Positions 1-64,000 of a DNA stretch of 64,000 nt are shown here, piece after piece. The notes beneath the pieces were generated by a model. That model did no database searches, was not told the DNA's origin, and saw only the letters and a list, made by a program, of their open reading frames with translations. Origin of the DNA: Chaetoceros tenuissimus (Eukaryota; Bacillariophyta; Thalassiosirophyceae; Chaetocerotales; Chaetocerotaceae); contig BLLK01000045.1 in assembly GCA_021927905.1 (NCBI GenBank), positions 2,170,001-2,234,000 on the forward strand, written 5' to 3'. Numbering within the stretch: the first letter of the stretch is position 1; each line of letters opens with the position of its first letter. A program made the position numbers and the translations under genes.

Positions 1-1
1 T

Positions 2-1303
2 TATCATAGAACGATTCGAGATCTAACTAACAAAATCCAACAACTGAGCATGGAAAACAAGAGACTACTTAGTGGTGATGATGAACAAGCAATAGGAGCA
101 GACAATATAGTTTTCGCTCAAAAGAATCGAATACAAAGGATGGAAATTGAATATGCGACCCTCGAAGAAACATCACGTATCCAGCTACAAGTTCACCAAG
201 AAGTGAGAGCGAAACTACAAGAATGTAATAATCATATCCAAGATCTCAAGAATGAGATTACTAGACTGAAGGCTGATTCTACACTTTCACTTCAATACAA
301 GGAGGAATCGAAACAGTACAAGTTAGACATGGAGGAGTTGATTGAAGAGAACAATCGCCTAGAGACAAAACTAGCAAATATCATCGAACTTCCATTCTTT
401 GACACTCCGGCAAAGGTTGAGCAGCCATCATTCCAAGAGCAGCTGGATAGAGAAGAGTTGGAAGGACTCAAAGCAGATATTGAGTTTTATAAAGAGAAGC
501 TTCGAGAATCAACACAAGAAAATAAAAGTCTCGAAAGTAATCTATTTACTTCCCAACAAGAAAACAGACTAATGTCAGTAGTAATAGATGATTTGTATGA
601 GCAATTAGATAGAGTAGAAGAGGAGTTGACAAACCTGCAAACAGCTAGTGTGACAAAGATACCATCCTGTAGTACTTGCACTCAAACTGAGCAGAATGCA
701 GTATCCGAGAGCGCTGAAGAACATTCAAAGATGAGAAATTTTGTTCATGACATTATAAGGAATTTCATTGGAGATGCAAAAGAACAACAGAAGCTTTCCT
801 TTTGTGAATCGAAGGAACAAAACTATTCTGATGATGATAGTAATATCGACAAAAGCGACTCTCAATCAATCATTGTAGATGCTGCTACTCGAAATGACAA
901 TGCAAGCAACAAGGTATTTATTCTAACATTGAAAGTCATCAACGCTTCAATTGTAGGAGGAAATTCTTGCTCGAGATTCATTTTAGTTTTACACATTATG
1001 AATCTAGAACCTCTCATTTCTATAATTGAAAAAGGAACTAAGCAACCATGTATTTTACATACGCGAAATGTTATGAAGGAGAAATGGTTCACCACTAAAT
1101 TTGAGAAATCGGCAACTATATGTTTCGAGGTATTTGAGGTCTTCAATGGAACTTTCACGAAGATAGGCAATGCGTCTGTACCCCTGACAGAAATTGATTA
1201 TGTAAAATACGGAATGAAAACAATAAGGCTAGATCTTCTAGATAGAAAAGGCGATCAGCAGGGAAATATTACTTTAGAAATCTGTAGAGAAGAATTTATA
1301 TAA
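2..1303 (+). CDS. coiled-coil protein with C-terminal C2-like domain, 5' end outside the window
   Basis: The frame is open from the window edge (base 2) and the first internal Met is at base 50, so the true start probably lies upstream. From that Met 417 residues are visible. Residues 1-200 are rich in Glu, Lys, Gln and Leu in heptad-like order and look like a long coiled coil. Residues about 285-415 change to a beta-rich pattern ending in ITLEI followed by a charged end, which resembles a C2 domain. The coiled-coil plus C2 layout is known from centrosomal and ciliary transition-zone proteins such as the RPGRIP1 family, but I see no motif that proves this, and the calcium-binding Asp pattern is not evident. 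The gene ends 13 nt before the stop of the convergent gene. The coding call is strong; the function is open. Confidence 0.7.
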   Translation, partial: YHRTIRDLTNKIQQLSMENKRLLSGDDEQAIGADNIVFAQKNRIQRMEIEYATLEETSRIQLQVHQEVRAKLQECNNHIQDLKNEITRLKADSTLSLQYKEESKQYKLDMEELIEENNRLETKLANIIELPFFDTPAKVEQPSFQEQLDREELEGLKADIEFYKEKLRESTQENKSLESNLFTSQQENRLMSVVIDDLYEQLDRVEEELTNLQTASVTKIPSCSTCTQTEQNAVSESAEEHSKMRNFVHDIIRNFIGDAKEQQKLSFCESKEQNYSDDDSNIDKSDSQSIIVDAATRNDNASNKVFILTLKVINASIVGGNSCSRFILVLHIMNLEPLISIIEKGTKQPCILHTRNVMKEKWFTTKFEKSATICFEVFEVFNGTFTKIGNASVPLTEIDYVKYGMKTIRLDLLDRKGDQQGNITLEICREEFI

Positions 1304-1316
1304 GACACACAAATTC

Positions 1317-3239
1317 TTAATGGAAATCACTTTCATCTAAAAACTCTGAAAACCAACTGGAAGAATCCAACATTGCAGCTTCCAAAATTTCAAGATCATT
1401 GTCATCCAGTAAGTCGTCTTCAAAATCACTTTCTGACAGTGCTTCGACTTCAGGATAATCATTATTCTCATTTGCAACGTCATTATCCGCTATCTCATCA
1501 CATTGGTATTCTTCAATCATTGGCTCTGCATCGTATTCGTATTCATACTCTTCAATCACTTCCTCATCATTACAACTCTCAAGTTCCACTAGTAATCTGG
1601 CAAAGTCAATGTCATCAAGGTCTTCATCAGTGTCGATTCTAGATAAAATTGTTGGTCTCGTCCTTGTAGTCTTTGTTACAACCTTCTTTTCCCTCCTTGT
1701 TACAGTAATTTTCTTCGAAGGCCGTTGATTGTCTATACGGCTGTAAACTGCTGGTAAAATAGAGCTGAAAAGAATTTCATTTACCAAAGCTTTTGTGATG
1801 GCACTATTTAAAAAAGCAGATACCAAAATGGTGTCTCGATGGTCAATACCAAAGGCAAAACGCGAATCTTGGATAGAGATGGGGGCATTCACATTTCTGC
1901 TTATTTCTTGTTTGGTTTGCTTCCTATTCACGGCAAATGTACTCTTGATCTTCCAAAGATCAAAGTATAAGGAGAACAGGTCGACCGTTTGCTCCAGCAA
2001 ATGTTCTTCCGATGTCCAAATAGAATCAGATTCTTTGTCATTGGTTGGCTTTTTCTTTATCTCAGCCAAGTAAAAATCAGATTGAATAATAGAAACGTTG
2101 GAATCAGCAATTACAAACTTTGGTTTCATGGAATCATTCACACAATTCCTCTTTCCATGGTCACTTTCTTGACTTTTGCGAACCGAAGAAACAACTTTTC
2201 TCACCAATTGTCTCCCGACGGCGGTTAAACCATTCATAATGGTTGAAGATAGACTAATGGTTTCTTGTGCTTTCCCAATATTTGCTTTCTGAAGGATACT
2301 ATCATGCAGCTTTGACATGGCCTCTGAATCTTGCTTACTCTCTTCAGTCAAATTGTGTTTTAATCTTTCATCAACTTCTTCCAAATCGAGGGTTCCAAAA
2401 GGTTTGTCATCTTCACTGCAATTAGTCTCTGTAGAAGTCAAATTGGATGTATATTCTCTATTTTCACAATCTTTCATCATTTCTAAAGACAAAGACGGGT
2501 CGGAACAGTCCCCTTGTTCATCTCGACCTACCAATTGTGCGGTTGTTTGTTCTATCTTGTCCATCACTTTACTCTCACATTCCATTTCAAGAGGAGGAGG
2601 TGGTGGCGGTGGCAAGTTTTGACAAGGACTGGAAATTTCACTTTTGTTTTCATCAGACTTCCAATGACTTGATGTTGCAGATAATATAGTCCTTCTCATC
2701 GTACCGTCAGCATTATAATACTTTGATTGATATCGAACTTTAGCAGGAGAGGCATTTGAATATTGTTCAATATCATTTTCGATAGATTTATCTTGCTCTC
2801 TCCTCACTTCATTTTGAATAGATGTCTTCCTATGCCTATCATGAACATTGTTATTCCAATTCTCAGCATTTCCATCAGTTTGGCTTTTTGGAGGAGGAGG
2901 AGGAGCAGCCATGGATGGTCTTGATGGAGGTCTATACCTTGGTGGCATGGTTGCTTTATTTTTCTTGGAATCTTCGTTGTATTGATGTCCACATCTATAT
3001 CCTAATATTCGTCTTTGAAGAAACACTTTTGACATTTGTAGTGATCTTACATCAGCATGATTATTGTTATAAATATTGCTTCCATCGACGAAGGAGTCTG
3101 ATGTGATCAAAATCAATACAAATACCATAGCAACGATGAGAGCTTGTCTGGCAAAGGGATAACAAAACATATCATTTTTGATTGGGCTCTTTCTCATATT
3201 GCATGTCGTCGATCGGTCTACATGCTTCCTACTACCCAT
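1317..3239 (-). CDS. proline-rich protein with N-terminal membrane anchor, unknown function
   Basis: Single open frame of 640 residues. Near the N-terminus (about residues 27-50) is a hydrophobic stretch, ALIVAMVFVLILI, preceded by basic residues, which fits a signal anchor or signal peptide. It is followed by proline runs (PPRYRPP, PPPPPK at about residues 100-120 and PPPPPPPLEME at about 210), which could bind SH3, WW or profilin-type partners. The middle is polar and charged. The C-terminal 100 residues are very acidic (EEVIEEYEYEYDAEP and similar). No catalytic motif is recognised. The gene runs in the same direction as the kinesin-5 gene, about 390 nt downstream of it. The length and biased composition support real coding, but homology cannot be judged here. 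Confidence 0.7.
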   Translation of the reverse strand: MGSRKHVDRSTTCNMRKSPIKNDMFCYPFARQALIVAMVFVLILITSDSFVDGSNIYNNNHADVRSLQMSKVFLQRRILGYRCGHQYNEDSKKNKATMPPRYRPPSRPSMAAPPPPPKSQTDGNAENWNNNVHDRHRKTSIQNEVRREQDKSIENDIEQYSNASPAKVRYQSKYYNADGTMRRTILSATSSHWKSDENKSEISSPCQNLPPPPPPPLEMECESKVMDKIEQTTAQLVGRDEQGDCSDPSLSLEMMKDCENREYTSNLTSTETNCSEDDKPFGTLDLEEVDERLKHNLTEESKQDSEAMSKLHDSILQKANIGKAQETISLSSTIMNGLTAVGRQLVRKVVSSVRKSQESDHGKRNCVNDSMKPKFVIADSNVSIIQSDFYLAEIKKKPTNDKESDSIWTSEEHLLEQTVDLFSLYFDLWKIKSTFAVNRKQTKQEISRNVNAPISIQDSRFAFGIDHRDTILVSAFLNSAITKALVNEILFSSILPAVYSRIDNQRPSKKITVTRREKKVVTKTTRTRPTILSRIDTDEDLDDIDFARLLVELESCNDEEVIEEYEYEYDAEPMIEEYQCDEIADNDVANENNDYPEVEALSESDFEDDLLDDNDLEILEAAMLDSSSWFSEFLDESDFH

Positions 3240-3628
3240 ACTCTAAATCTAGCTGAAGTCGCTCTCAAAATTCCTTTCATGTGAAAAACCGTAAATTGAA
3301 GAAGTAATTACTTTTACCAACCACAGATGTGAATGCTTTCTACTTTTAGCTTTTACATTACATGTGGAGTAAACTGTGTGAAAAGTGAAACCAATTCATA
3401 CAGACGAAACATCCCATTGTTTGGTTCTTCTTCTCCCCTTTCCCTTTTTTACCTCCTCCCTAGCGGCATTGGTCTTTTTGAATTTCCATACCTTAGACTA
3501 AGATTGATTATGATAATAATGAAACATTGCCGAGCGAGAATAATTCACCATAACATTTATTTTATAAAAATTAAATTTGCCTTCTTTTGCCCCCCGAAGA
3601 CTTCGATCTGATTTTATCAATCATCCCA
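3240..3628. other. intergenic region between two minus-strand genes
   Basis: 389 nt, AT-rich with pyrimidine runs. It should hold the 3' end of the kinesin transcript and the promoter of the proline-rich gene. No RNA gene, repeat or clear motif was seen. Confidence 0.5.
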
Positions 3629-6600
3629 TTAGAGATTTACCTTTATTGGCGAATCAGGTGATCTCTGCTGTCGTTTAAGTTTTGAGTTTGCTCCAGTTGT
3701 GATCATTATATTTTTATTTTCATCCTGCTCAAAATGGTCATCTGCATTTAAAGATGCAAAGATAACATGATCCGGCGGAGTTGTTGATAACTTCTTATTG
3801 TAAGTGATTGGCACCATGCCTTCTGCTGGACGAGTAGACTCTTGCACCCTAATAACTTCCTTTGCATACGAATCTAGATGATTGTATACCGTCTTACAAG
3901 AATCATGAGCTGATTTCGAGTTCGTTCTCAGCGACTTCATGTGAGTCGTTGCATGTTCCACAAATTTTACTCTATGAGATTCAATATCCCTTTTTCTTGT
4001 TGTGACAGTGGCCTTGTGGAACGAAGAACATTTTCCTACAATTTTATTTTGGAGATTCTGTGTAGCTGCGGATATTTCTGCTGCAACTGAAGTGATGTTT
4101 TGTTTATTTTCAAGTGAAGAAAGCTCAAGATTGTTCATTCTATTCGAAAGGTCTGAGAACATTAATTCATCTGCATTTTGTTTGCCGTTAAGCACTCCAA
4201 TAGTCTCAGGGACAATCATTTTAGTGATCATTTGCTCTGATTTCGTATGGCTCTCGACAAGTTTAGTTACATTGGAAGTAACAAAATTATTCAGATTTTC
4301 TTGTTCTGACAACAGCTGCTGTTTACTCTCATCAACCTTCACTAGATTGCTTAGCGCATCATTTTCATAAGAAGACATTTGATCCAGTTTCGACAAAAAC
4401 GATCTTGAAACATCCATTACATCATTTTTCTGAGTTTCTGCTTCTGCCTTTATTCTTTCAGAGATTTCGCTGCTGTTATATGCTTGTTTCATCACTTGGA
4501 CATCGTTCGAATGCAGAAATTCAATGTTCGAGGCAAGTTTATTGTTTGATTCATACACTCCATTCACCATCCGCCTCGAAGTTTCATCTATTTTCTCATT
4601 CATTTCAATCATGGAATTATTCTCCATCCGCATAGCATGCATGCGTTTTTCATTTTCCTCATTGAGTTTATCGAATTCTGATGAAAGCATGTCCTGCACG
4701 CTACTCATTACTCTCTTTATGGCCATTGAATGCATTTCTTTTTGATACTCATAGGCAGCTTCAAATACCTGCCTTTGTTGTACAAACAAATCTTTCTGGC
4801 GCATGATATCTCCATGCTGATCGCTTGCCAGCTGAGAGAGAAGTTTATTTTCTTCTTCAAGTGTTGCTTTCGCTTCATTATAGCCTTGCATGGATCCATT
4901 CAACAATTCAACTACATTCTTGAGTTCCAATGATTGTGATACCGAGGACTCAGAAATCATATTCATGGACGATTTGGTTTGCTTGTCCATATCATTAATC
5001 AAATCACAGAGTACCTGTCTAGTTGTAGATATTGAAGTTGCAAACGTGCTAACTGAATCCATCATTCTTTCAGCCATACCGGATATATTTTTGCTACTTT
5101 TCTTGATCCTTGAAGCCGTGGTTGACATCATATCTTCTGCATGTTTCTTAGTATTTGAATGCCTCGTTTCGATTTCCTTCGATGAATTCTCCAAACGCTG
5201 AATGTGCAACTCATTCTCTGACTTGTTGGTAGATATAGTCTTATCAACCATTGATTTCATTTCTCTTACTTCGTTCTTGACACTTCTCAAATGAGAGTCC
5301 GCCAGGGCAGGTAAATCTCGGTTCTTAGCATCGTCTAAAAATGTCTTCACATCAGAGTTAATGTCCTTTAAAACGTTCACTATTTTCACCAGACTTTCTT
5401 GGTTCAATTTTGCCTCTTTGTTTGATTCTTGAACCAGTGATGTGAAGAGTTCTTTCTCTTGTACTGGGATAAGATTGAGCTTCTTTTCAATATTTTTCAA
5501 TGCATCAATAGAATCTCGCTGGAATTCAGAAGTTGCTTGCTTTCTAACAAGTTCTTCCTTACGTTCATGTTCAACCATTTCATGGAATTTAGAAGTATCT
5601 TCAACAGACAATTCTACCGCAGTAATAAGATCCTGCGCTTCTTCTGTCAGCTTTCGTTCAGTCTCTCTTGTTGCCACCAGGAGTGCTTCAGTTTTAGTTA
5701 GAGCAATTTGCTTTTTCTCCAACTCTTCAATAATTTTTCGCTTCTCTTTCCGCTCTTTCTCCAACATTCTATCTAAAGAATCAATCTTCTCTACAGCTTG
5801 TTTAATAATTTTCTCTTTTTTCAATACTTCCTTCTCCATAATGGCTACCCTGTCTATTAGAACTTGTTGCTGCTGATTTTTCCTGTTCAATGCGCTTTGT
5901 GCTTCTTCTAATTGTGCTTCCATATACTTGAGTTTGCATTCTAAATCATACCACTGCTGAACAGAATTATCAGGTGTAGTACTATCTGTTGCTTTGAAAT
6001 TCTTTGATAGTTTTTGTTTACTATCAATGATTGGTTTATTCACAATACCATTCGCAGCTTGTGCATAATTGAGAGTTGAAATAGATTCTGAAATGGCAGA
6101 ATCAGCTGGTGAGACAGTAGCAATGATTACAGTTTTGCTCGTACCACCAATTGCATTCTGCAAGACTCTAGTCAATTTGGAATCCCTGAGAAAAAAATGT
6201 AAGTTGCAAAGTCCATAGGCGAAGCGAAGATAAAATTGACTAAACCTAAGACATGACACTCACCGATATGGTATACGCATACTCTTGTTTCCTTGACTAG
6301 CATTTCTCACTGCAGTTATCACACGTCCCAGTGTTAACAAAGACTTGTTTATATTCTTCCTCTCTCTCTCGCGCTCACTTGAAGAAGGGTGCGACCTACT
6401 TCCTAAATCTGCAGCTTTCGCACACTCCGACCCAGCTAAATCTACCATGTTGAGTTTACCATGATAATCCACTAGAGTACCAGTTATTGCATCATTTTTT
6501 GTAGAGTAAACATTTACTGAAAAGATACAATGGGATCTACTTGATTGTTTGTTGAGCTTGGTTTCGCCAATCCGTCTATGCTGAACTGCCTTTCGAATGA

Positions 6601-7243
6601 GACTCAATACATCATCCGGATTCTTGACTACTTTTTCAGTCAAGCCTTTTAAAATTGTACCATCTCCATCATTCATAATTTCAAGTTTCTGATCATTGTT
6701 TACTTCACCGAATAAATCAGTAAGCTCTTCATTATATATTTCTAAATATGAACAAGTTACTCGGTTTTTCTGATACAAAACACCTTCAAGGGTTTCAAAT
6801 ATTTTCGTGATGGACCTTGGAATGATTCCATAAGCCGCAGGCTCTGATATATCACCTTCTGTTGTATATGTTTTACCAGTCCCTGTTTGCCCATAAGCGA
6901 TGATGGTGCTGGTATATCCCTTCATAACATCACTTGAAAAAGAGGTAAGTGAAAAAAGGCTTCATAATGATAATATAAAAGTACGCATATCTTGGCTACA
7001 ACAAACTTACTCTATTACATCTACCACAGAGTCTTGGAATATCTCTCTTTGAGTTGCAAAAGCTGTATATACACTATCAAATGAATACACAACTTTCTGC
7101 ATACCATGACCTTTGATTGCCGTTACAGTCCTTTTCTCTGTTGAAGCTGAAATTGATGGCCTTGTCCCATGTTTTCTCTCCTCCTCAGTGAGTGGTCTCA
7201 AGCGAACTAACACTTTGACCTTTTCTTCTTGTATATCACTCAT
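3629..7243 (-). CDS. kinesin-5 (BimC/Eg5-type) motor protein
   Basis: Predicted exons are 7243-7011, 6932-6264 and 6185-3629, joined by GT-AG introns with intact frame, giving about 1152 residues. The motor domain is N-terminal (about residues 8-360). Visible motifs are the P-loop GQTGTGKT (about 92-99), switch I NKQSSRSH (205-212), switch II VDLAGSE (241-247), then INKSLLTLGRVI and, across the third exon, YRDSKLTRVLQN. The last three are typical of kinesin-5. The rest is mostly coiled coil with a polar tail, as in homotetrameric spindle motors that push antiparallel microtubules apart in mitosis. An extra Ser/Arg/Glu-rich stretch of about 18 residues lies after DLAGSE (252-269), where most kinesins have a short loop. 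A BimC box in the tail is only weakly suggested. Family call is strong, subfamily good. Confidence 0.88.
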
Positions 7244-7591
7244 TAGAGTTTCTTTTTGTATACAGACCAGTTTGGTTTATTGCCTTCAATAAGCTTGGAG
7301 TTTCAAGGTTTGGATAGAGGAAAAAATTCAACTAACACACTAACACCCTAGACTTTTTCGGCGATACCATATGGGTGTCAATATGACTATTATGGTCGAG
7401 TCACGCATGAGACCAAAAAGGATAGTATTCTGAAATTCGATCCCCTCCTCCGCGCACCGAACACCAAAGTGAAATAAATCAGCTTTATCCAAAGCTTGGT
7501 GTAAGTACGAGTATTCCAAGTAGTAAAGCCTGAATTTCAGCATTTTGTGCAACTACTCAACCAACATTTATTACCAGAATCATTAGAAAAA
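7244..7591. promoter_or_regulatory. shared upstream region of two divergent genes
   Basis: 348 nt between the starts of the kinesin-5 gene (minus) and the small CaaX-box gene (plus), so it must contain both promoters. No TATA box or palindromic site stands out. Confidence 0.4.
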
Positions 7592-8280
7592 ATGCCTCGA
7601 AAGATTAGAAGATACCAACCAGCTCGTGCAAAATTAGAGAAGGCTATCAACGATATCCTTGATAAGGTATGTAGGGATCTAGGGTTAAATAGGAGTTCTG
7701 TCAATGTAGTACAAGAAGTTTATACGATTGCTACACAGTTGGATGTACAATACTCTGCGTACTGAGTACTGGCTACAAATGCAATCTTATAGATGTTATT
7801 TTTGGCACTTTTGTTCGCATATCCTGAATTTGGAAGCAGTGGAAAACTTCAAAATAAGAATCTGTTTTCTCATCATTTATATCTTTGGCTCACAAAAGTA
7901 CCGTTCTCTATTCCACTTAGGCGATCAATGCTGATTCCAAAAATGCACCAAAACAATTGCATCTTATCTTGACTACTGAACATCCAGAGTGGAAGCTCCC
8001 AGAGAGACGTGTTGCAAAATATTTGAAGCGTCAATTGAAGGAGCGCAATGATGACAAATATAAAGATATCGATGCCGACATTGATGAGGCATCCATCATA
8101 TACGATGAAAGCTCTGTAGGGACATGGAGAACTGTTGAGTCAAAAGTTGCTGATGCTGCACCAGAAAGTATTGCTGTGAAGAGTAGATCTGTATCCAAGG
8201 CATATGAGGATGATAATGACAAAACTAAAAAAGAACCACTCTTTTGCGATTGCGAGGGAGGAGGATGTATTATTTCCTAA
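7592..8280 (+). CDS. small protein with C-terminal CaaX prenylation box
   Basis: Two exons, 7592-7666 and 7921-8280, joined by a GTATGT donor and a CTTAG acceptor in phase 0, give a 144-residue protein. The N-terminus is basic (PRKIRRYQPARAKLEK), followed by a charged helical region. The C-terminus is CDCEGGGCIIS. The last four residues, C-I-I-S, are a CaaX box, and two more Cys lie just before it, so farnesylation and perhaps palmitoylation at a membrane are likely. The middle shows no GTPase motifs, so this is not a Ras/Rab protein. The intron itself has stops in the exon 1 frame. Function unknown. The splice prediction rests on the join giving one uninterrupted frame. Confidence 0.62.
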
Positions 8281-8706
8281 AATTCCATTTATACTTCCGT
8301 GGTAATTTCGAGGAATGAGCAAGAGTAGGATCCAGAAAGCTTTGCTCGAAGGTAGCAATCTATTTCTGCGTTTTAATCTGTTGCAGTTTTTAGGAGATCA
8401 TTTCTGTTGAAAGACCCAAAGTATCATCATTTAAAATTATCATTCATTTTTGTGTCAAAATTAGACTGATCTTTTAGTTAGTATGAGCATGGTAGGATAA
8501 AACAAGGATTTCATCTATAAAAATGCCATGGTTACCAGTACCAAAAGATCGAAGTAGAAAACTTTGTCACACTTGCAATTCAAAACAGATACGAATAGAT
8601 TATGCACGTACACACATGAATCAATTAAGCCTTCCTACAAGATAAAGCAATCATTTTTTTAAATATCTCCTTCTAACTTTTAATCTAAATACAAATGTAC
8701 ACCCCT
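8281..8706. other. intergenic region between convergent genes
   Basis: 426 nt, AT-rich, expected to hold the two 3' UTRs. No structured RNA or repeat was seen. Confidence 0.45.
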
Positions 8707-9696
8707 TTACACCGAATAGTCATCAATCTTGAATGCCACCTTTTCCTTGGATTGTTCATTTTCATTTTCTACTTCTTCTGGTGTAACCTCTTCTGGTTCC
8801 ATGTCAAAGTCTCTTTTTGATATAGTAATCTTGTCATCATCCTCGTAATCATTCTCATCAAAAGCAATCTCTCGCTTATTTGTAACACCTACAGTAGAGC
8901 TACTACTATCACTATGCGAACTCGATTCAGCTGGTTGGTTTTGTTCAGGTGAAAGAGACACCGCTTCCAGATCCAATCCTATATTACTATTACTTGACAT
9001 TACTCGAGTCATTTGAAGATTTTCAGTTGACTCCACCTCCTGGATCAATCCTTCACTAGATTTCTTCTCTCTTGCTTTCTTTGCATCCTTTAAGGTGTAT
9101 GGCTTTTGAACAGGTGCAGCTAGATTCCTTGAGCGACTTGCATGGTCGGAATTACTGTGACTGCTATGATATTTCATCAAATGCTTAGGAGGTTGAGGCT
9201 CAGCAGTCAAGCGTCTACGGCGACGACCATAACAGAAACAGCAACCGAATAGAATAGCCAGTCCACCAAGAGACGCTACAACACCTATTCCAATATATGT
9301 ACCACTTCTATCGTTTTGCACTTGTATCAAGCAGTCTCCTCCATCATAGTCACAAGCAGAAGTGTTGTAAGGCTCAAAGTTCTGACATTCTCCATTTCCA
9401 ATTAGTCCAGTATTCAAGACGTAACAGTTCGGATATTTAAAATCATCACAGTCCCCACCGTCTCCTTTACAGTTCGTGGAATTAAAAGGGAATATATTGT
9501 TGCAAACTCCATCTCCTACAAGATGTGTGTTTAAGGTAACTTCACAGCCAGGATACTGTTCATTGAATTCGTTACAGTCTCCTCCATCAAATCCGCATTC
9601 GATCGTGTTATATGGACTTTGGTTATCACATATAGTATTGTTGATCCGCGAAGCATCATATACCAAGCAATCTGGAAATCCTGGAACTTGCTCCAT
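8707..9696 (-). CDS. membrane protein with three LNR (Notch-type) repeats
   Basis: About 329 residues from the first ATG at 9696. Residues about 10-125 hold three tandem Cys repeats, each ending in DGGDC and containing paired Cys and Asn. This is the Lin-12/Notch repeat (LNR), a small calcium-bound disulfide module that acts outside the cell. A single membrane segment follows at about 135-157 (GIGVVASLGGLAILFGCCFC) with a stop-transfer run GRRRRR. The cytosolic tail of about 170 residues is Ser-rich and then acidic. The topology requires an N-terminal signal peptide, but none is visible directly upstream and the frame is closed there, so a short 5' exon with the signal is probably missing from this model. 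In diatoms LNR repeats are common in secreted proteins not related to Notch signalling. Confidence 0.75.
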   Translation of the reverse strand: MEQVPGFPDCLVYDASRINNTICDNQSPYNTIECGFDGGDCNEFNEQYPGCEVTLNTHLVGDGVCNNIFPFNSTNCKGDGGDCDDFKYPNCYVLNTGLIGNGECQNFEPYNTSACDYDGGDCLIQVQNDRSGTYIGIGVVASLGGLAILFGCCFCYGRRRRRLTAEPQPPKHLMKYHSSHSNSDHASRSRNLAAPVQKPYTLKDAKKAREKKSSEGLIQEVESTENLQMTRVMSSNSNIGLDLEAVSLSPEQNQPAESSSHSDSSSSTVGVTNKREIAFDENDYEDDDKITISKRDFDMEPEEVTPEEVENENEQSKEKVAFKIDDYSV

Positions 9697-10226
9697 ACTA
9701 GTCAATGCAAACTTTCTCTACTTTGCTTCTACCTGAAGATGTAATGATAATATGTTGGGAATACTTGTAACAAGAAGGAATGTTACGCTTCTCTAGTATT
9801 GCTACTCCGAGTTTTCTTTTCACTGTACGAATTCGATACGACCAATGAGAAATTAGTTCATTCATCAAGTGCAAGTAGTGCGCATAGAAGCAAAAGAATC
9901 GTGCTTCAAAAATGAGGGGTTGATAACAATTTTGTGAGTACTATGTATCAAAGTAGAATAATAGGTATTCATCCTCGCTTAGTAGTCATTGTATCGGATA
10001 AAATGGCACAGTTTCTTGTTTCTCTCTCGTCGTCTCCTCAGCACATCACACACTCGACAATCTTCCTCTTCCTCCAACATCACAATTCTTACCGAATAAC
10101 GGAGAATAAATTGGGGTCTGTCTCTAGATAGTTGATCTACTGGCGATAGAAAAAGCAGCTTTTGTGTTACTTAGGGAAGTAGAACTTTTGGATTCGTTCA
10201 TTTTCATATCAAAACAATAGAAAAAC
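9697..10226. promoter_or_regulatory. divergent upstream region of LNR and golgin genes
   Basis: 530 nt between divergent genes. It probably contains both promoters and a missing 5' exon of the LNR gene. A pyrimidine-rich stretch (about 10017-10085) precedes the golgin start. Confidence 0.4.
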
Positions 10227-11659
10227 ATGTCTTCAAGTACAACAAACACAAGCAATGCAAATGGAGTTGCCAACAAGAGGGCTGAGCAAATGAAGAAACT
10301 CAAAGACGCAAATAACAAATATAAAGATTTGCTGAAATTGGCAAAGGAGCGCATCCAATCTCAAGAGGAGGAAATGGAAAAACTAAAAGGTATGTAGAAA
10401 ATATATGGACAATTTTTGTTTTCATTTCAATAGCATTCTAATAGTTGACTATTTGCAAAGCCGCATTAGAAGAAGCAGAAAAGAAAGCTACTTCTTCTTC
10501 TTCATTAAAACAGCAAACAGACAATAATTCTATATCGAATGCTTACTACAGCTACGAGTACACGGTACCACAATCTACTGAACTTGCAGAACAAGATTCA
10601 ATCACAGTGGTTAGAGTGCATCAGAGAATTAAAGCTGATCTTCTACATGATGGTAATAATTTTGATTCAAATATCAATGAAGAAGAAAATGGTCAGAACA
10701 ATGATCAATCATCTATTTGGGCATTGATAGAATATGAACATAATTTAGGGGAGTCAGCAGATGCTTTCATTGGCTCAACAAAGCGATTTCAACGATGGCG
10801 AAAGTTTTCCTCTGAAAATGATTTGACTGATCATATTCGTCGCAATACTGGTGAACCAATTCATCTACCACCATACTCTCTAAGTCCAATACAGTCACAA
10901 CAAATAGAGGAAGAGGCGAGACAGGCTGTAGCACACGTGACGGAAGAATTTAGACGTTTTCGTGTACGTGCTGAAGTTGCAAGAAAACAAGCAGATGCAA
11001 CTGTCAAAGCTTTACAAAGCAATAATGTACAAACTGCTCAGAGACATATCGAAGGTCAAGATCTTGCAACTGAGCTTGAGCAAGCTAGAACTGATCACGA
11101 GCAATTGGAAAAATTACGCGCTGATTTTGCTGAACAAGAAGCTCAATGGAAAGAGGCATATGATGTTCTGCTTCATGAAAACAATGCTCTCAAGAGCTCT
11201 GGATCAGAGGCTCTACTTGCCGCTCAATGGCGTCAAAGATATGAAACTTGCTTGATGGAGAAAGAAAAGGCAGAAACTGCATTAGCGATTGAGCGACAGA
11301 AATTGAGCAAAGAATCACACGATCGTAAAAAGGAAGATGCTGGGAAATACGAGAGTAAATACAAAGACTTAAAAGAGTCTTTCCGACTTTATAGAAAGAA
11401 GGCAAAGGAAATTTTTGAAGCGCAACAAAATGGCGACATGGCAGTTATACAAAACATGGGTGACTCAAGTTCAGAAGATGCCAAGATATCTTACTTGAGA
11501 AATCTCATGGTGAATTATCTTTCATCAGATCCTGCTGTTAGAGAGCATATGGAAGGGGCAATTGGGACTGTATTGAAATTTTCAAGTGATGACTGTGCAA
11601 GGATAACAAAGCAAAAAAAGCTTCATCAGGAAGGGACTTCGTCTTCATGGTTCGGGTAA
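10227..11659 (+). CDS. golgin with C-terminal GRIP domain
   Basis: Exons 10227-10389 and 10461-11659 (phase 1 join) give 453 residues. Most of the protein is coiled coil rich in Glu, Gln, Ala and Lys, particularly residues 20-65 and 200-370. At about residues 397-440 the sequence YLRNLMVNYLSS, followed by a helix ending in GTVLKFSSDD, matches the GRIP domain. That domain folds into a helical dimer which binds GTP-loaded ARL1 on trans-Golgi membranes; the Tyr of the YLRN motif is the key contact in the family. The likely role is tethering vesicles at the trans-Golgi. The N-terminal MSSSTTNTSNA segment is polar and unstructured. The GRIP match is by pattern and reasonably clear. Confidence 0.75.
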
Positions 11660-12137
11660 CTGTTATATAAAAACAAAATATATTGTAGCTATGAATCTGA
11701 CAGTTTGCAATTGTAAAGTTTTCTTTCTTTCTCACTTGTAATGCGCATTAACGTGTAGACTTTTTAAAAATGATGAGGAAATCAATCAAATAGAGTGACC
11801 AATGAAGCTACTACTTTTAACGTCAATTAACCGCTTTATACATGACGTCACTTTTTTACGACGTTGTGACAAAATGCTCCACGAGTAGCTACGGAGCACC
11901 GAAGCGGACAACTAAAACAGACGGCGGCACAACGAAAAAGTTAGCGCACAACTGTTTTGTGCTTGCTCAAGTCAGGTATTTCCTTTGTAATCATTTCATT
12001 GGAGTACTAATCAAATCCACTGCAATTCTACTCGAAAAGGCTGGATATTAGTCACGTCTAATTCTTTGGAAAGAAAATCGCACATAGTGCTAGTTTCAAA
12101 CTAGTAGAACGTAACGTTTATTTAGAAAGGGGAGACA
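11660..12137. other. intergenic region with CRE-type motif
   Basis: 478 nt between two plus-strand genes. It includes the 3' UTR of the golgin gene and the promoter of the next gene. An ACGTCA half site (11820-11825) and a full TGACGTCA palindrome (11843-11850) lie within 31 nt of each other. Confidence 0.5.
11843..11850. promoter_or_regulatory. TGACGTCA palindrome (CRE/bZIP-type site)
   Basis: Perfect 8-nt palindrome about 290 nt upstream of the gene at 12138, with an ACGTCA half site 18 nt further upstream. TGACGT/ACGTCA elements bind bZIP factors and act as CO2/cAMP-responsive elements in diatoms. Function here is inferred only. Confidence 0.4.
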
Positions 12138-14821
12138 ATGAGCGGGTACAATAATTTCACAAATAATTCCTATAACTATTTCAACACTGGCAACAATAAT
12201 CCAAACATGGGAGGAGCTTCGGGGTCAAATGGCGAATCTACAGGGAACAAGAAAGATCATGATTCTTTCGAGCAAAACTATGGAAATGTTGGAGGTAGCG
12301 TAATGGATAATTACAATATGAATGCATATGTAAACAATGGGAACCTCAACTACAACAACTACTTTCAGAACCCCACCGCTGCCAATTATAATATGAATGA
12401 CTTTGGAATGCATATGAACAATCAGGACATGATGATGAACTCCTATATGATGGGTGGCGGAAATTTACATGGCAGTACTAACAACAACACTGATAACTCT
12501 GACCAAGACAAAACGGGCAGTAGAAGTGAAAGTATGGGTATTCAGAATGGGCATGGTACAGCTTCAGTTCCTGGTTATTCTTTGCAGATGCCTGCTTATA
12601 CTAATAATCTCAATATGTATAATCCTCATGCGACTAATACACTGCATCAAGATCAGAACAGTTACAACTACAACCAAATTATTCAGCAACAAGACAGTCA
12701 ACTAGGTCATAATCCATTTGATCAATCAAAATCAGATCCTGCTAATACGGATGGGAAGGATGCGTCATCAGCCAGTCAGAAGAATGATAAAATTGAAGAC
12801 AGTAAAGAAGCTCAAAAGTTAGTATTAAACGGTGGTAGCGGATTTGAAGATTTGTTCCAGCAATCAAACCATTCAGATAGGTCAGGGAACAGCACGCAAG
12901 GTCTTGCTGGCCAAATGCAACATTTGGACGCCCATCTTAATTCACAATATACAACCGCAAATCCATCGGGGATAGGAAATTTTGCCATGGGGAGTAATGC
13001 ACAAACGATGTTTCAAAGTAATGATTTGGGGCAATTTGATTCTTTTTCGCATACACATATACCGAAACACAGTTCTGTACAGAGTACTTCATCCTCATCA
13101 AAACATAAACAAAGGAAGGAAAAAGATATTCTCGATGATTTCCAAGTAACTATGTCATCGCTATCAGTTGAACCACTATCTGGGAAAGAAATACTTGACA
13201 AAATAAAAGCTAGGGCGAGTGATGTGCAAAGAAGATATCTCCCCTGTGTGGAATTTTTAGTTCTTTGTCAACAAGAGTTGCGCACAGGTCTTGACCAAGC
13301 AATAAGAAGAAGAGGAAGGCATTCAGCAGCGGATGTTGTAAGTAAAAATCTCTTGAATATTTATTGTTTGATTTTAATTTCACATCTAAAGTTTGTTTGC
13401 TGTCATAGTACTTTAAGACAAACTTCGAAAAATTACCAAGGAGATTTTATGAGAGAAATGTAGTGGTGATACCGGAAAAAGAATTGAATGAAGCGATTGC
13501 GGGTCTTCGGAGTCTTGTTCAAGATGCAAAGAATGCACAACGCGAAGCAAAAGGTAGTGAAAAACTAGAACGCATGAAAAATGCATTTCTAGGAGGAATG
13601 AGAGATGGAGAGTCGTGGGGGCTGCGCAAGTGGTTGAGCAAAAATGGAGGAGCACTACATATCTGTAATGACATTGAATTAATATGGGGTGGACTTAGAG
13701 TATTAGACAAAAGTGACGAAAAGGTGATAGAGATTGCAAAGCGAATACGACCAATAATGAAAAATACGTTGATGAGGCTGAAAAATGACGTTCCCAAAGC
13801 CTACCAAGAAATAAGTAGTGCACATCCATATTTGCCATTTTTCCATAGATTGGAAAGTGCTCTGAAAGGTCTTTCCGAATTTGATCCAGAGGACGATGAT
13901 GTGATTTGTTTAGATGACTCAGATGACGAAGACGTAAAAGAAGAACCAAAGCCAAACGTGGCAAAATCATCCTCAGCAAAGAAAGTTGATTCATCAACAA
14001 TTGCATCACTGAACAAGAAAACATTTGAAGCAAACAACGATGATGGAGATGACAGCGATTTAGAAATCTTACATGTTACCAAAAAGACAGAGGAAAGTAA
14101 GCGTCCTTCATGTGAGAGTCCAATGGGGCTGGTTGGAGATGACTTTTGGACGAAGACAGATTGCGCTTGTATACAAGGTGAAAGTTGTATTTTTTGCGGT
14201 GGACGGAAGAGCCCTGAAGGATTACAGCAAGTTCAAGCTTTTCAGGCACATATACAACCTGATATAGCTAATAATCAGCAACTTGCTGAAATAGTTGATG
14301 CACTGGCTAATTCCATTGAAGAAGGGAAGGAGGTCCGCCCTTTAGAATTTATTGATCATTTCAATTTCTGGTCAAATAATTATCCGTTTATACTGCGACT
14401 TCTCAGAGATCTCATCATGAGTAATGCAGCAAGATTCATGTTAGAGCCAACAGCTATCGAAGAGAGCTTTGCTGAAAGTAATGACCTCAACAAGTATTAT
14501 ACCACGATAAGAAACCCAATTGGATTTCGTCATGTTGTCAAAGCACTAGTCGAATCGTCCACCACCCAAGGCAAATTACACAATAATATCTTACCGAAAT
14601 GGAACTTGTTTGATGGAAAGACACTTGTAGAAGCTACCGACCTCGTCCTTTTAAATACACTCGCTTTCATCGGGAAGCAGGATAATAGTGTTTTGAGAAA
14701 GGAAATAATGAAACTGCGCAAGGTGTTCTGGAAAGCAATAAGGGATGCAGGTTGCAATGAAAAGAAACAAATGCCAATAAGAAGGACAGAGAATAGCCAA
14801 TTTTTGCTGCTTAATAAATAA
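12138..14821 (+). CDS. Asn-rich nuclear-type protein with bromodomain-like C-terminus
   Basis: Exons 12138-13337 and 13409-14821 join in phase 0 (GTAAGT donor, CATAG acceptor) to give about 870 residues. Residues 1-290 are low-complexity, dominated by Asn, Gly, Tyr, Met and Gln, like a prion-type disordered domain. A helical, charged block follows (about 340-560). At about 575-590 is the acidic stretch DDDVICLDDSDDED, which looks like a SUMO-interacting motif. A Cys cluster (CACIQGESCIFCGG) sits near 660. The last 110 residues, with YYTTIRNPIGFRHVVKALVE and then a helix, resemble a bromodomain-like fold, but the acetyl-lysine Asn is not convincing. A chromatin or transcription role is inferred, not shown. 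Confidence 0.65.
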
Positions 14822-15018
14822 GTCGTGTAGACAGGTATGTTTCCACAAATTATGACTCAACATATACGTTTCATCGTGTTTTCATGAAATTTCTTCAACT
14901 TGTGAAAACACGCTTAAAACTAACGTGGAAATCCCTAATTTACTAGAAATTCATATTGTCTGTTCATACAAAAGCTTGGTTCATATATTTTTAATTTCTA
15001 TTTCATCAAGCGAAAACA

Positions 15019-17708
15019 ATGCGTATGCTTGGAATTGGTCCTTACTATCGCGATACTCGCACATCGTCTCCATCATACTCTTCAGCGAATTTATGGAATA
15101 ACACTGTACAAAAGCTTCCTTCATCTGTCGTCTCTTATGCTTCTCGCTCTGATTCAGATACATACTCCGAAGTCACGGTTTCTGTGAATTCTGATAGCAG
15201 CATTTCGAGCTGCAGTAATCAGAAAGGATCCCAAGGTTTAGGTTCCTCCTGTAGAATGAACGGAAGTAATCGACTTTCAGCTCCTTACGCGAAGGGGAGG
15301 TATGGTAAACTGAAGGGACTTTCTCTGGAGGACACTATGGCTATGCGTCGTCTCAAAACTGAGGAAGATATTTCCAAAGTTAGAAGCTCCACACAAAAGT
15401 ACATCGAGACTCACCAAGGAAAGGATGATTCAAAACATGAGAGGCAGGATGGAATTCACGATTTCATGCTAGTAAGAGCGAAATTGAAAAAGGCAAATCG
15501 TAAACGAGCTCCTCACCCAAAGGAATATAAACGCAGCAAAATTGAAAATGAACGTGATAGCACTAGAAGTTCAACACAGTTCCAGATCTTGCATCAAATC
15601 GGAGCGATAGAATGTATTGCATCTACCCACGAAAACGTGATCAACCACAAGGGAGAAGAAGCTATAATTGAACACAACTCTTCAAATCAAAAGGAAAGTG
15701 GGATTTTATTGGACCCCCTCAAAGTACCTGCTAGGTCTTCAATTTGTGATTCTTTAAATGATGCTCGTATGCCTGATAAAAAGGAGATCAAGGACAAACT
15801 TCATATGTTGTTTGCCAATCGACAGGCACAAATGGGGGATTCATCGCATGCAAGAGTAGCAGCAAATGAAAGAGGCAACATCACAAAAAACAAAACCAGG
15901 TCTATCCGAAGTGCACCATCCGATTCCGTACATCAAGCGATTGAAACTCAGCATAAAGATAAAGTGCGCCTGGAACTGAATCGTTTGTTCCAAAACCGCA
16001 TTGAAAGTTCTCGTGACGATGATGTTATTTCTGCTAGAGGGGATTCATCAGAACGCGATACATCTACAATGGATGATGAGTGTCATGACAATGATCCAAG
16101 AACATTGGACTCAGCCCCTAATAAGACTTTCAAGAGTCAACAGAAATTAGATAATAGAGGCGACGATGAAGAGAAAAAGAATAATGTCCTATTGAAAGAC
16201 GATCCCGAGCATCAAAAGTATTTCAAGATGTTGAAAATGGGATTGCCGATGGGAGCTGTACAGAATGCAATGAAAAGAGATGGACTTGACCCTTCGCTTC
16301 TTTTTCCAAGTGATGGTGAAACAAGTTCTGCAGCAAAGCCAAAGAAAGATATGTTCAGAAGGGTTAGATTGCATTGGACTAAAATACCAGAAGGTACGTT
16401 GTATTGATGATATTTTATGAAAAATGTTTGGATTTCGATCTGATGCCCCTTCCTTAAAAGATTCCATCACGATGGATTGCGTTTGGTATCAAGTTAAGTT
16501 GGACAAAGATATCAGGTCAATCTACATTGATGAAGAGGAATTTGATTCTTTGTTCAAAGCAAAAGCTAACTCTGTCCCGCCATTGGCACCGGTGTCTATT
16601 CAACATGGAGAGAAAGTGGTGAAGGTGATCAACCCGAAACGGGCTCAGAATGGTGCTATAGTTTTAGCCAGAATTCGTTTTAGCTATGAACGTATTGCGG
16701 AAGAAATCGATAAAATGTAAGTTATGCCTTGCATACTATACTCTCCAGAATTTGCTTTGGAGAAACCCTAACTTTATTTTCAACTCATTTTAATCAAAAT
16801 GGAATGAAGGAATCACTCGATCTTCACAAATCAGCAGCTTTTAGGCATCATGGAGTACATACCAACGCCAGAGGAGAAAAAGTTATTGGAGATCTACCTT
16901 GAAAAAAAATCTTTTATGCAGCTATGTGAATGCGAAAAGTTCATGACGATAATTGCAAGAGTGGAGAATCCTAGAAAGAAAATTGAAGCTATGTTATTTA
17001 AGATGGATTTCATGCCACTGATGAGTGAATTGTCCAATGGTAAGCTTGAGCCGGTAGTTATATTCTTAGATTATCACTCAAGACTCACGTTACCGTTCCT
17101 GCTAAGGTATTGTTTGTCTAACAGCGGCATGTAACGAAATCCTCACTTCTGTTAGGTTTCGAAAATTTCTGGGTTGCATTTTGAAGATCGGAAACCGATT
17201 GAATTCCCAAGGAGAGGCAGACAAAGTATCTAGCAGTGGCTTTTCCATGATTACGCTCTCACGTCTCAGTCAAGTAAAAGCGTTTGACAAGAAAACTTCT
17301 ATCCTACTGTATGTGTGCAAACTAGTTCAAGATTTGAAGTTGAAATGCTCGCCACTGGATCTCAGAGAGGAACTAGCAAGCGTGATTCGATGTAACGCCG
17401 ATAAGGCCTACGATATTCCTCAGCGTATAAAGAAGTTAGAACATGACTTGAAAGGAGTGTCTCAAAACTTCAGTGAAGTTGAACCATCCACTATGTCAGA
17501 ATTTCTTTTGGAAGCTCATGATCTTGTGAATGCTTTAAATTGTTCGAAAAAAGTCTTCGAACATAAGTTCCAATCTGTTCTCGATTATTTATCACAAAGC
17601 AACGATTTGGATGTCAAAGAATTATTTCAGATTATTGCACAGTTTTGTCACGATATCGAAGATTGTGTTGCATCTAATATTAGTGTATCCAAGACGAAGC
17701 ATTGGTAG
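15019..17708 (+). CDS. formin (FH2 domain) without proline-rich FH1
   Basis: Exons 15019-16393, 16461-16716, 16810-17106 and 17156-17708 keep a single frame through three short introns and give 826 residues. The C-terminal half, from about residue 448, is an FH2 domain: RRVRLHWTKIPE at the start, then EEFDSLFKAK, LLGIMEYIPTPEE and FRKFLGCILKIGNRLNS. FH2 dimers nucleate and processively cap the barbed end of actin filaments. The N-terminal 450 residues are polar and contain two related segments, KLHMLFANRQ and RLELNRLFQNR. Just before FH2 (about 394-430) is YFKMLKMGLPMGAVQNAMKR, a motif shared with the WASH-complex subunit CCDC53. No polyproline FH1 region, GTPase-binding domain or C2/PTEN domain was seen. 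Confidence 0.85.
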
Positions 17709-18157
17709 GAGTTTCGAATAGAAAGAAAGGAGTGATGTATGTATGCACCTTCTTGATTGTCTATTTTACTTGACAATTTCATCTCATCACTTCCAAGTAA
17801 AAAAATGTAATCCTAGCAATAACAACAATAAGAGCATTTCTTTCTGTATTGCTTTTCTTGCAGACTCAACGTTTTATGTTCTACGTATTACAATTTTACC
17901 AAGCGATTTAAAGTCTATTTTACAATGACAAACCTAAGCTTACCACATGAAAACATACCTTTTTCATAAATTTAGATTGGGAGATGACGTCATCACGACA
18001 AAAAAATCGCACGTATCTTGAATCTTTGATGGAGAAGTCTCTTCAACAACAACAAAACAAAAGAAGAAAGATTTGCACCACCACAAGAACCAACAACACA
18101 AAAGATTTGTTCCAACAGGTATATTCAGTCATCATCTTAACCTGCACATAAAATAAT
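17709..18157. other. intergenic region with CRE-type palindrome
   Basis: 449 nt between the formin and TLDc genes. Besides AT-rich sequence it contains a 12-nt palindrome around TGACGTCA (17983-17994), then an A/C-rich leader with CAACAACAAC-type runs. Confidence 0.5.
17983..17994. promoter_or_regulatory. 12-nt palindrome containing TGACGTCA
   Basis: GATGACGTCATC lies 164 nt before the start codon of the TLDc gene and is a good bZIP/CRE-type site. It is the second full TGACGTCA that I noticed in the window. Confidence 0.45.
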
Positions 18158-19233
18158 ATGAATATGAAGTTAGAGGTCGTTTTGTTGTTATTATCTTTGG
18201 GGTCCACTACAGGATTTACTCCACTTTTTACTCAATCAAGATCAGTCAGAACATCATCTGAATTGCATCTTGGAGACTTCTTCAACTTTGGGAAAAAGGA
18301 TACAACAGATAACGAAGAGAAAGAGAGTGAAGTTTCAAAGGTAGAAACTGAAAAGGAAGTTTACAGTGATGACGATCCAGTAGAGAAACTTTTCAATATA
18401 TTTTTTGGGCAGAAAGAAGAAGCTCCTATGGGAATGGCCAGGTTCGGGGCAGAACGTTTTCCCGAACAGTACCCAGCTGTCAAAGATGAATGGGCTGATC
18501 CAGTAGAAACAGATGATAAAGAAATGCAAATAATCCGCCCATTTTTGAAAAATACTAATTTGGAAAAGAGGGGACTGAAATTATCTTATGATGCAAACAG
18601 AGATGGATGGAATCCAATTGTATTCCATCAATTGGTGGATAAAAAGGGTGGAGCAGTTGTACTGTGTGAAACTCGTATGGGGATTGTATGCGGAGGTTAT
18701 AATCCGAAAGGTAAGCATTTCACAAACCTCAACTAAAAGAATCTTACTGGCTCTTGGAATCGAGGCTTGAATAGCTTGATTTATACGAGATATCCAAATT
18801 GAGATATCTGTTCACTCCTATAAAAATTGTCTCATATATATTAAAACATGCATTCACAGGATGGGTAGGGTATGGTGAAGCTAGAGGATCTATTGCTGCA
18901 TTTTTGTTTGTTGTAGGTGGTAAATTTGCAAAAGAAGGTGCTCCTGGAACCAAACTTCAGAAAGTAGGAGGTCCAGGCTTGGCCCAATTAGATAATCCGG
19001 AGACTGCAGTTTCATTTGGAGCAGATTCACTGATAATACCATTACAAGAAGACAATCCCAAAATGGCAAGGTCTAAACTCGGTAGCTACTATGAAAGGTT
19101 TGAAGATGGTACAAATAGTCTCTTTGGAAAAGACGCTTCTGTGGTACTCAAATCTCTTAAAGTTTACCATGGTGTTTACGAGGAAGGCGAATATATTCCT
19201 TTCACAGATGCTGAGCCTTTTGCTTTGTACTAA
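18158..19233 (+). CDS. TLDc-domain protein with secretory or plastid-type leader
   Basis: Exons 18158-18710 and 18860-19233 join in phase 1 to give 308 residues. The N-terminus (KLEVVLLLLSLGSTTGFTP) is a signal peptide whose end resembles the diatom plastid-targeting motif, with Phe at +1, followed by a Ser/Thr/Arg-rich stretch. An acidic linker follows. Residues about 130-300 match the TLDc domain: a strand ending in CGGYNPKGWVGYGEARG, then AAFLFVVGG. TLDc proteins are linked to oxidative-stress protection and, in several cases, bind V-ATPase; the molecular role in algae is not settled. The plastid assignment is inferred from the leader only. Confidence 0.75.
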
Positions 19234-19727
19234 TTTTGAACAATATTATTTTTCATATTTTTACATTATTTCTTTCATTTTAATGGTTGTTTCTGAGACA
19301 CCTCAAATCTATAAACATGGAATACAAACATGGATGTGGGGAGTCAAATGTCAATTACATACCTACGAAATATCGTACAGAAGAGAGAATAGAAAATTAC
19401 GTACTGCAAGTACCGAGTTGACATGGAAAAGAAGAAGGGTTTCACCTCTCTTTCTTCTCCGCACTCCGCTTTTGATGACACCTTTTACAACTCCTACTAC
19501 TATTCATAGCGCATAGTCTCTTTGTTTGTACTTTATACTAGTTCTTTTGCTGAGAAATATTATCTACATACTGTATCATCTTGGTGGGATTTTTCTGTCG
19601 TCATTACGAAAAAAGAACGAGCAAAATTTGTTGACTGGAATCTGCAAAAGATAAACGAAAAGATCTCTTCTTCAACAACGTACCTAAACACAGAGAATAG
19701 TAGAAACATAGAGATTACATTTAGATC
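19234..19727. other. intergenic region
   Basis: 494 nt between two plus-strand genes, holding the TLDc 3' UTR and the promoter and leader of the TPS gene. Nothing else was recognised. Confidence 0.45.
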
Positions 19728-22700
19728 ATGACAGGTCAAGGTATAAGTTCTATCAGTGGAATTGCAAAAGTTACATTTCGAGTCAGATGTGAAACGTTAG
19801 GATACGGAGAGTCAGTCTTTTTGTATCCTAATAATCAAACAACAAGGGTAAGTAGAATACTTTTCAGGTAGAGATTAGAATCACATCTCTTCTTGTTGGA
19901 TGGTATTACAAAAACCAGAAAGATCACATATTTTTATTTAGGTTGGATTGCAATAAATACAACTAGAGTGGGTCTCTTGTGCTCTCGAAAGATTCATATT
20001 GAAAATATCCTTCACCATCTTTCTCACATTTTCTTTTCTTTCCTCCTAATATCTTTCCCACTACTGAAAATTTGAATACATTTTTACTATTGCAAAAAAA
20101 CGGATTCATTTTACAGCCGATACCCTTATACACTACGACAAGTAATTACCCATGGTTTGAGGCTCGCTCACCTACTGCGATCTCCATTCCTGTGGGTCAC
20201 AAAGTGAATACCTCTTCCGAGTTTGATTATTCCTATCGTTATGGAATTCACAGAGCAGGAGTTTTTCATCGTTGGGAAGGATTATCTGATGGCCCCTCCA
20301 ACACTGATACCGAAATGGTGACTTCTGATCAAGAATCAAAGCAAGAATCTGTAGATAGTCACGTACTTCCACTTCGATTGCTTGCGGTTGGTGAAGAATA
20401 TACCGTAAATGATGTTCTAGGAGTAACAACTGGTCATCCAAATATTGACCATATTCGAGTGCCTCACTCAAGCTTGTATGGTGAAATGACTAGCCTTCAT
20501 TCTAATTCACGTTCTTCGGGAATGGGTCTCAATTCCTCAAGAAGAAATCTCAGCATGGACGCAGCTGATGCTGCGGGCAAAAAGAAGAAAGTTGGCTTTG
20601 CTCCAGAACCACCTGCATACCATGCAACAAATGGTAGCAAAGCTTCAATGAAAAAGACTTCTGTACATTTAGACTCGACAGATGGATTAATTGTTGCGAG
20701 TGCGTTTCTACCAGTACACTTACACAGAAGTGAAGACGGAGAATGGAGTGCAGATTGGGATTATGAAGCACTTCTATCTATGCAAACTCATCTACGTGTG
20801 ACTAGAATTGGAGTTGTAAAATGGAGGGGATGGCATGGAAATGTCGGTAAAGATGGAAGTCCTGAGCAAGGAGTTCCTACGGAGGAAAGACCGAAGGTCG
20901 AAGCTTGTCTTAGAGCATTCAATTGTGTCCCTGTATGGGTAGAACCAGGACTATTTGGAGAAATGTAAGTTTCCTTTCCTTTCTATTTGCACGAACACCT
21001 TGGTATGTACGCGGAAATGTTGTACTCACGGCCTTTTTTTAAAGGTACAATGGATTTTGCAAAGGAGTATTGTGGCCAGTTCTCCATAATGTAACTTCTG
21101 TCTATTCCACACGTCCAGATGGAGGTGGAGGAGTACCTAAAAGTGGTGCAGAAGATGCAAACTCTAAATTTCAATCACCTGCCCCAGGATCGCCTGATAG
21201 TATGGGAGTTGCAGAAACATTAAACTCCGTTTCTAACCGATTTTCAGAATACTCTAATGATGCTGTTTCTATGGGAACTATACATGGTGATGGTGGAAAA
21301 GAAGCTTCTCTATGGGCTGCTTACACTGCTGTTAATAGAAAATTTGCAGAAACTATTGTCCAATGCTTCAATGAAGGAGATCTTGTTTGGATTCATGGAT
21401 TCCATCTTCTTATTTTGCCTTCGTTCCTCACTCGCCGTCTTCCTATGGCGAAGGTCGGCATATTTTTGCATACTCCTTTCCCAAGTTCTGAAATTTTCAG
21501 AACTCTATGGTGCCGTGAAGATATTTTAAGAGGTATGCTGAACGCAGATCAAGTGGGATTTCACTTATTTGAATACGCACGTCACTTTTTGACTTGTAGT
21601 AGACGTTTATTAGGATTGAAATATGGCATGGTCCCAGACGAATCAGGAGGGCATAATCTTGCAATCGAAACAAACGGTAGACATGTTGCAGTAACAAGCA
21701 TTCACGCTGGAATTGAACCACCTATTTTAAGTCAAGTTCTTACTCATCCAAGCACGGTAGAAAGGGCAGCCTCAATCAGAAAACAATTCGAAGGAAAAAT
21801 TATCTTTTGTGCAATTGATCGTATGGAGTCTTTGAAAGGAATACCTCTGAAAATGCTTGGGTTAGAAAGATTCTTGAATAAATGCCCTGAGTGGATAGGA
21901 AAAATGGTGTTGGTTCAAGTCGGTATTTCGGCTTTTGAAAGGGCGGATGATTACGTGAGAACTAAGCATGAAATCCTTTCCATAGTATCCAGAATTAATA
22001 AAACTTGGCCAGGCACGATTCAATTTCAAGAATGCTCTGAAGCAGAAATGAGATTACCTCAACGTATGGCACTGATGAGAGCTGCAGATGTTGTTATGGT
22101 CACACCTATTCGGGATGGATTAAATCTTATCCCATTAGAATTCACAGTTACTCATCAAGATGCGTTGACAAAAGAAGGCAAAGCAGATGGTCGAAAACGT
22201 GGATTGTGTATACTTTCCGAATTTTCAAGTTCAACACGCGTTATGAGAGGAGCTATTCATGTGAACCCATGGAAGATTTCAGAGTTGGCGAATGCTTTTC
22301 ACACTGCACTAAACATCAGTGAAGATGAAAGAATTCGTCGTTTACGAACTGCTTCTGAATTTGTAACCAGGGTAACAACACAAAGATGGGCAATGGCTGT
22401 ACTTCTTGATTTGAAGGCTGTTCATAAAAACGCAGATGTCCAAAAATACTCCGGCGCAGGACTTGGGCTTGGATATAGAATCTTGGGTATGGATAGGGAT
22501 TTTAATTCTCTTGATATCGGAGCTGTTAGCAAGGCATACAAGAAGGCACGTAGTAGATTAATTTTCATGGATTACGGAGGAACTATTGTGAGCAATGACA
22601 ATGTAAGTAGATTTCAATGTTTTTTCATGATGGCTGTCAAAGTGCTAAATTTATTCATCTACTACTAGTTGGATAATCTTTCCAGATTCCAAGTCGCAAC

Positions 22701-23838
22701 AAAATCAAGGAAATACTCAGTACCAACTCCAGAAATGATTGGAACTTTGAAAGAATTGTGCGCTGATAAAAGAAACATCGTATTTGTTGTTAGTGGAAAG
22801 GAACGTCACTCACTCTCTGAGACGTTGGGAGATATTGACAATCTTGGATTAGTAGCAGAGCATGGATTCTTTGTTTCATGGCCAACCTCCAACACCGTTA
22901 CAAAGAGACTTTGGGACACTTTAGTTCCAGATCAAGACAAGTCTTGGCGTAATATTGCAATCACAATCATGGAAGTGTACACCTCAAGAACTCACGGTAG
23001 TTACATAGAAGAGACAGAAATGAAGGTTTTGTGGCAATACCGTGATGCAGATCCAGAATTTGGGTATCTTCAGGCCAGAGAGTTGGAAGATCATTTATCC
23101 AATGTTCTTCGCAGCTATGCAGTTGATATTTTGCACGGTGGAGTAGAAGAGGGAGGATTTGTCGAAGTTAGACCAAAGGGTGTGAACAAAGGTGTGGTTT
23201 CGACGCATATCCTAAAGAATGTGAAGAAGATTTCAACGCGGGATAAGGTAGATTTTATCCTTGCACTCGGTGATGATCATTGCGACGAACCCATGCTTTC
23301 TGTCATGCGTCAAGTAGGTAGAAGGGCAGTCGATGCTAAGAGAGCACGAAATCACGAAGCTTCACTTCCACCAATGCCGGCATCTGTCACACTTGTTGAC
23401 GTATCATCGTGTGATCCATACGTTTCATCCAATTTGTCAACTTTTACATGTACTGTCGGTAAGAAACCAAGTGCTGCTGCAAATTATCTTCACGATGTCG
23501 ACGAAGTTCAAGAATTCTTGGACACTCTCGTCAAGATGAGTACAAGAGATCACCAGTTCTACTCATCTATTGATTTGAGAGGATTGGATTCTGGTGTGAA
23601 TGCAAACAGAATGCCAACTGTGCAAAGTTCCGTGTTTGGAAAAACCATGAACTTTGACCAACAAAACAATATGTTTAGAAACCAACAAACCATAAGCTCC
23701 GGTGTCACACGCTCGATGAGTATGGGCAATTTCCACATGTCCGATTTCAAAAGGGACGATGCCAAAGTTAGTTCCAATCTATCTGAATTCCTTACCCCCC
23801 TCGAGGATGAAGAAGATGAAGACGCAGTATTTTTCTAA
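19728..23838 (+). CDS. trehalose-6-phosphate synthase/phosphatase fusion with N-terminal CBM20
   Basis: Exons 19728-19847, 20117-20964, 21045-22602 and 22669-23838 give about 1231 residues. Residues 1-110 resemble a CBM20 starch-binding domain (VTFRVRCETLGYGESVFLYP, then GVFHRWEG). Residues about 230-790 are a GT20 glucosyltransferase: WIHGFHLLILPS, HTPFPSSEIFR, AIDRMESLKGIPLKML and RDGLNLIPLEF. It joins UDP-glucose and glucose-6-phosphate into trehalose-6-phosphate. The C-terminal part is the HAD-type phosphatase domain, with the second box GDDHCDEPM at about 1043. The first box reads MDYGGTI (about 831), where active phosphatases have DxDxT, so the second Asp is replaced by Gly. Synthase activity plus a regulatory or weakened phosphatase half is the likely reading. 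The product acts in the cytosol as a sugar signal or osmolyte precursor. Confidence 0.9.
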
Positions 23839-24235
23839 TTCTACACAAGATAATGCCTTAATAAATCCATGCTACTTCAGATGAATTTATAGCCAAATCT
23901 ATCCATCTCTTAGTCACTTGTTCATATGGAGCAAAGCTAATGAGAATTGACCCATAACTTCAAAGGAAGTTTTTAGAGTTTCAAGTACAAACATGAATGA
24001 ACATTGTATAGAGAATCGCTTATAGTCATTGATATTTCGATTTGATTCACAAGTACGAAAAGTAATTCAGGGGATCAAAGTTCTTACTAAATTACAGAGA
24101 AAATTCACAATGTCTTCTCAATAGTACGACCATAAATACAGTTCGGGTACATTTTCGACTTTTCCATTCTTTGATTGTGCAATCCAATCACACAACTTTT
24201 ATCCTTTTCTGCGTCTAATCTTCATCTGAGGTCAT
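23839..24235. other. intergenic region between convergent genes
   Basis: 397 nt of AT-rich sequence with the two 3' UTRs. No RNA gene or repeat seen. Confidence 0.45.
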
Positions 24236-25078
24236 CTAAGCAACTTGTTCAACTTCAGTTGGAACAGTTGCACCCAAATTTGCATCGTCCATATCCTGCA
24301 TATCAATTGCAGTGATCCCTTGTTTTTCAGTATAGTTTTCATAACCCTTGATACGTCTCTGCATCATAATTGCCTCCTGCTGAAATGCTTGCAAGTCACT
24401 CGTTTCATCCTCGCATTTCTGTTGTAGTAAACGTTGAATCTTGAATAAGAATTCCAAATCATTACTGTTGTCATTTTCCTCGAGAAAAGCTTTGACTTCC
24501 TGCTTTCGCAAATCAGATAGATCTTCAGCAGCATTCATAGAGTCGGTAGGATCGACATAAGTCTGACGTTTGGCAATCTTTTCTCTCCGAACACGAACTG
24601 CTTCTTTTGCAGCTCGCAATTGATTGTTGCGATTCGCGTCATCCTTGGCCATTTTGTTCTTGAGAGAGTTCATTTTATCTCTCTTTGCCACAAGTTCTGC
24701 GTGTTGAAATTTCACCTGGGATGTACAGGAGGGATAGAAGTTAGCGTTTACCAAGGTATCACACAATGCAATGAAAAATGACACAAGTCTCACCTCACGA
24801 CTCAAGCGTTCAACTTCCGCATTCAAAGCTGTGATATCATTCTGACGCTTCTGCTTCGTATCCACCGATTCAATCTCGTCATACTTTTGCTGCAGAGATT
24901 TGTTTCGCTGCTCTGCTGCTTCTCTCTCTTCTTTTGCAAGACGGTATCGCTCGAGAGCAAGTTCCTTGCTTCGATGTAGTTCATCTCGTTCTCTACGCAG
25001 GACAGAAAGAGCTCCATGAAGCTTGTCGACGATTGCTTCACGGGGAGGTTCTCCAGATTGACTCGATACTCTATGCAT
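24236..25078 (-). CDS. coiled-coil protein, unknown family
   Basis: Exons 25078-24794 and 24715-24236 join in phase 0 (GTGAGA donor, CCCAG acceptor) to give about 254 residues. Nearly the whole chain is charged helix: residues 20-95 and 100-150 look like coiled coils (for example RERDELHRSKELALERYRLAKEE), then an acidic stretch and a second helix (FLFKIQRLLQQK). The C-terminus is acidic. This composition is seen in flagellar, IFT-accessory and centrosomal proteins, but no family signature is visible. If the intron is not removed the frame still runs through, giving the longer 280-residue version. Confidence 0.65.
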   Translation of the reverse strand: MHRVSSQSGEPPREAIVDKLHGALSVLRRERDELHRSKELALERYRLAKEEREAAEQRNKSLQQKYDEIESVDTKQKRQNDITALNAEVERLSREVRLVSFFIALCDTLVNANFYPSCTSQVKFQHAELVAKRDKMNSLKNKMAKDDANRNNQLRAAKEAVRVRREKIAKRQTYVDPTDSMNAAEDLSDLRKQEVKAFLEENDNSNDLEFLFKIQRLLQQKCEDETSDLQAFQQEAIMMQRRIKGYENYTEKQGITAIDMQDMDDANLGATVPTEVEQVA

Positions 25079-25477
25079 GATAAAATGAGATGGGGACTTG
25101 AGATCAGAGTAGTTGTTGGTGTTTTGAAGTAGACAGTCTGGCGCTGAAAAAGAAATGAAAAATGAAATTGAATTGATGCTTCCACCAAGCTTGCTTCTAA
25201 TAGAGAGACAGCTGCAAGAAAGACGACCGACGGCGACTTTTCTGGCTAGCTTTGTAATAAATAGCTAGACTACAAAAGATCTGCTTTTGAGCACCTTCAA
25301 CACGATTTTGACGCTTCTCATCGCACGTACGTACACACTCTCCAAAACAAAGAGGAACAGTTCAAAACATAAAATAAAACCTTGATCTTGATTCTTCAAT
25401 ACGATATCTACCGTATAATAAAACTTTCTTGTTGAAAGCATAACATTCTCAAATTTTGTAGCTTCAAGTGATTGAAA
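25079..25477. promoter_or_regulatory. divergent upstream region
   Basis: 399 nt between the coiled-coil gene (minus) and the peroxiredoxin gene (plus), which must carry both promoters. No clear motif. Confidence 0.4.
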
Positions 25478-26182
25478 ATGATGGCATTCCAAAGAAAGAA
25501 TTCAGCAGTTTACACAGCATCAGTGATGCTCATCTCCTTTCTCATTCATTGCAGAATGACAGTGTTGGGATTTTCAATGTCAATGTCAACATCTCAAGAA
25601 CATCTTGCAAGAAGATCTTTTATTGGTTCTATGGGTGCAACAGCTGCAGGTTTATGTGGCATGTCTTGTACACCAAAAATTGCAAATGCAGCAACTTCAG
25701 GCGCAACTGCCTCTGTGGGTGTCAAAGCTCCATCCTTTGAACTTGCAAATAGTAAAGGAGGAATGACTTCTCTTGAATCACTTCTCCAGGATAAAAAATA
25801 TACTATCCTTTATTTCTATCCCGGAGCCTTTAGTAAAGGATGTACACTTGAATCAATTGCGTTTCAACGCGATGTTGAAAAGTACAAAGCTCTTAATGCA
25901 CAGATTGTTGGAATTTCAGTGGATAGTGTAGAAAAGAATGCTCAATTTTGTGCTGAAGAGAAACTAGACTTTTTCATGCTTAGTGATAAAGGTGGAAAAG
26001 TATCAAAACTTTATGGTTCGGCTCTAAGTATTCCTGGCTTTGGTACTTTCTCCAATAGACAGACATATATAATCGCTCCCACTGGTGAATTGAAATGGGT
26101 CTTTACTGATGTCGAAAGCCATGTCACCCGACACTCAGATGAAGTATTAGAAAAGTTAGAAGAAATTCAGAAGGAAGCATAG
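25478..26182 (+). CDS. PrxQ/BCP-type peroxiredoxin with plastid and Tat-type leader
   Basis: Single exon, 234 residues from ATG 25478 (a second ATG follows at once). The first 30 residues are hydrophobic (a signal peptide), followed by ARRSFIGSMG, a hydrophobic stretch and IANAA. That is a twin-arginine signal with an A-x-A cleavage site, as used for import into the thylakoid lumen. The mature domain (about 85-234) has FYPGAFSKGCTLES with the peroxidatic Cys in GCT, then VGISVDS and FFMLSD, typical of the PrxQ/BCP group that reduces hydrogen peroxide and lipid peroxides. In most PrxQ the resolving Cys is five residues after the peroxidatic Cys; here that position is Ile. The other mature Cys, AQFCAEEK, is far away in sequence. 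Likely 1-Cys or atypical resolution. Confidence 0.85.
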   Translation: MMAFQRKNSAVYTASVMLISFLIHCRMTVLGFSMSMSTSQEHLARRSFIGSMGATAAGLCGMSCTPKIANAATSGATASVGVKAPSFELANSKGGMTSLESLLQDKKYTILYFYPGAFSKGCTLESIAFQRDVEKYKALNAQIVGISVDSVEKNAQFCAEEKLDFFMLSDKGGKVSKLYGSALSIPGFGTFSNRQTYIIAPTGELKWVFTDVESHVTRHSDEVLEKLEEIQKEA

Positions 26183-26274
26183 AGATGTACGTCTATTCAT
26201 TTTTCAGTACTATACATTTATAATTTACTTTGTATAAAATAGCCGCGATATCAGTGTTATCGTGTAGTTTGATC

Positions 26275-26952
26275 TCACCATTCATTGTCATGAACAGAAT
26301 TATTCTCATTTCTCATGGTAACTTTATTTCCTTCTGTTGCTTTTTCACTCAAAGACATTTCCGACATTGCTGATGAAGGCTTACTTATATTTTCATTCAT
26401 AACCTTTTTCAAAGTAAAGTTGGGCAATTTTGATTGAACTAATATCGTCTTGAATTTGGCCCTCAGTCGTTGCATTTTTTGTGCAATATCTATGGATGAA
26501 GACACAGGTTCCACCTCATTTTGATTCATATCTTGCGATTTATCTTCATCATCATTGGATGACGATTCAACCTTATGATCTTGATTTGAGGAACAGAACA
26601 AATCATCCGGACTTGGGAAAAACTCAATTTGTTTCAAAAAATCTTGGATTCTTTGAATTCGTTTTTGTATTTTTTCAAATGAATTCTGAGACATCTCTCT
26701 ATTATTCTTATTTTCAACAGGTGTGCATTGAGAATTTTCGTTCGCGCTAATGCTGAGAAGATCATCCAAGATAGAAACCGAAATAGCTCGCATATACCCT
26801 AACTCAACTCCAATTTCAAGTGCTTTGACTTTTCCAAGATGATAACCATCGTTGTAACCAGCTTTAAGCCCATCATTTCGTCCTTCTCTCTTTCCTTTTT
26901 GAATAGCTTCTTCAAAAGGATTGAGAAGAATACTGTCCCAATCATCGTCCAT
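26275..26952 (-). CDS. LTO1/Yae1-domain protein
   Basis: 225 residues in one exon. Residues about 10-60 contain glycine at four-residue spacing: EEAIQKGKREGRNDGLKAGY, then NDGYHLGKVKALEIGVELGY. This repeated GxxxG pattern is the essential domain of Yae1/LTO1. In yeast and human cells the Yae1-LTO1 pair bridges the cytosolic iron-sulfur targeting complex to the ribosome-recycling ATPase Rli1/ABCE1. The remaining 160 residues are polar and probably disordered. LTO1 usually ends in Trp, recognised by the CIA targeting complex; this protein ends NEW, so the C-terminal Trp is present, which strengthens the call. Confidence 0.75.
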   Translation of the reverse strand: MDDDWDSILLNPFEEAIQKGKREGRNDGLKAGYNDGYHLGKVKALEIGVELGYMRAISVSILDDLLSISANENSQCTPVENKNNREMSQNSFEKIQKRIQRIQDFLKQIEFFPSPDDLFCSSNQDHKVESSSNDDEDKSQDMNQNEVEPVSSSIDIAQKMQRLRAKFKTILVQSKLPNFTLKKVMNENISKPSSAMSEMSLSEKATEGNKVTMRNENNSVHDNEW

Positions 26953-27905
26953 TGTTCAATTTACATATATTTGAGAATATTTCTCTTCTTTTCTCAATAA
27001 AAGCTGATGATTCTCAATAAAAGCTGATGATTTGATAACACCTCATAAGCTTAGACCACACACAATCTTATCAATCTCAAATTGGTAGAGTTATACTACA
27101 AAAACAAGTGTGGTACAAATGAAAAGTAAAAAGTTCAAACTGTGCAAAACCAGTGATACTGTCCACCACCAGCAAAATGTGTCCTTGATATAAGGCTAGT
27201 GTACTATTTTAACTGGCATGAAGATATATTCGCGCCTTTTTCTCTTTCCTCTTACCTCTTTCCTTCTCTTTCTCCTTTTCCCAGAGTTACTTCTTACTTG
27301 CTTGTCTCCCAACAATCCACTGCTCTTCCTTTGTGGTTGCACGAGAAAGGCTTGTATCAACCTATTGTGTGAAGGTACGATCCTTACGCTGTAATGACCA
27401 TGAACGGACTATGCTTGAATATGAAATAGATCTTTGTATTTAATTACTTGCATTTTGGAGTTGGGGGTGAATGTGGAAAGAGGATAGAGAGTAGATGGGT
27501 TGAGATCACTTGAAATGAATAGCTGATACAATACACAACATAGAGGCAATCAAAGAAGTAGACTGAGAAAGCAATATTGGACACCAAATAATAGAGGTGC
27601 GGTAAAGGTGGACATAGAAAAATTGAAACTGGCACAAATAAAGGATAGATGAAATGCTTTAAGTGTTGGTATCATCAGAGTGCTCATGAAATCAGAAAAC
27701 TTGATCGATTGTGTACTTTAGACGGGCAGCATATGAGAGTGGGTAACACCGAGCCAACATACGGAGAACGTTAACTGAAAGAATATACACGTGAAATACA
27801 AAGATTCATAGATCTATTCCTGCATGAGTTCATTTGTTTTTATGCTGAAGACATGAAATCTAACTTTCTTTTCATTTCACAGAACAATCGATCCAATTTC
27901 CAAAT
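26953..27905. promoter_or_regulatory. long divergent upstream region of LTO1 and RPL18A
   Basis: 953 nt. It contains a 20-nt tandem repeat near the LTO1 start, a long pyrimidine tract at about 27233-27283 that may mark the RPL18A promoter, and a likely leader intron: a GTACGA donor at about 27375 and a CACAG acceptor ending at 27882, 23 nt before the RPL18A ATG. The leader intron is inferred. Confidence 0.45.
26991..27030. repeat. 20-nt perfect tandem duplication
   Basis: The unit TTCTCAATAAAAGCTGATGA occurs twice without a gap, about 40 nt upstream of the LTO1 start codon. Confidence 0.9.
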
Positions 27906-28457
27906 ATGACTGTTGCAGGAAAGATGAACCAATACCAGGTTGTTGGCCGCAAGGCTGCTACCGAGGAGAACCCAAACCCAGAAGCTTACCGTATGGTACT
28001 CTTCGCTCCAAACGCAGTTATTGCTAAGTCCAAGTTCTGGTACTACATGCACCAGTTCCGTAAGATGAAGAAGACCACTGGAGAGATCCTCGACTGTGTA
28101 GAAATTGTAGAGAAGAACGCACGCACAGTAAAGAACTACGGAATTTGGCTTCGTTACCAATCTCGTTCCGGAACCCACAATATGTACCGTGAATACCGTG
28201 ACTTGACCCTCACTGGAGCTGTAACCCAACTCTACAACGAAATGGCTGGAAGACACCGCACTCGTCCACGTTCCATCCAGATCATCCGTACTGCTACTGT
28301 CAAGGCTGCTGACCTCAGACGTGACAACGGAATGCAGTATGCTAAGAAGAATGTTAAGTTCCCTCTTCCACACCGTGTATCAAGTGCTAAGAGAGGAATG
28401 AAGGCACTCTCCTCCAAGACTTTCACCACCGTTAGACCAACTACTTTCTTCGGTTAA
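27906..28457 (+). CDS. RPL18A: 60S ribosomal protein eL20 (L18a)
   Basis: Single coding exon, 183 residues, about the usual length of 175-185. Diagnostic stretches are VVGRKAA, AYRMVLFAPNAVIAKSKFW, KNYGIWLRYQSRSGTHNMYR and the basic C-terminal half. eL20 is a structural protein of the large cytosolic ribosomal subunit near the central protuberance. Codon use differs from neighbouring genes: C-ending codons (AAG, AAC, TAC, CGT, ATC) dominate, as expected for a highly expressed gene. The 5' UTR probably carries an intron. The short distance from the leader acceptor to the ATG supports the chosen start. Confidence 0.95.
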   Translation: MTVAGKMNQYQVVGRKAATEENPNPEAYRMVLFAPNAVIAKSKFWYYMHQFRKMKKTTGEILDCVEIVEKNARTVKNYGIWLRYQSRSGTHNMYREYRDLTLTGAVTQLYNEMAGRHRTRPRSIQIIRTATVKAADLRRDNGMQYAKKNVKFPLPHRVSSAKRGMKALSSKTFTTVRPTTFFG

Positions 28458-29298
28458 GGTGCAGGTATGGAGATGGTTACTATTATGGCATTAATTTCCC
28501 GCTGTGATATTTGAAGATGTTAATGTATTAGTAATAGAGCCTGGCCCAGACTAAAGAAAATAAAAAAAAGGAAATTGAATGTGTTTTTTGTTGTTTAGTA
28601 CTATATTATTTTGATAATATTGCTAACGAGCAATATCGTATATGAAACAAAAATATTGAGGAATTGATATCTGCTACCATGATGATCTCACTCAAGAGAA
28701 AGCATGCATTCTTTCCTTTCGTTAATCAAGAAGATTTTGTCCAATGGTGTGCAGAAACTATTAGAGCCATGCATGTTGTAAATGATGATTGATCAAAAAA
28801 ATTAAACAAGCTGCTACTCAACTCTAGCCTAGCATTGAAATTATTGATAAAAACTATGAAAGAGATATTTGTATTTTCTTGTGAAAACATGAGGAAATCA
28901 AAAATTGGTGTACGGTAGAAAAAAAGGTATAGGCATTTTCCACCTACGGTAGAGGGGACCATAACCTGGACTTTTTAAAACTAAGCGTCTGTCATAGTAA
29001 GGGACTGTCTAGGAACCATCCAAAATCGGTGAAGTGTTTTTGGCATCACCACCCACCACCACATGCGTTTTAGAGAACAACAACGCATCAGTTTACACTA
29101 TTACAAACTTTCTTAAAGTAGTATTGTACTATCTCTTGACTAGTCTGATACCATTAGCTTGTATATACTTTGTAATAACAAACAACTATATATCCAAGGA
29201 TTTCGTAAAGAAGTTATTGTATAGGACGCACGAGTTACCCATATTCAATTGCGTTAAGGAAAAATCTCCGAACAAACAGAAATTTTGAAATTATCATT
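28458..29298. other. intergenic region
   Basis: 841 nt between two plus-strand genes, holding the RPL18A 3' UTR and the promoter and leader of the helicase gene. Small open frames here have no coding character. No tRNA or repeat was recognised. Confidence 0.45.
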
Positions 29299-31884
29299 AT
29301 GACAAGATCAAAGAATACAAGAAAAATATCGAATATGACTCTATTAGCTCTTGCACTTGCATCTTCGAAGAGAGCTCAGCCAGCATTTGTCAGGGCTTTT
29401 ACTCAGTCTGGATTGAGGACTCCATCTTCATCAATGGGATTGGCTTCAAATATTCTTTTGCAGAATGAACAGAATAGAAATACAAATCAAGAAACAAAGT
29501 CACCATTTTGCCTTCAACAATTTAGACTATCTTCCTCAAAGGTAGCAGCAACTGTGGAGGATGATTTGGACTCTGCTCTTGATGAAATTCTTGGATCTGC
29601 TTTCAAAGAGGCTGGAGATGACGAGTCTGAAGCAGTAGTTGAGCAGAAAAGTGAAGAAGGAGATGTTGCTGTAGACTTTACAGATGACAAGTTTTTATCT
29701 ACTTCAAATCCTTACTGGACTAATGCAGGAATGGACCAGCGAGTAATTGATGTTCTATCTGGAAAGGGAATCACGAAATTCACTGAAGTACAAGGAAAAG
29801 CATTCGAGCCTGCACTCGCTGGACGTGATATGATCGGAAGATCTAGAACAGGAACAGGAAAAACAATCGCCTTTGGACTTCCATCTGTTCACAGACTTGC
29901 AAAGCTTGCAGAACAGAAGGGCAATGTAGACGAGCGTGGAAGAAGAAAAAGAGGAAGGAAAGTTGGTATGATTGTTCTTTGTCCAACCAGAGAGTTGGCG
30001 AGACAGGTGAATGATGAGATCTCTCAAATCGCAAAACCATTCAATCTCTACACCACTGTTTTCCATGGAGGAGTTTCTTACGATCCACAGGTATGTGCTT
30101 AACATTCATGAAAGAATTTCCAACTTTAATATCGACTCACCTTGAACTCACCTTTTATTTTATTTTAGGCTCGTGCTTTATACAATGGAGTTGATATTTT
30201 GATTGGAACACCTGGTCGTATTATGGATCACATTAATCGTGGTAATCTTGATCTTACTGAGTGTGATATCGCTGTTCTTGACGAAGCTGACGAAATGTTG
30301 AACATGGGTTTTGCGGAGGATGTTGAAGTAATTCTTGATGGAGTAGGATCTAATAATGACCAAAAGACTCAGTGTCTTCTTTTTTCAGCAACCACGCCAT
30401 CATGGGTGAAGGAGATTGGACGCAACTATCAGACTGATGTTCTATCAATTGATGCAACAACCGACAATCAAGCTCGCACAGCTACTACTGTTAGGCATAT
30501 GGCAATTCAAGTTCCACCAGGACCACACTCGAAGAAGGCAATCCTGGAAGATATTATTGCAGTTGAAATCTCAAAGGACATTGATGATAGCGCACTCACT
30601 AGTAATGGTGATGAAGAGGATGAATTTGCAGATAATCCTATCGCAGCAGCAGCTGCAGCAAAGAAGAAGAAGGGAAACAACGCAATGCAACAAAAGATTT
30701 TCGGAAAGACCATAGTTTTTACTGAGACGAAACGTGATGCAGATGAACTAGTGTCTGGAGGAGTATTCAAGAGTCTTACAGCACAGGTGAGTTACTTTAT
30801 TTTCCCTTTTTTCTTTTTCGAGAACATTGGACTAACAACATTTTAAAAGGCACTTCATGGAGACGTTGGACAGAAACAACGTGACGCTACTCTGAATGCG
30901 TTCAGAGCAGGTGCCTTCAATGTATTGGTTGCAACTGATGTAGCTGCGAGAGGTATTGACATTAAGGATGTTGATCTTGTTGTACAATTTTCACCACCAC
31001 GCGAAGTTGATACTTATGTTCATCGTTCTGGAAGAACAGGACGCGCAGGAAGCAAGGGAACTTCTGTTCTCCTTTTCGATCCAAGGCAAGCTCGTGACAT
31101 TGTCAAAATTGAGAGAAGTGTTGGACACGGATTTAAATTTGAACTTGCTGGACCTCCATCTAGTGAAGCAGCTCTCATTGCTGCATCAAAGACATCTGCC
31201 ATTGCTTGTCGTTCTATCCCAGAGGAGACTGCTCAATACTTTAAAGAAGCAGCATCAAAACTTTTGGAATCTGGCGAAGCACCCGAAGATATTGTTGCAA
31301 AATGTCTTGCGGCAATCTCACGCAGAGCTTCTACCATAGAAAGTAGATCATTATTGACCGGTGAGAGTGGATTGGCAACTGTTGAAATGTCCAACTCGAA
31401 AGGAAGAGCTGTTACACCTGGAGATGTCATGTATACTATCTCAAAGCTTTCTAGAATGAGTAAACAAAGTGAAGATCTTGCATTTGACGGCGACGTTGGA
31501 AAAATTAACGCTACCCCTCAAACTGGAGTTGCTGTTTTCGACCTTGGAGTAGAAGATGCGAAAAAGTTAATTGAATTTGCGAAGGACATCGATGCAGGCG
31601 GAGCAGAGTTCAAGATCTTGAAAGAATTGGAATTAGAACGTGACCGAAACTTTGGAAGGATGAACGGTGGACGTGGAGGACGCGGCAGAGGTGGATATGG
31701 AGGAAGAGGAGGCGGACGTGGTGGTCGTGGAAGAGGAAATTACAACTCCTATGAAAGAAGAGGATCATATGGCGGTGGCCGAGGTGGTTACGGTCGAGGT
31801 GGTGGATACAGAAACAAAAGCTATCACGATAATAGAAGTCGAGGAGGATACAGACAAGAAGGAGGTGGAGACGATAGTTGGTAA
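29299..31884 (+). CDS. DEAD-box RNA helicase, DDX21/RH3 type, with GUCT domain and RGG tail
   Basis: Exons 29299-30090, 30169-30786 and 30850-31884 give 814 residues. The first 50 residues are basic and hydrophobic with VRAFTQ, suggesting organelle import (plastid or mitochondrion). Helicase motifs occur in order: RSRTGTGKT (motif I, about 181), PTRELARQV, GTPGRIMD, VLDEADEM (II, about 302), FSATTPSWV (III), ATDVAARGIDIKDVDLVVQF (V) and HRSGRTGRAG (VI). A GUCT-like region follows (about 574-660), and the last 75 residues are Arg/Gly repeats (GGRGGRGRGG, GYGGRGGG). This order matches DDX21/Gu and plant plastid RH3, which act in rRNA processing, ribosome assembly and group II intron splicing. 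An Ala/Lys insertion (AAAAAAKKKKGN) sits before motif IV. Confidence 0.92.
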
Positions 31885-32155
31885 ATCAGAGTAGGCAATA
31901 AAAAATCTCTATTAATCGATAGGTTTCAAGATGATTTTCTTCTCAATTTTCAAAGTAATTTTTTGTAAGTAGCTTGCGATCTTTCCAAAGTAGATCGTGT
32001 GCTCCACCGGTAGTACTTCTCATATATATACATATGTATATATAAAGATCCAACATGCTTTCAACATAGCAGTCTTGACAAATACTGTAGTGATGCCTGA
32101 TCATCATATTCTGAAGTCCAAAGACATCCATATACTGCGTAGTAGTATTCGAATC
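31885..32155. other. intergenic region between convergent genes
   Basis: 271 nt of AT-rich sequence including a 22-nt perfect palindrome. Confidence 0.4.
32023..32044. repeat. 22-nt AT-rich perfect palindrome
   Basis: An alternating TA palindrome centred on CATATG, between the 3' ends of the helicase and metallothionein genes. It could extrude a cruciform or form a 3' end hairpin on either strand. No function can be shown. Confidence 0.7.
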
Positions 32156-32423
32156 TTAATCCTCAATACCAGGTTTGTTGCAAACACAGCCCTTTCCACA
32201 ACCACATGAGGTACACTAGGCAAGAAATGAAAAAGTGTGAGATATGATCATGTGATTTTTCAGAAATAAAAATGCACAAAGTAGAATCTACCTTGCAGTA
32301 GGAATTATCACATCCTCCAGTGGATTCAGTCTTGTCTTTTGGCTTGCAACATTTGCAGTTGTCTCCACAAGAGCAATTTCCCTCACAGGCGCAGTTAGCA
32401 TTGGAGCATTCCTTCTTATCCAT
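32156..32423 (-). CDS. metallothionein-like protein, two short exons
   Basis: Exon 1 is 32423-32292 and exon 2 is 32215-32156, joined in phase 0 across a 76-nt intron (GTAGAT donor, CCTAG acceptor). The spliced product has 63 residues with 15 Cys in CxC and CxxC patterns: NCACEGNCSCGDNCKCC in the first part and CTSCGCGKGCVC in the second, separated by a Cys-poor linker. That is the two-cluster design of metallothioneins, which chelate zinc, copper and cadmium in the cytosol. Without splicing, the frame runs on into non-Cys sequence, so exon 2 is needed for the second cluster. Confidence in family is high, exon 2 good. Confidence 0.82.
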
Positions 32424-32874
32424 TTTTGTTGTTTTCTATAAGTAGTACAATTTGGTACAATATGTAAGGTAACTAGGGTAAAGTGGTGTGTTCTCTTTCT
32501 TTCTGTGTGTCTATCGTTGTTCGTTGTGTCATCAAAACATCAAAACTTCAAAGATTGTTTGAAGTGGTGGTGGTGGTTCTGTATCTTCTTGGATAGCTAT
32601 CATCCTAGCCAATATATTTCATGTTGTGGTCTGTCCGAGGTCCGGGAGAGCACCAGCCGCCGCCTCGCCTCCGTCCACCACCTTCACACTACGTACCACA
32701 CAAAAGCAAGGAGTAACCCGATCAGAATACATGAAAAAATATTCCACTATATTAATATTTGGTAGCTGTTGAACAAGAACTTCTTCCAGGAAATAGAGAC
32801 AAGAAATAACGGAGATTACATCTTTATTAATTAGCTTTCTTTTATTAGTTCCTCTACATTTGTGTCGATAGGTC
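32424..32874. promoter_or_regulatory. divergent promoter region with GC-rich island
   Basis: 451 nt between the metallothionein (minus) and amine oxidase (plus) starts. A stretch at about 32626-32690 is much richer in G and C than its surroundings, with CCGCCGCC and GGTCCGGGAG sequences. It could be the bidirectional core promoter. No metal-responsive element consensus (TGCRCNC) was clearly found. Confidence 0.4.
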
Positions 32875-35800
32875 ATGAGCTCAGAGGTGAGAATATTTTA
32901 TTTCTACCTTCTTCTACGGTTTGACTTATTCTAACGTCTTTGTATCACCTCATAAATTCTTGTAAATAATCATTGAAATAGAGGACTTCCAGACGGAAAA
33001 GAGCTGTGCGTACAAATATTGACCAAGTCAATATTGAAGAAACCTTCAACTTTCTTAATAAGGAAGGAGATGTGACGGAAAGTACTTACTACGTCTCAGC
33101 TGAAATTAATCATAAAAAATACTATGGTGTATTAATACCCCAAGATGTCCTTGTTAATGCGTCCGATTTATATTTCGAAAGTGAAGGTAATTCCCTCGCG
33201 ATAAACAGAAGGATAGAAGCTCTTCGATCACCTGAAGCGTCTAAAGATGAAGGAAAAGAACAGCGCGATAATATATCTAAACGACCTTCATTTGATGCTT
33301 CGCGACAAGTACAAAAGTTCAAATATGTCGAACCTACCAAAAATACTACTGGATATCGCCTAATCCTTGCCACTTACGCAAATTTATGGGAAGCATCTGG
33401 GGAGGATATGGACATGTTCATGAAAATTAAAGGTGAGGTCAAAAGCTTCCATGGTTTTGTGGTGTAAGATATTTTCTTCCAAACTCACCATGACTTTTAC
33501 ATTATTATCTTTACAGATGCATGCGAAGTCGGAGGGAATTTTGTAGGAAGGTTTTATTATCAATTCGAGAAAATTCAAAGCACTTTGAAGTTCGCTCAGA
33601 AAGATGATAATGCACAACAACTGTATACATCAATGAGTTTTAGTTCCTTTCTGCTATCTACACCCTTTCCATCTTGGTATCCTCTACGAAATCTCGGAGG
33701 CAAAAGAGCAAAGATTCTAAACCTGCTAAATTTGAAACAAGATGGTAATCAAGTAATCTATGATGCAAATCAAGCACAAATTGACTCCAATATGACAGCA
33801 ACTCAAAGGAAAAACTTTCGAGTTTGCGTAGTTGGCGGAGGTTTAAGTGGACTGGGTTGTTGCCAAGAGCTATTACGTTTATCCAAGCAGAAGAACATCA
33901 AACTCGATGTAGTGTTATACGAAGGGCGAGATAGAATCGGAGGGCGTTGCGCTACAAATTATACATCTTTCAAAACCCCAAGTGGAGATGAATTTCCAGT
34001 CGAGACTGGCGCAGCATTTATCCACGGAGTGACAGGCAATCCAGTTTCCATTCTTGCAATTGCGTCTGGGATTCATTTCCGTAAAGCTAGTGAGCACGTT
34101 AAACTTTTGTCGGGCAACATGAAGCAAGCAAATGAAGTTGAAGATGAAAAGATTTCAAAACTCTTTGATGACATTCTTGATGCTGCAGCGAAGAAAAGTT
34201 GGTTAAGTGACGAATTTGATCCCGAGTCAAGATACCAAAAACAAAGAGCCTTACGCTTTTATGCAAATGGGTTCTCAGTGAAAGAACAGTCAATCAATTT
34301 AGATTCATTGAAAAGCGATGTTGCATCACATAGATTCTCATCAGATTCTTCCGTAAAGAAGTTAATGATGGAGGAGTTGGAACAAATGGGAATTGAGATG
34401 ACTGTATCAGAAAGTAATTTGTTGGAGTGGAATATCAAGCATGCGGAATATTCTTTTGCAGCAAATCTTGATGATCTATCTATGGTGAGTCATCGAAGCA
34501 GCTAAAACTGTAGTCTATGCTTTTTATAAATTGCAGCTGGCCACTCACTTTCTCTATTTTTGTTTCTATTAGAGATATTGGGATGTTGATGAGAAAAATG
34601 CATTCGAAGGCCCACATGTTCAAATGAAAGAAGGTTACTCTAAAGTAGCACAAACTGTCCTGAAGAAGTGTCAAGAAAGTGAAGCTTTTCAACTTCATCT
34701 TAATTCCAGAGTAGAAAAAATTGATTACGATCTCAAATGCTTCTCGAGAGAAAACTCTGACAAGAGTATGATCAGCATTTCGGACACCTGTAAAGTTTCT
34801 ACTTCAAAAAACGAAATGCCATGTGACTTTGCCGTTTGTACTGTCCCCCTGGGAGTATTGAAAAAGGCTGTAGAAAGTAAAGAGAATTCAAACTCCATTC
34901 TCAAGTTTGAGCCACCATTACCATCGGCAAAAGTAGACTCGATTAAACATGTTGGATACGGTTTACTGAACAAAGTGTTTATTCAATTTCCGCACAGCTT
35001 CTGGAGAAAAGATGATACAAAAGAAGCTCTTCGAGCAACGCCATATTTAGGAAATGAAGAATTGCAATTTGGAAACTCTTCTGGTTTGAATCCCCATCAC
35101 TACATGTTCTTCGATGTAGGTTTTGACATTGACAACCCCAAAAGTGAAGATGATCCATGTGTATTACACACACTTATATCCGGTTTGGATGCAGTTGAAA
35201 GCGAAAAGATGTCAGATGAGAACATTGTTCAATCAGTAATGAAAACTCTTCGACACTTATTTTCTGATATCTCAATACCTGAACCTGTAACTTACCATGT
35301 TAGCCGTTGGGGAAACGATACTTTTTCATTTGGGTCTTACAGTTTCTTACCACCGGGATCAAGCGACGAGGATTATAAATCATTGCAAAGTCCAGTTTGC
35401 GCTGATGGTGACTCAATTGAACTAGGGGAACACAATCACACAATGAGACTCTTTTTTGCTGGCGAGCATACCTCTGCAGCCTTTCCATCTCTCACACATG
35501 GCGCATATATCAGCGGTGTCAAGGCCGCACATGAAATTTTTAAGAATTTAAAAAAGAAAAGTGGTTCATCACATGACGGCGAGCAAGAAATCCCTATAAT
35601 TAGATATAGGCAAAACCAGAACCAAGGATCAGATCTCTCTTGTAACTTATGCAAGCGAGTAGGTGGTGATATGGTGGCATTCCAGAGAGATCGAAGGCAC
35701 TATGCACTCGTGCATAGATTATGTATAGAATTCTCTCCAGATGTAAGTTTTGATGGAAGATATTACAAAAATGTCTTTAAGTGTATCAATAGGGGAAATC

Positions 35801-36966
35801 AGTTGAAATGTGTAAATTGCAAGAGTATGGGTGCGACTATTGGTTGTCACGAATCTAATTGTAACCAGAACTATCATTACGACTGCTGTGATGGATGGGA
35901 CTTTGAAAAGAAAGGGAAAGAATTTCGTTGTGTTTTACATAGAAGAGTTGAAGACAATACTTCAAAAAGAGATGGCGATCAGAAACAAAATAGTAGTAGT
36001 TTGGATGATCAAGTCGACAACGACGACGACGAAAAAAATGCTCTCACGAGTTCTCAAGTCGATAATGACAAGACTTCAAGCAGTGAAAATGGACAAGAAG
36101 TTGATTTGGACGTGATACATGACGCAAATACCACCCACGTTACCAGCACAGCAAAAACAATGGACAAAATGAATCAAGAGTCAGAAAAATTGAAAGAAAT
36201 TTCGATAGGGAAATATAGGTACAAGAGACCAGTAGATATAATTCAATGTCATTTATGTCGTGACACTAATGAAGACAAAGAATTGAATGGAGAGTTGCAA
36301 GGGTTTCAACTTCATAACACATTTGCCTTGGTTCACGAGAATTGTCTAAAGTTCTCGAATATTGGCAAATTGTCATCTTCATCGTCTCAGAAAAACGTAT
36401 TTGATGTGATTTCTACCGCAAGACCGTGTTTTTACTGTCATAGAGAGGGAGCTTCAATTCAGTGCTCTAAGAAAAGCTGCTTTCGCCATTTTCACCTGGC
36501 TTGTTTAAAGAACGAAAGACATCTTTTAGAGAAGCAGCCTTTCCAATGCTTTGCACATGTTCAAGCACCAAAAGGAACATATACAATTGGCCCAAGGAAG
36601 AAAATTGTTTTAACTGAAAATAAATGTTTTGAGCTGAATGGTAGAACTGTTTCTCATGACTTGTTTCACTTTGGGAAAACTAGAGAAGATAATGATACAA
36701 TGATTTTACCAAAGAAACGAAAATTGACCAGCAAACTGAACCAAAACATTCTTATCAACAAGCGTCATCAACCAGAAGTTACAAATATTGATCTTTCTGC
36801 TCAAAATGATAGTGATGATTCCGATGATACAGATATTGTCGAGATCGAAGTCCCTCTTCAATTTCAACAACTTCTGAAAAAGGTCGAAATGGGTGCAGGT
36901 AATTCTGGGAATAATCCAATTGAAATCGATGACGACGACGATGATGATGATGGAGATTATATATAA
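32875..36966 (+). CDS. LSD1-like flavin amine oxidase with two extended PHD fingers
   Basis: Exons 32875-32886, 32982-33432, 33517-34484 and 34573-36966 join in frame to 1274 residues. The first exon codes only four residues (MSSE). The FAD-binding fold begins at about 257 (VVGGGLSGLGCCQELL) and continues with GRDRIGGRC. The substrate Lys motif is GYGLLNKV, and the FAD-closing FFAGEHTSAAFPSLTHGAYI ends the oxidase at about 800. Two Cys/His-rich extended PHD modules follow (about 834-935 and 1036-1140), each with the CxxC start and HxxC(x)nH end pattern, then an acidic tail with eight Asp. The oxidase matches histone demethylase KDM1 and polyamine oxidases; the reader fingers argue for a chromatin role. 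No SWIRM domain was recognised. This is the intact copy; its 3' 1.8 kb is duplicated beyond the retroelement. Confidence 0.88.
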
Positions 36967-37319
36967 ATCATGTCTCTACAATGATCATCATTAAAATAGA
37001 ATAATACAGGGAAAATTCGATACATCATAATATCTTGTAGTCATACTACCCTGCGAATGATCTCAATCTCTTAATGCACATTGATTCTATCAAATACTCC
37101 TCGAGGTGAAATGATTTACTGAATTATTACTATGACTATGTACTTCACCATCTTTTTTGGAGAAATTCTCCATCATTTCGTCGCATAGAAGCAAATGTTC
37201 TCTGGTCTACTTTCTTCGATTTTCTTGACACTAATTATTTTCTTTTCTTATGTTTCTTTTTATCCAATCATACCTTCAATAACTTTGTACTTTTACCTCT
37301 GATACATGATAAAAGTAAA
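36967..37319. other. spacer between convergent genes (left copy)
   Basis: 353 nt, the 3' UTRs of the amine oxidase and the truncated lipase. The same sequence recurs at 50650-51002. Confidence 0.5.
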
Positions 37320-38290
37320 TTATGGATCTTTGCAAACTCGTCTCCATTTTCCAGGACAGTATTCGCTGATGCAGTCAGTATTTTCATTACAACTTTTACC
37401 ATTTGCCAGCCTTGCCCTGCATGTTTTATTCCACAGATTACCATCACATCTCTCAGAAAGACAATCCGAGCTCTCGCTACAGCGTTCACCAAGTTCAAGT
37501 CTTCCCTTGCAAATCTTATCGAATGGATTTACACTCTTCCACTTTCGATCGCATCTATTACTTACGCAGTCAGAGTCCCATACACATTTACCACCGATTT
37601 CTTCCAATGACTTACAAGTCATTCCTCGCCCAAAAATATTCAATCTATTGCCCCTATTGCAGTTTTTAGAATAGCATTCAGAGTTTTTGTTACATGCAAT
37701 GCCATTTTCGAAGCCAAGTTGGAAAGATTCACCACTTGAATCAAGATGAGCTTTCATCGGTGTCAAAAGCTTGGGATCCATGTAGTCCTATGAAAATGTA
37801 ACATAGTAAATGTTTAGTGGTTTCCTCAAAGAGCCTCAACATATTCAAATAAATTACTTACAGCGTAATGGTGAACATACCAAATCGCACCATAGTCCTG
37901 CGCATACACTCTTGGCGACTTACTATTATAAAAGTATGCTACACTTTTTGATGAAGTATTGACAAGTCTAAATTCATGACCGATATGCCTTGCATTGCTG
38001 GTAAGTTGGGGGACAGGATCGTAGTGAAGATCATTGCTAACAATGTTGTCAAAAAGATTCTGTCTATCTATGGCAGCGACAAATCGAAAGAACCGATCTT
38101 TGTTGATTAATGGACAGAGATTATGATTGCCCGGCATAGGATATAACGCTGGTGGAGCACCGGCAGTTACAACAACAGGATTTAAATCATGAAGGTAAAT
38201 TGCAGCTACGGTAGCTAATGCGCCTCCTTGTGAATGACCTCCTAGAATGACTGTGCATTTTTTCCCTGTTGCTGTTACACATTCCTCAGC
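37320..38290 (-). pseudogene. truncated 3' copy of the class 3 lipase gene
   Basis: Exons at 38290-37862 and 37787-37320 are identical in sequence to the last two exons of the intact lipase at 51003-53916. They keep the nucleophile elbow GGHSQGG and the Cys-rich C-terminus, but the first two exons (EF-hand-like segment, membrane anchor, FRGT oxyanion region) are absent. The break is 16 nt upstream of the exon border, inside the intron, where the retroelement begins. An open frame now continues for a while into element sequence in antisense, but it has no plausible promoter or start. It cannot encode a working lipase. Confidence 0.88.
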
Positions 38291-38306
38291 CTGTGTAATG
38301 TCCGAA

Positions 38307-38876
38307 CCACCTGAAGAAGGAAAAGAAAATGAAAAAGAAAAAGAGGACACTCCTACCATTACTGCCTCTGAAATCTTCGTTCCGACCTTCATGAACAACC
38401 CGTACCTCCTTCACTGCTTCTTCCCGACTGAAACCCAGAACGAACGCATCCGAAAAAATAGACGCTCCTTCGCCACAATCTGCCCGCTCTGCTACAAAGA
38501 AAAACTATTCAACAAAATCCTTCAACCACACATCATAAAGGATACTCCAGCGCACAAATCGAACATGGCAATCCACAACATGGATGACTACACCCTAATC
38601 AATCATCTACAAAATCCCTCCCTGGCAGAAAATCCGAACAAACCATTCCAAGAGCACACTGTCCTTCTGCACAAGTACCTGTGCACTGTATACGAAATGC
38701 TCCAAACCACACATCACGACGAATTTCAAGCGGCAATTGCTGCTGACCACAAACTCGCCTACTCTGAGCTTCAGCCTCTTCAGATTCCACCTGAGGAGGA
38801 ATCCGAACATGACAAAGAAGTCGCTCTTGCACTACAGTCATCTGAAGATGACTCTACTGCAATGCAACTCTTCTAA
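38307..38876 (+). CDS. retroelement ORF1, probably 5'-truncated
   Basis: The frame is open from the left border of the element and codes about 189 residues; the first ATG inside the element is at 38391 (162 residues from there). It opens with a Lys/Glu run and contains ATICPLCYKEKLF, a single CxxC, then a helical region and an acidic end. In other non-LTR elements ORF1 is an RNA-binding or chaperone protein, but no RRM, PHD or CCHC zinc knuckle is visible. Because the reading frame runs through the border without a start, the original ORF1 was probably longer and the copy is 5'-truncated, which is common for target-primed insertion. Confidence 0.6.
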   Translation, partial: PPEEGKENEKEKEDTPTITASEIFVPTFMNNPYLLHCFFPTETQNERIRKNRRSFATICPLCYKEKLFNKILQPHIIKDTPAHKSNMAIHNMDDYTLINHLQNPSLAENPNKPFQEHTVLLHKYLCTVYEMLQTTHHDEFQAAIAADHKLAYSELQPLQIPPEEESEHDKEVALALQSSEDDSTAMQLF

Positions 38877-39106
38877 GAAAGGACCACTACTCTTTACATC
38901 CTATTCTCTCTCTACTCCAGCACTCAACTTAAAAACTCATTATACAAATAACTCTCTAAACATCATTCCTTTTCTAATCCTGATCACCTTTTCTAGTATC
39001 TCACATATCGTGCGCAAACTTTGATATAAATCACTCAAATCTTTCTTTCTTGTCAAATCTTCGTCTACTGCCATAACATACACCCAGATCACCACATTAG
39101 ACAAAC

Positions 39107-40795
39107 ATGTCTTCTCACATATCCCTTCTCCACCAACATAGTAAAATGGCTACCACCGACACTCCGTATGAATCATCCGAAATCAGTAGAGAGGACATAA
39201 ACCTCATCACTTATAACGCTGGATGCAATACCTCGTTTCAACCAATCCTCAAACTCCTAACAACAAAAAAAGCTGATGTTCTTGCTGTACAAGAACCAAA
39301 CAAAGAACTCCTTGATCCAACCTCACGTAAGCATAAACAATTCCTCCGAGCACTACCGTCTAAGGACTACAAAGTCTACGTCTCCAAGACAAATCTCACA
39401 ATCATTAGTCCATGTAAACTTGGCCCCTATGTTGGTCAAGCACAATCTTCCCTAAATGGCCGAGTTCTAGTCACTCCGCTTGAGGTCACACCAAACTATA
39501 CAATCCTGGTCACAAACATCTATGGCTGTCAGAGAAGCAACAAAGACCACATTCGGATTAATACAGAAATCATGCATTACCTGGATACCCTCCATGACGA
39601 CTGGAAAAACAGAACATACCACATTATTCCCATGGGCGACTTGAATACAGATCCAATTCGAGATCAAAATAAAACAGACAACCTTCTACACTATCTCATT
39701 CGTAAATTTGATGTTTACTCTAACATCCATCATATTTATACGCGTCGTGCAGAAGATGACGATCACTCCTTTCCTATCCCTCCCACATATGAAGATACAA
39801 ACAATGGAAACTCGTGTATTGATCACATCTGTCTTCCACAGAGGCTACTTCCACCTTCAACAAAATCAAAGGATAAATACTTTCCTCGGATCTTACGCAA
39901 ACTAACGTGGAACAAGTCCTCTCATCACCCAGTGCTACAGCAGCTCACTGTTCCACTATATCAATTCCAGCAACATGCAAACACTGATCTTCCACCACCA
40001 ATCTATACGGCACTAACCAATATACCACTTAAGCCTGGACCAGATCCAGACAGTCTGGATGACAATAACAAGGACTGGTTCCAACCCGACGAATCTCTTA
40101 TCCCAGCATCAAAGCTTGCCTCTAAATGTCAACTCATAGAGGAAGCACATAAGCTGCAAAAAACTAGCCCTCGTCTTCAACAATTACTACACCACACAAG
40201 GACCGCAATGGACCAAATTGAGGATATCATTCGCCAACATGCATCCACATCTTCTACACTTATCCCACGAACTATTCAACTGCAGGACCTGCTAACAGAT
40301 GCCCTTAACCACATTGAAAGTGGAATTGACACCACCATGGGCCTCCTCAATCTCTTTCCTGAGCCACCAGCTGTCAAAAAACAAACCAAGCAAACCATCA
40401 CTGGCAACCTTGCCCTTAAACAGGAATGGATTCTTACGACAATTAACAAAATCAAAGCAAGTGCACGGGCAAGGCGTGAACGAAAACTTCCAGTACAACT
40501 TCTCACTCTAGTTACGCATGTTAAGAGCTATAGCAAAGTCCTTCTCAAGATTGAAACCATACTAAACAAAAATCTATCTGACTATGACACCATGATCCAA
40601 CTTCGTCTCCAACGAGCTGAAGACAAAAAGGCAAACGACACACCAGCTTCTAAGAAAACTGTTCCGAAAAATCCTCCTCCGAAATATACCACTGCCAATA
40701 AAAATTCTGTAACAAGAGTATCGGTATGGCCAAAGTGTTCTTCAATAAAAAGAACCCGATTTGAACCTCGAAATAGAAAATTTATGAGATCGTAA
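39107..40795 (+). CDS. retroelement ORF2: apurinic-type endonuclease (EEP superfamily)
   Basis: 562 residues from ATG 39107 (M14 is a second candidate). Residues 30-280 carry all signature motifs of the exonuclease-endonuclease-phosphatase fold: NLITYNAGC (Asn37), VLAVQEP (Glu63, metal ligand), LVTNIYGC (Tyr), IPMGDLNTDP (Asp178 and Asn180), SCIDHICL (Asp239) and SSHHPVL (catalytic His). In LINEs this enzyme nicks the target to provide the primer. The remaining 280 residues are basic and helical and have no RT motif; the frame stops at 40795, 881 nt before the RT start codon. A free-standing endonuclease ORF is the odd part, since in known APE-type elements it is fused to the N-terminus of the RT. 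Confidence 0.88.
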   Translation: MSSHISLLHQHSKMATTDTPYESSEISREDINLITYNAGCNTSFQPILKLLTTKKADVLAVQEPNKELLDPTSRKHKQFLRALPSKDYKVYVSKTNLTIISPCKLGPYVGQAQSSLNGRVLVTPLEVTPNYTILVTNIYGCQRSNKDHIRINTEIMHYLDTLHDDWKNRTYHIIPMGDLNTDPIRDQNKTDNLLHYLIRKFDVYSNIHHIYTRRAEDDDHSFPIPPTYEDTNNGNSCIDHICLPQRLLPPSTKSKDKYFPRILRKLTWNKSSHHPVLQQLTVPLYQFQQHANTDLPPPIYTALTNIPLKPGPDPDSLDDNNKDWFQPDESLIPASKLASKCQLIEEAHKLQKTSPRLQQLLHHTRTAMDQIEDIIRQHASTSSTLIPRTIQLQDLLTDALNHIESGIDTTMGLLNLFPEPPAVKKQTKQTITGNLALKQEWILTTINKIKASARARRERKLPVQLLTLVTHVKSYSKVLLKIETILNKNLSDYDTMIQLRLQRAEDKKANDTPASKKTVPKNPPPKYTTANKNSVTRVSVWPKCSSIKRTRFEPRNRKFMRS

Positions 40796-41676
40796 TCCTT
40801 CTCATTTCAAATCCTCTGACTCCATTCACTTCTTTTACTTGTGACTGAAAATTCAAACAAACTTAACGTAAGTATCTTCTTACGTATCTTGAATCCTCTT
40901 TCTACAAGCTCTCCATTCTGAATGCGAGTCTTCTTATATTCACAACACTAGATCCTCTTGTTAATAATTCTAAGTCTACAAGCATATCGCACACGTTTGG
41001 CTCTCGTCGAATCCCAGGTTAACTCATTTGAGTAAGGATAGGGTTCTGTGAGAGTCAGACGTGTACGACATACTTATAAAATTAAAACTACTATCAACGG
41101 ATGTATCTTTTCCACTAAACATATCTCAAACATGTGATATTCAACTGATAGCCACTACCTGGAACTTCTCTTACAAGTTTGTTCCAATATTAGTTGGGGG
41201 TGGGCCGAAGGTCCACCTCACTCCTCTGTGAATTCTTGGAGAATGCAGAGTCGCCTAAAACAATACGAAAGTCGTAGTAACCTTACTAGAACTCAAACGT
41301 GACTACCTTGGTCATTGCTTTCCTTGGGAGTCAGTTTTCAATCCAGTATGCGAAGCTCCAGTATATTTTCTAGATTCCACGTTAGAAACTGGTCTTCGCG
41401 CTTAGGTCCTATTTTCTCAACTAGGTTATAAAAACCTAACGCCAGAGTGCTTTCCTTCTTATGCACCCTAGCGTCGTAAAGTAATAGCACTTGCAAACCC
41501 CCCATACAACTTTTCACTTCGGTGCTCTATCTATCACTTGACTTTTAGTTACGCCTCGAGCTATCTAAGAATCCCTTACATACGTCTTTACAGGATCCTC
41601 ACAGGCTTTTGCTAAAAGATAATATGCGTTTCAGTACCTTCTTGTGTTCCAATCTGAATATAAAAGTCTCGTTTCG
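40796..41676 (+). ncRNA. structured inter-ORF RNA region of the retroelement
   Basis: 881 nt with no long frame. I found at least seven hairpins that pair by hand: 40866-40885 (7 bp, perfect), 40991-41064 (ACACGT/ACGTGT plus CTCTC/GAGAG around a symmetric 4x4 loop, with a small inner hairpin), 41199-41217 (8 bp, GAA loop, one G-U), 41224-41250 (two 5-bp stems), 41264-41276, 41350-41399 (GCGAAG/CTTCGC, CCAGT/ACTGG, TTCTA/TAGAA stacked) and 41422-41438 followed directly by 41439-41474. Such density is not expected by chance in 600 nt. It could be an internal ribosome entry site for the RT ORF, a ribozyme, or a packaging or RT-binding element. The exact class is unknown. Confidence 0.6.
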
Positions 41677-44600
41677 ATGGACCCAAAACAAGCAACTAGT
41701 AATCCATCACTAGAATTCATTCGTACACACACCAACTTCTGTAAATATGTCACAGTTACTAGGGAAATTGCAGACATGGTTACTACCACAATAGAAAATC
41801 ATATTCTAAGTATGGACGACACGCCATCCGTCAATCAAACACTTGCCTTTGTCACACTAATCCATGACAACCAAATCCAACGTCTCCGCCATAGGACCAA
41901 CCATATACTCCAAAACTATGATAACATTGCTATTGACTTCCACTCCCAATTCGGAAACAGTGCCTTACCTGCGCACCTAATAAATCCTAAAACTCGCTCG
42001 CCACCGGCTGCTAACACAACCATTCCAATATATATTGATCCTCTTTCCGAACCTAAGCTCGTTCCGGCGGTTGGTCCCGTCCAACAAAAAGAAGCAACAC
42101 GAGCTACTCAACAAAGGCAGGCCGATCCACCTCCAGGGAAAGCCCTTCACTTTGTAGAAATCATAAATGACGAAGTTGGACCACATGCCATGGAATATAA
42201 CCCTGATGAGCCCTTTACGGCTGCTGACCTCAATACATATCATCCTCACTCTCATGAATTTCCTGGGGCGGTCCAGGAAGAAATTATACAAGCCCATGCA
42301 CTCTTTATCCAAATAACAGAAACGCTGAAGGACAAACATCAAAACAACATTGGTAAACCGGAAACACAATGGCCCTTCACAGCGACAATCGAACAATGCC
42401 CCATTACAAATGCTTCAGTCTTGCATTATAACAATTCACCAATAACTATGAAGCCTAAAATACCTTATGTTCCCTCTACTGCACGTCTAAATGGATTCAC
42501 ATTGAATGTCCTAGCCAGACTTCACCCCTGCTGGATGCGATCCTTGGATAGACTCACTAATCTTGTCCTCGCTACACGGATTCTCCCTAAATCTCTTAAA
42601 ACTACAGGCAGAGTCCTTATTGACAAGCCTAACTCAACAGACAAACGACCAATATCCATTCTACATGCCTATGATTCATACATCGACACAATTGTAGCAA
42701 CTCACCTTGCTAAGGCAGTCGAGGATCTACAGATCTATGATGACACCATTGCGGCATATCGCCCAGGTCACTCATGCTCTGACTGCACTCTAAATCACCT
42801 CCTAGCTATTCAAGACACCGTTGCAAGAGATGACTACTACCTATGTCAACTAGATGAAGATAAAGAAAAATTCTTTGATCGAATTACCACAGAACTCCAA
42901 CTGCTACCATTCCACCTTATGGGATTTCCAAATGAAGGATACATAGAATGGATCGCTGAATCTCTTAACAATGTTGCCATCCTCACAGCAACTCCGTTTG
43001 GTTCCGTAAAGACTACGTTCAAATGCGGAGTTCGCCAAGGCTCAGCCCTATCCTGTGTAATTGCCAATGCTGTTGCCTGGCTCAGTGCTGCCCCTTGGTC
43101 ACTAGATATCGATGATACACCTCCACCAGGACATCAGCCAGTACAACTCCATCCTTTTGACATTACCCATAACAACTCCGGTATGCTTAATAAGTTCTCC
43201 TATTGTGATGACTCGTCGGCATACATAACTAGCACAGATATTGAACAACTCTTCGAATTCATAGCACGAGACATCACCATGTCTAACACCATATCCATTG
43301 TTACCAAACTTAGCATAAACGCAAAAAAGAGTCACATTCGAATCACCAACCTGCCGTCTAGGTACCCTATTCCGTCCTTTCACTATATCTCTTGGCATCA
43401 TGGCACCAAGACAGTCCAAGCAAAGAGAATTCCTACCAGTAATATGACAGATAAACGACTGACAGACTCCTCTCGTCTCTTTGGAACTTACTCCAATGGT
43501 AAAGGCCATACCCAGGAAAATCAGAGACAACACTTTCCAAAAATGCATGCAACAAGGGCCTCCTTCAAAAACTTGAACCTCCAACCTGCTACCTTCTCCA
43601 CACAATTTCCGGCGCTGGTGACCTCGACGGTAAACTTTAATGTCCTTGCGATGTCATACAACCTTGAAGCAGCTATCAAGGACGATTACATTACTATATA
43701 CAAATATGCAGCTCCAATCTTTGGCATTCACCCAGCAGCAGATTCCATGTATTCAATGTTCCTCCCTAAAACTGCACTGGGTCACAACTTTACTGGTATA
43801 CTTACCCTCCAACTAGCAATTGCAATAACTCGTGAGCTATTTGTAACACTCAATGCCCCTCACCATCAACAAACATCGCTCCTTCAAGTCCGTGCTAGAG
43901 CCATGCTTCACAACCTAACTATAACAGCCTCAACCTATGATCCTCTGGACATACTTCCGCATGCTATACATCAACTTGCTCTACTCGGCATCTACCTAGT
44001 TCCTACAACATATCCCATTGCAAATCAAGCACTAGCGCAGCTAATACAACATGACATAAGTACCACAGCCATCGGAACACCTAAACAGCAATCACATCGC
44101 ACTCGATCTCCCCTTGACAATCTACTAAATGGAAATAACATCAAATTTGCAAGTATCGACCCTATCTATCGGTCCCTCCTGATTACAATATGGTCCCTTG
44201 CAAATACCGTAAACAGTCCTTACCACCGATCTGAACCATTCAAAGAAATATTCTATGCCACCAGTATGCCCACACCTGTGCAAAATCCACATCACACGCC
44301 TCAAACAAGAGTCATTAATGTCCGTGCGGCAGCCATTGAGCTCCAACCTCAATATAATCACCTATCTCACTTCCTTCAGCTAGATTTCCTCAGTCAGCGT
44401 CGAAACTTGCATAAACCGGAACACTTCCTCAATAATAATCCACTCTTTCCTTCAACCTTTGTGCTTCACTCCCTCTTTCCAGCACATGATAATGCACAAA
44501 CAAACTGGCCAGATTCACCTATAACATCGCTTCATGCCTTCCATGAACGCAATTCCCTCGCTCTAGCTCCTGAAAGCTCCACTTTCTCACATGTGCAGCA

Positions 44601-46083
44601 CGTCCTGGATCATTACAATTCACCACTTCTACTTTCATCTGACTCAGGCCACTGTCGAAGGACAGGATTCACTGTTGCCGCCTCCATCCTCATGGCACTT
44701 CAAACGGAGCCAGACAATACAAATGATCCAGTCAAATATGATGAACCACCAATTCCAATCCTTGTCCGAAATCACATCCTGGCACAAACATACGGTACCA
44801 AGACCACAGACAATAACATGGGAGAAGCTCAAGGACTGATACTGTCCCTATACATGGCACCGAAAGACATACATGCAGTCTTCCTTCTTGACTCCAAAAT
44901 AGTACTACTCCAAGTCCTGGCATACTTCCAGCCACATGCTGCAACAATCCGACATCAGCTTCGGACTCATATTCACACCACATCCATTCATCATTACTCA
45001 GAACTTCATCAAGCCTTAGCTCGTCATTGGCCAAATGCCAACCATAGACCATCATCGGCCTCATGTGAAAAATCACCATTCCTGGTCCATCGCCACTTTC
45101 AACTTATCATCCAACATCTCCATGATACACTTGGCCAAGAGGCTTTACTACACCTGACTCCTGATGCTGATTCCAATCTCCCGACACTATCTGATGTCAC
45201 TCATGGCTTCCAGATTGGACACCACCTTTTTCTCCACATTCATTCGCATCAACTTACTAACTATGGCAAACGTAAACTAGATCCAGACACGAAACAACCA
45301 ATTGATCCGATTCCAAACATGGCTTTCGCCTCAGCCAACACCTGGGCTGATCGCCCTGCATCAAGGATGGCTGAAGCACTTCCCACAGATCTGCCACAAA
45401 TCCTCCTGGATCACATCTCACAGCCACCAATGACTCGAATTCAATATACCTACATGCATGAGTCCAAACTGGTAAACACTGATCACACTACATACCTTAG
45501 GGAACAATGGACAAAACACAATATGGAACTAGCGGCTCTCCGACAAGACCACTGGTACCTCCACCTTCTTCCGTCGTTTGCAGATCCAACTACAACCTTC
45601 AACACAGATTCCACACTACGTAATCTGGCACAGGAAAGAGCCCTGTCCCATCAACGACTCCTTCGGATAAACCTAACCTACCGCCAATACTTTCAAGCAA
45701 AATGTCATCCATGTCAACAAGACCTACCTCGAAATGTTATCTCGACACAAATGCAACTATGCCCACTGTGTCCCGTAACATCAACACCAGCAACCTCACT
45801 GCACTATCACATTCAATGCACATCTCACAAAATAGCTCTAAATCGAAAACAACGCACTAGAAAAATAGAAAAAATACTTAGCGACCTTGACGCCATCACC
45901 TCCTACATGTCAAATATCATTCATCCTAATCACAGGTATCGACACAATAGAATCCCTCTCTTCACGACCTTCCTTCGTACAGCAATCAACCATACCGGCT
46001 TAATCAAGCCCCTTACACCATCTCAAAGGCAGAAATACTACTCCACAACAGTCTATCCGCCATTTCAAAGCAAAAACCTATGA
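41677..46083 (+). CDS. retroelement ORF3: reverse transcriptase with RNase H and zinc-finger tail
   Basis: 1468 residues from ATG 41677. Residues 1-250 are unassigned. The RT spans about 300-560: RPISIL, YRPGHSCSDCTL, motif A DEDKEKFFDRI (Asp near 393-395), motif B GVRQGSALSC (about 451) and motif C YCDDSSAY (509-512). An RNase H domain follows: SSDSGHCRRTGF (Asp 989), NMGEAQGLIL (Glu 1050), VFLLDSKIVLLQ (Asp 1072) and NTWADRPA (Asp 1225), so the acidic set is complete. Near the end is CPLCPVTST followed by HYHIQC, a CCHC finger typical of non-LTR RT C-termini. No endonuclease lies in this protein, neither EEP nor the restriction-like type. It should copy element RNA at the target and degrade the template. 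Fully open, hence possibly active. Confidence 0.9.
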   Translation: MDPKQATSNPSLEFIRTHTNFCKYVTVTREIADMVTTTIENHILSMDDTPSVNQTLAFVTLIHDNQIQRLRHRTNHILQNYDNIAIDFHSQFGNSALPAHLINPKTRSPPAANTTIPIYIDPLSEPKLVPAVGPVQQKEATRATQQRQADPPPGKALHFVEIINDEVGPHAMEYNPDEPFTAADLNTYHPHSHEFPGAVQEEIIQAHALFIQITETLKDKHQNNIGKPETQWPFTATIEQCPITNASVLHYNNSPITMKPKIPYVPSTARLNGFTLNVLARLHPCWMRSLDRLTNLVLATRILPKSLKTTGRVLIDKPNSTDKRPISILHAYDSYIDTIVATHLAKAVEDLQIYDDTIAAYRPGHSCSDCTLNHLLAIQDTVARDDYYLCQLDEDKEKFFDRITTELQLLPFHLMGFPNEGYIEWIAESLNNVAILTATPFGSVKTTFKCGVRQGSALSCVIANAVAWLSAAPWSLDIDDTPPPGHQPVQLHPFDITHNNSGMLNKFSYCDDSSAYITSTDIEQLFEFIARDITMSNTISIVTKLSINAKKSHIRITNLPSRYPIPSFHYISWHHGTKTVQAKRIPTSNMTDKRLTDSSRLFGTYSNGKGHTQENQRQHFPKMHATRASFKNLNLQPATFSTQFPALVTSTVNFNVLAMSYNLEAAIKDDYITIYKYAAPIFGIHPAADSMYSMFLPKTALGHNFTGILTLQLAIAITRELFVTLNAPHHQQTSLLQVRARAMLHNLTITASTYDPLDILPHAIHQLALLGIYLVPTTYPIANQALAQLIQHDISTTAIGTPKQQSHRTRSPLDNLLNGNNIKFASIDPIYRSLLITIWSLANTVNSPYHRSEPFKEIFYATSMPTPVQNPHHTPQTRVINVRAAAIELQPQYNHLSHFLQLDFLSQRRNLHKPEHFLNNNPLFPSTFVLHSLFPAHDNAQTNWPDSPITSLHAFHERNSLALAPESSTFSHVQHVLDHYNSPLLLSSDSGHCRRTGFTVAASILMALQTEPDNTNDPVKYDEPPIPILVRNHILAQTYGTKTTDNNMGEAQGLILSLYMAPKDIHAVFLLDSKIVLLQVLAYFQPHAATIRHQLRTHIHTTSIHHYSELHQALARHWPNANHRPSSASCEKSPFLVHRHFQLIIQHLHDTLGQEALLHLTPDADSNLPTLSDVTHGFQIGHHLFLHIHSHQLTNYGKRKLDPDTKQPIDPIPNMAFASANTWADRPASRMAEALPTDLPQILLDHISQPPMTRIQYTYMHESKLVNTDHTTYLREQWTKHNMELAALRQDHWYLHLLPSFADPTTTFNTDSTLRNLAQERALSHQRLLRINLTYRQYFQAKCHPCQQDLPRNVISTQMQLCPLCPVTSTPATSLHYHIQCTSHKIALNRKQRTRKIEKILSDLDAITSYMSNIIHPNHRYRHNRIPLFTTFLRTAINHTGLIKPLTPSQRQKYYSTTVYPPFQSKNL

Positions 46084-46159
46084 CAACATACCTGACTGGA
46101 ATGGCCATGCTCTTACTACACCACCGAATCGCCTCACAAGTGCCCATACATCGTACCTT

Positions 46160-48502
46160 ATGGGGCTACCAGAAGAAAACCTCCCAGCTTATCCAACAAA
46201 TCATTTTCATGTCATCCCACTGCTTGGACTTCTACCAACAAACACACATATTGCCATCCATGAATACCTCAACATGATCCATCACAAATTCTGCAAGGCA
46301 ATTCGAGCAAGATCTCCACAAGTCTTACCTTCTCCCAGTCCAAAGGTTACAATCGAGTACATTAAACAACTATTCCGAGCCGAAACTGATATTTCACTCC
46401 TTGCCACGTTCAGTGACACAAAGACACTACTTGAGATCCTTCAAGACAAGTTCCTCCTTCTCCTTAAAAGTCTCATGAAAAAAACAAAGAACTTACAGGG
46501 AACTATCAGCCAGGCACTTCGTGAAAATCAAAGAAAGCATGTTCCACCTTCACCACCTTCTGCTAAGCCTCCAAAACGTAAACTCATTCATGAACACAGC
46601 ACCTGTGACATAAACGATGGTCAACCCAAATCTAAGAAAAGGAAGCGTCCCATCCCAAATAAACTCCCCACCTATCCCTGTCCTGGAAGATGGTGCACAC
46701 TTCGAAACTCAAAGTCATTATCGTATACCATGTCCACAATGAAAAAGAACTGTACTCTCTGTCAACACATTCAGCTTGCTACCACCATTGCCACCACTGT
46801 AACTGCTCATATCATCTGTGATGAAGCAGCACTGTCTCTTATTTTAGAATATACCAACATAGATCCCCAGCAATTTACAGTGGGAAACATAGCCACGAGA
46901 CTCGCACTCAGGCAAACTCCTCTCGACGAAATACGAGATATCCTCTCTAATGCCATCTCTCATACAGAGACAAAGCTCTATATCTCTGACAAAATCACCT
47001 TCCTTCCCCTTGGTGATGCCCTCTATGAAACTCCAGATGCTCAACTTCAGGAACTTGTCCTTCACCTAGTTGCATATGCCTGTCTCATCCCCATTACTCC
47101 ACCGCTAACGAGAGAGTTCCCACCTCTGACTACGGAACGGCTCCAAGACATCATCGAGCGAGCTCTAGTCTTCTGTACTTGTCCAACACCATGTCCAGCA
47201 CCAAATCTACATACAAATCTGTGCAAACTTTGCTCCAACCTTATCTTAAATAAGCGGAATTCCCTTCTTCGACACCACGACCAACGTTGCTCCACCTGCA
47301 TCACGTGTGACAGAGGGATCCTCCTTGCCAAATATCCCAATAAACCATGCGACATATGCCTTCAGACAGCAATTCTCGTTCAAAGGAATCCCAGGGAAAC
47401 ATGGAACACCCTTAACAAAGCTACATCACCGTCAGTGCTCCCACACTTGCTCCCAACACCCTATGCATACATCCATAACGTCCCTAGGATCCGACCAAGT
47501 CCGCATTCGTCTTCTCTACCACCAGAAGATATATATCAAACTCGTGACCCAAGAAATCCTCGCCCTCAGCTAATGCCCAACGAAGATCCAGACTTCCATT
47601 ACCAGGACTGTTATGAAGAAGAGTCTTTCCTTGATATGAAAATCTTTCCACCTCGTCCTCCTTTTATGCCGTTTCCCCGAGTGTATGCACCTATAGCGAT
47701 CACTACGGATATTACCTTAACAAATCTTCATCTAGCATTACACCCAGCACTCTACAGACCCGACTATGCAGGGCTTCACCTCCACTACAAGAGACCATGC
47801 TTCCCTAGGTTTGAAGGCATTCGACCACCAGCATTTGGATACTATCCTGAAATGTATTTCGATCAGAATGTACAGGCCCTAGCACGAGCAATGCCATCAT
47901 TGGACATCCATGAAGTTACAAGCAGCATGGTACACCCAAACCCAAGCTTTGTTACCAGCTCCTCCTGGTACCATCACACAACAGTCACCTGGACCTTCCT
48001 TGAACACCCTCAGCCTCGTACGAAATGCCCAAATGAACGCATTTATAAGACGCCAGTCACATTCATCCTCACATTCTATCCACCAATGACATACCTTCCA
48101 CCATTCCAGATACGACTACACTTCAATCCCAATGACATGGAACGAGATCTACCACCGCGAGACAATATCCTCACTTCAGATATAGCCATAAAGGAGCTTG
48201 ACAAAAATGAAGATCCTACCCTCTACGCGCTCATGCTAATATACCTCATTATTACACTACCGCCTCAATTCCTAAGTGACGATACAGTCTCAGCTTTCAT
48301 GTTAACTTTTCCGGAGAACCTAAGGCAACTCCATCACGAAAGCTCCTACCTACATGCCATCCTCCATGATGAAAACTATAGTCAAGCCCTACACCACATC
48401 ACTACCCCATGGAAACTCACATACGAACAACAAGACGAAGACTATTCCGACCATCCAAATGACAGACCAAGACGATACAATCCTGACAACCCCAACCATT
48501 AA
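46160..48502 (+). CDS. retroelement ORF4: large Cys-rich protein of unknown function
   Basis: 780 residues from ATG 46160, in the +1 frame relative to the RT ORF. The frame has no stop upstream for at least 60 nt across the RT stop codon, so translation could start at 46160, reinitiate near the RT stop (an ATGA overlap lies at 46080, but in the third frame) or arise by frameshifting. Residues about 125-175 are basic (KPPKRK, KSKKRKRP). Cys groups include CPGRWC with CTLC (about 170-195), CTCPTPC, CKLC, CSTCITC and CDIC (about 335-405), consistent with several zinc sites. The last 350 residues are Pro, His and Tyr rich with acidic ends. No RT, protease, helicase or capsid motif is recognised. 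A nucleic-acid-binding protein is a guess from the Cys and basic segments. Confidence 0.75.
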   Translation: MGLPEENLPAYPTNHFHVIPLLGLLPTNTHIAIHEYLNMIHHKFCKAIRARSPQVLPSPSPKVTIEYIKQLFRAETDISLLATFSDTKTLLEILQDKFLLLLKSLMKKTKNLQGTISQALRENQRKHVPPSPPSAKPPKRKLIHEHSTCDINDGQPKSKKRKRPIPNKLPTYPCPGRWCTLRNSKSLSYTMSTMKKNCTLCQHIQLATTIATTVTAHIICDEAALSLILEYTNIDPQQFTVGNIATRLALRQTPLDEIRDILSNAISHTETKLYISDKITFLPLGDALYETPDAQLQELVLHLVAYACLIPITPPLTREFPPLTTERLQDIIERALVFCTCPTPCPAPNLHTNLCKLCSNLILNKRNSLLRHHDQRCSTCITCDRGILLAKYPNKPCDICLQTAILVQRNPRETWNTLNKATSPSVLPHLLPTPYAYIHNVPRIRPSPHSSSLPPEDIYQTRDPRNPRPQLMPNEDPDFHYQDCYEEESFLDMKIFPPRPPFMPFPRVYAPIAITTDITLTNLHLALHPALYRPDYAGLHLHYKRPCFPRFEGIRPPAFGYYPEMYFDQNVQALARAMPSLDIHEVTSSMVHPNPSFVTSSSWYHHTTVTWTFLEHPQPRTKCPNERIYKTPVTFILTFYPPMTYLPPFQIRLHFNPNDMERDLPPRDNILTSDIAIKELDKNEDPTLYALMLIYLIITLPPQFLSDDTVSAFMLTFPENLRQLHHESSYLHAILHDENYSQALHHITTPWKLTYEQQDEDYSDHPNDRPRRYNPDNPNH

Positions 48503-48857
48503 AAATACAACAAAATACATAACAGGCTAAGGAATAGCTTGGGTTATAAATATTTCAACTAAGCCCTAGGAACTCTCTGCGACGTTCCTAGGCCTTATGC
48601 TGTAATGAGTACCGAGGTACTCACTACAGCATAAGACCAGATCCCCTGCTGGCATCAAGCCACTGGGGATTACGTTCTCTATACAAAGGAGCTCTGAGAA
48701 GTACAAACACATCTCACCTCATTTGTGAGTTCATGGTCCCGCAGCGAACTGCTTTAACAAGGAGTACCATCGCCTGAAACATTGGCATGCTATATGTTGT
48801 GGAAACTTGGTGGTTCGTTGAAGTTGCTCTAGATTGTAAACCTAAACCTAAACCTAA
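48503..48857 (+). ncRNA. hairpin-rich 3' UTR of the retroelement
   Basis: 355 nt with five consecutive stems: 48565-48592 (CCTAGGAAC/GTTCCTAGG, perfect 9 bp), 48594-48635 (11 + 8 bp with one A-C mismatch and a 2-nt loop), 48641-48670 (ATCCCC/GGGGAT plus TGGC/GCCA), 48713-48729 (CTCAC/GTGAG) and 48741-48752 (GCAG/CTGC). Structured 3' UTRs are what R2-like and stringent LINE reverse transcriptases recognise when starting target-primed copying. The UTR ends in the (TAAACC)n tail. Confidence 0.7.
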
Positions 48858-50649
48858 ACTTATATCCGGTTTGGATGCAGTTGAAAGCGAAAAGATGTCA
48901 GATGAGAACATTGTTCAATCAGTAATGAAAACTCTTCGACACTTATTTTCTGATATCTCAATACCTGAACCTGTAACTTACCATGTTAGCCGTTGGGGAA
49001 ACGATACTTTTTCATTTGGGTCTTACAGTTTCTTACCACCGGGATCAAGCGACGAGGATTATAAATCATTGCAAAGTCCAGTTTGCGCTGATGGTGACTC
49101 AATTGAACTAGGGGAACACAATCACACAATGAGACTCTTTTTTGCTGGCGAGCATACCTCTGCAGCCTTTCCATCTCTCACACATGGCGCATATATCAGC
49201 GGTGTCAAGGCCGCACATGAAATTTTTAAGAATTTAAAAAAGAAAAGTGGTTCATCACATGACGGCGAGCAAGAAATCCCTATAATTAGATATAGGCAAA
49301 ACCAGAACCAAGGATCAGATCTCTCTTGTAACTTATGCAAGCGAGTAGGTGGTGATATGGTGGCATTCCAGAGAGATCGAAGGCACTATGCACTCGTGCA
49401 TAGATTATGTATAGAATTCTCTCCAGATGTAAGTTTTGATGGAAGATATTACAAAAATGTCTTTAAGTGTATCAATAGGGGAAATCAGTTGAAATGTGTA
49501 AATTGCAAGAGTATGGGTGCGACTATTGGTTGTCACGAATCTAATTGTAACCAGAACTATCATTACGACTGCTGTGATGGATGGGACTTTGAAAAGAAAG
49601 GGAAAGAATTTCGTTGTGTTTTACATAGAAGAGTTGAAGACAATACTTCAAAAAGAGATGGCGATCAGAAACAAAATAGTAGTAGTTTGGATGATCAAGT
49701 CGACAACGACGACGACGAAAAAAATGCTCTCACGAGTTCTCAAGTCGATAATGACAAGACTTCAAGCAGTGAAAATGGACAAGAAGTTGATTTGGACGTG
49801 ATACATGACGCAAATACCACCCACGTTACCAGCACAGCAAAAACAATGGACAAAATGAATCAAGAGTCAGAAAAATTGAAAGAAATTTCGATAGGGAAAT
49901 ATAGGTACAAGAGACCAGTAGATATAATTCAATGTCATTTATGTCGTGACACTAATGAAGACAAAGAATTGAATGGAGAGTTGCAAGGGTTTCAACTTCA
50001 TAACACATTTGCCTTGGTTCACGAGAATTGTCTAAAGTTCTCGAATATTGGCAAATTGTCATCTTCATCGTCTCAGAAAAACGTATTTGATGTGATTTCT
50101 ACCGCAAGACCGTGTTTTTACTGTCATAGAGAGGGAGCTTCAATTCAGTGCTCTAAGAAAAGCTGCTTTCGCCATTTTCACCTGGCTTGTTTAAAGAACG
50201 AAAGACATCTTTTAGAGAAGCAGCCTTTCCAATGCTTTGCACATGTTCAAGCACCAAAAGGAACATATACAATTGGCCCAAGGAAGAAAATTGTTTTAAC
50301 TGAAAATAAATGTTTTGAGCTGAATGGTAGAACTGTTTCTCATGACTTGTTTCACTTTGGGAAAACTAGAGAAGATAATGATACAATGATTTTACCAAAG
50401 AAACGAAAATTGACCAGCAAACTGAACCAAAACATTCTTATCAACAAGCGTCATCAACCAGAAGTTACAAATATTGATCTTTCTGCTCAAAATGATAGTG
50501 ATGATTCCGATGATACAGATATTGTCGAGATCGAAGTCCCTCTTCAATTTCAACAACTTCTGAAAAAGGTCGAAATGGGTGCAGGTAATTCTGGGAATAA
50601 TCCAATTGAAATCGATGACGACGACGATGATGATGGAGATTATATATAA
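48787..50649 (+). pseudogene. truncated 3' copy of the amine oxidase gene, fused in frame to element 3' UTR
   Basis: The host part starts at 48858 and is the last 597 codons of the amine oxidase (oxidase C-terminal lobe, both extended PHD fingers, acidic tail with seven rather than eight Asp). The FAD-binding N-terminus is gone, so no oxidase can form. By chance the reading frame stays open back through the (TAAACC)n tail, which reads KPKPKPK, to an ATG at 48787 in the element 3' UTR. The result is an uninterrupted 620-residue frame with 24 element-derived residues. Whether it is transcribed is unknown. It could give a stand-alone double-PHD protein or be a silent fragment. Confidence 0.85.
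48837..48857 (+). repeat. (TAAACC)n 3' tail of the element
   Basis: Three TAAACC units plus a final TAAA directly before the right host copy. Short tandem tails are common at non-LTR 3' ends. The unit is one base short of the plant-type telomere unit CCCTAAA. Confidence 0.85.
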
Positions 50650-51989
50650 ATCATGTCTCTACAATGATCATCATTAAAATAGAATAATACAGGGAAAATT
50701 CGATACATCATAATATCTTGTAGTCATACTACCCTGCGAATGATCTCAATCTCTTAATGCACATTGATTCTATCAAATACTCCTCGAGGTGAAATGATTT
50801 ACTGAATTATTACTATGACTATGTACTTCACCATCTTTTTTGGAGAAATTCTCCATCATTTCGTCGCATAGAAGCAAATGTTCTCTGGTCTACTTTCTTC
50901 GATTTTCTTGACACTAATTATTTTCTTTTCTTATGTTTCTTTTTATCCAATCATACCTTCAATAACTTTGTACTTTTACCTCTGATACATGATAAAAGTA
51001 AATTATGGATCTTTGCAAACTCGTCTCCATTTTCCAGGACAGTATTCGCTGATGCAGTCAGTATTTTCATTACAACTTTTACCATTTGCCAGCCTTGCCC
51101 TGCATGTTTTATTCCACAGATTACCATCACATCTCTCAGAAAGACAATCCGAGCTCTCGCTACAGCGTTCACCAAGTTCAAGTCTTCCCTTGCAAATCTT
51201 ATCGAATGGATTTACACTCTTCCACTTTCGATCGCATCTATTACTTACGCAGTCAGAGTCCCATACACATTTACCACCGATTTCTTCCAATGACTTACAA
51301 GTCATTCCTCGCCCAAAAATATTCAATCTATTGCCCCTATTGCAGTTTTTAGAATAGCATTCAGAGTTTTTGTTACATGCAATGCCATTTTCGAAGCCAA
51401 GTTGGAAAGATTCACCACTTGAATCAAGATGAGCTTTCATCGGTGTCAAAAGCTTGGGATCCATGTAGTCCTATGAAAATGTAACATAGTAAATGTTTAG
51501 TGGTTTCCTCAAAGAGCCTCAACATATTCAAATAAATTACTTACAGCGTAATGGTGAACATACCAAATCGCACCATAGTCCTGCGCATACACTCTTGGCG
51601 ACTTACTATTATAAAAGTATGCTACACTTTTTGATGAAGTATTGACAAGTCTAAATTCATGACCGATATGCCTTGCATTGCTGGTAAGTTGGGGGACAGG
51701 ATCGTAGTGAAGATCATTGCTAACAATGTTGTCAAAAAGATTCTGTCTATCTATGGCAGCGACAAATCGAAAGAACCGATCTTTGTTGATTAATGGACAG
51801 AGATTATGATTGCCCGGCATAGGATATAACGCTGGTGGAGCACCGGCAGTTACAACAACAGGATTTAAATCATGAAGGTAAATTGCAGCTACGGTAGCTA
51901 ATGCGCCTCCTTGTGAATGACCTCCTAGAATGACTGTGCATTTTTTCCCTGTTGCTGTTACACATTCCTCAGCCTGTGTAATGTCCGAA
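48858..51989. repeat. right copy of 3.13 kb direct duplication
   Basis: 3132 nt matching 35172-38306, offset 13686 nt at the start and 13683 at the end because of one missing GAT codon. It begins inside amine oxidase coding sequence and ends inside the lipase second intron, running straight on into the rest of the lipase gene. Confidence 0.95.
50650..51002. other. spacer between convergent frames (right copy)
   Basis: 353 nt, the duplicate of 36967-37319. Nothing further seen. Confidence 0.5.
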
Positions 51990-53916
51990 ACAGTTAGTCA
52001 TAAGGAGAGTTTAGTGAATATCAATAAGAAAGTCAAAAGACTTACACATCTTCTTAATTCATACTCCATTCCATTGTCCTCGGGGTTCGGATTCCAAAGT
52101 TCAGTTTCATCAATGAAAGTTCGGCGAAAACCTTTTCGAACTTTGCACTGTAATTCTGAATTTTCAACATCAACTATTGACGTAAGAGGATTGGCATTTT
52201 GCGAAACCCAATCTGTCAAACGCCATTGGGTTCCACGAAATGCACCATAGCAGATATCTCCAATTTTCTCCACAACACCGAAATCAAGCGCTTTAGCTTT
52301 TTTATATACACGTGCGTTGAAACCTTTTTCAGCAATTTCTCTAGCTGAGACACATCCCTCTGTCACTTGACTGAAATTGAGATTACCTAGGCCCGGTTTA
52401 TGAGTACATCCACTCTCTTTTGCAAATCTGATATCAATGGAAGCTTCTTCTCCTTCCTGTTCTTGTCTTAACTTTCTGTAAGTTTTTCTATCACCAAAGT
52501 CAAATTTATAACTTGCGAAATGTTCATATTGCAAATAATTGTAGTCAGTAGCTGTCATTGGTCCAGTTTTCTGTACATTAGCGATAATCTTTGAGAAGGT
52601 TTTGTAAATCTCATTAAACAAGGATGGACTAATTTCGGTCAATTCTCCTTGGTGGTTGAACGCTTCTTGCGCAAGCTCTTCGTAACCCTCAAATTCTGAT
52701 TCAACCAAGCAAGTCTTTGAGTTTTCATCGACTCCAGCACAGACATTAGACTCGCATTGCCCGTCACAAGCACATGGTTCGCCAGCTTGCTTGAGGTTTT
52801 GTTCAATATCGTTCAGGCAACAAAGCAGTGGTACTTCATTTTTCGGAACAATGTAGAATTCGCAATTGGTTTCTTCGCAACTTTTCAAATACCAAACCTC
52901 GCTTTCCCCATTAAATGCATAAAAGGTGCATCCTCCACCAGAGTAGCTGGCAGGTGCGAATGTAGGAAGAACATGTGATGCTTCTGTAGTATCTGATTGG
53001 AATGTGATGGTCATAGGACGAGCACCATTGATTGCATCTAGATGGAGCTGCTCACATTGAGACTTTAGAAGAGACCCTCTAAAATATTCGTTTTTAGCTA
53101 CATCATAAAAGTCCTCCACTGCACATCCTGATCTCTCAACATAAGTGTCTTCAAGGCGGCGATCTTTAGAAGAACTTACTACGCCCATGAAATCCATTCT
53201 TGCTGTTGCAGATGTTCCATGTGCTGTTGTAGCTAGGGTTTTAGCCTCCTTGTTGTTGGCAACAATGGTACCTCCTTTCACCGCCATATCCTTGGAAAGG
53301 TTGGAAGCTATGACGCCCATGAGTAAATTGGAACAAAGAATGAAAGCGCAAAATACTAGTGTAAAAAAGAGCAGGAATCTCAAGTTATTATACTTTTTCT
53401 GAAACTTCAGTAGCATATTCAATTTCATGTACACTTCATTTGCATCAAGACCATCCCCTTTTATATCCGAAATAATATTTGAGTCGCTGAAATTGATTGG
53501 TATGTTTGTACAACTATTACATACTTGAGTATTGGTTACTTACCTTTATCCATATCTCTTAGCATCTGCTCTTTTTCATCAAGGTGCCCTTTTCCAGTTA
53601 GGTCGTATTTCTTTGATAAGAATGATAATGCATTTTTGCCTTCTTGGTTTTTGGTCTTGGTGCCTCGTTTACGAAGACCTACACTGTCACCATTAGTATC
53701 ATTAAAGGAATCTACATTGCCTTCCATCTTTACTGCTACGTTAGCCTCTTGATGAAATGTATTCTCGTTTGTCTCTTCTGGTGGTGCTGCTGTATTACGA
53801 GTACCTTCTTCCAGAAGTGACTGTGGTTCTAATTTGTCATCACCTTTTCCTTCTGCAAAGCTTAAAGGAAAATCTACCGAAGACATGGTTTCTTCAGTAT
53901 CACTGCGTTTTACCAA
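51003..53916 (-). CDS. class 3 lipase with EF-hand-like segment, membrane anchor and Cys-rich tail
   Basis: Exons 53916-53544, 53457-52046, 51973-51545 and 51470-51003 give 893 residues with intact frame. Residues about 105-135 (KYDLTGKGHLDEKEQ, then RDMDKGDGLDANEVY across the first intron) resemble a degenerate pair of EF-hands. A membrane segment follows at about 150-175 (FLLFFTLVFCAFILC). The class 3 lipase fold shows CYGAFRGTQW (oxyanion strand) and the nucleophile elbow GGHSQGG (Ser about 615). The last 150 residues hold five Cys repeats of the form GxxCxxxxDCxSxxC, probably disulfide-bonded, so this part lies in the lumen or outside the cell. The substrate (triacylglycerol or galactolipid) cannot be told. 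This is the intact copy; its last two exons and half of intron 2 are within the duplication. Confidence 0.85.
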
Positions 53917-54396
53917 GACGTCGAAGAAAATGAATAAGTGGTCGATGAAGAAGATATGAAGGTAAACTCACAGTTCTCGATTAGATATAATGCAAGGGTT
54001 TTACCTCTATCAATTAAATGCAAAAACTGCATGAAACCTTTCCATGGTCATGCAACGACTCATTTTATCTTATGAAGGACTCTTTATATCATATTGTGCA
54101 ATATATAATATTAGTTTAGTCCATCAACTTTTGCTTGGGAAAATGGTTATTCGACTTTGAGTAGGCTACTTAGTATAGAGGAGAAATAGACACGACGCCC
54201 CGACCCTGAAGTATTCTAATAAACAAACGAGGCACAGAAAGGCAAAAATCGAGTAATTGAAAAATCGAAACAGAGTTCTATTGGGGATGACCGACATCAA
54301 AAATCTCACATAAGATATTAAGACATCCCGACAGCAAGTAACATTGGAAAGATAGCCTCTCTGTAGGTAGGATACAATACAAAAGAAATCACAAAC
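53917..54396. promoter_or_regulatory. divergent upstream region
   Basis: 480 nt between the lipase (minus) and a membrane-protein gene (plus), carrying both promoters. AT-rich, no clear motif. Confidence 0.4.
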
Positions 54397-56052
54397 ATGT
54401 CTGAGTTTCCAGGTCGAGAGAATGCATTATTCGATTCTCGTACTCAACGTCAAAGCCAACATGAAAGAACTCTAATAGGGCGACGGTCCGCCGTGTCCGT
54501 TCTTGCTAATGATGCTTTACTTGGTGGACAGGTTGATTTCCACATGTTGACAGTTCTTTTAATTTCAAGTCGCGACACAAGACATGGTTTGATGACGAAA
54601 TCTTTCTTCATTTTCCTTTCATCTGCAATTCTGTTCATGCAGAGTTTTGTACTATTGAAAATGGGAGCAGATTTATCGTATCCTTCATGTCGAGAACATG
54701 AAGATTGCCCTCAGGGTACTTTTTGTGACAAGTTCCTTCAGAATCACATATGTCTGGATTGTTGGTCGGAAGAAGAGAGATTTCACAGATGTAAGGAGTT
54801 GAATGAATTGGAATACTGTGAGCAAGGCACTAATGAATATTGCCTACAAACGGATACCATGGACAATAAATGTGATCACATCTACCAAAATATGCGTGTT
54901 GCTAATTTTGATTCATATGTGGTGATATTCTTTGTGATACTCATACTTGGTCATTTCATTGTTCAAGAGATGGAAATGGCAGTAAAGGCAGATCGATACT
55001 TGTCTAAAAATGCTCAAAACAGTATTCTCAAACAGGTATTTAGGTGTATGCTCCTCGGACGTCGTTTGGGATTCCCTTTCATTATTGCACAAGGTACAGT
55101 ATGTGCGATTTTGATGGAACCGTTAGGGTCAAATAATATATTGTTGAATGGTTTATCCATTGCATTTATCTTGGAAGCTGACGATTTATTTGTAGGACTA
55201 CTAATTCCTCCGGCAACACGGGATTTAATCTTACAGGATTTAAATGACCAGATTTTATCAAATGATGACGAAATACAAGATCGTAGAGATTGGATGATTC
55301 ATCGCTTAACTCTGATTATTGCCATCCCTCTAATATTTATGGGCATCTTTCGACCAGAATGGATGGAATTTCTCCTCAATGCTATTTCAGGTCATGGACA
55401 GAAAGAGGACATTACTCAAGACTGTCCTATCATTTTTGGTAATGCGATCGCAGTCATATTTATCGGTTCTACTCTATGTCTAATTTTGGATGTATTGGAA
55501 GTAGTCTTGCGCCCCACCATGACCGAGACTGTGAATGCATTCATCAGATCAAAACGACAAGAGTTATTGCTGCGTTTTGGTAGTTATGGCTTTATTTTCA
55601 GTGTTATCATGTTTTTAATATTTTATTATGGAATAGCGATTCGAAATAATACATGGAGTGGGAGAGTTAGGATGATATTATATGTTTCAATGATTGTATG
55701 GTTTGTGTTCATGTCTATCTCGTGGTTCATCGAGAGAAAATTGAACAAAGAAAAGGTCTCGTCTCCTGCGTTTGATGGGGAAATTCCGCCAAACAAATGT
55801 TCCAGTTGTCTAAAGCCCGAACATTATTGGAAGAATTTGAGAAGTGTCGATGATTTCAAAGAAAGTTGGAGAGAAAACCATGACCAGGACGATTTGAGTG
55901 ATGACTTGTCTTTCAAAACAAATACTAAACAAGAGCAAAGAAGTCGTGATGCTTGTGCTTCAGACATGCTGTTTTCAGATTTATCTTCTTCTAACAAAGT
56001 CATAAATCTTCACGATGGTATGATCCACAGTCGATTTGGTGTAGAAGATTAA
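54397..56052 (+). CDS. polytopic membrane protein with Cys-rich loop, unknown family
   Basis: Single exon, 551 residues. Hydrophobic segments lie at about 68-87 (SFFIFLSSAILFMQSFVLL), 172-193, 218-240, 250-270, 302-320, 345-368, 393-412 and 425-445. Between the first two is a loop with eight or more Cys (CREHEDCPQGTFCDKF, ICLDCW), similar in style to the small disulfide modules in the lipase tail, so that loop should be in the lumen or outside. The C-terminal 100 residues are polar and acidic with a CSSCLK motif. No transporter or channel signature is visible, although the layout suits an ion channel or transporter-like protein. Confidence 0.7.
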   Translation: MSEFPGRENALFDSRTQRQSQHERTLIGRRSAVSVLANDALLGGQVDFHMLTVLLISSRDTRHGLMTKSFFIFLSSAILFMQSFVLLKMGADLSYPSCREHEDCPQGTFCDKFLQNHICLDCWSEEERFHRCKELNELEYCEQGTNEYCLQTDTMDNKCDHIYQNMRVANFDSYVVIFFVILILGHFIVQEMEMAVKADRYLSKNAQNSILKQVFRCMLLGRRLGFPFIIAQGTVCAILMEPLGSNNILLNGLSIAFILEADDLFVGLLIPPATRDLILQDLNDQILSNDDEIQDRRDWMIHRLTLIIAIPLIFMGIFRPEWMEFLLNAISGHGQKEDITQDCPIIFGNAIAVIFIGSTLCLILDVLEVVLRPTMTETVNAFIRSKRQELLLRFGSYGFIFSVIMFLIFYYGIAIRNNTWSGRVRMILYVSMIVWFVFMSISWFIERKLNKEKVSSPAFDGEIPPNKCSSCLKPEHYWKNLRSVDDFKESWRENHDQDDLSDDLSFKTNTKQEQRSRDACASDMLFSDLSSSNKVINLHDGMIHSRFGVED

Positions 56053-56209
56053 TAGGATTATCATATCGAAGGAAGCTTATTATCTGTGATGTTCCTCCCT
56101 TAGTACTGCGAACGTTTCTACTGATTCTTAGACTAAGATATAAACACGATAAAGCAAGCGTCTTTTGCTTAGGACTCATTTCCATCACTTGTTAGCTACT
56201 TGCTGTTTT

Positions 56210-57870
56210 TTAGTGAATACAATTGCGATTGATTCTCTCTCGAATTTCTTCTTGCAGTTTCGCCTCATCTGTTTTAATTGTCCAAAACATACCTAATGTT
56301 GTAAGCCCACCAACCAGCCATCCGAAAAGACTTAGGTTAAAGGCTGCTTTCCTTCCCAGAGAGGAGATCATGAATGATAATAGAAAAGGCCCCAGACCCT
56401 TTCCAAGTTCGTCAATAATACTCAGTAAGGCATTTGCTCTTCCCCTGGCTTCTGGCATCACAACATTTGTCAATATGGCCCTCTCAATAGGGACTGGAAA
56501 GATACTCAAGAACCCAGTAACAAAAGTAAGCATTGAAGCCTTTGCTACACTTGACGCATCACGATCAAATGTCATGTTTATCAAGAAATACATGGGAAGT
56601 ATTGTTGCTAAGATAGAGGTTCCCATTAGTATAGATGGTAATCTAACATCTTTCTTGTAGGCAAAATGGCCCATCGTTGACCCAACTAGCACGCCTATAG
56701 CATTTCCAGCACCAAACATTATCAATACTGACGTTGCTTCCTATTATGGAAGAAAGTGAACGATATTTTTGTATTTTTACTCCAAAGTTCTACAACTTGA
56801 ACTCATTCTTACCTCGACTGAAAGTCCTTTATCTTGACTCAAGAAAAGAAATGTGTTTAATTTCCATTTATTGGATGAGAGACTTGATATACTTGATTCG
56901 CAAAGTGTTCTCAAAGTATCTACGGGTCAAATCTCAAGATTTCAAAGGGTAACGTGTCTCCTTGGATTAAAAGAATAATCATGGTTGGCGTCCGCAACAT
57001 CTTCAAAGTTGAGGCATGTGACGGAGCTTCTGCGATGTAGTAGGAATGTATACATCCCTTCTCTTGATTTTCAATGTCAGTTTGAAGAGCAACACGTTCT
57101 ATACTGCTCTGAAGATTAGTGGCATCCTCACTGGCATCTATGTGTGTGGCATTTCTTTCTTGGCCTATTTCAATGACAGCTTGTTCTGCAGATCCTCGTT
57201 TGGGTTCTGGCAAAAACATCATTGTACAAAAAGCAACGAAAAATGAAGGTATTGACACTACTAAAAAGGGTAGATTCCATCCATAACGCGGCCCTAGATA
57301 GCCACTGATGGCTTGGCCGATACCTAGACCTATACCAATAGATGTAGCTATAAGCCCAGAGCTTGCATTTCTACCTTCACTCTGAAACACATCTCCTAGA
57401 ACAGAATAGACACAAGGAAGAGAAGCTCCAATAGCCATCCCAGTGATTGATCTCAAAGTAAGCAAGAATGCAAATGAATTGACAAAGTACGTTGCAAAAC
57501 AGGCTAGCTCACCAATCATAATAACGATTGCAAATATAAGTGCCCGTCGATCAAATTTATCGCATAACCACCCTGCTAAGAACGACGATGGCACACCGCA
57601 TAGAAAAAATGCCAATGCTATTTGCCCTCCTAGCTTTGTGTCTCGTTCATCTTCTGTAAATCCAAAGTCATCAGCAATTTGAGTCAGGTTTGGTGCAATA
57701 AGATTATAATCTGTATGCAAAAGAGCCAATCCTAATGTGTAAATGAAGATTAGAAATCTCCTTCTTGGCATTGCTGCGTTCGTCTCCAAATCATTTTGTT
57801 GAATGGACCCAGTATCTTCTACCTGTTCCTCGTCTTCGTTCGATGCTTTATTATTTTTTATTGTATTCAT
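56210..57870 (-). CDS. major facilitator superfamily transporter
   Basis: Predicted exons 57870-56954, 56882-56813 and 56740-56210 give about 505 residues with 10-12 membrane segments. Motif A of MFS lies in the second loop (GWLCDKFDRRALI), with LRSITGMAIGASLPCVYSVL and GRYxPRYGW-like sequence later. The order of motifs and LIQG before the central loop recalls Spinster-type sphingolipid/organic-anion transporters. The first splice is uncertain: the frame hits TAG at 56922, and both a 71-nt intron with a weak GTTACC donor and a 41-nt intron with GTAGAT restore it. The longer one gives better spacing to the conserved FLSQDKGLSVE segment. Membrane location is certain, substrate is not. Confidence 0.8.
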
Positions 57871-58342
57871 ATCGAATATTGTGAACTTTTAATGTATGTT
57901 TGGCACTATAAACACAATACCAGATTCCTTAAACAACATTTGATCTTACTCCCCCAAGCTTCTTTCCAATGCGAACCGAACCCTGTCTTCTGTTTTGCCA
58001 GGTTTTGCCTCATGTCATCAAACATCAAGAAGAGACAAGATGACATCTTTATATTCATATAGCTATTTCTCTAGCTAATTATTATCTTCTTCTTCTCTTC
58101 TCCTTTTCTTTCTCTTCCAAAAGAACAGATTTCTATTTTCAATGCGAAAGTGCCCAGTGCAGCCCTCTTTTTGTATCCTCATTATTGTTGCAGCAAAGCC
58201 AAAATCAAACACGAACTTTTTGACCCTTTTGGCTTTGTTCTATTCGAATTTAATACAGCAGAGTCACCCCCTAGTTGTAATTTCACCCCCTTGATCTGTG
58301 TGTCGAAGTCCTTTTCCTTTTCTGGATCTATTAGTCTTTGAG
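57871..58342. promoter_or_regulatory. divergent upstream region with pyrimidine tract
   Basis: 472 nt between the MFS gene and STT3. A long C/T run at about 58083-58119 precedes the STT3 leader. Confidence 0.45.
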
Positions 58343-61300
58343 ATGATGGTACCCAACAGTGTGAAGATAGTCGTCTCTCTGGCATGGGGCTACGTCGCCT
58401 TCTCAATCATTGCTCCAGCTATCCTTCGTGAGGCATACGAGATCAGACTAGAGGCGATTCGTGAATATGGTAAGCAAATCTGTGGAAAGGTAGTTTAGTT
58501 GCCGGTTCATAGCTTTGTACCCAAGAAGTCATTTGTGGCGTCATTTTTGAAGCTTCTATCGGAGGCATTGGTTCTACTCGTACTTTCTACTGTTTCTACC
58601 CTCTCCCTTTATCAGCACGACTCACTCTCATATTGTTCTTTTATTACAGGACCAATTATTCATGAATTTGATCCATATTTCAATTTACGTGCCACAGAAT
58701 ATTTGTACGAAAATGGACCAAAGAAGTTCTTCACTTGGTTTGATTACAAAGTTTGGTATCCATTAGGTATGTCTCTGAATCTCTAACTTTTTACACTCAC
58801 TTGAAACATCATATTCACTCAATTCTATATCTAATATATATGTTATTAGGAAGACCAGTCGGAACTACCATTTATCCTGGTATGCAGTTCATAGCTGTGT
58901 TTATTAAAAATTACATTGTTGGTGATAAGATGAGTTTGAACGATGTCTGCTGCTACATTCCTGCGTGGTTCGGAGTACTTGCGACTTTATTTACTGGTTT
59001 ACTTGCATATGAATGTTCTCTGCCGGTTGTTGATAAAACCGGGGATGAACCATTTGAAAGCATTTTAGAAAATATTCCAATTGTTTCTTTCTTCTATAGC
59101 AAGACGATTATCCCAATGGCAAAAGCATTGTGGGATTTTTCGGAAAAGGTATTAGGGACAGATTTTGGATTAAAGCACAAATCCATGATTATTCAAGATT
59201 CAACAGCTGATTTCACATCTCCTGCTGTTGAAATAGCTTTATTTGCGGGCATGGTCATGTCGATTGTTCCAGCACATTTGATGCGATCAATGGGAGGTGG
59301 ATACGACAATGAAAGGTAAGTAAACATTATTTTCATGTTTATTTTTACTACTTACAAGTATCTCATCGTATCGGAATGATAGTGTTGCAATGTTTGCGAT
59401 GGTGTTGACATTCTTCCTTTGGACAAGAAGTTTGAGAGGTGGATTGAAGTTGGAGACTTATTCTACTTGGTTATGGGGAGCAGCAACGGGTTTGGCATAC
59501 TTCAATGTAAGAGCTTTTGATACGTATGATTTTACAAAGATTTTGAAAGGTTAGGATTTGGAACTCACGTTTATATTTTAGATGGTAGCAGCTTGGGGTG
59601 GATACGTTTTCGTAGTCAATCTAATTGGATGTCATGCTGCTCTTTTAGTCTTATTTGGTCGCTTCAGCACAAAATTATACAGGGCTTATACTTCATTTTA
59701 TGTGGTGGGTACTTTGCTCGCAATTCAGATTCCTGTTGTTGGTTGGGCACCATTGAAATCAGTTGAGCAGCTTGGGCCTTTCGCAGTATTTCTTGGATTT
59801 CAACTTCTTCAATTTTGCGAAATTCAAAAAAGGAGAAATAATCTCACCACAAAGCAAACTTGGGTGCTTCGTGTAAAGGTTTTTGCTTCTGCCGCTGCCT
59901 TATTGTTATTGGCTGTCGGATATTTGCGTTATATCGGATATTTTGGACCCATTTCTTCTCGAGTCCGTGGTTTATTTGTAAAACATACGAAAACAGGTAA
60001 TCCACTTGTGGATTCAGTAGCCGAGCATCAACCTGCGCGGTCCGAAGCATACGATCAGTATTTACACACATTCATCGTTTCCCTGATTCCATTCGGTTTT
60101 GTTTTGGTTGCATTCAGGTATTTCCACGACGCCAGTTCTTTCTTGTTGGTATACGGAGTCGCAACTTACTATTTCAGTCTGAAAATGGTTCGTCTAATTC
60201 TTTTGACTGCACCGATTGCATCTGTCTTTACTGGTATCTTTTTGGGTCGAATTTTTGGATTTATTGTGTACAATATCCTTGGCTTCAATCCTTCAATGGT
60301 TTACCTTTTATCTGAGGACGGAGATGAGAAAGAAAGTGATGCTGACAATAGCACCGAAGCAGGGAAAAAGAAAAAAAGTAAAAAGTCAAACGATCAGGGA
60401 AAAGAGGTGGAGAAGAAGGAGAAGACAAGCTCCAAGAGTACTTCCTTGACATCACTTAGATCGTTGACAATGAAAGCAGTCTTTCTGTTTATTGGGTACT
60501 TTATTACTATTGAGGTTATCCCAGAGCTCGAATCATTTTACCACTCTTCTCATGCAATTGGCCAGCAACTTGCGAATCCAACAATCATTCAAAAAGCAAC
60601 ACTGAAGAGTGGAGAGCCAGTCATGGTCGATGATTATCGAGAATGCTACAACTGGATACGAGAGAATACTCCTGAGGACGCTAGAATTATGGCATGGTGG
60701 GACTACGGTTATCAGCTTACTGCTATTGCAAACCGCACAACCATTGCTGATGGAAACACTTGGAATCACGAGCATATTGCACTACTCGGAAGAGCACTGA
60801 CTAGCCCTGAAAAAGAAGGACACCGTATTGCTAGACATTTGGCAGATTATATCTTGGTTTGGGCTGGTGGCGGAGGTGATGATGTTGCAAAGAGTCCGCA
60901 CCTTGCTCGTATTGCCAATAGTGTATACCGCAGCATGTGTCCTAATGATCCGGTATGCTCAAAGTTTGGTTATACAAAACAGGGAACACCATCAAAGATG
61001 ATGAGAGAATCCATGTTGTTCAAGCTGCATAGTCATGGACTCCAACCAGGCGTCGTTGCAGACCCAAACAGATTCAAAGAACAGTTTTCAAGTAGATTTG
61101 GAAAGTGCAGAGTTTTCAAGATTTTGAGTGTATCTAAGGAAAGTAAAGAATGGGTAGCTGATCCAAAGAACCGTCTTTGTGATGCTCCTGGAAGTTGGTT
61201 TTGCCCTGGACAGTATCCACCAGGTGAGTTTATTCAATGTACTATCTTCATCTGCTTTCTATCATTTACTTTCTTGCTCACCTCCCCCCCTCATTTTCAG

Positions 61301-61770
61301 GAATGCAAAAAATATTGAAAGAGAAACGAGACTTTTCTCAGCTTGAAGATTTCAACAAAGGAGAAAAAGATGATGAATATCAGCAAAAATATTTTGAAAA
61401 CCTGGAAAGAAAGAAAAGGGGTCAAAAGGTAGACTCTCCTGGAAGTCAAAAGAAGAAACCTTGGAAACCAAACAAAGAATTGAGCCAGGAACAGATTGAT
61501 GAAATCAACAAGTATTGGGATGACTCACCTACAACAAGTCAAATGTGGGAACTGATTAGCGAGAATAGAGTCAAGGAAATGATAGAAATTCTAAGTGACT
61601 ATCCAGAAGCAGCTCATGCCCGAAGCGCTGACGGAAGAGGTCCATTATTTTGGGCTTATGAATTTGGAAATGAAAAAATGATTCGCATTCTCAAAAAAGT
61701 TGGAGTGAGTGACCAGCTGAAGGACGAAAAAGGAATGACACCACTCGATCTACAGAGAAGTGAGCTATAA
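58343..61770 (+). CDS. STT3: oligosaccharyltransferase catalytic subunit STT3 with ankyrin-like C-terminal extension
   Basis: Six exons: 58343-58469, 58650-58766, 58850-59315, 59383-59506, 59582-61223 and 61301-61770, all in frame, giving 981 residues. The first external loop holds HEFDPYFNLRAT (metal-binding DxD-type motif, about residue 45-55), followed by many membrane segments. The lumenal domain has AWWDYGYQLTAIANRTT, the WWDYG acceptor-binding motif, at about 647-652. STT3 transfers the lipid-linked glycan to Asn in NxS/T in the ER. After the usual end at about 850 comes a charged linker and, in the last exon, WELISENRVKEMIEIL with GRGPLFWAYEFGN and KGMTPLDL (about 907-981), which read as ankyrin-like repeats. 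Such a tail is not part of yeast or animal STT3. Confidence 0.93.
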
Positions 61771-61842
61771 AGAAAAGAAGCATATAACCTCGAAATTAGT
61801 TTCTACTATTACATTTGATTATTGAGCTTGCTTTTAAAAACC

Positions 61843-62727
61843 TTAGTTCAGGAGAGAATCGTCAAAGTTTGCATTCTGTTGACTTGATTGCATTGAATCT
61901 TCACAAAGCTCGCTAAGATGACTAGACAATTGATTATCTTCGTCGCAAGATGAAGAATCAAATGATAGAACATCAAGAAGAGGATCACTTCTACGAGATA
62001 CTTCTGTGACATCAAATGAAAGGAGACTGTCTTTACTCAAAGATCTGGAGTTGGAATTATTCCCATTTTCTATCAAGTCTTTCGTAAGATCTTGGATCTC
62101 ACTAAAATCAAAATCTCCTAATTGATCATCACCAAGGGATATGCAACTATCCTTCGAAGAAGCTGCCAAAGTTTTACCTGAAAACGATGGCATACTGATT
62201 GAACTTATCGTGCGAATAAATGAAAATTCATGTTTTTTGCCATCTCTCGCTTCTTGTGATTTGGACTCATCATTATCCATATCCGAGTCAGATCGAATCA
62301 ATGCATCCACAACGTCTTCATCTCTTGAAGAATAATAGGATGATTGCAATGTTGTATCAGTCGTCTGGAATGTCTGGTTCTTTGTAACAAATCTGTATTG
62401 ATTCTTATGTGTGCTGATCTGTAGAGATGTCTTTTCATCTAAATATATCTCTCTAGGAATGTTTGGATCTCTATTATATCCTACATCAAGATTTCCTAGT
62501 AAGCAGAATTTCAGTACATTTGTCTCAAAGCAGGTGGAAAATTTCTGCAAAAGATGCGTTGGATACGATAAAAAATTGTGTTGCGGGCTGGATTTGCTCT
62601 TGTCTTGAATCTGTGCAGTCATATCATGCACCGAAGAGTCCGGATCTCTCTCGCATCGATCACCACATCTTCGAGCCAAAACAGAGCTCTCTCCGCTCCG
62701 AATGGGACATGTTAACATATTCATCAT
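61843..62727 (-). CDS. hypothetical Ser/Asp-rich protein
   Basis: 294 residues, single exon. The N-terminal third is basic and Cys-containing; residues 120-294 are rich in Ser and Asp with clusters such as SDSDMDNDESKS and FDSSSCDEDNQ, probably disordered and phosphorylated. No domain recognised. It is convergent with STT3, with only 72 nt between stops. Coding nature rests on frame length and composition only. Confidence 0.5.
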   Translation of the reverse strand: MMNMLTCPIRSGESSVLARRCGDRCERDPDSSVHDMTAQIQDKSKSSPQHNFLSYPTHLLQKFSTCFETNVLKFCLLGNLDVGYNRDPNIPREIYLDEKTSLQISTHKNQYRFVTKNQTFQTTDTTLQSSYYSSRDEDVVDALIRSDSDMDNDESKSQEARDGKKHEFSFIRTISSISMPSFSGKTLAASSKDSCISLGDDQLGDFDFSEIQDLTKDLIENGNNSNSRSLSKDSLLSFDVTEVSRRSDPLLDVLSFDSSSCDEDNQLSSHLSELCEDSMQSSQQNANFDDSLLN

Positions 62728-63128
62728 ATATATGTATACTTTAAATATGTAATAGTAATAGTGAAGGCTTTTGAGTGTGAAGGACCATCATGAGAAAAAA
62801 ATGTTCTTGTTCTTCACCTTCAGCGATTGTCAATACAGCTATTTAGCCTTATACAAACAAGAATAATACATATTACGGATTACAGGAACACAAGACTTTG
62901 TCCAATTTTTCATTTCAGAAAAAAAATTACGGTTTGACGGTTTATCAAAATACTTAAGCAAAAGGGTAGCCATTGCTTCTCTGCAACTATCTAAATAAAA
63001 ATCGATTATCATCTTGTAGATTACATGTTTCCACTTTTCAAATCGAATTGTTTTGACTTTTATGAAACGATACGAGTTGAATACACGATACTTTCAAAGA
63101 ACATTCAGAGATTAATTTTTCATTCAGT
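62728..63128. promoter_or_regulatory. divergent upstream region
   Basis: 401 nt, AT-rich, between divergent genes. No motif recognised. Confidence 0.4.
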
Positions 63129-63681
63129 ATGGAACCTTCTCTGATGCTTTCGCGATTAGCATATGCCTTACTTGCTTGTTCTCTCTTGTTGAACCTTAGT
63201 TTTGTAAAGGCCTATCCGTCCTATAATGATGTACTAGCACTGACAACATGGTTCTACTCTATTAACTCTTCAATTATCGATTCGTACCAAATTCCACTAC
63301 TTGGATCAATTCAGGTCCTTGCTACTTCCACTTTTATACTGGATATTCTTTTCATTATACTTTGGAGTGGTGAAATAGTTGAAAGTGATGACTCTGGGTT
63401 CTTATTCAAGACTCTGTTTGGTGTCTTTGTTCTTGAACATGGCCTTGAAACTTTTTCTTTCCTTTACAGTTTCCACCCTGCAAGTACAGTTGTTCGAGCA
63501 AAATGAAGAGCATGAAAAGAATGAAAAGAAAGGTATTGGAGCAGTTTCACATGAATCGGAGTCGGGAAATATTCTCTATCCTATCGATGCGAAAGATGAA
63601 ATCAAAACACCAAGAAATTATTCAAAACCATCGTCAACATTTGATTTCACTCCAGGAATTCCGGGTCTATTGAGTCCTTAA
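63129..63681 (+). CDS. small multi-pass membrane protein, possibly AGTRAP-like
   Basis: Exons 63129-63420 and 63470-63681 join in phase 1 across a 49-nt intron (GTGTCT donor, TTTACAG acceptor), giving 167 residues. Without the splice the frame ends after 125 residues. Three to four hydrophobic segments (about 8-28, 60-82 with STFILDILFIILW) are followed by a polar tail ending in FTPGIPGLLSP. The segment pattern, with a TTW motif early and an LDI motif in the third helix, recalls the angiotensin-receptor-associated protein family, but similarity by eye is weak. The splice is plausible since the second half continues as a charged tail. Confidence 0.5.
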
Positions 63682-64000
63682 TAATATGAGAAACAATGTC
63701 GTTTCAATTCAAATTAATTTTATAAGTCCTATCTATTGGATGTAACTCCCTTCCTTTCATTGGAGAGCAACAGGTTCAGTCATATTTTCTACTTCAGAGC
63801 CTACGAAGGATATTGTCGAAACTCATTCAAATTTATGTATGGGCAAAAATCCTTGCTCAATAATAAATTAAGAAGTTGCAGACTACTCTGTGCTTCACTA
63901 CTACGTAAGAGAGTGTATTTGTTTTGTGTGCGAGACATTAGAGGAAGGTTCACTACAGAGTGAATGTGTGTGTTGCTGTGCAAAAATGTTTGCGAACAAT
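63682..64000. other. 3' flank to window end
   Basis: 319 nt with no supported gene; the short antisense frame here shows no coding character. Confidence 0.4.

Follow-up and report, generated by a model that had tools for sequence, protein, structure and literature searches.

Kilobase-long direct duplications flank most tested copies of a LINE family in the diatom Chaetoceros tenuissimus

Insertion of a LINE into the genome of the diatom Chaetoceros tenuissimus very probably itself duplicates ~0.6-3 kb of the target, as a habit of the element family. The locus from which this emerges lies in a window of 64,000 nucleotides (C32:2170001-2234000 of a 41-Mb assembly), in which a non-LTR retrotransposon stands between two direct copies of a host segment, 3135 bp long on the left and 3132 bp long on the right (Table 1). 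Self-alignment of the window revealed 0 substitutions over 3132 aligned positions between the two copies, which differ only by a single 3-bp gap in a stretch of GAC/GAT units, and no other repeat pair was found in the window at E <= 1e-10. The start of the element adjoins the end of the left copy, and the end of its TAAACC tail adjoins the start of the right copy; since the dinucleotide AC at 48858-48859 matches both tail and target, the 3' junction can be placed only to within 2 bp. When each copy together with its flank was used as a query against the 41-Mb assembly, the segment was found at these two places only. Both the near-identity of the copies and the exact position of the element between them had been described in the first-pass annotation and are confirmed here. 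Its further proposal, that the insertion itself gave rise to a giant target-site duplication, is supported by the comparison with other copies of the element that it had suggested: 10 of the 13 copies tested carry long flanking duplications, two more are consistent with one but incomplete or anomalous, and one shows none. The kilobase duplication is a habit of the element family, not of the window site alone.

Table 1. Features of the window and long flanking duplications at other copies of the element family
Feature	Position	Strand	Remarks
Host amine-oxidase/PHD frame	34624..36966	+	Uninterrupted across the left edge at 35172
Left copy of the duplicated host segment	35172..38306		3' part of the amine-oxidase/PHD gene and partial lipase gene severed at 38306
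Non-LTR retrotransposon, probably 5'-truncated, with TAAACC-repeat tail	38307..48857	+	10.55 kb
Open frame at the element 5' end	38307..38876	+	Open into the flank; lacks its own start
Endonuclease frame	39107..40795	+	Pfam Exo_endo_phos, E 2.2e-6
0.96-kb repeat between endonuclease and reverse transcriptase frames	40697..41652		Also occurs alone elsewhere in the genome
Reverse transcriptase frame	41644..46083	+	Pfam RVT_1, E 2.9e-12; YCDD at 43201
Third frame	46160..48502	+	780 aa; cysteine pairs kept in five relatives
TAAACC-repeat tail	48837..48859	+	23 bp, final 2 bp common to the target
Right copy of the duplicated host segment	48858..51989
Host lipase-like gene, part	51536..53428	-	615-aa frame; crosses the right edge at 51989/51990
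Copy on C34			Duplication 1678 bp; read from letters
Copy on C16			Duplication 1804/1805 bp; read from letters
Copy on C27			Duplication 2681/2693 bp; read from letters
Copy on C14 at 1.05 Mb			Duplication at least 797 bp; read from letters
Copy C14:1732486			Duplication at least 1121 bp; from search coordinates
Copy C32:2406503			Duplication at least 1130 bp; from search coordinates
Copy on C58			Duplication at least 1500 bp, ~1831 bp if continuing through an unread 331 bp to the tail; from search coordinates
Copy on C21			Duplication 583 bp, begins 2 bp past the tail match; from search coordinates
Copy on C48			Duplication 1087 bp, ends 3 bp from the tail match, 99% identity; from search coordinates

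The element is a LINE, combining an apurinic-type endonuclease of the exo-endo-phosphatase fold with a reverse transcriptase harboring a YxDD motif, a short-repeat 3' tail, variable 5' truncation (the C34 copy starts from element position 3535, the C16 copy from 6464) and an absence of LTRs, the only repeat pair around the window element being the flanking host segment. It departs from the usual short target-site duplication (5-30 bp in L1), 10 of the 13 copies having duplications of at least 583 bp; because variable duplication length is known within LINEs, this leaves the class of the element unchanged. The first frame enters from the flank without its own start, and the window element is therefore probably 5'-truncated. 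Pfam searches returned no match for this first frame or for the third frame, and AlphaFold2 modeled the latter with a mean pLDDT of 35. The final 32 codons of the endonuclease frame fall within the inserted 0.96-kb repeat, and the window endonuclease departs from the usual catalytic SDH motif, a point against the mechanism proposed below. No RNase H domain was matched by Pfam in the element frames; residues downstream of YCDD resemble an RNase H motif, with the acidic positions chosen by eye only. Related proteins carry the endonuclease, reverse transcriptase and third-frame parts in fewer, longer frames. Two of them (ENA protein records P0008 and P0009), relatives known here from proteins alone, bear the endonuclease upstream of the reverse transcriptase, followed by the C-terminal region, in one long frame, and share 48% identity with the window element over the reverse transcriptase region and 27-28% with its endonuclease frame. 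A search of solved structures with the reverse transcriptase alignment found nothing, and the spike-protein helices that such a search proposed as relatives of the endonuclease frame were weak matches, taken for coiled-coil chance; one scan of viral contigs found no relative. A telomeric origin of the tail was also considered and dismissed, the published telomere repeat being TTAGGG (PMC8613185), and seven 2-kb contig-end stretches contained no TAAACC runs of two or more units.

The survey of the family relied on the tail. Three TAAACC units occur at 25 distinct sites in the genome (41 overlapping matches), of which a few may be chance, the reversed pattern yielding 5 matches compared to 41; a 26th copy, C32:2406503, has just two full tail units. 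Thirteen of these 26 tail-bearing copies, chosen by their similarity to the window element or their nearness to such matches, were tested, and the direct duplications at the ten positive loci measured 0.58-3.1 kb, with four of the lengths being lower bounds. At the four loci readable on all sides (the window, C34, C16 and C27), the duplication adjoins the element on either side. As a control, six other stretches of 20-27 kb were each compared with themselves; the element-flanking pairs were the only direct repeats to reach 300 bp in length and 99% identity. None of the 13 copies was identified as having a short duplication only, although one could be hidden on C13: this copy (C13:11733), set among tandem repeats 12 kb away from the end of a contig, displayed no long duplication in a search blind to short ones. 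As for the two copies counted apart, 257 bp adjoining the element at 1.10-1.12 Mb of C14 recur at 1117357-1117613, consistent with a duplication of ~1.8 kb but readable only in part, and a 1710-bp segment on C40 repeats directly after the tail but was left out of the ten because its other copy lies within the element's own reverse transcriptase region with no visible break. The copy at C65:28524-32874, which matches element positions 4281-8707 only and has no readable 3' end, was not included. On C14 at 1.05 Mb, where the LINE-family element starts at 1051852, the right copy stops where a Copia element begins (LTR start TGACAG, CTGTCA downstream, Copia polyprotein domains). We interpret the Copia element as having inserted into the right copy, in which case the duplication proper would be 1047272-1051851 (4580 bp), a segment including frames with DUF202 and VTC domains, and the remainder of the right copy would lie outside the DNA analyzed.

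Three copies that are identical over the parts compared bear on the origin of these duplications. The copies on C21 and C58 are each 100% identical to that on C48 over the 2473 and 2561 bp compared, and their 5' starts lie 88 bp apart, the duplication extending in both cases to the first base of the element; the three copies (C21, C58 and C48) are nevertheless flanked by unrelated duplications of 583, at least 1500 and 1087 bp, respectively. Three other copies (C27, C14:1732486 and C32:2406503) have in common a 5' region, ~90.5% identical over 2.05 kb, that is unmatched in the window element, and carry the 3' end of the LINE; this type, represented by a copy of 3079 bp on C27, is a short derivative of the LINE, presumably non-autonomous. 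Long duplications are thus found at LINE copies of three sequence groups and at the short derivative, and all four groups share one 3' end. Since identical copies differ in their duplication and the derivative shows the same kind, the trait is not peculiar to one site or copy. Taken together, the recurrence across loci and groups and the unrelated duplications at identical copies exclude in practice a prior tandem duplication, and render both Bar-type exchange and the mis-joining of haplotypes very unlikely. A tandem duplication that arose first, with the element then inserting exactly at its junction, would account for the end structure, the only point in its favor, but would require that the exact junction be struck at each locus. 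Furthermore, the C21 target is itself a repeat whose other copies run through the left edge (hereafter p) unbroken, those on C65 and C43 (two) spanning the whole 1500-bp query once, such that we assign next to no probability to this order of events. Unequal recombination, for which the Bar case of Drosophila is a precedent, would yield the same end structure if two separate insertions 0.6-3 kb apart, on homologous or sister chromosomes, recombined within the element and duplicated the intervening DNA. It would, however, need a close pair of insertions at each of ten loci, when none of the 13 tested copies was found to have a short duplication only, and recent identical copies each have their own duplication; we regard it as most improbable.

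An artefact, in which the assembler or the haplotype-merging step placed two haplotypes or insertion alleles in tandem, is barely more credible. In its favor, Illumina and Nanopore reads of this genome, whose heterozygosity is 1.56%, were assembled with MaSuRCA followed by HaploMerger2 and merged to one haplotype (PMC8613185). At that level of heterozygosity, however, 49, 26, 28, 12 and 42 substitutions would be expected between copies for which 0/3132, 0/1678, 5/1803, 2/797 and 2/2681 were counted, this evidence being statistical and drawn from the assembly, whose polishing could have reduced the counts, rather than from reads. Moreover, the arrangement recurs at ten loci on seven contigs with its edges at the element ends.

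The junctions bear on how insertion may generate the duplication. With the TAAACC tail of seven copies aligned at the 3' end, an overlap of 1-2 nt between tail and target was read by eye at six of the seven junctions, giving a total of 10 nt compared to 2.6 expected (P 0.002), with the seventh junction scored 0 as a lower bound. Such an overlap is consistent with the nicked target base-pairing with the tail to prime synthesis. On the 5' side, the three junctions readable against a longer copy (C34, C21 and C58) displayed no microhomology, and thus give no support to priming by annealing. In the sequence of events that we propose, the bottom strand would be nicked at p and its 3' end would pair with the TAAACC tail, as the 1-2 nt overlap suggests. 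Reverse transcription would proceed from p and often halt early, in line with the 5' truncation observed, and the free cDNA end would then be joined, with no visible microhomology, to the top-strand 3' end at the opposite edge of the segment, q, which is observed 0.6-3 kb downstream of p. Fill-in of both strands would finally leave one full p-q copy on each side, the end product seen at these loci. The distant end at q might be supplied by a distant second nick or might already be present in replicating DNA, for instance as a leading-strand end on the sister chromatid. We tentatively favor the replication-fork origin, which would yield duplications rather than deletions, in sizes from hundreds of bases to a few kb governed by the distance separating the leading from the lagging strand. 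Both mechanisms put forward in the first-pass annotation, a distant second-strand break and copying by repair, remain live. A bolder version, to which we give somewhat less weight, would have the LINE lineage integrate at replication forks as a rule, the lagging-side cDNA being joined to the leading-strand end of the sister chromatid. If so, every insertion would duplicate the lead-lag gap, the genes interrupted at the two edges would each keep a full copy through the kilobase duplication, exact reversion by recombination would be possible, and insertion would be cheap in a gene-dense genome.

The cause of the trait might instead reside in the host. A diatom devoid of, or not using, the repair step that normally keeps the second nick close, in human cells nucleotide excision repair (NER), would produce giant duplications with any LINE; this explanation agrees with most of the one that we prefer and differs from it in cause only. 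It is backed by NER-deficient human cells, in which 47 of 58 new L1 inserts displayed duplications of more than 100 bp, 18 of these 47 exceeding 1 kb (PMC5223499), and by the observation that all four diatom element groups, with their one common 3' end, show the trait. Against it, a virus-derived fragment ascribed to a host LINE has been reported to be flanked by a target-site duplication of 7 bp (PMC8613185), and on balance we consider a host cause rather unlikely. An unrelated LINE clade that could serve as a host control was sought among 51 frames of 220 aa or longer that are unlike the element proteins; none was present in the 7 of these searched against Pfam, the sole reverse transcriptase among the 7 belonging to a Copia polyprotein.

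Insertion-coupled duplication, the reading that we retain, has partial counterparts in human cells. L1 target-site duplications usually measure 5-30 bp, and kilobase-long ones are exceptions, commonly found only in NER-deficient cells (PMC5223499). In cells deficient for XPA, XPC or XPD, LINE-1 duplications are often longer than 100 bp and some exceed 1 kb, as is the case here, and the authors propose a distant second nick or replication ends (PMC5223499). While the giant duplications of L1 are thus an aberration of mutant cells, those of the diatom characterize most tested copies in a natural genome; the two elements also differ in their tail, which is poly(A) in L1 and a TAAACC repeat in the diatom. 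In tandem duplications mediated by LINE-1 in human tumours, a LINE cDNA likewise sits where the two direct copies meet, and the model drawn for one of 22.6 Mb, to which the replication-based origin of the distant end is close, has the cDNA joined to a sister-chromatid break downstream of the first nick (PMC7058536). The tumour cases, the 22.6-Mb one included, are rare single events (PMC7058536), whereas the diatom duplications are recurrent and measure 0.6-3 kb. A named diatom LINE group, LINE/Ambal, has been annotated in Pleurosigma, with target-site duplications going unmentioned in the portions of that report available to us (PMC12803021). In a literature search that included the accessible parts of PMC5223499, PMC7058536, PMC8613185, PMC8547959, PMC2912911 and PMC12803021, and that drew mainly on openly accessible papers, we encountered no LINE family in nature for which kilobase duplications are the rule. 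Thus, while human exceptions are already known, a natural family in which kilobase duplications are the norm appears to be new.

Second-strand completion and the control of duplication length in LINEs are poorly understood, and the factors that complete LINE insertion have been stated to be unknown (PMC5223499). A natural family with mostly kilobase duplications offers many independent events for dissecting the second-strand step. Annotation seeking short duplications only would overlook or misread such insertions, which also provide a retrotransposon with a routine means of duplicating exons and gene ends. At all five loci considered in this respect, an open frame of 213-858 aa runs uninterrupted in the left copy at p, a point in favor of insertion-coupled duplication. 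A preference for insertion inside genes was nonetheless not retained: five of five left edges fall in frames of 200 aa or more that are free of stops, compared to 57% of random positions drawn from the same flanks, a difference that is not significant at this sample size. At the window locus, the right edge falls within an inferred 72-bp intron (51974-52045) of the lipase-like gene. The Lipase_3 match was obtained on the equivalent frame of the left copy; the two right-copy frames had no lipase match in Pfam because both lie outside the Lipase_3 domain. Counted once, the duplicated segment serves both edge genes, and with the insertion one open full copy of each persists outside. The outer edges thus look ancestral, as insertion-coupled duplication predicts.

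Long duplications, i.e. direct copies of the target on either side of the inserted sequence, were not confined to the LINE itself: they also bordered copies of a short derivative family (one on C27 and those at loci L018 and L019), in which a 5′ region of its own is joined to the 3′ end of the LINE, and which was apparently mobilised in trans. Contig C48 may carry another such direct duplication, no shorter than 4.1 kb, as suggested by two RT-like pieces and two TAAACC tails that share the same 7640-bp offset. On C33, two same-strand tails spaced 8043 bp apart may represent either another duplication or two insertions.

On C40, a 1710-bp segment was found repeated directly after a tail, and its other copy lay within the RT region of the element itself; this structure possibly corresponds to an element that inserted into a copy of itself and was resolved by homology. 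On C14, the start of a Copia element coincided exactly with the end of the duplication's right copy, and the true length of this duplication may be 4580 bp. The target at C21 was repetitive in its own right: copies at 92-99% were present on C37, C65, C43 (two), C10 and C26, and copies at ~70% at other places; searched against Pfam, it yielded no match.

Within the window copy, a 0.96-kb repeat lay between the endonuclease and RT frames, whereas the corresponding parts are joined in a single frame in the related protein P0006. A stand-alone copy of this repeat was found on C13 (99.9% over 839 bp), and arrays of it on C27 and C28. Because the endonuclease frame reads SSHHP where the related proteins P0008 and P0009 have PSDHYP, the endonuclease of the window copy may, judging from its sequence, be inactive. 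The public model CTEN210_08458 (P0005, 2105 aa) presents the RT and third frames as one hypothetical host protein.

Coordinates of the features discussed
Feature	Sequence	Positions
Derivative copy	C27	2323507-2326585
Possibly duplicated RT-like pieces	C48	1745496-1749656; 1753136-1757296
Paired tails	C33	897523; 905566
1710-bp segment	C40	40679-42388; 46329-48038
Copia element	C14	1055605 onward
C21 target	L029 (C21 locus)	1-1500
0.96-kb repeat	window	40697-41652
SSHHP motif	window	39917-39931
CTEN210_08458	window	41644-48502
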